The position numbers and the translations under genes were made by a program. DNA of 32,462 bases. Source: Planococcus sp. A6. Its GTDB lineage: Bacteria > Bacillota > Bacilli > Bacillales_A > Planococcaceae. The notes beneath the pieces are model-generated. The model was not told the DNA's origin, made no database searches, and saw only the letters and a list, made by a program, of their open reading frames with translations. Location of the stretch: NCBI RefSeq assembly GCF_028823615.1, contig NZ_JAPEHT010000027.1, positions 1 through 32,462 of the forward strand, read 5' to 3'. This document shows, in pieces, positions 1 through 32,462 of the stretch (position 1 is its first letter; each line of letters opens with the position of its first letter).

Positions 1-24
1 ACTTCTTATCTTTCTCGACAACCT

Positions 25-60
25 AAAACAGGACTGCCCACAGGCAGCCCTGTTTTTTTT
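25..60 (+). terminator. Rho-independent terminator of an upstream gene
   Basis: The arms at 25-32 and 49-56 pair perfectly, followed by one mismatch and a second stem at 34-38/43-47. The loop is four bases and a run of eight T follows at 53-60. It must end a plus-strand gene that lies left of the window. Confidence 0.85.
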
Positions 61-73
61 AGAAAAGAAGTGA

Positions 74-120
74 TTGACCACTAACCACTATTTCTTTACG
101 ATAAGAACAAATGTTCTTAT
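74..120 (+). promoter_or_regulatory. SigA-type promoter with LexA (DinR) box for the yolD-like gene
   Basis: A -35 TTGACC (74-79) and a -10 TACGAT (97-102) are separated by 17 bases. Directly downstream lies a 20-base palindrome (101-120, two-base centre). Its core GAACAAATGTTC (105-116) matches the Gram-positive LexA consensus GAACRNRYGTTC at every position. The box covers the expected transcription start, a typical place for repression. SOS control of the gene is an inference from this match. Confidence 0.75.
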
Positions 121-142
121 TTTTTAGAAAGGAATGGTGAAA

Positions 143-502
143 ATGAAAAAGAATCATCATTTGACGGTTAAAGGGGACGTATTGGACAGAGGGCAATTGA
201 AATGGGGGGCACTGATGCTGCCGGAACATGTCCGGATGCTGCGGGAATGGCGGGCCGATGAACCTTCCAGGCATAAACCCCATCTCGATGAAGAAGAACT
301 CGGTTTGTTGCAGGAAGAGATCGGCATTGCACACCAGCGGCAATGCATGGCCGAAATACGCTATTGGGACGATGGGCTGGCAGCCGTATCCGGGATCATC
401 ACTGCCATCGACCTATCCAATCAAACACTAGAAATCACCTCCGGCCCTGATATTGTCCGCATCGTTTTTGCCGACCTTCTCGGCATCCGAATGATCGATT
501 AA
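143..502 (+). CDS. YolD-like family protein, likely SOS-regulated
   Basis: The 119-residue protein has the features of the YolD-like family: an early DRG..KW..L motif, a central helical part (EEELGLLQEEIG), and a C-terminal beta-rich part ending VFADLLGIRMID. In Bacillus such proteins (for example YqjX) are encoded beside Y-family DNA polymerases in LexA-controlled operons, but their biochemical role is not settled. Here no polymerase gene follows. In-frame starts exist at 134 and 143. The Shine-Dalgarno AGAAAGGA (126-133) touches the first but is nine bases from the ATG at 143, so 143 is preferred. The gene stands alone between its own LexA-box promoter and the separately spaced yihY gene. 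The family call is good; a function beyond association with SOS is not known. Confidence 0.8.
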   Translation: MKKNHHLTVKGDVLDRGQLKWGALMLPEHVRMLREWRADEPSRHKPHLDEEELGLLQEEIGIAHQRQCMAEIRYWDDGLAAVSGIITAIDLSNQTLEITSGPDIVRIVFADLLGIRMID

Positions 503-505
503 AGC

Positions 506-543
506 TATCCGTAATGGCGTAGAAACGGATAATTTCCTTTTTT
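506..543 (+). terminator. Possible weak terminator after the yolD-like gene
   Basis: A six-base stem (TATCCG 506-511, CGGATA 526-531) with a 14-base loop is followed by a T-rich stretch ending in six T (538-543). The short stem and the offset of the T run make it a weak candidate. Confidence 0.4.
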
Positions 544-546
544 AAG

Positions 547-571
547 GTTATTTCTTGGCGGCATCGGGCAT
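547..571 (+). promoter_or_regulatory. Candidate SigB-type promoter of the yihY-family gene
   Basis: GTTATT (547-552), 13 bases, then GGGCAT (566-571) resembles the SigB consensus GTTTAA-N12-15-GGGTAT. The -10 matches five of six and the -35 three of six. The gene's Bacillus relative YfkH is, as I recall, part of the general stress regulon, which makes this plausible. No better SigA promoter was seen in the 109-base gap. Confidence 0.35.
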
Positions 572-611
572 ATACTAAATAACTTTACAAAACAAATGGA
601 GGTATAAAGTT

Positions 612-1502
612 ATGAGCAAAGTGACGTCCTATGCCAAAGAACTTGGCCAAGAATTCAAGAAAGACAATGCGACGACACTTGCGGCAGCGCAGGCCTATTA
701 TTACCTATTAGCAATCGTTCCTTTATTAATTTTGCTATTGGCCATTCTGCCGTATTTGCAGCTTGACCCCCAACGGGTAGTCGATTTTATTGGCAGCATC
801 CTACCGGGCGAAGTCGCAGCTACGTTTGAAGAAAATATCATCAGCGTCGTGACCACCCCATCCGGCGGTCTACTGACTTTCGGTATCCTGGGTACACTTT
901 GGTCGGCATCCAATGCTATGACCGCGTTTATAGACGCGACGAATCAAGCATACGATGTGGAGGAAACCCGCTCATTTTTCAAGAAAAAAGGGATGGCCAT
1001 CATTTTGACGATTTTCATGCTAGTTGCTGTTATCGTCGCGCTTGTCCTACCGATTTTTGGCGGCGCCATCATCAATACGATCACCGAGTTCCTGAATTTG
1101 CCTCAACAAACAGAAATTATTTTCCAAGTACTTCGTTGGGTCATTTCCATCGCGGTTATGAGCCTTGTCTTGGCCATGTTGTACAAATTTGCACCGAATA
1201 AGCAATTTCCTTTCAAGGAGGTTATTGTGGGTGCTTTGATTGCCACGATTCTCTGGCAACTCGTTTCTCTTGGATTCTCTTTCTATGTTTCAAACTTTGG
1301 CAACTTTTCTGCTACTTACGGGAGCCTCGGCGGTTTGATCATCTTGATTCTTTGGTTCTTCCTGACAGGGTTGATCCTGGTTATTGGAGCTGAAATCAAC
1401 GCTATCTTGCACCGCCATAGACATGCCAAGAGCGATTCGGAAGAAAGCAAATTGCAAATGGCCGAATCTGGTGAAACAGAGTCATCTATGAATAAGTATT
1501 AA
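612..1502 (+). CDS. YihY/virulence factor BrkB family membrane protein
   Basis: A 296-residue integral membrane protein of the YihY/BrkB (UPF0761) family, whose exact function is unknown. The family hallmarks are visible: an N-terminal stretch with AAAQAYYYLLAIVPLLILLL (first membrane segment, about 24-50), then LGTLWSASNAM near 100, and a C-terminal YGSLGGLIILILWFFLTGLI segment followed by GAEINA. About six membrane segments can be counted; a polar, charged tail of about 30 residues follows. GGAGG at 598-602 lies nine bases before the ATG. It is the last plus-strand gene of the window and converges with the dipeptidase gene. The family call is secure. The role is not. Confidence 0.9.
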   Translation: MSKVTSYAKELGQEFKKDNATTLAAAQAYYYLLAIVPLLILLLAILPYLQLDPQRVVDFIGSILPGEVAATFEENIISVVTTPSGGLLTFGILGTLWSASNAMTAFIDATNQAYDVEETRSFFKKKGMAIILTIFMLVAVIVALVLPIFGGAIINTITEFLNLPQQTEIIFQVLRWVISIAVMSLVLAMLYKFAPNKQFPFKEVIVGALIATILWQLVSLGFSFYVSNFGNFSATYGSLGGLIILILWFFLTGLILVIGAEINAILHRHRHAKSDSEESKLQMAESGETESSMNKY

Positions 1503-1506
1503 TGCC

Positions 1507-1545
1507 AAAAGCCATCCGCTGATTCACTAGCGGATGGCTTTTTTT
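1507..1545. terminator. Terminator between convergent genes
   Basis: A perfect 14-base stem (1507-1520 with 1529-1542) has an eight-base loop and a T run to 1545 on the plus strand. On the minus strand four T follow, so it may serve both yihY and the dipeptidase gene that converge here. Confidence 0.85.
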
Positions 1546-2516
1546 CATATTTTTCTACTGGTTTGTTCGATGCCTGGTCGATGCGCTAGGAAGTTTCGGA
1601 ACGCAAACCCTTCCACTTGGGTTTCTGAATAGCGTTTTTGCAAAGCCTCGATTAAATTCGGATAATCCGAAGCGTTTTCAAGACGCGCGACATGATCGAA
1701 AATGCCATCAAAATCAGATCCCAATCCGATGTGGCGTTCTCCGCCGAGCGTACAAAGATGCTCGATATGGCGCAGCAAATCCTCGATCGCTGCCTGCTGG
1801 CTTCCTGGGTTGATGAACTCCGGACAGAATACGACATCGATCAAGCCGTTGTGCGAGAACATTGCCTCGATTTGCCCATCGTCCAGATTGCGCGGATGAT
1901 TGCACAACTTCCGTGCATTCGAATGGCTCGCAATTGGATACTCGGCGAGTTCCATCACTTCCCAAAATCCTGCAAGCGACAGATGGGACACGTCCGTGAA
2001 CACACGGTGATCGTTATTCAACTGCACCACTTGCTTGCCGAGCAGCGTCAATCCGCCGCCTCTCGGTTCGCCGACGCCGTCTGCGCAGAGATTGGCGAAA
2101 TTCCATGTCAGCCCGAGCGACAGCACGCCGAGCCTATAGAGATGCCGCAGTTTCGCAAGATCATTTCCAAAAGCATCTGCCCCTTCGAGCGCGAGCACTG
2201 CGCCGATTTCATCCGGGCCGAGTGTGTCGATGTCTTCCCAACGGCGGATATGTTTCATAAGCGGCTCACTGAGCACTTCGCTGTAGAACAAATCGACCTG
2301 CTCTAATGCATGCTGCCATTTTTCATTGTCCGGCAACTCAGGGTGCACGAACACCGCGAAAAACTGGACTTTGACGCCGCCTTGTTGCAAGCGCAGGAAA
2401 TTAGTGTCGAGTTCTTCCGCATCGAAAAAATTTACAGGCTTTCCTCGAAACAATTCGTTGCGCTTCGCTACCTGCAGCTTCAGCAGGGCATCGCAATGCG
2501 TATCGATGATTTGCAC
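1545..2516 (-). CDS. Membrane dipeptidase family protein (peptidase M19)
   Basis: A 323-residue metallo-dipeptidase of the renal dipeptidase family, which hydrolyses dipeptides, often including ones with a D-residue at the C-terminus. Expected zinc-binding elements are present in order: DTHCD (H7, D9), ALEGAD (E111), DVSHLS (H178), ASHSN (H198) and GSDFDG (D268). There is no signal peptide, so a cytosolic enzyme is likely. The start is a GTG at 2516-2514 that directly follows the TGA of the upstream GATase gene. The Shine-Dalgarno-like GGGGATGAG lies inside that gene, so translation of the two is probably coupled. The pairing suggests salvage of gamma-glutamyl or D-residue-containing peptides (inference). 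Confidence 0.9.
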   Translation of the reverse strand: MQIIDTHCDALLKLQVAKRNELFRGKPVNFFDAEELDTNFLRLQQGGVKVQFFAVFVHPELPDNEKWQHALEQVDLFYSEVLSEPLMKHIRRWEDIDTLGPDEIGAVLALEGADAFGNDLAKLRHLYRLGVLSLGLTWNFANLCADGVGEPRGGGLTLLGKQVVQLNNDHRVFTDVSHLSLAGFWEVMELAEYPIASHSNARKLCNHPRNLDDGQIEAMFSHNGLIDVVFCPEFINPGSQQAAIEDLLRHIEHLCTLGGERHIGLGSDFDGIFDHVARLENASDYPNLIEALQKRYSETQVEGFAFRNFLAHRPGIEQTSRKI

Positions 2517-3239
2517 TCACTCATCCCCTTCTTCTGTACAGGCGCTGACAAAGCCTTCAAAGATACGCAAAGAAGCTACGTCGCCTGCACGTGCCATATT
2601 TTCCGGATGCCATTGCAGCCCCAGCGCGAAACCATGCTCTTTGCTCTCGATCGCTTCTATGACCCCGTCGCTTGCGATTCCGGAAACGAGATAATGTTCA
2701 GGCACATGGCGGTTCGACTGGTGATGGCGGCTATTGACCTTGAGTTTCAGAGAATCCGTCAGCCGGTGCAAGAGCGAACCTTCCGCGACTTCGACAAAAT
2801 GAGAGCCATGCTCTTTCGGCGCACGCTGCTGATGCTGAAGCAGGTTACCCTCCAATTGAGACGGTGTATCCTGATACATATCCCCGCCGGCTGCGATATT
2901 CAAAATCTGGGCGCCTCGGCAAATCGCCAGCACCGGTTTGTTCTTCTCCATCACTTTTTCCAATAGCTCCAGTTCAAAACGGTCACGCGAGGGAATGATG
3001 ACGCCAAGGCCCGGATGCGGCTCTTCGCCGAATAAAGTCGGGTCAATGTCCCAACCGCCCGCAAGGAACAATCCGTCGATGTGCTCGGCGAGTTCTTCCA
3101 GTTCCGCCTGCCCTTCAATATGTGGCAGCATGATCGGCAAGCCGCCCGCCCGGACAATCGCTTCTGTGTCCGCAAGCTCTACATTGTATTCATCTTTCCC
3201 CAATTCCTTTGACGCGGTAATGCCGATGATTGGTCTCAT
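2517..3239 (-). CDS. Gamma-glutamyl-gamma-aminobutyrate hydrolase family protein (class I GATase-like, C26)
   Basis: About 240 residues with the PuuD/peptidase C26 fold. It has an N-terminal RPIIGITAS strand, a central FLAGGWDIDP segment, the nucleophile elbow AICRGAQ (cysteine near residue 107) and the C-terminal GLQWHPE His-Glu pair. Family members cleave gamma-glutamyl amide bonds, in PuuD that of gamma-glutamyl-GABA. Nothing here shows the substrate, and no other putrescine-pathway genes are nearby. GTG and ATG codons also occur at 3248 and 3245. AGGAG at 3252-3248 is eight bases from the ATG at 3239, so that start is chosen. The gene ends exactly where the M19 dipeptidase begins, forming a two-gene operon. 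Confidence 0.85.
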   Translation of the reverse strand: MRPIIGITASKELGKDEYNVELADTEAIVRAGGLPIMLPHIEGQAELEELAEHIDGLFLAGGWDIDPTLFGEEPHPGLGVIIPSRDRFELELLEKVMEKNKPVLAICRGAQILNIAAGGDMYQDTPSQLEGNLLQHQQRAPKEHGSHFVEVAEGSLLHRLTDSLKLKVNSRHHQSNRHVPEHYLVSGIASDGVIEAIESKEHGFALGLQWHPENMARAGDVASLRIFEGFVSACTEEGDE

Positions 3240-3329
3240 TCCCATCACTCCTAAGTTGTTTGAATACTTGATATATTCACCATACAGAAGTTTTTTCAGG
3301 ATGGAAAGAACAATCCAATCTTTCCCATC

Positions 3330-3377
3330 AAAAAGAAACAGCCCGCAAAAGACGCGAAGCCTTCCACCGCTGTTTCT
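3330..3377 (-). terminator. Probable terminator of dacC
   Basis: A nine-base perfect stem (3334-3342 with 3369-3377) encloses a 26-base loop. On the minus strand it is followed by five T (3334-3330). The long loop lowers confidence, but the position just downstream of dacC fits. Confidence 0.55.
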
Positions 3378-3418
3378 GTCAAAACTGATTTTTTATCGTC
3401 CTTCAAAGCTCTTGCCTT

Positions 3419-4891
3419 TCACTCGGCTTGGTATCCGGCAATCGCTTCGGCAATCGCGTTTTCGATCGGCGTGACATTCGCCAAATCATTGTTCAGGATG
3501 ATCGCGAAGACCAGCCGTTCGCCGTCTTGGGTCGTTGCATAGCCGGCCAGAGAAGAAACCGAGGACAAGCTGCCGGTTTTAGCCTGGACATTGCCTTCCG
3601 CTGCCGTCCCTTTCATTCGGTTGCGCAAGGTGCCGCCGACAAAGCGTTCCGAAGCCCCTGCTACCGGCAAGGATTCAAGGAACGCATCAAACCATGGCTC
3701 TTCCTGTGCCCCGGCCAATAACTGCGAAATCTCATTTGCCGGAATCAAATTGACGTGGGACATTCCGGAAGCATCTCGCAGATGGATCGTGTCGACATTG
3801 ACGCCGAGCTTGCCAGCGGTTTCCTCCATCACTTCGAGGCCCGCTTCCCAGCTGCCTTCCCCGTTCACCACGCGGCCCATTTGTTTCGCCAATGCTTCGC
3901 CGTGGCCGTTATTGCTAAGTTTCATGAACGGGATCGATAGTTCCGCAAGCGTCATCGATTGATGTTCCAACAGCATGCGGCTATCCGGCGGCGTAACGCC
4001 CATCACCGTTTCAGAGTTCCCGATCAGCTCGACGCCTTCCTTATCGAGTGCCTTTTCGAACAAGCTGAGCGCATATCCGGACGGTTCATCGACTGCGATC
4101 CATTCACGCGTCCGGCTTCCCTGTTCCGGGATATTGCCTTCCACGATGATTTCATTCGTTCCGTGGTCTCTCGTGATGCTCAAGGTTTTCGGTTCGCCAG
4201 CTGCCACTGTTTGGGCGTTATTGGTGATTGTCACATAATCCGTCTCGGGCGACAAACTGACCCGCACCTCATCTCCCGCCGCCTCTCCGGCGTTCGCTTC
4301 CACGATGATCGCCCCCGCGTCGTAATCTTTATTCGGTGAGGCGGTCAATGCGGATACTTGGGCTCCGACATAGTACACTTCATTTTTCCAGGTCATGTCT
4401 TCAGACAAACGTTCATCATCGAACCAGCTATCGTCGCCGATCAAGTCGCCTTTCACTTTATGTATGCCTTGTGCTTTCAATTCCTTTGCAAAGCGCTCAA
4501 AATCCTCCTCGAGCAATGTCGGGTCGCCTAGCACTTTGCCTTTCAGTTCCCCATCGGTATGCAGTTCTGTCGAGAACCGGTGATCTTCCCCTAAAGTTTC
4601 AAGTGCCGCCGACATAGTGAACAGCTTCATATTGGATGCCGGTTTGAGCCGGATGTCGCCAAAGTGATCGTATATTTTCTCCCCGCTATCCGCTTTTCGA
4701 ATGCTGACACCTGCGAGCGCGCCGTCCAAACTTTCATCTTGCAGAATATCATTCACTTGCGCAGTTAGCGCTACATAGTCACTGTCTGCTTCTGCCATTT
4801 CCCCATCACTTCCCATCTGCAGCGGGGATGCCACCAAAGCCCCTGCCAGCACGAGCAATCCCGCCGCTCTCCATCGATTCAATTTCGCCAT
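3419..4891 (-). CDS. dacC: D-alanyl-D-alanine carboxypeptidase/endopeptidase, PBP4 type (peptidase S13)
   Basis: A 490-residue low-molecular-weight penicillin-binding protein of the DacB/DacC (S13) class. It trims or cleaves peptidoglycan peptides outside the membrane. The three active-site motifs are SNMK (S86, K89), SNN in MKLSNNGHGEALAK, and KTG in VQAKTGSLSS. Between the first two lies the large insertion typical of this class. A signal peptide (charged MAKLNRWR, then a hydrophobic run to about residue 22) directs export. The reading frame can be opened 14 codons earlier, at 4933. The ATG at 4891 has a strong GGAGGAAG site and begins exactly at the signal peptide. It is monocistronic, flanked by a terminator and by an upstream region with two inverted repeats. 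Confidence 0.9.
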   Translation of the reverse strand: MAKLNRWRAAGLLVLAGALVASPLQMGSDGEMAEADSDYVALTAQVNDILQDESLDGALAGVSIRKADSGEKIYDHFGDIRLKPASNMKLFTMSAALETLGEDHRFSTELHTDGELKGKVLGDPTLLEEDFERFAKELKAQGIHKVKGDLIGDDSWFDDERLSEDMTWKNEVYYVGAQVSALTASPNKDYDAGAIIVEANAGEAAGDEVRVSLSPETDYVTITNNAQTVAAGEPKTLSITRDHGTNEIIVEGNIPEQGSRTREWIAVDEPSGYALSLFEKALDKEGVELIGNSETVMGVTPPDSRMLLEHQSMTLAELSIPFMKLSNNGHGEALAKQMGRVVNGEGSWEAGLEVMEETAGKLGVNVDTIHLRDASGMSHVNLIPANEISQLLAGAQEEPWFDAFLESLPVAGASERFVGGTLRNRMKGTAAEGNVQAKTGSLSSVSSLAGYATTQDGERLVFAIILNNDLANVTPIENAIAEAIAGYQAE

Positions 4892-4947
4892 TTTACTTCC
4901 TCCTCCAAGTGGTTTGTAAAAAATGTACCACAAATAAAGTAAGAATT

Positions 4948-4970
4948 TTCTGATACCTGAATAATCAGAA
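4948..4970. repeat. Inverted repeat upstream of dacC (site 1)
   Basis: Perfect seven-base arms TTCTGAT (4948-4954) and ATCAGAA (4964-4970) flank nine bases. It lies 57-79 bases upstream of the dacC start and could be an operator. No regulator family is recognised from the sequence. Confidence 0.5.
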
Positions 4971-4982
4971 CTAATGGCTTAC

Positions 4983-5003
4983 TACTATTTTATATTAATA
5001 GTA
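4983..5003. repeat. Inverted repeat upstream of dacC (site 2)
   Basis: Perfect seven-base arms TACTATT (4983-4989) and AATAGTA (4997-5003) flank a seven-base centre. Read on the minus strand, a TAAAAT -10-like element falls within it, so it may overlap the dacC promoter. The sequence is AT-rich, so chance is not excluded. Confidence 0.45.
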
Positions 5004-5071
5004 AATAAATCCAAATAAAATCTATATTTTTATTCGTTTCTTTTTCGCTAAGTTCTTTCAGCCTAGCCGCA

Positions 5072-5107
5072 TTAAAAAACCGCATCGACAAATTGCCGAT
5101 GCGGTTT
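5072..5107 (-). terminator. Terminator of the rbs operon
   Basis: An 11-base perfect stem (5077-5087 with 5097-5107) has a nine-base loop and a minus-strand T run. It lies nine bases after the rbsB stop codon. Confidence 0.9.
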
Positions 5108-5115
5108 CTTCTTTA

Positions 5116-6039
5116 TTATTGCTCGATCAATTCCAATTCTACAGGAATCGACGCTTCCACTTCTTCGCCGTCCAAGTGCTGGATAGCCGTTTCGACGGCC
5201 ATTTCACCGATCATTTCCGGTTTTTGAGCAATCGTTCCGGCAAGACGGCCTTCTTCTACTGCTGCGACTGCATCGTTTGTGGCATCAAATCCGACAACTG
5301 TGACATCTTTGCCAGCAGCTTCAATTGCTTCAAGTGCACCAAGCGCCATTTCATCGTTGTGCGCAAACACTCCAGTTACATCAGGGTTTGCCTGTAAGAT
5401 ATTTTCCATGACCGACAAACCTTCTGCACGGTTGAAGTTCGCCGTTTGCTTGGCAACGACATCCAAGCTGTCTGCTGCGATATTATTGAAGCCTTCTCCA
5501 CGTTCGCGCGCTGCAGATGATCCTGGAACTCCTTCAAGTTCCGCTACTTTCGCTCCCTCACCTACCAACGACAATAGATGCTCAGCTGCCATTTCACCAC
5601 CCGCTACGTTATCCGAAGCAATGTGGGAAACCACTTCGCCGTTTTCCGCGCTGCGGTCTACAGTAATAACCGGGATATCTGCATTGTTGGCAGAAGCGAC
5701 TGCTGAAGCAACTGCTTCAGAATCGACAGGGTTGATTAGAATCATGTCCACGCCTTGCTGGATCAAGTCCTCAACATCACTTGCCTGCTTCGATGCGTCG
5801 TCTTGTGCATCAACTACAGAAAGAGTTGCGCCAAGTTCAGAAGCTTTAGCTTCTGCCCCTTCACTCAATGTTACGAAGAACGGGTTGTTCAATGTCGAGA
5901 TCGAGAAACCGATTGTGTAATCGCCGCTCGCTTCTTCTCCGCCTGTTGTTTCTTCTGAATCCGAACCTGGTGCTTCCATGGAACATGCGGCCAAAACCAT
6001 CATTGCCAAAAGGACGAACATCAATAGCATTTTCTTCAT
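5116..6039 (-). CDS. rbsB: D-ribose ABC transporter, substrate-binding lipoprotein
   Basis: A 307-residue periplasmic-binding-protein type 1 (sugar-binding) lipoprotein that captures ribose outside the cell and delivers it to RbsC/RbsA. The N-terminus is a lipoprotein signal with lipobox VLAAC, then a Ser/Glu/Gly-rich linker. The mature domain has GFSISTLNNPFF, DLIQQGVDMILINPVDS, the NADIPVITVDR strand and DNVAGGEMAAEHL, all typical of RbsB. A GTG also lies in frame at 6048. GGGAG lies eight bases before the ATG at 6039, which begins MKKMLLM, so that start is chosen. It is the last gene of the operon, 12 bases after rbsC, and is followed by the terminator. Confidence 0.93.
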   Translation of the reverse strand: MKKMLLMFVLLAMMVLAACSMEAPGSDSEETTGGEEASGDYTIGFSISTLNNPFFVTLSEGAEAKASELGATLSVVDAQDDASKQASDVEDLIQQGVDMILINPVDSEAVASAVASANNADIPVITVDRSAENGEVVSHIASDNVAGGEMAAEHLLSLVGEGAKVAELEGVPGSSAARERGEGFNNIAADSLDVVAKQTANFNRAEGLSVMENILQANPDVTGVFAHNDEMALGALEAIEAAGKDVTVVGFDATNDAVAAVEEGRLAGTIAQKPEMIGEMAVETAIQHLDGEEVEASIPVELELIEQ

Positions 6040-6051
6040 TTCTACCACTCC

Positions 6052-6996
6052 CTATACTGTTTTTTTACGGTCTAGCAATACTGCAAGCAATATAACTGCA
6101 CCCTTCACCACTTGCTGGAAGAAGGAGGACACCCCAATCAAATTCAAACCGTTATTCAAGACGCCGATGATCAGCGCACCGATCAAGGTGCCGACGATCC
6201 ATCCGCGGCCGCCTGTCAAACTCGTTCCGCCGAGTACCACGGCTGCGATGGCATCGAGCTCAAACATCTGGCCCGCTGTCGGCTGAGCTGAATTCAAGCG
6301 AGAAGTCAAGATCAGCGACGCCAGTGCGGCAAGCGCACCGACCAAAGAATATACGTAAATTTTGATGCGGTCAGCATTGATTCCCGAAAGCACGGAAGCT
6401 TCTTCGTTGCCGCCCACTGCGTAGACGCGACGGCCGAATGTCGTTTTCTTCAAAATGAAGTAAAGGATGCCGAAACTGACAAGCATCGTCACGACCGGCA
6501 CCGGAATGCCGAGGAAATAGCCTTTTCCGAGCATCTGGAAGCTCATGCTGTCGCCAAGCCCTGAAATCGGCCGGCCTTCTGTGTAGACGAGCGTCAAGCC
6601 CCGGTAAATGGTCATCGTCGCAAGCGTCGCGATGAATGGCGCCACTTTGCCTTTCGCGATGATGACGCCGTTGATGGCTCCGAGAACAGCCCCGAGGAAC
6701 AGCCCCAGCAGCATCGCTAAGATCGGGTCAATTCCTGAAGCCATCATGCCAGCTGTCACAGCACCCGTAAGCGCCAAGATCGATCCGACCGATAAGTCGA
6801 TTCCGCCGGTCAAGATGACAAAGGTCATCCCGAATGCAATCAACGCATTGATCGACACTTGTCGGAGGACGTTCAAGATATTGCTCATGGATAGAAAACT
6901 CGGGTTAATTGCGGTAATGATGATAATGATTAAAATCAACCCGATAAACGGCGCGATTTTTTGGAACAAGCTTGTATTAGCGGACTTCAGCTTCAA
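6052..6996 (-). CDS. rbsC: Ribose ABC transporter permease
   Basis: A roughly 314-residue BPD_transp_2-type permease with many hydrophobic segments and the family signature LTGGIDLSVGSILALTG. The C-terminal VVLGGTSLTGGRGWIVGTLIGA-type region is also present. It forms the membrane channel of the ribose transporter. An ATG at 7017 is in frame but has no ribosome binding site. The perfect AGGAGG at 7010-7005 is eight bases from a TTG at 6996, giving the start MKLKSANTSLF. I take TTG as the start. Either way the gene begins inside the 3' end of rbsA (20-base overlap), which suggests translational coupling. Confidence 0.92.
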   Translation of the reverse strand: MKLKSANTSLFQKIAPFIGLILIIIIITAINPSFLSMSNILNVLRQVSINALIAFGMTFVILTGGIDLSVGSILALTGAVTAGMMASGIDPILAMLLGLFLGAVLGAINGVIIAKGKVAPFIATLATMTIYRGLTLVYTEGRPISGLGDSMSFQMLGKGYFLGIPVPVVTMLVSFGILYFILKKTTFGRRVYAVGGNEEASVLSGINADRIKIYVYSLVGALAALASLILTSRLNSAQPTAGQMFELDAIAAVVLGGTSLTGGRGWIVGTLIGALIIGVLNNGLNLIGVSSFFQQVVKGAVILLAVLLDRKKTV

Positions 6997-8488
6997 GTTT
7001 CCCACCTCCTGTTGCATAATGCATAATAGTTTCCTGAGTCACTTCCTGCTTCGGCAAATCTGCCGTCAGTTTGCCTTCGTGCATGACGAGCACACGGTCT
7101 GCCATGCCGATCACTTCCGGAAGTTCGGAAGAAATCATCAGGATGGCAACGCCTCGAGCGGCCAATTCGTTGATGATCGAATAAATCTCTTTTTTTGCGC
7201 CGACATCGACTCCCCGTGTCGGCTCATCGAGTATGAGCACATCCGGTTCGATGCCGAGCCATTTCGCGATGACGACTTTTTGCTGGTTGCCTCCGCTCAG
7301 CGATTTGGCTGCTTGGTCTGGCCCTGATGTCCGGATGCCAAGACGTTTCACCATCCGGTCGTACAGGCTGCGTTCTTTGTCTTTCGACAGCAATCCTTTT
7401 TTAGAAATGGATTCAAAGTTCGCCATGCTGATGTTTTCTTCGACTGTAAAATCGACGATCAGCCCTTCGGATTTGCGGTCTTCGGTCACGTAGCCGATGC
7501 CGAGCTCTTTCGCTTTTTGCGGATTGTCGATTTTCGCAGGCTTGCCATCGAGTTCCACAGTTCCTGAATCCGCTTTCTTATAACCGAATAAAGACTGCGC
7601 CACTTCTGTGCGCCCTGCCCCCATCAGCCCAGCAATCGAAACGATTTCCCCTTTATGGATATCGAAGGAAATATCTTCAAAGCAATCTTTCCGCGATAGG
7701 CCTTTAACCGATAGTTTCACATCGCCTATTGATGAGCTTCGTTCCGGGAAACGGTCGCCGAGTTCACGGCCGACCATCAACTGGACAATTTCTTCGAAGC
7801 TGGTTTCGCTGATCTTCCGTTCACCGACGAATTCACCGTCGCGCAATATGGTAATGCGGTCGCACAGCGAAAAAATTTCTTCCATGCGATGTGAAATATA
7901 GACGAACGATACGCCGCGCTTTTGCAGGTCGCGGATGGTCACGAATAAAGTTTCGATTTCGCGGTCCGTCAGTGCGGCCGTCGGTTCATCCATGATGATC
8001 ATTTCCGCATCCATCGACAAAGCTTTGCCGATTTCCACCAATTGCTGCTGTCCGACAGACAATGTGCTTGCGGGAAGCGATGGGTCGATATCGAGCCCTA
8101 AATCCCCTAAAATCTTTTTCGTTTTGCGTTCCATGTCTTTTGTCTTCAGGATTCCTGTGCGCCCGACGGTTTCCTCACGGCCGAGAAAGAGATTGTCCGC
8201 AATCGACAGGTGCGGCAGGATATTCAATTCCTGGTGGATGACGGCGATGCCTTCCGCTTCCGCCTGCTTTGGCGAAGTGAATTCAACTTTTTTGCCCTTC
8301 ACTTCCACCGTTCCGGAGTCACGCGTGTAGATGCCGGACATGATTTTCATCAAGGTCGATTTCCCGGCGCCGTTCTCGCCCATCAAGGCGTGGATTTCGC
8401 CTTTTTCAAGAGAAAAGTGGACGTTTTTCAAGACGTTGTTGCCGCTGAACGACTTGCAAATATCGGTCATGTTGATCATATTGATCAT
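6977..8488 (-). CDS. rbsA: Ribose import ATP-binding protein
   Basis: A roughly 503-residue double ABC ATPase energising ribose uptake. The first domain has Walker A GENGAGKST (37-45), signature LSVGQQQ (143-149) and Walker B IIMDEPT (164-170). The second has the degenerate Walker A GLMGAGRTE (287-295) usual in sugar importers, LSGGNQQ (397-403) and LILDEP (418-423). The frame opens at an ATG at 8506 that overlaps the rbsD stop (TAATG). An AGGTG element six bases before the ATG at 8488 favours that start. Further in-frame ATGs at 8479 and 8470 cannot be excluded. Its partners rbsC and rbsB follow directly. Confidence 0.93.
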   Translation of the reverse strand: MINMINMTDICKSFSGNNVLKNVHFSLEKGEIHALMGENGAGKSTLMKIMSGIYTRDSGTVEVKGKKVEFTSPKQAEAEGIAVIHQELNILPHLSIADNLFLGREETVGRTGILKTKDMERKTKKILGDLGLDIDPSLPASTLSVGQQQLVEIGKALSMDAEMIIMDEPTAALTDREIETLFVTIRDLQKRGVSFVYISHRMEEIFSLCDRITILRDGEFVGERKISETSFEEIVQLMVGRELGDRFPERSSSIGDVKLSVKGLSRKDCFEDISFDIHKGEIVSIAGLMGAGRTEVAQSLFGYKKADSGTVELDGKPAKIDNPQKAKELGIGYVTEDRKSEGLIVDFTVEENISMANFESISKKGLLSKDKERSLYDRMVKRLGIRTSGPDQAAKSLSGGNQQKVVIAKWLGIEPDVLILDEPTRGVDVGAKKEIYSIINELAARGVAILMISSELPEVIGMADRVLVMHEGKLTADLPKQEVTQETIMHYATGGGKLEAEVR

Positions 8489-8505
8489 TTCGTTCACCTG
8501 CCTCA

Positions 8506-8892
8506 TTAAAAGATGACGCCCGACTGGAGAATGACATTCGCATACGGGCTTGCTTCCCCTGTGCGGATGATCAGCTTGGCGTTATGGCTCATCGCCTTTA
8601 ATTCCTCGTGGCTCAGGTAGCGGCAATCCAATTGCTGTTGCATGCCAGCTTCCAAGCCTTTATTGTGATCGCTTATTTCCCGGGCAATATAAGCCGCTTC
8701 CGCTTCGAAATCCTCAAGCACTGCAGCCAGCACCGTCTCAAAAGAAGGCTCCCCGATGCGGTAGGATAAATCGACGCATGGCACATGTTCCGGCACCGGC
8801 AGCCCGCAATCGGCAATGACGAGCAAATCAGTATGCCCGAACCGTGCCAAATGGCCGGCGATGTCACGATTGATCATGCCTTGTTTTTTCAT
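8506..8892 (-). CDS. rbsD: D-ribose pyranase
   Basis: A 128-residue protein that interconverts pyranose and furanose forms of ribose, so that RbsK receives the furanose. The family features are intact: MKKQGMINRDIAGHLARFGH with catalytic H20, then DLLVIADCGLPVP, and a C-terminal IIRTGEASPYANVIL. Length is normal for RbsD. The start ATG overlaps the rbsK stop by four bases (ATGA), and its stop overlaps the first possible rbsA start. This indicates a tightly coupled operon. Confidence 0.94.
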   Translation of the reverse strand: MKKQGMINRDIAGHLARFGHTDLLVIADCGLPVPEHVPCVDLSYRIGEPSFETVLAAVLEDFEAEAAYIAREISDHNKGLEAGMQQQLDCRYLSHEELKAMSHNAKLIIRTGEASPYANVILQSGVIF

Positions 8893-9767
8893 TTTGCTGC
8901 CTCCATCCGGGAAACGACTTCCGTACGGTTCGGCATGCCGCCTTGCGCCCCGAATTTCTCCACTGATAAGGAGGCAGCGGCGTTGGCAAAGCGGACAGCT
9001 TCTTTGAACTCGCTGCCTTCAGCTAGTGCAACTGCCAAGGCACCGTTAAAAGTATCTCCCGCGCCCGTCGTATCGACCGCTTGTGTCGGAAACCCTTCGA
9101 CAGTTACATGCTTGTCGCCATCGAAATAGCGGGCACCGTTTTTTCCGAGCGTCACGACCATGCGATTCGGATAGCGTTCCAGTTCAAGTTCCCAATTGGT
9201 GCCGAACAGCTCTTCCGCTTCGGTTTCATTCGGCGTCAAGAAGTCCGCTTGTTTCATCGCCTCCGTGAACCCGCCAGCTGGCGCTGGATTCAAAATAGCC
9301 GGGACCCCGAGTTCTTTGGCAAGCTGCAGCGTATATTCCACGACCGGAATCGGCAGTTCCAACTGCAGAATGACCATCGAACTTTTTTCGATTGCCTTTT
9401 TCTGTGCATCGATGTCCGATTTCGTCAGTTCGTGGTTGGCACCTGGGACGACGATGATGCGATTGTCGCCTTCTGACAATAGGATATTAGCGATTCCGCT
9501 CGCCCCATCCGTTTTTTTGACACCTTGTGTGTCAATCTGTTCTGTTTCTAGCCCCTCGAGAAGTTGTGTACCGAATGCGTCGCTGCCGACTGCCCCGACG
9601 ATATGGACTTGGTCCCCGAGCCTCGCTGCTGCGACTGCCTGATTGGCGCCTTTTCCGCCAGGCACGGTCGTATATAAATTCCCTAGCACCGTTTCGCCTT
9701 GCTTCGGAAAGCGTTCCGTTCCGACCACAAGATCCATATTGATGCTGCCTACTACTGTAATCATCAT
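8889..9767 (-). CDS. rbsK: Ribokinase
   Basis: A 292-residue PfkB-family kinase converting ribose to ribose 5-phosphate. It shows GSINMDLVVG at the N-terminus, the substrate loop GGKGANQAVAAARLG (about 38-52), NPAPAG, and the C-terminal signature DTTGAGDTFNGALAVAL containing the catalytic Asp and the anion hole. The start ATG overlaps the rbsR stop (ATGA). A second ATG follows directly at 9764; AAGGAG lies six bases before the first. Length and motifs are normal for the family. Confidence 0.94.
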   Translation of the reverse strand: MMITVVGSINMDLVVGTERFPKQGETVLGNLYTTVPGGKGANQAVAAARLGDQVHIVGAVGSDAFGTQLLEGLETEQIDTQGVKKTDGASGIANILLSEGDNRIIVVPGANHELTKSDIDAQKKAIEKSSMVILQLELPIPVVEYTLQLAKELGVPAILNPAPAGGFTEAMKQADFLTPNETEAEELFGTNWELELERYPNRMVVTLGKNGARYFDGDKHVTVEGFPTQAVDTTGAGDTFNGALAVALAEGSEFKEAVRFANAAASLSVEKFGAQGGMPNRTEVVSRMEAAK

Positions 9768-10744
9768 TCCACACTCCTTGTTGTGCCCCGCAAGATCAGC
9801 TTGACCGGAATTTCGTAGAAGCTTTCTTCCACAGGTTTGTTCTCGATTCGCTTGATCAAGATGCGGGTGGCAATTGCGCCCATTTTGTAGACGTCCTGGG
9901 CGATGGTCGAGAGGCCCGGCGACAGCATTTCACCCATTGCAATGCCGTCAAAACCGATAATCTGCAAATCGTCCGGCACGTTTCTGCCGAGTATTGCAGC
10001 CGCTTTCAAAGCCCCCGCTGCCGACACATCGCTCGAGGCGAAAATGCCGTCAATTGCTGGGTTGGCCTTCAGTTCCCGCTTCACGATTTTCTGTGAGTCC
10101 GCGTAATGGAACGGGCAGGTGACGATACGGTAATCGACATCCGATTTTCCGATTGCTTCCATGAACCCGTCATAGCGGTCATTTGCAGGGTTCAATGCTT
10201 CCGGTCCCCGCAGAAACAAGATGTTTCGGCATCCGCGTTCGAGCAATGCATTCGTCCCAAGCACCGCTCCCTCTTTATTATTCGATGAGACCACGGGGAT
10301 CTTTTCGTTGATCGCCCGGTCCAGTGCCACAATCGGCAGCTTCGTATCCGCATAATGCGGCGCGTCGAGCTGATTCGATGTCACGATAAAACCGGCGATG
10401 TATTTCTTCTTCAAGGTTTCGATATAGTTCTTCTCTTTTTTCGGGTCTTCGTCTGAGTTGCACAAGATAACGGTATAGCCATAGCTCAGAGCGACATCTT
10501 CCACCGCCCGCGCAAGCTCCGGGAAAAACGGGTTCGTGATATCCGGCAAAATGAGGCCGATTAAACTGGAACGTTTCGTGTTCAAAGAGCGTGCGACCGG
10601 ATTCAATTCATATTCCAATTCCTCGACTGCTTCTGTCACCGCTTTGGCGGCATCGGCGCTGACATAGCCGCTGCCATTCAAAAAACGTGAAACCGTCGCA
10701 ACGGAAACGCCTGCTTTTTTCGCCACATCTCTAATCGTTGTCAT
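9764..10744 (-). CDS. rbsR: LacI-family ribose operon repressor
   Basis: A 326-residue regulator. The N-terminal LacI helix-turn-helix (TTIRDVAKKAGVSVATVSRFLNG, residues 2-24) is followed by a hinge (LNPVARSL) and a periplasmic-binding-like ligand domain (LIGLILPDITNPFFPELA onward). It should bind the 22-base palindrome just upstream of its own start and so control the whole operon in response to ribose. GGAGA lies about seven bases before the ATG. As in Bacillus, rbsR is the first gene, so it is autoregulated by position. Confidence 0.92.
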   Translation of the reverse strand: MTTIRDVAKKAGVSVATVSRFLNGSGYVSADAAKAVTEAVEELEYELNPVARSLNTKRSSLIGLILPDITNPFFPELARAVEDVALSYGYTVILCNSDEDPKKEKNYIETLKKKYIAGFIVTSNQLDAPHYADTKLPIVALDRAINEKIPVVSSNNKEGAVLGTNALLERGCRNILFLRGPEALNPANDRYDGFMEAIGKSDVDYRIVTCPFHYADSQKIVKRELKANPAIDGIFASSDVSAAGALKAAAILGRNVPDDLQIIGFDGIAMGEMLSPGLSTIAQDVYKMGAIATRILIKRIENKPVEESFYEIPVKLILRGTTRSVE

Positions 10745-10765
10745 CGCTCTTCTCCGTTCTCAGGT

Positions 10766-10787
10766 TATGTGTAACCGGTTACACATA
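10766..10787. promoter_or_regulatory. RbsR operator, overlapping a near-match to a CcpA cre site
   Basis: A 22-base perfect palindrome with half-site TATGTGTAACC and central CG, as is typical for LacI-family operators. It begins at the last base of the -10 element and covers the start of transcription. The inner TGTAACCGGTTACA also fits the cre core TGNAANCGNWNNCW, so RbsR and CcpA could share it. Confidence 0.85.
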
Positions 10788-10815
10788 CTATAAAACGTCC
10801 CTTTCTGCTTGTCAA
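10787..10815 (-). promoter_or_regulatory. SigA promoter of the rbs operon
   Basis: On the minus strand TTGACA (10815-10810) and TATAGT (10792-10787) are 17 bases apart, an almost ideal SigA promoter. Confidence 0.9.
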
Positions 10816-10824
10816 CGTGATTTG

Positions 10825-10848
10825 ATATTTTGGTATTTTTCAAAATAT
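10825..10848. repeat. AT-rich inverted repeat upstream of the rbs promoter
   Basis: Perfect eight-base arms ATATTTTG (10825-10832) and CAAAATAT (10841-10848) surround eight bases. It lies just upstream of the rbs -35 element and abuts the terminator of the preceding transcription unit. It could be an UP-like or protein-binding element, or simply AT-rich chance. Confidence 0.4.
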
Positions 10849-10849
10849 A

Positions 10850-10881
10850 TAAAAACACCCCGACAATGGTGTCGGGGTGTT
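10850..10881 (-). terminator. Terminator after the rhodanese-like gene
   Basis: A 12-base perfect stem (10854-10865 with 10870-10881) with a four-base loop is followed by T on the minus strand. It lies directly after the stop of the rhodanese-like gene. Confidence 0.9.
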
Positions 10882-10886
10882 CATAA

Positions 10887-11255
10887 TCAATATACCAGCA
10901 TCCGCTCGCCGCAGTTTTCTTCGGTTAAGCTATAGCTGATAACGTTTTTTCCTTTTTTCCGCAACAAGCGGACAGCCATATTCTTTTCCATTTCATCGGA
11001 AGCGATGACATGGATCAGACGGTCCGGTATTTCTTCATAGCTGCGGATAAAATAAGCGACCGGCAGTTCGAATGCACCTTCTACGGGATCTTTATAGGAA
11101 ATATTATAGGCTCTTACATCCAGCAAGAGAATATCGTCATTTTCTTTCAAGTTGTCGGCACAGTCGTGCTGGACCCCTTTGGCCGTGACATAGCGTTTAT
11201 AGAAACCGTTGGAGCCGGCAAGAGCCAGCAACGCGATCGGGATGCCAATACTCAT
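10887..11255 (-). CDS. Small rhodanese-fold protein without the active-site cysteine
   Basis: A 122-residue protein with a short hydrophobic N-terminus (IPIALLALAG), possibly a membrane anchor. A rhodanese-like domain follows, recognisable from DILLLDVRAY (41-50), the ELPVAYF segment, and LLRKKGKNVISYSL. Where active rhodaneses carry Cys at the start of the catalytic loop, this protein reads VIASDEMEKN, with Ala85 in place of Cys. It should therefore not transfer sulfur by the standard mechanism. It follows the persulfide dioxygenase gene in the same direction, about 80 bases downstream past a hairpin. It is probably part of the same unit or fed by readthrough. The domain assignment is moderate; the function is unknown. 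Confidence 0.65.
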   Translation of the reverse strand: MSIGIPIALLALAGSNGFYKRYVTAKGVQHDCADNLKENDDILLLDVRAYNISYKDPVEGAFELPVAYFIRSYEEIPDRLIHVIASDEMEKNMAVRLLRKKGKNVISYSLTEENCGERMLVY

Positions 11256-11298
11256 TGTTTCGATCTTCCCCTTCTGGATTGTGTTTTTTTCAAAGAGA

Positions 11299-11326
11299 AA
11301 CCGCCGAAGCCAAGGCTTAAGCGGTT
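11299..11326 (-). terminator. Hairpin between the cstB-like gene and the rhodanese-like gene
   Basis: A two-part stem (11299-11304/11321-11326 and 11307-11311/11314-11318) is followed on the minus strand by only an interrupted T stretch. It may be a leaky terminator or a processing or stability element. Confidence 0.5.
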
Positions 11327-11335
11327 ATATTGCTA

Positions 11336-12748
11336 TTATTGTTTCACGGCTGCGACTTCTTGCTGCCATTTGCTGTAGCCGCCTGTCATATTGACCAAGT
11401 TATCGATGCCGTTCGCTTTCAGTACACTTGCAGCGATAGCAGAACGGGCGCCCGCCTGGCATTGCACGATGATAGTTTTGTCTGTATCCACTTCATCCAA
11501 GCGATTTTTCAAGATACCGACCATGATGTGCTCGGCGTTATCGATATGCCCTTCATCGAATTCCGTCTGATTGCGGACATCGAGCACATACGCTTCGCCT
11601 TTTTCGACCATCTCATTCGCTTCGGATGGCGAGACGTTTTTATAAGAAGCCAAGTTGTCCGCTTGTGCCAGGACAGTTTCTGCCTCTGCAAAACCGTAGA
11701 CTTCATCGATTCCGACTGAACGGAGGGCAACCAATGCTTCATCGAGTACTTCCGTGTCGAGAAGCAAGTACAAGGGTTTGTTGTAATCAACGACCCATCC
11801 TGCCCAGTTCGTGAAGGAATTATTGAACGGAATGTTGATCGTTCCTTGGATATGGCCTTTGCTGTAGGCATCTGCCGGACGCATATCGAGTACTTGTTTG
11901 CCTTCTGCAAGAAGCGCTTCGATATCTGCGGCTGATGTAATTTCTTTCAGTTCCGGCAAGTCTTTGATCAGTTTCTGGCCGACTTTATTGACCGATTTCA
12001 TCACTGCGAAGTAATACGGCGGCTCCGGTTGGCCTTCGAGCAAAGCTTTCTTGAAAGAAGCTTCATCATCGAATTGCATCGCCCAGTTAAAGGCTTTTTC
12101 GTAACCGACTGTCGTCGATGGAACCGCGCCGAGCGCTTTACCGCAAGCGGATCCGGCCCCATGAGCCGGCCAAACTTGTAAATAATCCGGAAGCGCCTTG
12201 AAGCGTTCAATCGATTTGAACATCGACGCAGCACCTGAATCGGACGTACCTTGGATGCCTGCCGCTTTTTCCAGAAGGTCTGGGCGTCCGACGTCGCCAA
12301 CAAAGACAAAGTCGCCTGTAAAGATGCCCATCGGCTTATCCGCGGATCCTCCTTTATCCGTCAATAGGAATGAAATGCTCTCCGGGGTATGGCCTGGCGT
12401 GTGCATCACGTCAAATACCAGGTTGCCGATTTTGAACTGGTCGCCGTCTTTCAATAGTTGATGGCTGATTCCATCCAGGTTCTGATATTTCCAATCGGCA
12501 TCGCCTTCATCCGAAACATAGAGCTTCGTGCCGAAACGGTCATTCAGTTCCCGTGAACCGGATACAAAGTCAGCATGGATATGCGTTTCAAGAGCGCCAA
12601 CAAAATTCAGTTTCTCTTTTTTTGCCAGTTCTTCGTATGCTGTGATATCGCGCATCGGATCAACGACGACTGCTTCGCCTGTTTTTTGGCACCCTACTAC
12701 ATAAGATGCGTGAGCCAATTTTTCGTCATAGAAATATCGTAGTAACAT
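11336..12748 (-). CDS. CstB-like persulfide dioxygenase-rhodanese (MBL fold plus two rhodanese domains)
   Basis: A 470-residue fusion. Residues 1 to about 235 are a metallo-beta-lactamase domain of the persulfide dioxygenase type. It has THIHAD (H56, H58, D60), HTPGHTPES (116-124), GDFVFVGDVGRPD and VWPAHGAGSACG. About 265-345 is a rhodanese domain without a catalytic Cys. About 370-465 is an active-type rhodanese with CQAGARS (Cys430). This layout matches staphylococcal CstB, which oxidises persulfides and forms thiosulfate in sulfide detoxification. AAAGGAG lies nine bases before the ATG. The promoter carries a CsoR/CstR-type operator, which supports control by reactive sulfur species. It could also be labelled a generic MBL-fold hydrolase, but the architecture argues for CstB. 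Confidence 0.88.
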   Translation of the reverse strand: MLLRYFYDEKLAHASYVVGCQKTGEAVVVDPMRDITAYEELAKKEKLNFVGALETHIHADFVSGSRELNDRFGTKLYVSDEGDADWKYQNLDGISHQLLKDGDQFKIGNLVFDVMHTPGHTPESISFLLTDKGGSADKPMGIFTGDFVFVGDVGRPDLLEKAAGIQGTSDSGAASMFKSIERFKALPDYLQVWPAHGAGSACGKALGAVPSTTVGYEKAFNWAMQFDDEASFKKALLEGQPEPPYYFAVMKSVNKVGQKLIKDLPELKEITSAADIEALLAEGKQVLDMRPADAYSKGHIQGTINIPFNNSFTNWAGWVVDYNKPLYLLLDTEVLDEALVALRSVGIDEVYGFAEAETVLAQADNLASYKNVSPSEANEMVEKGEAYVLDVRNQTEFDEGHIDNAEHIMVGILKNRLDEVDTDKTIIVQCQAGARSAIAASVLKANGIDNLVNMTGGYSKWQQEVAAVKQ

Positions 12749-12789
12749 GGAATCAATCTCCTTTTGTTTGTTTTCGTTTTCTTAAGATA

Positions 12790-12818
12790 AATATACCCCA
12801 CAGGGTATAAATTGTAAA
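12790..12818 (-). promoter_or_regulatory. Promoter of the cstB-like gene
   Basis: On the minus strand TTTACA (12818-12813) and TATATT (12795-12790) lie 17 bases apart, with the operator filling most of the spacer. Confidence 0.75.
12792..12809. promoter_or_regulatory. CsoR/CstR-type operator
   Basis: TATACCC-N4-GGGTATA is an 18-base palindrome with the GC-tract flanked by AT that is characteristic of CsoR-family repressor sites. It sits between -35 and -10 and overlaps the latter. Because the gene is a persulfide dioxygenase, CstR is the likely ligand. No csoR/cstR gene is in the window. Confidence 0.75.
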
Positions 12819-12859
12819 CACATATGCTTCACATTTTTATCAGCTTTCTTTAACACATT

Positions 12860-12900
12860 AAAAAAGCTCCAAAAGGGCAGCAACTGCGCTCTTGAAGCTT
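12860..12900 (-). terminator. Terminator after the broken crotonase gene
   Basis: An interrupted stem of about 14 base pairs (12864-12880 with 12884-12900) is followed on the minus strand by six T (12865-12860). It ends the thiolase transcription unit. Confidence 0.8.
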
Positions 12901-12909
12901 AAAGGCGTA

Positions 12910-13744
12910 TTATTTTTTTACATCAAAGAAATCCGGAAGCTCGCTCGCTTTCATCGGAAACTCCGCTTTACGCTTGTCGACAAAGGATTGAATGCCTTCA
13001 TCCGCATCAGCATTTTGCCCCGCCCAGTGGAGGAACTTCGATTCCGCGAGATGCGACTCATGCGGATGATCCGTGCCAAGCATCTTCCATAATAATTGGC
13101 GCGTAAAGCTATTGGATGTGGCGGCGGTATTTTGCGGTATTTTCTGCAATATCCCGTGCGATTTCATATGCTTTTTCAAGCGGATCTTCCGATTCATATT
13201 GCATGAGCCCCGCCTCCACCGCTTCAGCCGTCGGGATGTAGCGCCCCGTCAGTGTCCATTCGAGTGCTTTTCCGATGCCGACGATGCGCGGCAAAAACCA
13301 GCCGGAGGAAGCTTCCGGGCCGATGCCGCGGCGTCCGAAGACGAAGCCGATTTTCGCATCTTTTTTGACGATGCGGATATCCATCGGCAAAGTCATGGTC
13401 ATGCCGATGCCGACCGCAGGACCGTTGATGGCGGCAATGATCGGTTTTTTCACTTCATAGACTTGGTTGCTGACCTGCCCGCCGAGGTCACGGTATTCTT
13501 CCGCGCTTTGTTCGGAAGCGAATGTCGAGCCGCCGTCCGATAAGTCCATCCCAGCGCAAAACGCCCGCCCAGCACCGGTCACGACAATGACGCGCACTTC
13601 GTCGTCAGCATCCACATTGCGGTAGAAATCCAATAATTCTTCGTTCATTTGTTCCGTATAGGCGTTCATTTTTTCAGGGCGATTCAAGGTCAATGTCAGA
13701 ATCCCGTCCGATAATTCGGTTTTAATGGTTTCGTACAAGCGCAT
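12910..13744 (-). pseudogene. Enoyl-CoA hydratase/isomerase family gene, frameshifted
   Basis: Two overlapping frames together encode a crotonase-fold protein. The N-terminal 200 residues (to about 13144) run from LYETIK through LNRPEKMNAY, the oxyanion-hole FCAGMDLSDGG, INGPAVGIGMTMTLPMDIR and GIGPEASSGW. The C-terminal part in another frame ends GIQSFVDKRKAEFPM, the usual crotonase tail. The break is an exact tandem duplication of GCGGTATTTT (13124-13133 and 13134-13143, plus strand). Removing one copy restores an open frame reading AENTAATSNSFTRQLLW. As sequenced, translation stops after 211 residues without the tail helix. The intact form would be a PaaG/isomerase-like enzyme, since the first hydratase glutamate position is Met. 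Its start overlaps the upstream flavoprotein gene by 23 bases. Confidence 0.88.
13124..13143. repeat. 10-bp tandem duplication causing a frameshift
   Basis: GCGGTATTTT occurs twice, head to tail, with no base between. Its length is not a multiple of three, so it shifts the frame of the crotonase gene. This fits replication slippage. Confidence 0.9.
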
Positions 13745-14624
13745 TCACTCCCTCTTCATATTCCCGCTCCAGCTGCTCGACAGCTTCCTTGACCGTCTCG
13801 CGCTTCGTCACCGTTGTCACGCCGTGTCCCGCCGACCAAATATCACGCCATGCCTTGGCATTGACGAGATGAGACAAATCGACTTCTGTTTTCGGCTTTA
13901 AGGTTTTCGGATCGATGCCTTGTTTTTCAAGACTCGGGATGAGGACGTTCACCGGAACGCCGCTGAACGAATCGGTATAAAGAATGTCTTCGATCGAGGA
14001 ATCGATGACCATCTGTTTATACTCTTCGGGTGCGCTGCTTTCTTCTACCGCCAAAAAGCGCGTACCCATATAGGCATAATCTGCGCCCATTAATAAAGCA
14101 GCTGCCACATCTTGCCCGGTCGACAAAGAACCCGACAGGATGATGGTGCCGTCAAAGAACTTCTTGACCGCCGCAATGAAAGCGAACGGATTGAGCGTGC
14201 CCCCGTGCCCGCCAGCGCCTGCGCACACAAGGATCAATCCATCGACGCCGCTTTGTGCCGCTTTCTTCGCATGCTTCGCATTTGCTACATCTGAATAGAC
14301 GAGGCCGCCGTATGCGTGGACGATTTCGAGCACTTCTGCAGGCGAGCCAAGCGACGTGATGACAATCGGCGGCTGATGCTCACGGATCAATTCCACGTCT
14401 TCGTCATAGCGCTTGTTCGAACCACGGTGGCTGATGAAATTGACAGCCCACGGAATATCGCCAAGCGCTTCTTTCACTTCAACGAGCCATTTTGCACATT
14501 CTTCAGCGGGGCGCGCATTCAATAGAGGAAACGAGCCGATGACGCCGGCACGCCCTGATTCAATGACCATTTGAGGCGTCGATACAAGAAACATCGGCGC
14601 CACGATAACCGGCAGCTTAGGCAT
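13722..14624 (-). CDS. Nitronate monooxygenase-like FMN oxidoreductase (2-nitropropane dioxygenase family)
   Basis: About 300 residues with the TIM-barrel NMO/FabK-like fold. It shows IVAPMFLVSTP at the N-terminus, FISHRGSN, ITSLGSP, LVCAGAGGHGG with the conserved His (about 140), and the phosphate-binding ILSGSLSTGQDVAAALLMGADYAYMGTRF. Such enzymes oxidise alkyl nitronates or act as flavin-dependent enoyl reductases. The position between thiolase and crotonase genes suggests a role in acyl-CoA metabolism, or protection from nitro acids such as propionate-3-nitronate (inference). A TTG at 14630 is in frame; the ATG at 14624 is chosen. It overlaps the thiolase stop by eight bases. Confidence 0.85.
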   Translation of the reverse strand: MPKLPVIVAPMFLVSTPQMVIESGRAGVIGSFPLLNARPAEECAKWLVEVKEALGDIPWAVNFISHRGSNKRYDEDVELIREHQPPIVITSLGSPAEVLEIVHAYGGLVYSDVANAKHAKKAAQSGVDGLILVCAGAGGHGGTLNPFAFIAAVKKFFDGTIILSGSLSTGQDVAAALLMGADYAYMGTRFLAVEESSAPEEYKQMVIDSSIEDILYTDSFSGVPVNVLIPSLEKQGIDPKTLKPKTEVDLSHLVNAKAWRDIWSAGHGVTTVTKRETVKEAVEQLEREYEEGVNALVRNH

Positions 14625-15798
14625 GTTCAATCACCACCGCAATTCCCTGTCCGCCGCCGATGCATAGGCTCGCGACTGCATATTTCCCGCCGCGGCGCTT
14701 CAATTCATAAGCCGCTGACAGCAAGATACGTGCGCCGCTCGCACCGACCGGATGGCCAAGCGCAATCGCCCCGCCGTTGACGTTCACTTTCGAACGATCC
14801 AGCCCGAGCTCTTTCTCCACCGCCAAATATTGCGCCGCGAACGCTTCATTCACTTCGACCAAATCGATGTCATCAATCGTCAGTTCCGCTTTTTCCAGCG
14901 CACGGCGGATGGCAGGGACCGGGCCAATGCCCATGATTGTCGGGTCGACGCCGGCGACATGCCAAGACACGATGCGGGCGACAGGCGATAAGGCATGCTT
15001 TTTGACTGCATCTTCCCCTGCCACTACAAGAGACGCCGCCCCGTCATTGATGCCTGAAGCATTGCCCGCTGTTACGGAGCCGTCTTTCTTGAATGACGGG
15101 CGCAGTTTCGACAAACCCTCCGTATTGGCATCCGGTTTGATGTGTTCATCTTTGTCGACTACAACCGTGCCTTTACGGGTTTTCACTTCGACTCCGACGA
15201 TTTCTTCATCAAACTGTCCGCCAGTTGCCGCTTTAGCTGCCCGCTGGTTCGATTCGACCGCAAATTCATCCTGGGCTTCACGGGAAATATCGTATTGCTC
15301 CGCCAGTTTTTCGGCCGTCATGCCCATGCCGCTGCCGGTATATTGGTCAGTCAGCGTCGCAAGCAGCATATCTTCAAACTGCATCGGCCCCATCTTTGCC
15401 TTACTGAAACGCTGCGCGAAATTCGCATAAGGCGACATCGACATATTCTCCGCACCGCCAGCCAAGACGATATCCGCTTCACCGAGCAGAATGTGCTGCG
15501 CTGCGGAAACGACTGCCTGCGCACCCGATCCGCAAAGCCGGTTCAATGTCAGGGCCGGCACTTCTTGGGGAACACCTGCATTCAGCCCGATATGGCGTGC
15601 CAGGTAAGCTGCATTGACATTCGACTGGATAACATTCCCGTAAATGACGTGATCTACATCTTCCGCTTTGACATTCGCTCTTTTAAGCGCTTCCACCGCT
15701 GTCGCCGTGCCAAGTTCTGTCGCATCGGTATTCGCAAATGACCCGCCAAAAGCCCCGAATGCCGTTCTTGCACCATCTACTAGATATACATGTTTCAT
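14617..15798 (-). CDS. Acetyl-CoA C-acyltransferase (thiolase)
   Basis: A 393-residue thiolase. Counting from the ATG at 15798, the acyl-accepting Cys89 lies in NRLCGSGAQA, His349 in ALGHPVGASGAR, and Cys379 in ASLCIGGGQG. This matches the classical numbering of biosynthetic and degradative thiolases. The motif EVNEAFAAQ is also present. An ATG two codons upstream (15804) is too close to the GGAG site; the chosen ATG is eight bases away. It cleaves 3-ketoacyl-CoA to acetyl-CoA and a shortened acyl-CoA at the end of beta-oxidation, or runs in reverse. It leads the three-gene unit thiolase-NMO-crotonase and has its own TetR-type promoter. Confidence 0.93.
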   Translation of the reverse strand: MKHVYLVDGARTAFGAFGGSFANTDATELGTATAVEALKRANVKAEDVDHVIYGNVIQSNVNAAYLARHIGLNAGVPQEVPALTLNRLCGSGAQAVVSAAQHILLGEADIVLAGGAENMSMSPYANFAQRFSKAKMGPMQFEDMLLATLTDQYTGSGMGMTAEKLAEQYDISREAQDEFAVESNQRAAKAATGGQFDEEIVGVEVKTRKGTVVVDKDEHIKPDANTEGLSKLRPSFKKDGSVTAGNASGINDGAASLVVAGEDAVKKHALSPVARIVSWHVAGVDPTIMGIGPVPAIRRALEKAELTIDDIDLVEVNEAFAAQYLAVEKELGLDRSKVNVNGGAIALGHPVGASGARILLSAAYELKRRGGKYAVASLCIGGGQGIAVVIEHA

Positions 15799-15825
15799 GT
15801 CCATTTCTCCTTTTCACGCCCACTC

Positions 15826-15840
15826 TGAAAGGGCTTACAT
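15826..15840 (-). promoter_or_regulatory. cre-like site in the thiolase leader
   Basis: Minus-strand ATGTAAGCCCTTTCA fits the CcpA cre consensus WTGNAANCGNWNNCW except for the central G, which is C. It lies between promoter and start codon. Binding by CcpA is possible but uncertain. Confidence 0.4.
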
Positions 15841-15880
15841 ATTTTTGTTTCACTTGTCAGAAAATTTAATTTTCCATTCA

Positions 15881-15909
15881 ATCATACCGTCCAGTATGTG
15901 CTTTTGCAA
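15881..15909 (-). promoter_or_regulatory. Promoter of the thiolase operon
   Basis: On the minus strand TTGCAA (15909-15904) and TATGAT (15886-15881) are separated by 17 bases. Confidence 0.8.
15883..15898. promoter_or_regulatory. TetR-type operator over the thiolase promoter
   Basis: Arms CATAC and GTATG with a partly symmetric six-base centre form a 16-base palindrome overlapping the spacer and -10. Position and form fit a TetR/FadR-type repressor site. The TetR gene at 23546-24139 is the obvious candidate (inference). Confidence 0.6.
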
Positions 15910-15970
15910 AAATATTTTACCTTCTATTTAAAATTCAACGCTTTGTTTAATTTAATTGGCGGATCACCAG

Positions 15971-15998
15971 AAAAAGAAGACCCATGACGAGTCTTCTT
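15971..15998 (-). terminator. Terminator at the end of the large catabolic operon
   Basis: An eight-base stem (15974-15981 with 15991-15998), nine-base loop and minus-strand T run lie directly after the stop of the last MDR oxidoreductase gene. Confidence 0.75.
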
Positions 15999-16005
15999 CT
16001 ATATC

Positions 16006-16989
16006 TTAAGGAAGCAATACCAGTTTCCCTGTACTTTTCCGGCTTTCCATAAGTACATGTGCTTGCGCTGCCTGTTCGAGCGGATAGCGCCCGGTAATCG
16101 AGACGTTCAGTTTGCGCTGTTCAAGCAGTTTGCTGATTGTGGCTTCTGCATTCTTCAAAAACCCTGGACGCTGCTTGCGATAGGTGCCAGTGCTATAACC
16201 GAGCACCGCCCGGCAACTTGAATGAAGTTCGTCTGTTTTGACATTGCCCGGAACAGAGCCTTCATTGGCATGGCCGAATGTCACAATGCGGCCGAACGGT
16301 GCCAGAACCTCAAGACTGCGCTCGAAATTTTCACCAGCAATTGTATCCAGGATGACGTCCACACCCTTGCCGTCCGTCAGTTCAGCGACCACTTCTGCGA
16401 AGTTTTGCTCGCGGTAGTTGATTGCAATCGCGCCAAGGTCTTCTACCACTTTCTTTTTCTCTTCGCTGCCGACCGTCCCATAGATTTCCGAGACGCCGGC
16501 AAGTTTCGCTAATTGGATCGCGGTCGTGCCGATGCCGCCTGCCGCTGCATGGATCAAGACCGATTCACCTGGCTGTATCCGGGCGACTTCATGTAGCACA
16601 TTATAGGCAGTGATGCCGACAGTCAAAGTCGCTGCCGCTTCTTCGAAAGAGACGCTGTCCGGAATCTTGTAGACAAGCTGGTCAGAGGCGACGACATATT
16701 CCGCGTAGGACCCGGAAGCCGGGAATGCACGCACACGGTCACCTGCAGACAAGCCGGTCACTGCGCTCCCCGTTTCTTCGACGATGCCCGCGCAATCCAG
16801 CCCCGGCGTGAAAGGCTCGTTATTTGCCACGCCGTGATATTGTCCGAGGCGCGCCTTAATATCGGCAAAATTGACGCTGACCGCTTCGACTTTGATGAGC
16901 ACTTCATGGTCTTTCGCTATTGGTTTTGGCACTTCCTGAAGCTTCAGCACTTCAGGAGGGCCGGTCGTTTCTGCAATGATCGCTTTCAT
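16006..16989 (-). CDS. Quinone oxidoreductase-like MDR family protein (operon copy 2)
   Basis: A 327-residue zinc-independent medium-chain reductase of the NADPH:quinone oxidoreductase class. The N-terminal GroES-like domain contains NFADIKARLGQY, PGLDCAGIVEE and GDRVRAF. The Rossmann domain contains LIHAAAGGIGTTAIQLAK. No structural zinc cysteines are visible. Such enzymes reduce quinones, enones or enoyl-CoA-like substrates with NADPH. AAAGGGG precedes the ATG. The gene starts 16 bases after atoE and is the last gene before the terminator. A second, more distant paralogue lies at 28083-29063 in the same gene set. Confidence 0.85.
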   Translation of the reverse strand: MKAIIAETTGPPEVLKLQEVPKPIAKDHEVLIKVEAVSVNFADIKARLGQYHGVANNEPFTPGLDCAGIVEETGSAVTGLSAGDRVRAFPASGSYAEYVVASDQLVYKIPDSVSFEEAAATLTVGITAYNVLHEVARIQPGESVLIHAAAGGIGTTAIQLAKLAGVSEIYGTVGSEEKKKVVEDLGAIAINYREQNFAEVVAELTDGKGVDVILDTIAGENFERSLEVLAPFGRIVTFGHANEGSVPGNVKTDELHSSCRAVLGYSTGTYRKQRPGFLKNAEATISKLLEQRKLNVSITGRYPLEQAAQAHVLMESRKSTGKLVLLP

Positions 16990-17005
16990 GTGGACGCCCC
17001 TTTCA

Positions 17006-18388
17006 TTAGAAAATCAACAGGCAGGCACCGATGACCAGACCGCCGTAAATCAAGGCGATCATCGTGTAGCCCATGATGTCGCGGATTTTCAAACCGGCAA
17101 TCGCGAGCAGCGGAATCGCCCAGAATGGCTGGATCATATTCGTCCAGCTATCGCCCCAGGCTACAGCCATGACGATTTTTGCAGGATCGACGCCCATTTC
17201 GAGCGCTGCGGGAAGCATGATCGGCGCCTGGACCGCCCATTGGCCGCCGCCTGATGGGATAAAAATGTTCAAGATTCCTGCCGATAAGAAGGTGAAGAGC
17301 GGTAAAGTCGTTTCATTCGAAATATCAATGAAGAAATTCGACATCATGACAGCAAGCCCCGACGCTCCGAGCATGCCCATGATTCCTGCATAGAACGGAT
17401 ATTGCAACACGAACTGGCCGACGCTGCTGACGGATTTCAATAATCCTTCCGCCAGTTCACGGACATTGCTGAACATGAGAAGCGCGGCCGTCAGGAAAAT
17501 CAAGTTGACGGTATTCAAATCGAGCGAGAAGCCATTCATATAGAAATGATTAATCAAATAACTTAAGCCGAGGAATCCGCCGATCAATGGAATGAGGCGC
17601 GATTTTTCGATTTTGTCATTCGGATAATCCTCATGATCTTGCGGCGCCTCTTCTGTGACCGGCTCTTCCAAACGTGCTGGATCCACCAGATAACGGTCTT
17701 TCGGGTTGCGTGGATGGATAAAGCGCATGACGAAAGGAAGCGTGAAGAACAAGATCACCACAATCGCGATATTCAATGCCGATAACAGCGTTTCCGATAT
17801 GGGAACAATTCCGATATCCCCTTCAAACACATGCCCCGCAGTAGCGACAAAAAGTGCCGGGGAAGAAGATAATCCGCCTTCCCAGATTAAAAACCCTGAA
17901 TATCCTGCAGCGACGAGCACACGGTAATCGACGTCACGCACTTTCTTTGCGACCAGCTTCGCAATAATTCCCGCAACGACCAAGCCGAATGCCCAGCTGA
18001 TGAGAGATGCGCCAAGCGCCGTGAACGTCACCATCAAAATCGCGGAATTCGGTCCTTTAGGGATGCCGGCGATTTTCTCAAGCGCCTTCGAAACGGTCGG
18101 CGTCAAAGCCAGCGCATAACTCAATACGAAGGTCGTGATGATCTGGGCCGTGAAAGTTAAAAGGCCCCACATGCCGTCGCCCCAATGGCGCATCATATCG
18201 ATCGGGCCAGAATCGGTGAAAAGCACCCCTGCAATGAATGCGATCGCCGTCAGCAATACCGCGAATACGAATGCATCCGGCAGCCATTTTTCGGCAATTT
18301 TGGCGAACACATTCGCTATTTTTGCGAGCGGATTGTTTTGCTGTTTCTCCAACACTGGATCTCTTTCCGTATTTCTTCCATTTGCCAT
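17006..18388 (-). CDS. Short-chain fatty acid transporter, AtoE family
   Basis: A roughly 460-residue membrane transporter with the AtoE layout. There is a hydrophilic N-terminus of about 35 residues, then a dozen hydrophobic segments with a charged loop around 205-240. Characteristic stretches include KWLPDAFVFAVLLTAIAF, SWAFGLVVAGI, FIPSGGGQWAVQAPI and GDSWTNMIQPFWAIPLL. In E. coli AtoE takes up short-chain fatty acids. A first ATG lies at 18403, three bases after the SDR stop. The ATG at 18388, eight bases after a G-rich GGGGGGA site, is preferred. With the TRAP genes this cluster has two possible acid importers. Confidence 0.88.
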   Translation of the reverse strand: MANGRNTERDPVLEKQQNNPLAKIANVFAKIAEKWLPDAFVFAVLLTAIAFIAGVLFTDSGPIDMMRHWGDGMWGLLTFTAQIITTFVLSYALALTPTVSKALEKIAGIPKGPNSAILMVTFTALGASLISWAFGLVVAGIIAKLVAKKVRDVDYRVLVAAGYSGFLIWEGGLSSSPALFVATAGHVFEGDIGIVPISETLLSALNIAIVVILFFTLPFVMRFIHPRNPKDRYLVDPARLEEPVTEEAPQDHEDYPNDKIEKSRLIPLIGGFLGLSYLINHFYMNGFSLDLNTVNLIFLTAALLMFSNVRELAEGLLKSVSSVGQFVLQYPFYAGIMGMLGASGLAVMMSNFFIDISNETTLPLFTFLSAGILNIFIPSGGGQWAVQAPIMLPAALEMGVDPAKIVMAVAWGDSWTNMIQPFWAIPLLAIAGLKIRDIMGYTMIALIYGGLVIGACLLIF

Positions 18389-18406
18389 CGTCTTTCCCCC
18401 CATTAT

Positions 18407-19180
18407 CTAATTGGCGGTCCATCCGCCATCTACATAAAGAATTTGCCCCGTTACATAGCTCGATGCTTCCGACGCCAGGAATAAAGCAGGGCCGATCATC
18501 TCGCCTGCTTCACCCATGCGTTTCAGCATGGTTCTGCTGACCAATTTTTCCAGCCGTTCCGGATCCTGTAGAAACGGTTCTGTCATCGGTGTTTTAATAT
18601 AAGCGGGTGCCAAGGCGTTGACGCGGATATTATGTTCAGCGAGTTCCGCTGCCCACACTTTCGTCAATTGATTGATCCCACCTTTGCTTGCCGCATAGCT
18701 CGTCTGGAGCGGATTGCCGACTTGCCCCATAATGGATGAAATATTGATGATGCAGCCTCCTTTTTGGCCGATCATCCGCTTTGCTGCTTGCTGGCCGACC
18801 AAGAAGATGCCTTTCAAATTGGTACCGAGCACCCGGTCCCAGTCTTCTTCCTCCACTTCCACCAAAGGTTTACGGATGTTCATTCCGGCATTATTGACGA
18901 GAATGTCCACTCCACCGAAATCGGCATCGATGAATTCGAATAACTCAGCGACGGCTTGTTTGGATGTCACATCCGCCGATTTCCAGGAAACATCAAGGTT
19001 TCGGCTATTCATTTCGTCTGCCGCTTCCTTGAGCACTGTTTCATCGCGTCCGGTAATGAGCACTTTAGCACCGGCATGGGCGAGCCCAGCTGCAATCGCC
19101 AGGCCAATTCCTTTGCTGCCACCGGTAATGAGCGCTTTTTTTCCAGTCAGGTCGAAACTTGGATAAGTAAATTCCTCCAC
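18407..19180 (-). CDS. Short-chain dehydrogenase/reductase (SDR)
   Basis: A roughly 257-residue classical SDR. It has nucleotide-binding TGGSKGIG, DVTS, NNAGMNIRKP, catalytic INISS with SYAASK (Ser-Tyr-Lys), PAYIKTPM, and the C-terminal ILYVDGGW. It oxidises or reduces a hydroxyl or keto group with NAD(P). In this operon a hydroxyacyl substrate is likely, and LvaD of the levulinate pathway is also an SDR. An ATG at 19198 has no ribosome site. GGAGAGGGAG lies a few bases before the GTG at 19180, so GTG is taken as the start. It is 50 bases from the MaoC gene upstream and 18 from atoE downstream. Confidence 0.85.
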   Translation of the reverse strand: MEEFTYPSFDLTGKKALITGGSKGIGLAIAAGLAHAGAKVLITGRDETVLKEAADEMNSRNLDVSWKSADVTSKQAVAELFEFIDADFGGVDILVNNAGMNIRKPLVEVEEEDWDRVLGTNLKGIFLVGQQAAKRMIGQKGGCIINISSIMGQVGNPLQTSYAASKGGINQLTKVWAAELAEHNIRVNALAPAYIKTPMTEPFLQDPERLEKLVSRTMLKRMGEAGEMIGPALFLASEASSYVTGQILYVDGGWTAN

Positions 19181-19230
19181 GCTTATCTCCCTCTCCATTT
19201 ATAGAAATATTCCGCCAATTAATTGTGCAG

Positions 19231-19590
19231 TCATGCCAATTCAAAGCTTCCGACGAGTTTTCCCGTTCCGGAAGCGTCCTTGATCTGCAGTTCCCCAGCA
19301 TTGTCTGTTGTCAGCATTCCTTCGATGATGAATGCTTCACCTGCATGCGCCATCCCGACAAAACGCACGGTGAATTTACTCAGCTTCCTTCCCGGAAACC
19401 ACTCATCCAGTGCATCTGCAGCCCAGCCCATCAATAACATGCCGTGGACGATCGGTTCCTTGAACCCTTTACTGCGGGCAACTTTCGGAACCGTATGGAT
19501 TTCATTAAAATCGCCTGAAGCACCCGAATAACGCACCATGTCAATCGGTGCAAGTGCTTTCTTATGAATGTCCGGCAATTTCTGCGCCAT
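19231..19590 (-). CDS. MaoC-like dehydratase, catalytic hot-dog subunit
   Basis: A 119-residue single hot-dog domain with the hydratase 2 motif YSGASGDFNEIHT (Asp27, His32) and HGMLLMGWAAD. It is expected to hydrate trans-2-enoyl thioesters to the (R)-3-hydroxy form or the reverse. Its first 29 bases overlap the end of the MaoC N-type gene. The two proteins probably form one heteromeric enzyme, like mycobacterial HadA/HadB (inference). The stereochemistry would differ from that of the crotonases of the same operon. Confidence 0.85.
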   Translation of the reverse strand: MAQKLPDIHKKALAPIDMVRYSGASGDFNEIHTVPKVARSKGFKEPIVHGMLLMGWAADALDEWFPGRKLSKFTVRFVGMAHAGEAFIIEGMLTTDNAGELQIKDASGTGKLVGSFELA

Positions 19591-20014
19591 GCTGTTCCCG
19601 CCTTTCGATTAAAGTTGCCCGCCCGATGCGAACCACTTCATTTTCTTGATTGCGGTATGTCGTTTCAATCTGATAAAATCGTTTGTCTTTTTTATCGAAT
19701 CGATCAGTCAGCACGGACTTTGCTGAAATAACATCCCCGCTGATGATGTCTTTTTCGTATTCGAAACTTTGCTCGCCGTGCAGTATGTCATTTGGGTCCA
19801 ATCCCCAAACCTTGAATAATTGATAAAAATCCCGTTCGTTCCAGAAATCGATGACTGTCGTGTATGTAGGCGGAGCCGGGATATCCCGATACCCTGCATC
19901 CAATGCTGCTTCTTTGCTGAAATAAACCGGATTCCTTAAACCGAGAGCCAACGCGAACTCCCGGATTTTTCCCGCTTCTACGCGGAACGGCGCGTAATGA
20001 AATTCCTGATTCAT
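19562..20014 (-). CDS. MaoC N-terminal-type hot-dog protein (dehydratase partner subunit)
   Basis: A 150-residue protein of the FAS1-like/MaoC_dehydrat_N class: YAPFRVEAGKIREFALALG, then PVYFSKEAAL, PAPPTYTTV, and ILHGEQSFEYEKDIISGDVISAKS. It lacks the Asp/His dyad, so it should act as the substrate-binding partner of the downstream MaoC subunit. GAGGAGGG lies seven bases before the ATG. A 69-base gap, with a small CACTT/AAGTG hairpin at 20047-20060, separates it from the phosphotransferase gene. Confidence 0.82.
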   Translation of the reverse strand: MNQEFHYAPFRVEAGKIREFALALGLRNPVYFSKEAALDAGYRDIPAPPTYTTVIDFWNERDFYQLFKVWGLDPNDILHGEQSFEYEKDIISGDVISAKSVLTDRFDKKDKRFYQIETTYRNQENEVVRIGRATLIERREQHGAEIAGHS

Positions 20015-20083
20015 CCATTTTCCCTCCTCATCCCGGCATTCCGCTTCACTTCATCAAGTGAGAAGAACTTCCACGATTTCTTG

Positions 20084-21136
20084 TTATAACACTTCGCCCC
20101 TGCGCGTCCGGTTCGCCATATCGATCAAGTTCGCGACTGCCTTATTCAAATGTCGGAAACGCTCATCTTCAATTTCCCCGTTTTTCCAACGATAGTAAAT
20201 CTGCTGCAAAATCCCGGCCAGCTTGTAAAACCCGAACGCTAGGTAATAGTTGATATTCGACACATCGCGCCCGCTTTGCTTTGCGTATTCGTCCACGAAC
20301 TCCTTGCGGCTGTAGAAGCCTGGCTGGCTCGAGATGATGTTTATGCCGATATCCGCATCTTCCGCCTGGCCCCAGTAGGCTAAAGTCGAGCCGACATCGC
20401 TCAGCGGATCGCCGATTGTCGACAATTCCCAATCAAGAACGCCCGTCGCAAGCCCTGGGCTTTCTTCGTCAATCACCATATTGTTCAATTTAAAATCGTT
20501 ATGGACGATTGTGGTTTCTTCATTAACAGGGATATTCGCCGTAAGCCATTGCTCCAGCTCTTCAAGCCCTTCGACATCATCGGTTTTGGAGTGATGATAG
20601 CGTTTGATCCAGCCTTTCACTTGGCGCTCCATGAATCCTTCCGGTTTGCCCATCTCGGCGAGGCCGGCTTCTTTGTAGTCGATTGCCTGCAGTTGGACCA
20701 ATGTCGAGATGACATTCTTCGAAATAATCGGTCCTGCTTGTTCCGGGCTTCCGTATACTTCCGGAAGTTCTTCATCGATGACAAGCCCCTGTTTTTTCTC
20801 CATGACGTAAAAATGCTTGTCCATCACTTCGGGATCTTCACAATACACATATGGTTCAGGTGCCAGCGGGAACACTGGATGCACTTTTTCGAGCATCTTG
20901 AATTCGCGTTCCATATCATGCGCTTTGGGCGGAATCTCACCAAACGGCGGACGTCTCAAAACGCCTTCCCAGTCCCCGATCTGCAGGAGATAAGTCAAGT
21001 TAGAATAGCCTTCAGAAAATTGGCGGACCCTCATCTCGCCTTCTGGCAACTGGGGAAGCGCATTGCGCAGGAAACGTTCGACTTTTGTCCAATCTACTTC
21101 CTGTGTTTTCTTCGTTTTCGGTGTTGCATCGCTCAT
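20084..21136 (-). CDS. Phosphotransferase family protein, ACAD10/11 kinase-domain type (LvaA-like)
   Basis: A roughly 350-residue APH-fold kinase. The ATP site includes FSEGYSNLTYLL and VLRRPPFGEIPPKAHDMERE, which resembles the N-terminal part of animal ACAD11. The catalytic loop HNDFKLNNM (H212, D214, N219) and the metal-binding LDWELSTIGDP (D235) are intact. In ACAD10/11 and in P. putida LvaA this fold phosphorylates the 4-hydroxyl of 4-hydroxyacyl-CoA. An aminoglycoside substrate is unlikely given the context. An ATG at 21151 is in frame; GGAGGG is eight bases from the ATG at 21136, chosen here. Its expected partner, an ACAD10/11-type dehydrogenase, is encoded at 29098-30324 in the same operon. 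Confidence 0.85.
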   Translation of the reverse strand: MSDATPKTKKTQEVDWTKVERFLRNALPQLPEGEMRVRQFSEGYSNLTYLLQIGDWEGVLRRPPFGEIPPKAHDMEREFKMLEKVHPVFPLAPEPYVYCEDPEVMDKHFYVMEKKQGLVIDEELPEVYGSPEQAGPIISKNVISTLVQLQAIDYKEAGLAEMGKPEGFMERQVKGWIKRYHHSKTDDVEGLEELEQWLTANIPVNEETTIVHNDFKLNNMVIDEESPGLATGVLDWELSTIGDPLSDVGSTLAYWGQAEDADIGINIISSQPGFYSRKEFVDEYAKQSGRDVSNINYYLAFGFYKLAGILQQIYYRWKNGEIEDERFRHLNKAVANLIDMANRTRRGEVL

Positions 21137-21152
21137 ATTGATGCCCTCCATG

Positions 21153-21972
21153 TCATTCGTATTTAAAGAATCCTTCTCCCGACTTTCTGCCGAGCTTGCC
21201 GGCGCGCACGTATTGTTTCATCAAAGGCGCCGGTCTGTATTTCGAGTCTTTCGTTTCTTCGTAAAGTGTCTCAGCCACAAACAGCATCGTATCGAGCCCG
21301 ATCAAATCAGCCAATGCTAGCGGGCCGATTGGATGGTTTGCGCCGAGTTCCATGCCCTTGTCGATATCTTCCGCTGATGCGATGCCCTCCATCAACACAA
21401 AGACCGCTTCGTTGATCATCGGCGTCAGCTTCCTTCACGGAAATCGCGGTCTTGTTGAAGCGCTGCGCAATTTCATGCGCCCGCTCAAAGGTTTCGTCGC
21501 TCGTCTGTTCAGCACGAATGATTTCGACCAGTTTCATGATCGGCACCGGGTTGAAGAAATGCATGCCGACGACTTGTGCGCTGCGGCCCGAGCTTGCAGC
21601 CATTTCTGTAATGCTGAGGCCTGATGTGTTCGTCGCGAAAATCGTTTTCGCTTGGCAGATGCGATCGAGCTTTTCGAATAATTCCTTTTTCGGCTCAAGT
21701 TTTTCGATGATCGCTTCGATGACGATATCCATCTCTTTTAAGTCATTGATCTCCGTGCTGGGGCGGATCCGATTCCATACGCTTTCACGTTGCTCTTCGG
21801 TCATGCGCCCTTTTTCGACATTGCGGCGCAGCGTTTTGTCGATGCGCTGCATTCCGCGTTCCAGGCCAGCCGGATCGAGGTCGTATAAAATGACGTCCAT
21901 GCCGCCTTCTGCACCGACTTGCGCGATCCCGTTCCCCATTGTGCCTGCGCCGATTACTGCCAATCGCTCCAT
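21153..21972 (-). pseudogene. 3-hydroxyacyl-CoA dehydrogenase, broken by a deletion
   Basis: The upstream frame (ATG 21972, GGGGG eight bases before it) encodes the Rossmann half: ERLAVIGAGTMGNGIAQ, EAIIEKLEPKKELF, ATNTSGLSITEMA, and GMHFFNPVPIMKLVEII with the catalytic His. It breaks off after [11 protein letters not shown] at about 21431. The downstream frame resumes at [26 protein letters not shown] and ends [10 protein letters not shown]. The conserved PGF..NR..P link that normally joins these blocks is missing. Comparison with the family suggests a loss of about 26 bases, which also shifts the frame. As sequenced, the enzyme would lack its dimerisation domain. It normally oxidises (S)-3-hydroxyacyl-CoA with NAD. 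No intact copy is in the window. Confidence 0.9.
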
Positions 21973-21988
21973 TTGTTCATCCCCCTCA

Positions 21989-22771
21989 TCATTTCCCTGT
22001 GAAATTCGGTTTGCGTTTTTCAATGAAGGCTTGAACGCCTTCATCCATGTCTTCCGTGCCGACTAGCTTCGCGAACATCCGCGTTTCCAAAAACTGTGCT
22101 TCGGATAGAGGCAAATCAATGCCCTCATCAATCGCTTCTTTTGCAAAGGTGACTGCAAGCGGCCCTTTTCCGGCAATTTGTTCCGCCAATGCATAAGCTG
22201 TTTCAAACGCTCTCCCTTCTGGCACCACCCGCTCAACGAGTTTCGCTTCGTAAGCTTCCTGTCCATTGAGCCAAACTCCCGCGAGGACAAGTTCCTTGGC
22301 TTTGCCGGGTCCGACCAGACGGGAAAGCCGCTGTGTTCCGCCGTACCCTGGCAATATGCCAAGACCCGTTTCAGGCAGCCCGAATTTTGCGTTTTGTTCG
22401 GCAATGCGTATGTCGCAGGCAAGTGCCAGTTCCAACCCTGCACCAAGCGCTAAGCCATGAACTGCGCAGATGACAGGGGCTTTCCCTTCCGTCAGCTTGT
22501 CGAAAATCCGTTTTCCCTTTTCCAGCAATTCGATGCCACCCATTTTAGTCAGTTCCGGAAATTGGCTGATGTCTGCACCGGCAGCAAATGCCTTGGCACT
22601 TGCCGAGCGCAGCACGACCGCCCGCATCTCTGTTTCCTGCAACGCGTCGATCGCTTGTTCCAACTGTTCCAAAACCGCATCGCCCAGTACATTGAGCGGC
22701 TGATGGTCCAGTGTCACCACCGCGATAGAATCATTTGTTTCCAGATGTACAGCATCCCAATGCTTCACCAT
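21989..22771 (-). CDS. Enoyl-CoA hydratase (crotonase)
   Basis: A 260-residue crotonase with both catalytic glutamates of true hydratases. E114 is in GAGLELALACDIR and E134 in GLPETGLGILPGYGGTQR, spaced 20 residues apart as in the mitochondrial enzyme. The oxyanion-hole segment FAAGADISQF and the tail GVQAFIEKRKPNFTGK are typical. GGAGG lies six bases before the ATG. It lies 12 bases after the comB-like gene and 16 bases before the broken hydroxyacyl-CoA dehydrogenase gene, so two consecutive beta-oxidation steps are adjacent. Confidence 0.92.
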   Translation of the reverse strand: MVKHWDAVHLETNDSIAVVTLDHQPLNVLGDAVLEQLEQAIDALQETEMRAVVLRSASAKAFAAGADISQFPELTKMGGIELLEKGKRIFDKLTEGKAPVICAVHGLALGAGLELALACDIRIAEQNAKFGLPETGLGILPGYGGTQRLSRLVGPGKAKELVLAGVWLNGQEAYEAKLVERVVPEGRAFETAYALAEQIAGKGPLAVTFAKEAIDEGIDLPLSEAQFLETRMFAKLVGTEDMDEGVQAFIEKRKPNFTGK

Positions 22772-22783
22772 AGGGTTCCTCCT

Positions 22784-23527
22784 TTATTCAGCATTTCTCA
22801 CTTGATCGCGCTCTTTGACGATCATGCCGTCTTCATAGACCGGCACCACATCCAGCTTTTCGTGATGGCGGATGACGAACTCTGCCGCTTCAGGAAAATT
22901 AAAGCGCTTGAGCAAATCCGCCGTTTCACTGTCCAGCAATTCGTTGAAGCCTTCCGCATAAGAATTGCGGTACGCTTTTTGGGCAAGCTTCGCAGCATCC
23001 GATAGCTCATAGCCTCCCCACCGCGCCAGATGTTCGACCAGTTGGCCGGCACCGATAAAATCTTCCATCGAGAAACGGTCATCATTTCCTGAACAGACGA
23101 GCACAATCGATGAGCCATCCTGTTCCTGGTGGATGCGTTCAGCTACACGGTGCCCATTCACCAACGAGGAGATGTACAATCGCTTAGCATCTTTCGCTTT
23201 TTCGATGGCAATCGTGCCATTCGTTGAACAAATGATGGCTGCTTTCCGCTCCGGACTGTATTTGAGTGCGCATGGATCAGGATAATCAAAGCCCTCGAGC
23301 CCTTCGCCTTTCGACTCGCCGAGCAATAGATGCTCGTTCTCCTGCAACTTCGACAGTTCGAGTGCCCGCTCGCTTCCGAGAACCGCATGCACTGGCTCGT
23401 AATTACGATCCAATAGGAAAATGATTGTCGACGTTGCCAGGAACACATCGATCACTGCAGCTGTGCATCCTGCAAGCCGCTCTTCCCTCACTGCTTCCTT
23501 TTGGGTAATAACGTGTATTTTTCTCAT
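22784..23527 (-). CDS. Divergent ComB-like (2-phosphosulfolactate phosphatase family) protein
   Basis: A 247-residue protein of the ComB family, Mg-dependent phosphatases known from coenzyme M and sulfolactate synthesis. The family blocks are visible in order: VIDVFLATST (25-34), GESKGEGLEGFD (70-81), STNGT (101-105) and CSGNDDRFSMEDFIGAG (145-161). Two usually conserved positions differ: DVFRAT is DVFLAT, and the GFDLGNSP loop reads GFDYPDPC. The substrate may therefore not be phosphosulfolactate. No comA homologue is near. It sits inside an acyl-CoA operon between tetR and a crotonase gene, with gaps of 18 and 12 bases. The family call is fairly sure; the reaction is not. Confidence 0.75.
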   Translation of the reverse strand: MRKIHVITQKEAVREERLAGCTAAVIDVFLATSTIIFLLDRNYEPVHAVLGSERALELSKLQENEHLLLGESKGEGLEGFDYPDPCALKYSPERKAAIICSTNGTIAIEKAKDAKRLYISSLVNGHRVAERIHQEQDGSSIVLVCSGNDDRFSMEDFIGAGQLVEHLARWGGYELSDAAKLAQKAYRNSYAEGFNELLDSETADLLKRFNFPEAAEFVIRHHEKLDVVPVYEDGMIVKERDQVRNAE

Positions 23528-23545
23528 TCCATCAATTCCTTCAAA

Positions 23546-24139
23546 TCAGGATGTTTTCATCAGCATTTTCAATAACAGATCAGCGTAGATTTCTTCTACA
23601 TCTTCCGGCGTATACTTGCCATCAGGTGAATACCACACTTGAATCCAGTTGGTCGCCCCCAAAATGATCATGCGCGCCATTTTCTTCTCGGGCACTTCAA
23701 ATTCTCCGCGTTCGGCGCCTTCGTCGATGATCCGATCGAACAACTCCGCATATGCATCGCGTTTTTCGATAATTTCTGGAATATTGTCCTCGGAAAAAGT
23801 CGTTTCGGGTTTGACAATCAAGTTGAAAACTTCTTTTTCGCGGATTGCCACTTCAATGTGATGGCGCAAAGCCATGCGCATCTTCTCAACAGACGATACC
23901 TCCGCCTGAACAATGTCTTCCATCTTTTCTTTCGCTTCCGTCAAGATCAAGTCGTGGCACCGGTACAATAATTCTTCCTTGTTCTTGAAGTAATAATAGA
24001 GCGCCCCTTTTGTCATCAATAATTCCGCGGCAATGTCTTCCATCGTTGCATTATGATAGCCCTGCCGTGAAATGACCAAACTGGCTGAACGAAGGATATC
24101 CTCCCGTTTCTTTGCTGCTTTTCGTTCCCGTAGATTCAT
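23546..24139 (-). CDS. TetR-family transcriptional regulator
   Basis: A 197-residue TetR repressor. The N-terminal helix-turn-helix runs about 12-58 (KREDILRSASLVISRQGY, then DIAAELLMTKGALYYYFKNKEELL), followed by an all-helical ligand domain. Its place inside an acyl-CoA degradation operon resembles FadR (YsiA)-type regulators, which release DNA on binding acyl-CoA. It lies 24 bases after dctQ and 18 before the comB-like gene, so it is transcribed with the genes it probably controls. The palindrome over the thiolase promoter is a candidate target (inference). Confidence 0.88.
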   Translation of the reverse strand: MNLRERKAAKKREDILRSASLVISRQGYHNATMEDIAAELLMTKGALYYYFKNKEELLYRCHDLILTEAKEKMEDIVQAEVSSVEKMRMALRHHIEVAIREKEVFNLIVKPETTFSEDNIPEIIEKRDAYAELFDRIIDEGAERGEFEVPEKKMARMIILGATNWIQVWYSPDGKYTPEDVEEIYADLLLKMLMKTS

Positions 24140-24163
24140 TCCACTCCCTCATTTACTGTTTGA

Positions 24164-24712
24164 TTAGAGATCCTCCACTGGCCCTTTCGGTTCTTCCATC
24201 AATAGGCTCGGTTTCTTCTCCAGTACATTTCGAATCAGGATAAACAGGTTTTCGACGACAATCATTCCAAACGCAATCGGAATCAAGAAGAAAAACGGAT
24301 ACAGCGGATACAATGTTCCTGCCGCCGGGAACGCAATTTCCCGCTCGAGCCCGTCCATCGCATAAGCCCAGCTGAACTGCACGATTAGCACCAGAACGAA
24401 AAGCTCCAGCAAAATCATCAGCAGGATGATCGCTTTTTGCATCCCGGCCCCGAAACGGTCGAGAAGTAAATCCATCTTCGGCAAAACACCCGACGAATAA
24501 ACATACGCGAGACCGGGGAATACGACGAGGGGCATCATGTAATTCTGGATGATTTCAAACCCTCCGCGGATCGAACTCGAGAACAGCGTCCGCATCACCA
24601 CATCGTAGACAATCAATAACATCATCGCTACAACCGCGATGCCGCTGATCCAAATGCCGATAAGCTTTAAATAGTGAAAAAGCCGATACGCTTTCCATAC
24701 ACCTTTCATCAT
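24164..24712 (-). CDS. TRAP transporter small permease (DctQ-type)
   Basis: A 182-residue four-helix membrane protein: hydrophobic segments at about 17-38, 58-75, 92-113 and 136-160, with YDVVMRTLF and IQNYMMPLVVFPGLAYV as typical DctQ stretches. It joins DctM to form the TRAP permease that imports organic acids with sodium or protons. AAAGGAGG precedes the ATG, with a second ATG immediately after. It starts 15 bases after the dctM stop. Confidence 0.88.
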   Translation of the reverse strand: MMKGVWKAYRLFHYLKLIGIWISGIAVVAMMLLIVYDVVMRTLFSSSIRGGFEIIQNYMMPLVVFPGLAYVYSSGVLPKMDLLLDRFGAGMQKAIILLMILLELFVLVLIVQFSWAYAMDGLEREIAFPAAGTLYPLYPFFFLIPIAFGMIVVENLFILIRNVLEKKPSLLMEEPKGPVEDL

Positions 24713-24727
24713 GCTTCCCTCCTTTTG

Positions 24728-26050
24728 CTACATTGAATTCGGCAGCCAAGTGGCAAGCCCCGGGAATGCGATCATCAATCCTGTCACGACCACCATCGCC
24801 ACCAAAGCAAAGACAGTCGTCAAACGGAAAATCGAACCTGAGTTGATGCCGCTGACACCGGCGACCGCATAGACGCTTAACCCCACCGGAGGCGTGATCA
24901 AGCCGATTGTACAAATGACTGAAACAAATACACCGAACCATAGAATATCGACTTGCAGTTCCTGAATGATCGGTAGAACGACCGGAATCGACATCAAAAT
25001 GACCGCTGCGCCTTCGATGAACATGAACATGATGAACAAGACGATGGAAATGACAATCAGAACAAGAACCGGTGTGTCCATGATCGGTTCGATCAATTCA
25101 ATCAAACGTCTCGGCAGCAAGGACAAGGAAACAAAGCGTCCGAAGATCTGCGCGCCGATCATGATGATCATGACCATCCCTGTCAGTTTCACCGTCTCAA
25201 TCAAAGAGGTTTTAAAGAACGCAAAATTGACTTTCCCCAATAAAAATGCGGCAATCAAACCGACGAACGCTCCGACAGCACCCGCTTCCGTCGGCGTGAA
25301 GACACCTGAATAAATGCCCCCGAAAATGATGAATACAATCGCAACGGCAATGATACTGGCGATGATCAAGCGAATGACCGGCACCTTTTCTTCCGTTACC
25401 GTTTCCTCGAACATTTCTTCCTGTGTCGCCTGTTGCTTCTTTTTGCCCAATTGGAAATAGACGAGCATGACAGCGATAAACACCAACATCGTCAAAATCC
25501 CTGGGATGAATGCACCGACGAACAGGCTTCCGACCGGTGTTTCAGTAGCGACCCCGTAAAGGATCAAGATAATACTCGGCGGGATGATTCCTGAGAGCGA
25601 CCCGCCGGAAGCGGCGACTGCCCCGGCGAGCGGCGCACTATACCCATGCTTGCGAAGTTCCGGAATGGCAACTTGTCCAAGTGATGCGGAAGTAGCTGTA
25701 CCCGATCCAGAAACCGCCCCCAACAGCCCTCCGATAATCAAGGTCAACACGCCGAGTAGGCTGTTCTTTCCTTTCGACACTTTATGGACCATATAAAAGA
25801 TGTCCTGGACGAGCCCCGATTGCAGGATGAATTGTGCCATTAACACAAACAACGGGATGGTCGTCAAAGTATAACTGGCCACGCGGTTGAACGGTTCGTT
25901 GCCGAGAAGACCGGGCAGAATGCCGAACCCTTCCAAAAGAATCAGCCCGATAATGCCGCTCGCCAGCAATACGGAGTGGATATACAGCCCCGCCAGCAGC
26001 AAAACGATCATCATGGCCAAAATGATTCCAATAACCAGTAAATTGTCCAT
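24728..26050 (-). CDS. TRAP transporter large permease (DctM-type)
   Basis: A 440-residue protein with about a dozen membrane segments and DctM hallmarks: TIPLFVLMAQFILQSGL, GGLLGAVSGSGTATSASLGQ, GASGG-like AASGGSLSGIIPPSI, and GLITPPVGLSVYAVAG near the end. A charged loop occurs around 205-220. It is the transport channel of the TRAP system. AAGGAGG lies a few bases before the ATG. A terminator-like hairpin separates it from dctP upstream. Confidence 0.92.
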   Translation of the reverse strand: MDNLLVIGIILAMMIVLLLAGLYIHSVLLASGIIGLILLEGFGILPGLLGNEPFNRVASYTLTTIPLFVLMAQFILQSGLVQDIFYMVHKVSKGKNSLLGVLTLIIGGLLGAVSGSGTATSASLGQVAIPELRKHGYSAPLAGAVAASGGSLSGIIPPSIILILYGVATETPVGSLFVGAFIPGILTMLVFIAVMLVYFQLGKKKQQATQEEMFEETVTEEKVPVIRLIIASIIAVAIVFIIFGGIYSGVFTPTEAGAVGAFVGLIAAFLLGKVNFAFFKTSLIETVKLTGMVMIIMIGAQIFGRFVSLSLLPRRLIELIEPIMDTPVLVLIVISIVLFIMFMFIEGAAVILMSIPVVLPIIQELQVDILWFGVFVSVICTIGLITPPVGLSVYAVAGVSGINSGSIFRLTTVFALVAMVVVTGLMIAFPGLATWLPNSM

Positions 26051-26076
26051 TCTCTGGCCTCCTTGCCTCCATTATG

Positions 26077-26116
26077 AAAAAAGAGGATGAGCGACACCTC
26101 AATGCGCTATCCTCTT
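26077..26116 (-). terminator. Intercistronic terminator-like hairpin between dctP and dctM
   Basis: Stem arms 26081-26088/26109-26116 and 26091-26093/26105-26107 are followed on the minus strand by six T (26082-26077). It lies ten bases after the dctP stop. It probably acts as a partial terminator, giving more binding protein than permease. Confidence 0.7.
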
Positions 26117-26125
26117 CTTGCTTGT

Positions 26126-27235
26126 TTATTCCAAATTCATGACCGCTTCTGGCACTTCTCCGCCTTCTTCAATCAAGAGATCTCTCCACATTTTGACTAC
26201 TTCATTGCCCGGCAACCCATTATCTTCCAGGAGTTTCGCGTAATCTGTCCATGTATCTTCAATGCCTGTATTGAAGTGATCTTGCACTTCCTGGTCCAAT
26301 TCACTGAACTCGACGAACTTCCCGCCGTTTTCTTCATTTTCAGGAATGATCGCTTCAGCACGGTCCATCCATTCTTGGGCACCGGCTTCGAAAATGTCTT
26401 CATTGGCTTGAGTCATCGCTTCCTGGACATTTTCCGGGAGTTCATCCCATCTGCTTTGGCTCATGCCGATAAATGCATTGAAATGGCCGAAGTTGATGCC
26501 CGTGACCGTATAGCGGAACAAATCCTGGAAGCCGTATCCTGTCCAGTCGGCGATGCTGTAGAATGCGCCTTCAAACGTGCCGCGGCTGAGGGCGTCGTAG
26601 ATTTCGACAGCTGGCATGGTCACGCTATTGATTCCGGTTTTCGCGGCATACATTTCATGGATGCGGGAAGGTGTGCGAAGGGATGTTCCTTCGACATCGC
26701 TAACTGAATTGAATTCATGCCCTGTCGTGGAAATGGAATATTCCTGTGTCGTCGAAACTGGGAATACTTTGAAATCGCCAAATTGCATCTCCGTATACGT
26801 TTGCCCATCCGCCAATTCTTCTTCACTCTCCAGAAGCTTTTTCCAGGCGTTGGAAGCGATCATGGTATCGGAATGGTTGAGCGGCAACATCGTCACTTCG
26901 GCCATCGGGAATTGGTCCGGTTGATAGATCGGCAACACCAAAGCAACATCGACCGTCCCGCTTTGAAGGGCATCGCCTTCATCCGGAACCGAAACCAATT
27001 CTCCGCCAGTGAAAGTTTCAAATTGCACTTGGCCATCTGTCAATTCCTCGACCCGCTCCATCCAGGGAACCATCGAAGCTTCCCACCAGGCATGCTGCGC
27101 GCTTAATCCCGTGGCTGCGCGAAGTGTGATTGTTTCCCCTTCAGCGCCGCCCTCAGAATCTCCACCACCACATCCTGCAAGTAGAAGGGTCATTGCTGCA
27201 CCTGCTGCTAAAAAACGAGAACCGTGTTTTTTCAT
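26126..27235 (-). CDS. TRAP transporter solute-binding lipoprotein (DctP-type)
   Basis: A roughly 369-residue extracytoplasmic binding protein. The N-terminus is a lipoprotein signal (MKKHGSRFLAAG, lipobox LLAGC) followed by a Gly/Ser/Glu-rich linker. The mature part has LRAATGLSAQHAWWEASMVPW, VQFETFTGGEL, and SLRTPSRIHEM with the ligand-contacting Arg of TRAP binding proteins. The C-terminal part is helical. The frame opens at 27274, but GGAGG is eight bases from the ATG at 27235, which starts the signal peptide. The ligand is likely a carboxylic acid related to the substrate of this cluster. A consensus cre site lies upstream in the short gap. Confidence 0.9.
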   Translation of the reverse strand: MKKHGSRFLAAGAAMTLLLAGCGGGDSEGGAEGETITLRAATGLSAQHAWWEASMVPWMERVEELTDGQVQFETFTGGELVSVPDEGDALQSGTVDVALVLPIYQPDQFPMAEVTMLPLNHSDTMIASNAWKKLLESEEELADGQTYTEMQFGDFKVFPVSTTQEYSISTTGHEFNSVSDVEGTSLRTPSRIHEMYAAKTGINSVTMPAVEIYDALSRGTFEGAFYSIADWTGYGFQDLFRYTVTGINFGHFNAFIGMSQSRWDELPENVQEAMTQANEDIFEAGAQEWMDRAEAIIPENEENGGKFVEFSELDQEVQDHFNTGIEDTWTDYAKLLEDNGLPGNEVVKMWRDLLIEEGGEVPEAVMNLE

Positions 27236-27278
27236 AGAAAATACCTCCATCCGGTTTTTGTGCCGTGGCCGCATCTAG

Positions 27279-27293
27279 TGGTAACGCTTACAT
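27279..27293 (-). promoter_or_regulatory. Consensus CcpA cre site upstream of dctP
   Basis: Minus-strand ATGTAAGCGTTACCA fits WTGNAANCGNWNNCW at every defined position. It fills the gap between the PaaG-like gene and dctP. It could block transcription into the TRAP genes when preferred sugars are present. No clear promoter was found in the gap. Confidence 0.65.
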
Positions 27294-28069
27294 CATTTCC
27301 CTTGAAATTCAGGTTTGCGTTTCTCAAAGAAAGCAGCGATGCCTTCTTTATGGTCGTCGGTTTGGAGAAGCAGCGTCTGGATGAGATTTTCTTGCATGAA
27401 TGCCGCTTCCTGCGGCAATTCATCCAAATGGTTGACCAGGTATTTGACGTATTTATTGCTGATGGCTGGACCGACAGCGAGAAATTCCGCAAATTCCATA
27501 GCGGCCTGGCCGACATCCCCGCTCGAGATGCGATTGATCAAGCCGTGATCTTGCGCTTCTTGTGCGCTGACCACTTTTGCGGAGGCGATCCATTCCTTGG
27601 CGAGCGGCGGGCTGATTCGTTTGCGGAGCGCTTTGATGAGCCCGAGATCGGGAATCAACCCGATATTCGAAAAGCTCAAAGCGAATTTTGCGTCTTCGTC
27701 TGCCACGATGAAATCCGCAGCCAGCGCCAAGCTGAAACCTGCTCCTGCGGCATAGCCATGAACCGCGGCGATAATGGGTTTATCGCTGTCCATCAAAGCT
27801 TTCGATAAGTTCGAGACAAAATCGATCCATTCAGCGACTTCGTGCGCATTGCCCAATGACTTCATCGAGGCAATGTCGCCCCCTGCAGAAAATGCTTTCC
27901 CTTCCCCTGATAGGACGATGGCTCTGACAGCTGGATCTCCTTCTAATCGCTTGAGCGCTGCGAGCATTTCTTCGACCATCTCCCGCGATAAGGCGTTCAG
28001 TTTATCCGGCCGGTTCATGTGGAGCTTTGCGATCGCTCCGTTCACTTCTGTCTGGACAAGATTTCCCAT
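27293..28069 (-). CDS. Enoyl-CoA isomerase/hydratase family protein, PaaG-like
   Basis: A 258-residue crotonase-fold protein with LNRPDKLNAL-like N-terminus (MNRPDKLNALS), FSAGGDIASMKS and tail GIAAFFEKRKPEFQGK. The first hydratase glutamate is replaced by Ser113 (GAGFSLALAADF), and the second position is Phe133. Asp141 in GLIPDLG matches the catalytic Asp of PaaG and delta3,delta2-enoyl-CoA isomerases. It is therefore more likely an isomerase than a hydratase. GGGGGA precedes the ATG. It lies 13 bases after the MDR oxidoreductase gene. Confidence 0.83.
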   Translation of the reverse strand: MGNLVQTEVNGAIAKLHMNRPDKLNALSREMVEEMLAALKRLEGDPAVRAIVLSGEGKAFSAGGDIASMKSLGNAHEVAEWIDFVSNLSKALMDSDKPIIAAVHGYAAGAGFSLALAADFIVADEDAKFALSFSNIGLIPDLGLIKALRKRISPPLAKEWIASAKVVSAQEAQDHGLINRISSGDVGQAAMEFAEFLAVGPAISNKYVKYLVNHLDELPQEAAFMQENLIQTLLLQTDDHKEGIAAFFEKRKPEFQGK

Positions 28070-28082
28070 AGGCTTTCCCCCT

Positions 28083-29063
28083 TTATGGTGTAACTACTAA
28101 TTTCCCATATGTTTTTCGGCTGCCGAGCTGATCGAGTGCGTCGACGACTTCATCGAAGGCGAATTCTTTATAGATGAGCGGCTTGATGGCTCCTTCTTTA
28201 TACAGTGCCATCAACTCATGATGGGCTTTCATCACTTGGTCCGGCATCAAATTGCGGAACAAGCCGAAATGGACGCCGACAATCGAGTAATTTTTGATCA
28301 AGGCATGGTTGGTCGGTGCATCGGCGATTCGCCCTCCGGCAAAACCGATAACCAAGATACGCCCTTCAAAAGCGATGCATTTTCTTGAACGGTCGAAGGT
28401 ATCGCCGCCGACCGGATCGAAAATGACATCCGCTCCTTTGCCGCCGGTCGCTTCTTTCACTTTCGGGACGAAATCCTCTTCACGGTAATTGATGACGATA
28501 TCCGCTCCAAGTTCTTTGCATACCGCAAGCTTATCCGCGCTTCCGGCAGTCGCGATGACAGTAGCGCCTGCTGCTTTTCCTAGCTGGACCGCAGCGGACC
28601 CGACACCCCCTGATGCGGCATGGACCAGCAATACTTCGCCTTTTTTTAAATGGCCTGAGCGATGCAAGGCGAAATAAGCCGTTTGGTACGTAATGAATAG
28701 CGCTGCCGCTTCCGCATACGAAAGTTCATCCGGAATCGGGAAAATCCCTTCTTGTTTGACGACTGCCCATTCGGCGAGGCCGCCGCTTGGCAGCATTGGC
28801 GTCGCGAGAACGCGCTGCCCGATTTCGCCCTGCGTGCCTTCACCGAGCGCTTCGATCGTTCCGGCAATCTCCGCTCCTGGCGTAAAGGGCAGTTCCGGAC
28901 GTTCCTGATATTTTCCTTGGCATTGCAGAATATCGAAGAAATTGAGCGCTGCCGCTTCCACTTTGATGAGCGCTTCGCCCGCGCCTGGGCTTGGCTTCGG
29001 CAATTCTGCAACGGCTAAAGCCTGTTCCGGGTCGCCGAGCTCTGTCACTTGCCACGCTTTCAC
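28083..29063 (-). CDS. Quinone oxidoreductase-like MDR family protein (operon copy 1)
   Basis: About 326 residues. The GroES-like part contains NFFDILQCQGKYQ, PFTPGAEIAGTI and GQRVLATP. The Rossmann part contains LVHAASGGVGSAAVQLGKAAG, and VINYREEDF and DVIFDPVGGDTFDRS follow. No zinc ligands are evident. It probably reduces an enone or quinone with NADPH. ATG codons occur at 29114, 29075 and 29069. GGGAG (29076-29072) is only two bases from the ATG at 29069 but eight from a GTG at 29063, giving MKAWQVTELG, so GTG is preferred. A paralogue of the same class closes the gene set at 16006-16989. Confidence 0.83.
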   Translation of the reverse strand: MKAWQVTELGDPEQALAVAELPKPSPGAGEALIKVEAAALNFFDILQCQGKYQERPELPFTPGAEIAGTIEALGEGTQGEIGQRVLATPMLPSGGLAEWAVVKQEGIFPIPDELSYAEAAALFITYQTAYFALHRSGHLKKGEVLLVHAASGGVGSAAVQLGKAAGATVIATAGSADKLAVCKELGADIVINYREEDFVPKVKEATGGKGADVIFDPVGGDTFDRSRKCIAFEGRILVIGFAGGRIADAPTNHALIKNYSIVGVHFGLFRNLMPDQVMKAHHELMALYKEGAIKPLIYKEFAFDEVVDALDQLGSRKTYGKLVVTP

Positions 29064-29097
29064 TGTCATCACTCCCATCCGCTTTGTTTGCAAACTG

Positions 29098-30324
29098 TTA
29101 TTGCCGTGCTTCATTCGCTTTCAATTGCTCACGCAGTTCAAGGCGCCCAACATCGCGCAAGTGGACTTGGTCCGGCCCATCGACAAGACGCAGTGTTCGT
29201 GCGTTTGCGTAATGTTCTGCGAGCGGGAAATCTTCTGTCAGCCCGGCTCCGCCGAATACTTGCATCGCCCGGTCGATGACATTGATCGATACGCGCGGAG
29301 CGGAGATTTTAATCATGGCGATTTCTTTGCGTGCGGCTTTCGCACCGTGTTCATCGATCTTGTGCGCTGCGTTCAAGGTCAAAAGCCGTGCCTGTTCGAT
29401 TTCGATGCGGCTTTCGGCGATGATTTCCTTGATGACGTCTTTTTCCGCCAGTGTCGAACCGAAGGCGACGCGGCTTTCCGCCCGTCTGCACAATAATTCA
29501 AGCGCACGTTCGGCAGCGCCGATTGCACGCATACAGTGATGGATGCGTCCTGGCCCGAGACGGCCTTGTGCGATCTCGAATCCTCGTCCTTCGCCAAGCA
29601 GCATATTGCTCACCGGGACGCGGACATTTTCATAATGCACTTCCGCATGCCCTTGCGGCGCATCATCATAGCCGAACACAGTGAGCGGACGGACAATCTT
29701 GACGCCTGGCGTATCGAATGGCACAAGGATCATCGACTGCTGCTTGTGCTTTTCGGCATCGGGGTCGGTTTTCCCCATGACAATCGCGATGCTGCAGCGC
29801 GGGTCCATAGCGCCTGTCGTCCACCACTTCTTAGCGTTGATGACGTATTCATCGCCGTCACGGACGATGCTGCTTTGGATATTAGTTGCGTCGGATGAAG
29901 CGACATCCGGCTCCGTCATGGAAAAGCACGAGCGGATCTCGCCGTTCAATAAAGGCTCGAGCCATTGTTTTTTCTGCTCATCCGTGCCGTATTTCACGAA
30001 CACTTCCATATTGCCGGTATCCGGTGCGTTGCAGTTGAAGATTTCCGGAGCGATGAGTGAACGTCCCATAATTTCACATAAATGGGAATACTCGTAATTC
30101 GATAAGCCTGCTCCGTATTCCGGATGGTCGAGAAAGAGGTTCCATAAGCCCTGCGCTTTCGCTTTTTGTTTCAGCTCTTCGATGATCGGCGGGATGGTCC
30201 AGCGGTCGCTTGTAGTTTCTTTGTATTCTTTTACTGTCTGTTCAGCCGGATAGACAAAGTCATCCATGAATTTCAGCAGTTCCTGGCGTAATTGTTCCGC
30301 TTTTGGCGATAATTCCTTAAGCAT
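29098..30324 (-). CDS. Acyl-CoA dehydrogenase, ACAD10/11 type (LvaC-like)
   Basis: A 408-residue flavoprotein with the acyl-CoA dehydrogenase fold: N-terminal helices, [16 protein letters not shown] (133-148, FAD/substrate loop), KKWWTTGA (165-172), [30 protein letters not shown] and the C-terminal [11 protein letters not shown]. Several stretches are nearly those of animal ACAD10/11. Where medium-chain enzymes have the catalytic Glu in YEGT, this protein reads DGPDQVH (382-388), as is usual for the ACAD10/11 group. Members of that group remove phosphate from 4-phosphohydroxyacyl-CoA to isomerise 4-hydroxy into enoyl or 3-hydroxy acyl-CoA. The start overlaps the ligase stop by eight bases. 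Confidence 0.9.
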
Positions 30325-31906
30325 TTGATCGGCCCCCTGTTTCTTTTAATGTGTTTTTCAAGATCTTACCTGACGCATTGCGCGGCAGGCTTTCCATTAG
30401 CACAAACTGTTCCGGCACCTTGAATTTTGCGAGCGTCTTCTTGCAATGCGCCTGCAACTCCGTGAAATCTTCGGAATCCAGTTTCGGCCCGACGACAAAC
30501 GCTTTCACTTTCTCGCCGAACACCGGGTCCGGTTCTCCAATGACAGCTGCCTCGACGACGTCCGGATGGCTTTTCAGCGCATCTTCCACTTCGATGGAGA
30601 AAATTTTCTCGCCGCCGCGGTTGATCATGTCTTTTTTGCGGTCACGGATATAGACATAGCCGTCGTCATCCATAATGCCGAGGTCTCCTGAATGCCAGTA
30701 GCCCTCAGTGAAGCTCGACTGATTGGCGGCCGGATTGTCCCAATATTCCTTGATGATCATCGGCCCTTTGATATACAATTCGCCGGATTCCCCGTTCGGC
30801 ACAGTGCGTCCTTCCGGGTCGACGATTTTGATGTCCGCGACGTCGACCGGCAAACCGACCGATGTCACTTTCGATTCCGGATAACTCACCGGCATCAACG
30901 TGGCAGGAGATGTTGTTTCCGTCGCCCCGTACGCATTGTGGAGCTGTGCATTGGGGAACGCTTTTTTCAGCATTTGGAAGGTCTGCTGGTAAATCGGGGA
31001 ACCGCCGAACGCCACTTTCTTCACAAATCCGAACGAATGCTGCTGGAATTCTTCGCTCGTCGACATCATGATGAAAATGGTCGGTACATTGAACAAAAAA
31101 TTGATTTCGTGTTTCAAGATCAGCTCGATATAGCGTTCATTTTGATAGCGTTTCATACTGTAGACCGTGCCGCCGACATAAAACATATGGAGCAGTTGCC
31201 CGACCAGCCCTGTCACATGGAACATCGGGACAGCGACCAGCGTTTTCATCGAATCATCGGTCTCAAAGCGGTGTTTGTAATTCATCACGCTGTGCACTGC
31301 GTTGATATGCGCCAGCACTGCGCCTTTAGGCCGGCCGGTCGTCCCCGATGTATAGAGGATGAACGCGCCATCTTGTTCATCGACGTCCACTTGTTCAAAT
31401 GCAGCCGACTCATCCAGCAATTGGCCATAGGAATTCTTGTCCCCGATGATAAAGAGTTCCGGTTGTTCCGTCTCCTGCAGCCCACTGTTTTGAGTGGCTT
31501 CTTTCACTTTTTCCGCATATTCTGTTTCCACAATCAAGAGCTTTGGCTTGGAATGGCCGATAATGTATTGCAGCTCTTCGACTTGCAGTTTGACATTGAT
31601 CGGTACCATGATCGCCCCGGCCTTGGCACAAGCGAAGACGACGACTGGAAATTCAGCGCAGTTTCCGACCACCGCACCCACCCGGTCGCCCACTTGGATG
31701 CCGCGCTGCTGAAGATTGGCGGCAAGCGTGGTCGATTGCCCGTCAAGCTCCCGGTAGCTTAAAGTCTGTTGTTCCGTGACGACTGCCGGTTTTTCTCCGT
31801 AGCGCGCCACAGTATCTGTAAGCAATTGGCCGATTGTCGAAGGGCGCTGCGCAAACACCTTCACTTCTGCACGCCCAAAAAGTTCCATCGTTTCAATAGC
31901 TGCCAA
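30317..31906 (-). CDS. Fatty acid/carboxylic acid CoA ligase (AMP-forming)
   Basis: A 529-residue ANL-family enzyme, first gene of the large operon. Core motifs are intact: [12 protein letters not shown] (185-196), YGATET (326-331), [22 protein letters not shown], and the catalytic Lys514 in [10 protein letters not shown]. It activates a carboxylic acid to its CoA thioester via an acyl-AMP. Chain length cannot be read from the sequence. The start codon is TTG at 31906, seven bases after a perfect AAGGAGG; no ATG fits better. It overlaps the acyl-CoA dehydrogenase gene and is preceded by a SigA promoter with a cre-like site in the leader. Confidence 0.92.
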
Positions 31907-31929
31907 ACGAAAGCCTCCTTTTAAAGAAA

Positions 31930-31945
31930 ATGTAAACCCTTACAT
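31930..31945. promoter_or_regulatory. cre-like palindrome in the leader of the large operon
   Basis: ATGTAA-ACCC-TTACAT is a 16-base palindrome that fits the cre consensus except for one base of the central CG. It lies between the promoter and the TTG start, a position where CcpA could act as a roadblock. Confidence 0.5.
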
Positions 31946-31999
31946 CTTGTCTGGAAAAAATAAACTTTCCGGTCATTTATTAAACGTTGATTCAAAAAA

Positions 32000-32028
32000 A
32001 GTATACGTTTTAATATTTTGAATTACAA
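32000..32028 (-). promoter_or_regulatory. Promoter of the large catabolic operon
   Basis: On the minus strand TTGTAA (32028-32023) and TATACT (32005-32000) are 17 bases apart. The gap to the ligase start is about 90 bases. Confidence 0.65.
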
Positions 32029-32031
32029 GTC

Positions 32032-32055
32032 AATATTTAAATTATTTTAAATATT
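32032..32055. repeat. AT-rich palindrome upstream of the catabolic operon promoter
   Basis: Perfect ten-base arms AATATTTAAA and TTTAAATATT are separated by four bases, just upstream of the -35 element. It could be an UP element or a regulator site. Confidence 0.5.
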
Positions 32056-32073
32056 CTTTTTATTAATTATCGC

Positions 32074-32106
32074 AAAAAAACTTCTGCCCGTTTTTGGACA
32101 GAAGTT
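32074..32106 (-). terminator. Terminator of the yebC-family gene
   Basis: An 11-base stem with one G-U pair (32079-32089 with 32096-32106) and a six-base loop is followed by seven T on the minus strand. Confidence 0.9.
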
Positions 32107-32125
32107 GATTGGTTTATGGAATTAT

Positions 32126-32462
32126 TTATACCAAGTCGACGTTGTGATAGACCTGCTGGACGTCTTCGAGGTCTTCGATGGCATCGACCATCTTTTCGAA
32201 TTGCGCCTGGTCTTCTTCTGATAGCGGCAATTCATTCTGCGGGAGCATCGTCAATTCAGCGACCGTGAAGTCGGTGACGCCGTCCGCTTTGAACGCTTCT
32301 TGCACCAGGTGGAATTGATCCGGTTCTGCATAGACGATGACAGTGCCTTCTTCTTCGAGGATGTCGCGTACATCAATATCCGCTTCCATCAATAGCTCCA
32401 GCGCTTCGTCTGCTGACTTGCCTTCTACGCCGATAACCGCCGTGTGGTCGAACATATACGCT
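32126..32462 (-). CDS. YebC/PmpR-family transcriptional or translational regulator (partial)
   Basis: The last roughly 111 codons of a YebC-family protein. The gene runs off the right edge, so the start and first half are missing. Visible family features are [53 protein letters not shown], and the C-terminal [16 protein letters not shown]. Full members have about 240 residues. They act as DNA-binding regulators or, in recent work on the family, as translation factors. It is followed by its own terminator and is not part of the catabolic operon. Confidence 0.88.

Follow-up and report, generated by a model that had tools for sequence, protein, structure and literature searches.

The window analysed here, a 32,462-nucleotide stretch of the draft genome of Planococcus sp. 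A6, contains a single-strand run of 17 genes that extends from an acyl-CoA ligase to a second quinone oxidoreductase with gaps of 75 bp or less between gene coordinates, and is probably transcribed as one operon. A first-pass annotation had placed a kinase and an acyl-CoA dehydrogenase (ACAD) together in this run, and gene calls, a PF01636 match and matches to ACAD11 bear out both genes on the minus strand. The two acid importers it described were recovered by Pfam as a TRAP system (DctP/M/Q) and an AtoE-type carrier. The CoA ligase and short-chain dehydrogenase (SDR) that it mentioned exist, but neither is contained within the span of 20084 to 30324 to which they had been assigned. The features are as follows.

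32079..32106, minus strand: terminator-like hairpin of 11 pairs with a T tract, upstream of the ligase (hairpin scan)
30317..31906, minus strand: AMP-forming acyl-CoA ligase, opens the run (PF00501, E 7e-93; 8-bp overlap with the ACAD gene)
29098..30324, minus strand: ACAD10/11-LvaC-type dehydrogenase (2wbi, E 7e-151; residue mapping)
28083..29114, minus strand: PIG3-type quinone/enoyl reductase family (PF00107, PF08240; TIGR02824 below cut-off)
27293..28069, minus strand: enoyl-CoA hydratase/isomerase family (PF00378, E 1e-62)
26126..27274, minus strand: TRAP solute-binding protein DctP (PF03480, E 2e-30)
24728..26050, minus strand: TRAP large permease DctM (PF06808, E 5e-67)
24164..24712, minus strand: TRAP small permease DctQ (PF04290, E 5e-16)
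23546..24139, minus strand: TetR-family regulator (PF17932, PF00440; top NCBIfam match Bacillus FadR, NF053878, below cut-off)
22784..23527, minus strand: PF04029 (ComB-family) protein, proposed phosphatase-type kinase partner (PF04029, E 6e-48; 1vr0, E 3e-24)
21989..22771, minus strand: enoyl-CoA hydratase family (PF00378, E 2e-59)
21153..22044, minus strand: 3-hydroxyacyl-CoA dehydrogenase, frame broken (PF02737; reading frames)
20084..21151, minus strand: ACAD10/11-LvaA-type kinase of APH fold, proposed 4-hydroxyacyl-CoA kinase (PF01636, E 1e-42; 8v3v, E 1e-48)
19562..20014, minus strand: HadA-like MaoC-type dehydratase subunit (PF13452, E 3e-28)
19231..19590, minus strand: small MaoC-type dehydratase partner, 119 aa (PF01575, E 1e-16; 29-bp overlap with the HadA-like gene)
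18407..19198, minus strand: SDR, possible 4-oxoacyl reductase (PF13561, E 1e-65)
17006..18403, minus strand: AtoE-type short-chain fatty acid carrier (PF02667, E 3e-134)
16006..16989, minus strand: second PIG3-type oxidoreductase, closes the tight run (PF00107)
14617..15804, minus strand: BktB-like thiolase, 201 bp downstream of the tight run (PF00108, E 8e-92; BktB models below cut-off)
13722..14630, minus strand: nitronate monooxygenase/FabK-like flavoprotein (PF03060, E 3e-27)
13109..13744, minus strand: enoyl-CoA hydratase, shortened (PF00378; relatives' lengths)

The hairpin is likely the upstream border of the run. Since the scan as a whole returned no more sites than shuffled sequences did, its long stem makes it the sole notable site.

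The best PDB match of the kinase is 9o56, entered as an 'aminoglycoside phosphotransferase' (E 6e-110); mouse ACAD11 (8v3v) comes next, with a kinase domain that is 36% identical across 309 positions of the alignment. The catalytic loop HNDFKLNN (HxD) and the stretch DWELST (DWE metal site) align with mouse ACAD11, and the kinase keeps the catalytic Asp that is replaced by Ala in 8v3u. For the dehydrogenase, the top matches among the best 60 of 82 are human ACAD11 (2wbi; 57.7% identity, 226 of 392 positions) and mouse ACAD11 (8v3u and 8v3v); these are followed at 452 bits by 4hr3, whose annotation goes no further than putative ACAD, and the next match falls to 156 bits. An alignment with ACAD11 had been suggested as a check, and residue mapping equates R255, H263, R266 and D382 with R626, H634, R637 and D753 of the mouse enzyme. 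D382 belongs to the motif DGPDQVH, which aligns with EGTNEIQ of ordinary ACADs and puts Asp in the place of the usual catalytic Glu; the upstream Arg and an HCMR motif are also carried. According to the portion of PMC12440821 drawn on here, these Arg, His, Arg and Asp residues are special to ACAD10/11 and LvaC. The two sequence details quoted in the first-pass annotation, VLRRPPFGEIPPKAH and DGPDQVH, are both present inside regions aligned with ACAD11. Each gene is single-copy: a genome search returned one kinase, and one ACAD match of 926 bits with nine others at 134 bits or less. By sequence, the kinase is of the ACAD10/11-LvaA type with an APH fold and the dehydrogenase is of the ACAD10/11-LvaC type, as had been claimed. 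By analogy, we propose that the kinase acts on 4-hydroxyacyl-CoA, with the CoA moiety required, and that the dehydrogenase eliminates phosphate without an outside electron acceptor.

The two genes travel together. Among 121 genomes of the family to which Planococcus belongs, 47 encode both kinase and ACAD, one has only a kinase fragment and 73 have neither, so that the kinase (fragment included) occurs in 48; across the phylum it is scattered, with 9 of 378 Bacillota genomes. An ACAD with the Arg-His-Arg-Asp pattern lies inside 60 of 79 named kinase loci. The genomes of 16 of the remaining 19 loci were searched together with that of L022, leaving out L063; all 16 encode an ACAD 60-80% identical, and all 20 ACAD loci retrieved keep the pattern. 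In plasmid kinase regions, 11 of the 14 ACADs tested by pattern have the HCMR stretch (it is absent at L138, L143 and L145), and eight combine it with DGxx(E/Q)VH.

The PF04029 gene scores 163.5 bits against a Pfam cut-off of 26.4, while its protein misses the NCBIfam equivalog cut-offs (best 137.5 against 330 bits; TIGR00298 92.4 against 175.05). All 24 PF04029 genes in the 121 family genomes lie within 1.8 kb of the kinase, match to match, 20 of them within 150 bp, and the gene is absent from all 73 family genomes that lack the kinase. An overlapping sample of 200 genomes placed 38 of 41 near the kinase, and the three exceptions lie upstream of a hydratase-type gene. Within the named loci, PF04029 is found less than 3 kb upstream or downstream of the kinase in 35 of 79, two Rubrobacter loci included. 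It is missing from 26 of the 48 kinase genomes of the family sample, so the pathway can run without it; the close Planococcus relatives L009, L010 and L012 have a short version of the operon that lacks it, and in three of the nine kinase genomes of the phylum sample, PF04029 occurs solely at sites apart from the kinase.

Kinase-linked PF04029 proteins split from most other sampled members in a tree that requires three linked/unlinked label changes, against a mean of 28.8 in shuffles (0 of 500 as low). Position 30, the Arg of DxLRAT, is Leu in 48 of 49 linked rows and Arg in 34 of 38 others, a contrast that may be sharper than in the family as a whole because the unlinked set consists mostly of the 30 best scorers against the Pfam model, a non-random draw. 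The unlinked rows with Leu30 (L059 and L124-L126) are exactly the four that group with linked rows in the tree. All 88 sequences share D27, E71, N103 and D177. The protein in the window shares its Pfam family and invariant residues with the 2-phosphosulfolactate phosphatase ComB but, unlike 1vr0, 2yyv and 2z0j, has Leu30 in place of the Arg, which would define 2-phosphosulfolactate phosphatase activity. Coenzyme M genes are also absent among the Pfam-annotated genes of the operon. The protein looks like an unrecognised partner in the kinase pathway, and we propose that it is of a recurring phosphatase type by which the kinase step would be reset or restrained. This partner is the new part of the finding. 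The split of kinase and ACAD is not new, as LvaA/LvaC and a stand-alone pair assayed in the part of PMC11342911 used here are already separate bacterial genes.

We consider it about 75% probable that the operon serves the import and breakdown of a 4-hydroxy (or 4-oxo) carboxylic acid through a separate kinase and ACAD, with the PF04029 protein as dedicated partner of the kinase. The phosphorylation-elimination route for 4-hydroxyacyl-CoA, which had been proposed before, is well supported because the catalytic residues, the co-occurrence of kinase and ACAD and the family biochemistry in the available parts of PMC11342911 and PMC12440821 all fit. For the substrate, the order of reactions and the PF04029 reaction, we infer the following scheme. 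The TRAP and AtoE carriers would bring in the acid, the ligase would convert it to a CoA thioester and a 4-oxo form may be reduced by the SDR. The kinase would then phosphorylate the acyl-CoA at its 4-hydroxyl, and the dehydrogenase would remove the phosphate by an FAD-assisted internal redox reaction to give 2-enoyl-CoA, whose beta-oxidation would be completed by the enoyl-CoA hydratases or MaoC pair, 3-hydroxyacyl-CoA dehydrogenase and thiolase. The PF04029 protein would most likely act as a phosphatase that strips stray phospho-hydroxyacids or wrongly phosphorylated acyl-CoAs and prevents their accumulation.

The Pseudomonas putida lva operon, known here through papers citing Rand et al. 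2017, likewise keeps its kinase (LvaA family) and ACAD (LvaC family) as separate genes and has a ligase, an SDR and a carboxylate carrier, and by Pfam families and gene run the lva-type ligase, reductase, kinase and ACAD are all found in Planococcus. By the same accounts, Planococcus differs in its TRAP and AtoE carriers, beta-oxidation set and PF04029 partner, in the 8 kb between kinase and ACAD, and in a TetR regulator where lva has the sigma-54-type LvaR. No LvaR-type regulator is among the operon genes, and on the upstream side of the ligase the window extends for no more than 556 bp. Levulinate as the natural substrate of a Gram-positive lva operon is suggested by Halobacillus/Thalassobacillus loci (L034, L041, L049) that hold ligase, SDR, AtoE, kinase and ACAD in a single run, a set that closely resembles the lva inventory. 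We nevertheless regard it as unlikely given the regulator. Nor does the SDR point to levulinate, being a generic member of its family with hexonate and gluconate dehydrogenase as the names of the closest solved structures, and a literature search for Planococcus with levulin- gave titles and abstracts in which neither word appeared. A wholly different substrate, such as a branched, aromatic or dicarboxylic acid phosphorylated at another hydroxyl, would mean that the 4-hydroxy reading is merely inherited from animal and Pseudomonas relatives. Neither substrate nor chain length can be read from the transporters, the ligase or the SDR, all of them members of broad families, but the ACAD keeps the complete residue set tied to 4-phosphoacyl-CoA and accompanies the kinase in the 121 genomes except for the one fragment, which makes such a substrate quite improbable.

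Somewhat less doubtful than levulinate, though still not favoured, is a PF04029 protein inactive as a phosphatase that serves the kinase as a binding or regulatory subunit, in place of LvaB or the HAD domain of ACAD10. Loss of the Arg fits this, as do the 12-kDa LvaB, which in the part of PMC6692424 consulted was pulled down with LvaA and required for growth on levulinate, and the HAD domain of animal ACAD10, which in the part of PMC11342911 used has negligible phosphatase activity yet restrains the kinase. The other family residues are, however, invariant in linked and unlinked members, and the RHG motif is retained by all eight histidine phosphatases found beside other kinases, an arrangement seen in 8 of the 16 plasmid kinase regions inspected. 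Closely related Planococcus supply many of the linked loci and the samples overlap, so accidental linkage by shared ancestry of one operon also deserves mention; it is very improbable, since 17 named genera from two phyla show the pair, in both gene orders and with gaps that range between -121 bp and 1.7 kb, and the genome of L073 has two separate kinase-PF04029 pairs.

Animal ACAD10 and ACAD11 belong to the same kinase and ACAD families, and the key residues of mouse ACAD11 are kept, but their halves are fused whereas those of Planococcus are separate genes, and ACAD10 has a HAD domain whereas the operon has a PF04029 protein. The sections of PMC11342911 cited here also describe a separate Burkholderia kinase and ACAD (Q63VL0/Q63VL1), from another phylum than Planococcus, that can replace the ACAD10 domains. 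In the levulinate cluster of Pseudomonas citronellolis LA18T, as given in the part of PMC6692424 used, a phosphatase-family gene adjoins the kinase, although of the histidine phosphatase family rather than PF04029, and those authors suggest that its product may dephosphorylate 4-phosphovaleryl-CoA. We tentatively suggest, at slightly less than even odds, that 4-hydroxyacyl-CoA kinases belong to a kinase-phosphatase couple that resets misdirected phosphorylation or gates flux. Unrelated folds would have come to occupy the phosphatase place on at least three occasions: the PF04029 subfamily (Bacillota, Rubrobacter), which would have left sulfolactate chemistry by losing one arginine, an RHGQA(S/T)-type histidine phosphatase (Pseudomonadota, Deinococcota, Streptomyces) and the animal ACAD10 HAD domain, now regulatory. 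Why animal ACAD10 has a kinase-restraining HAD domain is an open question in the cited portion of PMC11342911, and it would become testable with small bacterial proteins if bacteria maintain, next to the same kinase, a gene of a phosphatase family dedicated to it. If true, our reading offers a function for a gene set now annotated as 2-phosphosulfolactate phosphatase, within a kinase pathway found in many genomes of Planococcus's family and scattered elsewhere in Bacillota, and candidate parts for engineered use of levulinate and gamma-lactones.

The first-pass annotation was silent on the PF04029 gene, the paired MaoC genes and the broken 3-hydroxyacyl-CoA dehydrogenase. The last has an open reading frame at 21307-22044 and its C-terminal part in another frame that stops at 21153; this break may mean that the copy is impaired or that the draft assembly is wrong here. 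The gene is present in 13 of 16 examined relatives, where it is open over 281-334 aa. The shortened enoyl-CoA hydratase has 211 aa; among 11 close homologues, ten reach 272-319 aa and that of L012 has 181 aa. Genes related to the small MaoC-type partner were found near the kinase in 15 loci.

The catabolic operon in the window is a run of 17 genes on the minus strand, extending from a CoA ligase gene (31906) to a quinone oxidoreductase gene (16006), in which neighbouring genes overlap slightly or are separated by no more than 75 bp. In order, the first part encodes a ligase, an acyl-CoA dehydrogenase (ACAD), an oxidoreductase, an enoyl-CoA hydratase, a TRAP transporter (three genes), a TetR regulator and a PF04029 protein, and the rest an enoyl-CoA hydratase, a 3-hydroxyacyl-CoA dehydrogenase, a kinase, a HadA-like MaoC protein, a small MaoC protein, an SDR, an AtoE carrier and an oxidoreductase. 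The run is followed by genes for a thiolase, an NMO/FabK-like protein and a shortened hydratase. Judging by its gene families, the operon would serve to import, activate and beta-oxidise a carboxylic acid. The features discussed individually are:

29098-30324, minus strand, ACAD of the ACAD10/11-LvaC type
22784-23527, minus strand, PF04029 gene, annotated 2-phosphosulfolactate phosphatase (ComB family)
21153-22044, minus strand, 3-hydroxyacyl-CoA dehydrogenase, reading frame lost within the gene
20084-21151, minus strand, kinase of the ACAD10/11-LvaA type
13109-13744, minus strand, shortened enoyl-CoA hydratase, 211 aa

The first-pass annotation had placed an ACAD10/11-type kinase and dehydrogenase in one gene run, and both are present. 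The ACAD scored 506 bits against ACAD11 and shares 57.7% identity with the corresponding human domain, while ordinary PDB ACADs reached at most 156 bits among the matches listed. According to the available text of one study, R626, H634 and R637, located beside the catalytic D753, are conserved solely in ACAD10/11 and LvaC (PMC12440821). Alignment with ACAD11, proposed at first pass as a check on the substrate residues, matched all four in the window ACAD (PDB chain numbering is one lower). With the kinase domain of mouse ACAD11 the window kinase shares 36% identity, and it retains the catalytic Asp that has been replaced in structure 8v3u; for LvaA, an identity of 29% with ACAD10 and ACAD11 is given, by another method, in the available part of PMC11342911. 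We rejected the idea that separate kinase and ACAD genes are unusual in themselves, since the same study already describes a stand-alone bacterial pair able to replace the ACAD10 domains (PMC11342911). The pathway is known in kind, and what is new is the operon with its PF04029 partner.

From published work on both families, the kinase step would be followed by a phosphate-eliminating ACAD step yielding 2-enoyl-CoA. The acid handled here may be a 4-hydroxy or 4-oxo acid. The parts, residues and linkage observed here fit the 4-hydroxy acid catabolism proposed at first pass; comparison of the SDR with 15 plasmid SDRs, at 25-42% identity, left the substrate unfixed. Comparisons with lva, the levulinate operon of Pseudomonas putida, rest on the available parts of papers citing Rand et al.

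The source assembly is a 3.5 Mb draft in 265 contigs, and the window kinase and its counterpart in Planococcus citreus DSM 20549 share 99% identity. The 3-hydroxyacyl-CoA dehydrogenase is uninterrupted over 281-334 aa in all 13 relatives that have the gene (16 examined); its frame loss in the window is either real decay or a draft error; with 265 contigs, an assembly error is possible. The shortened hydratase falls below the length of 10 of 11 close homologues and aligns with them over approximately residues 1-204. Beyond the likely end of the operon lies a gene for a metallo-beta-lactamase-fold and rhodanese fusion protein (11336-12748, minus strand). A scan for promoters and terminators gave a total no richer than in shuffled sequences.

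Kinase and ACAD occur together. In a sample of 121 genomes from the window's taxonomic family, with cut-offs of E <=1e-40 for the kinase and E <=1e-60 for the ACAD, the kinase was found in 48 and the ACAD in 47, all of which carry the kinase; the remaining kinase genome (G040) holds a kinase fragment only. The two genes are frequently, not always, near each other, being far apart or on separate contigs in two genomes (G044, G058). Of 79 named kinase loci, retained from 100 matching stretches, 60 include an ACAD showing the Arg, His, Arg, Asp pattern, which leaves 19 without one; in L022 the nearest patterned ACAD is 9 kb away and 43% identical. An ACAD at 60-80% identity was present in 16/16 genomes searched (from 16 of the 19 loci plus L022, minus L063), and the pattern was kept, as HCMR or HAMR, in all 20 ACAD loci fetched from them. 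For plasmid kinase regions, the pattern test on 14 ACADs detected the HCMR stretch in 11, eight of which also have the DGxx(E/Q)VH stretch; L138, L143 and L145 lack the HCMR stretch, and the DGxx(E/Q)VH stretch is absent as written from three Deinococcus proteins. Three Planococcus relatives (L009, L010, L012) have a short version, in which the ACAD gene immediately precedes the kinase gene and genes for a thiolase, an NMO and a hydratase follow; TRAP and PF04029 genes are absent from these loci, which form a natural comparison set.

A second ACAD type, approximately 40-50% identical to the window ACAD and mostly directly ahead of the kinase, has HAMR or HSMR for HCMR with Arg, His and Arg unchanged (L028, L030, L031, L035-L038, L040, L042-L044, L046, L048, L050-L053, L055-L058, L060, L078). 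It carries stretches such as RLGPGRITHAMR or RLGPGRIYHSMR, plus DG(P/A)DEVH, and therefore keeps Arg, His, Arg and Asp; the notion that it lacks phosphate-handling residues was rejected. At L028 this ACAD adjoins a gene for a sigma-54 activator (7262-8611, by Pfam), and similar genes elsewhere were grouped by clustering alone.

The PF04029 gene, 1.6 kb from the kinase, was overlooked at first pass, where the observation itself was sound and the interpretation is now partly supported. Within the family sample, all 24 PF04029 genes lie no more than 1.8 kb from a kinase gene and 20 within 150 bp, measured from match to match; none of the 73 kinase-free genomes has one, and it is missing from 26 of the 48 kinase genomes. 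A sample of 200 genomes from the window's taxonomic order linked 38/41 PF04029 genes to the kinase; the genomes listed for it all belong to the window's own family, so that these two samples are not independent. The three exceptions come from the window's genus, where the gene sits between a ligase-like gene (by eye) and an enoyl-CoA hydratase gene (Pfam on L124). At the named loci, PF04029 is within 3 kb of the kinase in 35/79, with one more at 4.7 kb (L059). These three samples overlap and include many close kin. Neighbour genes came from a simple ORF picker, which gave no row for L052, L053, L063 and L076 and dropped PF04029 in L014, L071 and L080; PF04029 counts were taken from separate searches, and gaps were measured between longest ORFs. 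Both gene orders are seen, longest reading frames overlap in 13 of 49 linked cases, and linkage extends to Thermoactinomycetaceae, Alicyclobacillus and Rubrobacter. Across a phylum sample of 378 genomes PF04029 is common (203 genomes); all nine kinase genomes have it and six have it beside the kinase, and therefore a PF04029 subfamily, not the whole family, is tied to the kinase. One Marinithermofilum locus (L073) has two distinct kinase-PF04029 pairs approximately 7 kb apart.

On a midpoint-rooted tree of 88 PF04029 proteins (50 linked to the kinase, 38 unlinked), the linkage label changes three times, against a shuffle mean of 28.8 and with 0/500 shuffles as low. Unlinked proteins fall on one branch in 34/38 cases (support 98/94), 30 of the 38 being the best Pfam scorers from Bacillota outside the window's class and no random draw; L059 and L124-L126 sit among the linked proteins. 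Because of the midpoint rooting and long branches (L121, L122, L070 with L119, and others), the linked group is one of few label changes and no proven clade. The Arg of the DxLRAT motif is Leu in the window protein and 48/49 other linked proteins (Tyr in L047); it is Arg in 34/38 unlinked proteins, with Leu in the same four, and in three solved members (1vr0, 2yyv, 2z0j). D27, E71, N103 and D177 are invariant in 88/88 and N124 and D156 are present in 87/88. From sequence, the linked proteins would have an intact phosphatase-like site with a changed choice of substrate, and the PF04029 protein may reset or restrain the kinase step. It could instead be a non-catalytic subunit, like LvaB, the partner of LvaA, or the HAD domain of animal ACAD10, which is fused to the kinase and restrains it with negligible phosphatase activity (available text of PMC11342911); we consider this reading less likely. 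A search for an LvaB-like gene brought none to light, and two 111-aa Deinococcus genes had no Pfam match.

Other phosphatase-type genes accompany the kinase elsewhere. According to the available part of one paper, Pseudomonas citronellolis, in which lvaB was searched for without success, has a histidine phosphatase gene adjoining the one for its LvaA homologue (PMC6692424). We examined 16 annotated plasmid kinase regions, hand-picked from the listed matches among 239 kinase-bearing records. Most genera are represented once and Deinococcus by three regions; the flanks span 3.5 to 7 kb, and the gene tables are incomplete. A histidine phosphatase gene is next to the kinase or one gene off in eight (two Deinococcus, Ideonella, Streptomyces, Azospirillum, Pseudoalteromonas, Sulfitobacter and a Rhodobacteraceae), all sharing RHGQA(S/T); none is listed in the incomplete tables for Cytobacillus, Rhodococcus, Cupriavidus, Sphingobium, Haladaptatus, Bosea, D. 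aetherius and Rhizorhabdus. The hypothetical gene adjoining the Rhizorhabdus kinase was rejected as a phosphatase, its match being an AMP-binding enzyme. A profile of the eight proteins had no match in loci L006-L084 and a single match in L121, a locus without the kinase. The whole plasmid collection has a PF04029 relative in one record, from Cetobacterium (E <=1e-8), outside the 16 regions. With the ACAD10 HAD domain, one kinase family is therefore accompanied by three unrelated phosphatase-type families, a comparison that is our own. A literature search outside most subscription papers returned no paper in which the name of the PF04029 family occurs together with both acyl-CoA dehydrogenase and phosphotransferase. 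A similar search combining acyl-CoA dehydrogenase, aminoglycoside phosphotransferase and histidine phosphatase matched one paper, which to judge by its title concerns DNA damage in Acinetobacter.

A Deinococcus kinase/ACAD cluster (L135) contains a SMP-30/gluconolactonase-family gene (1645-2733), which would fit lactone entry. Kinase relatives are also found on haloarchaeal plasmids (matches H62, H70, H72, H73, H80, H81 and H98), including one in Haloferax mediterranei, which according to the available text of PMC12455835 grows on levulinic acid.
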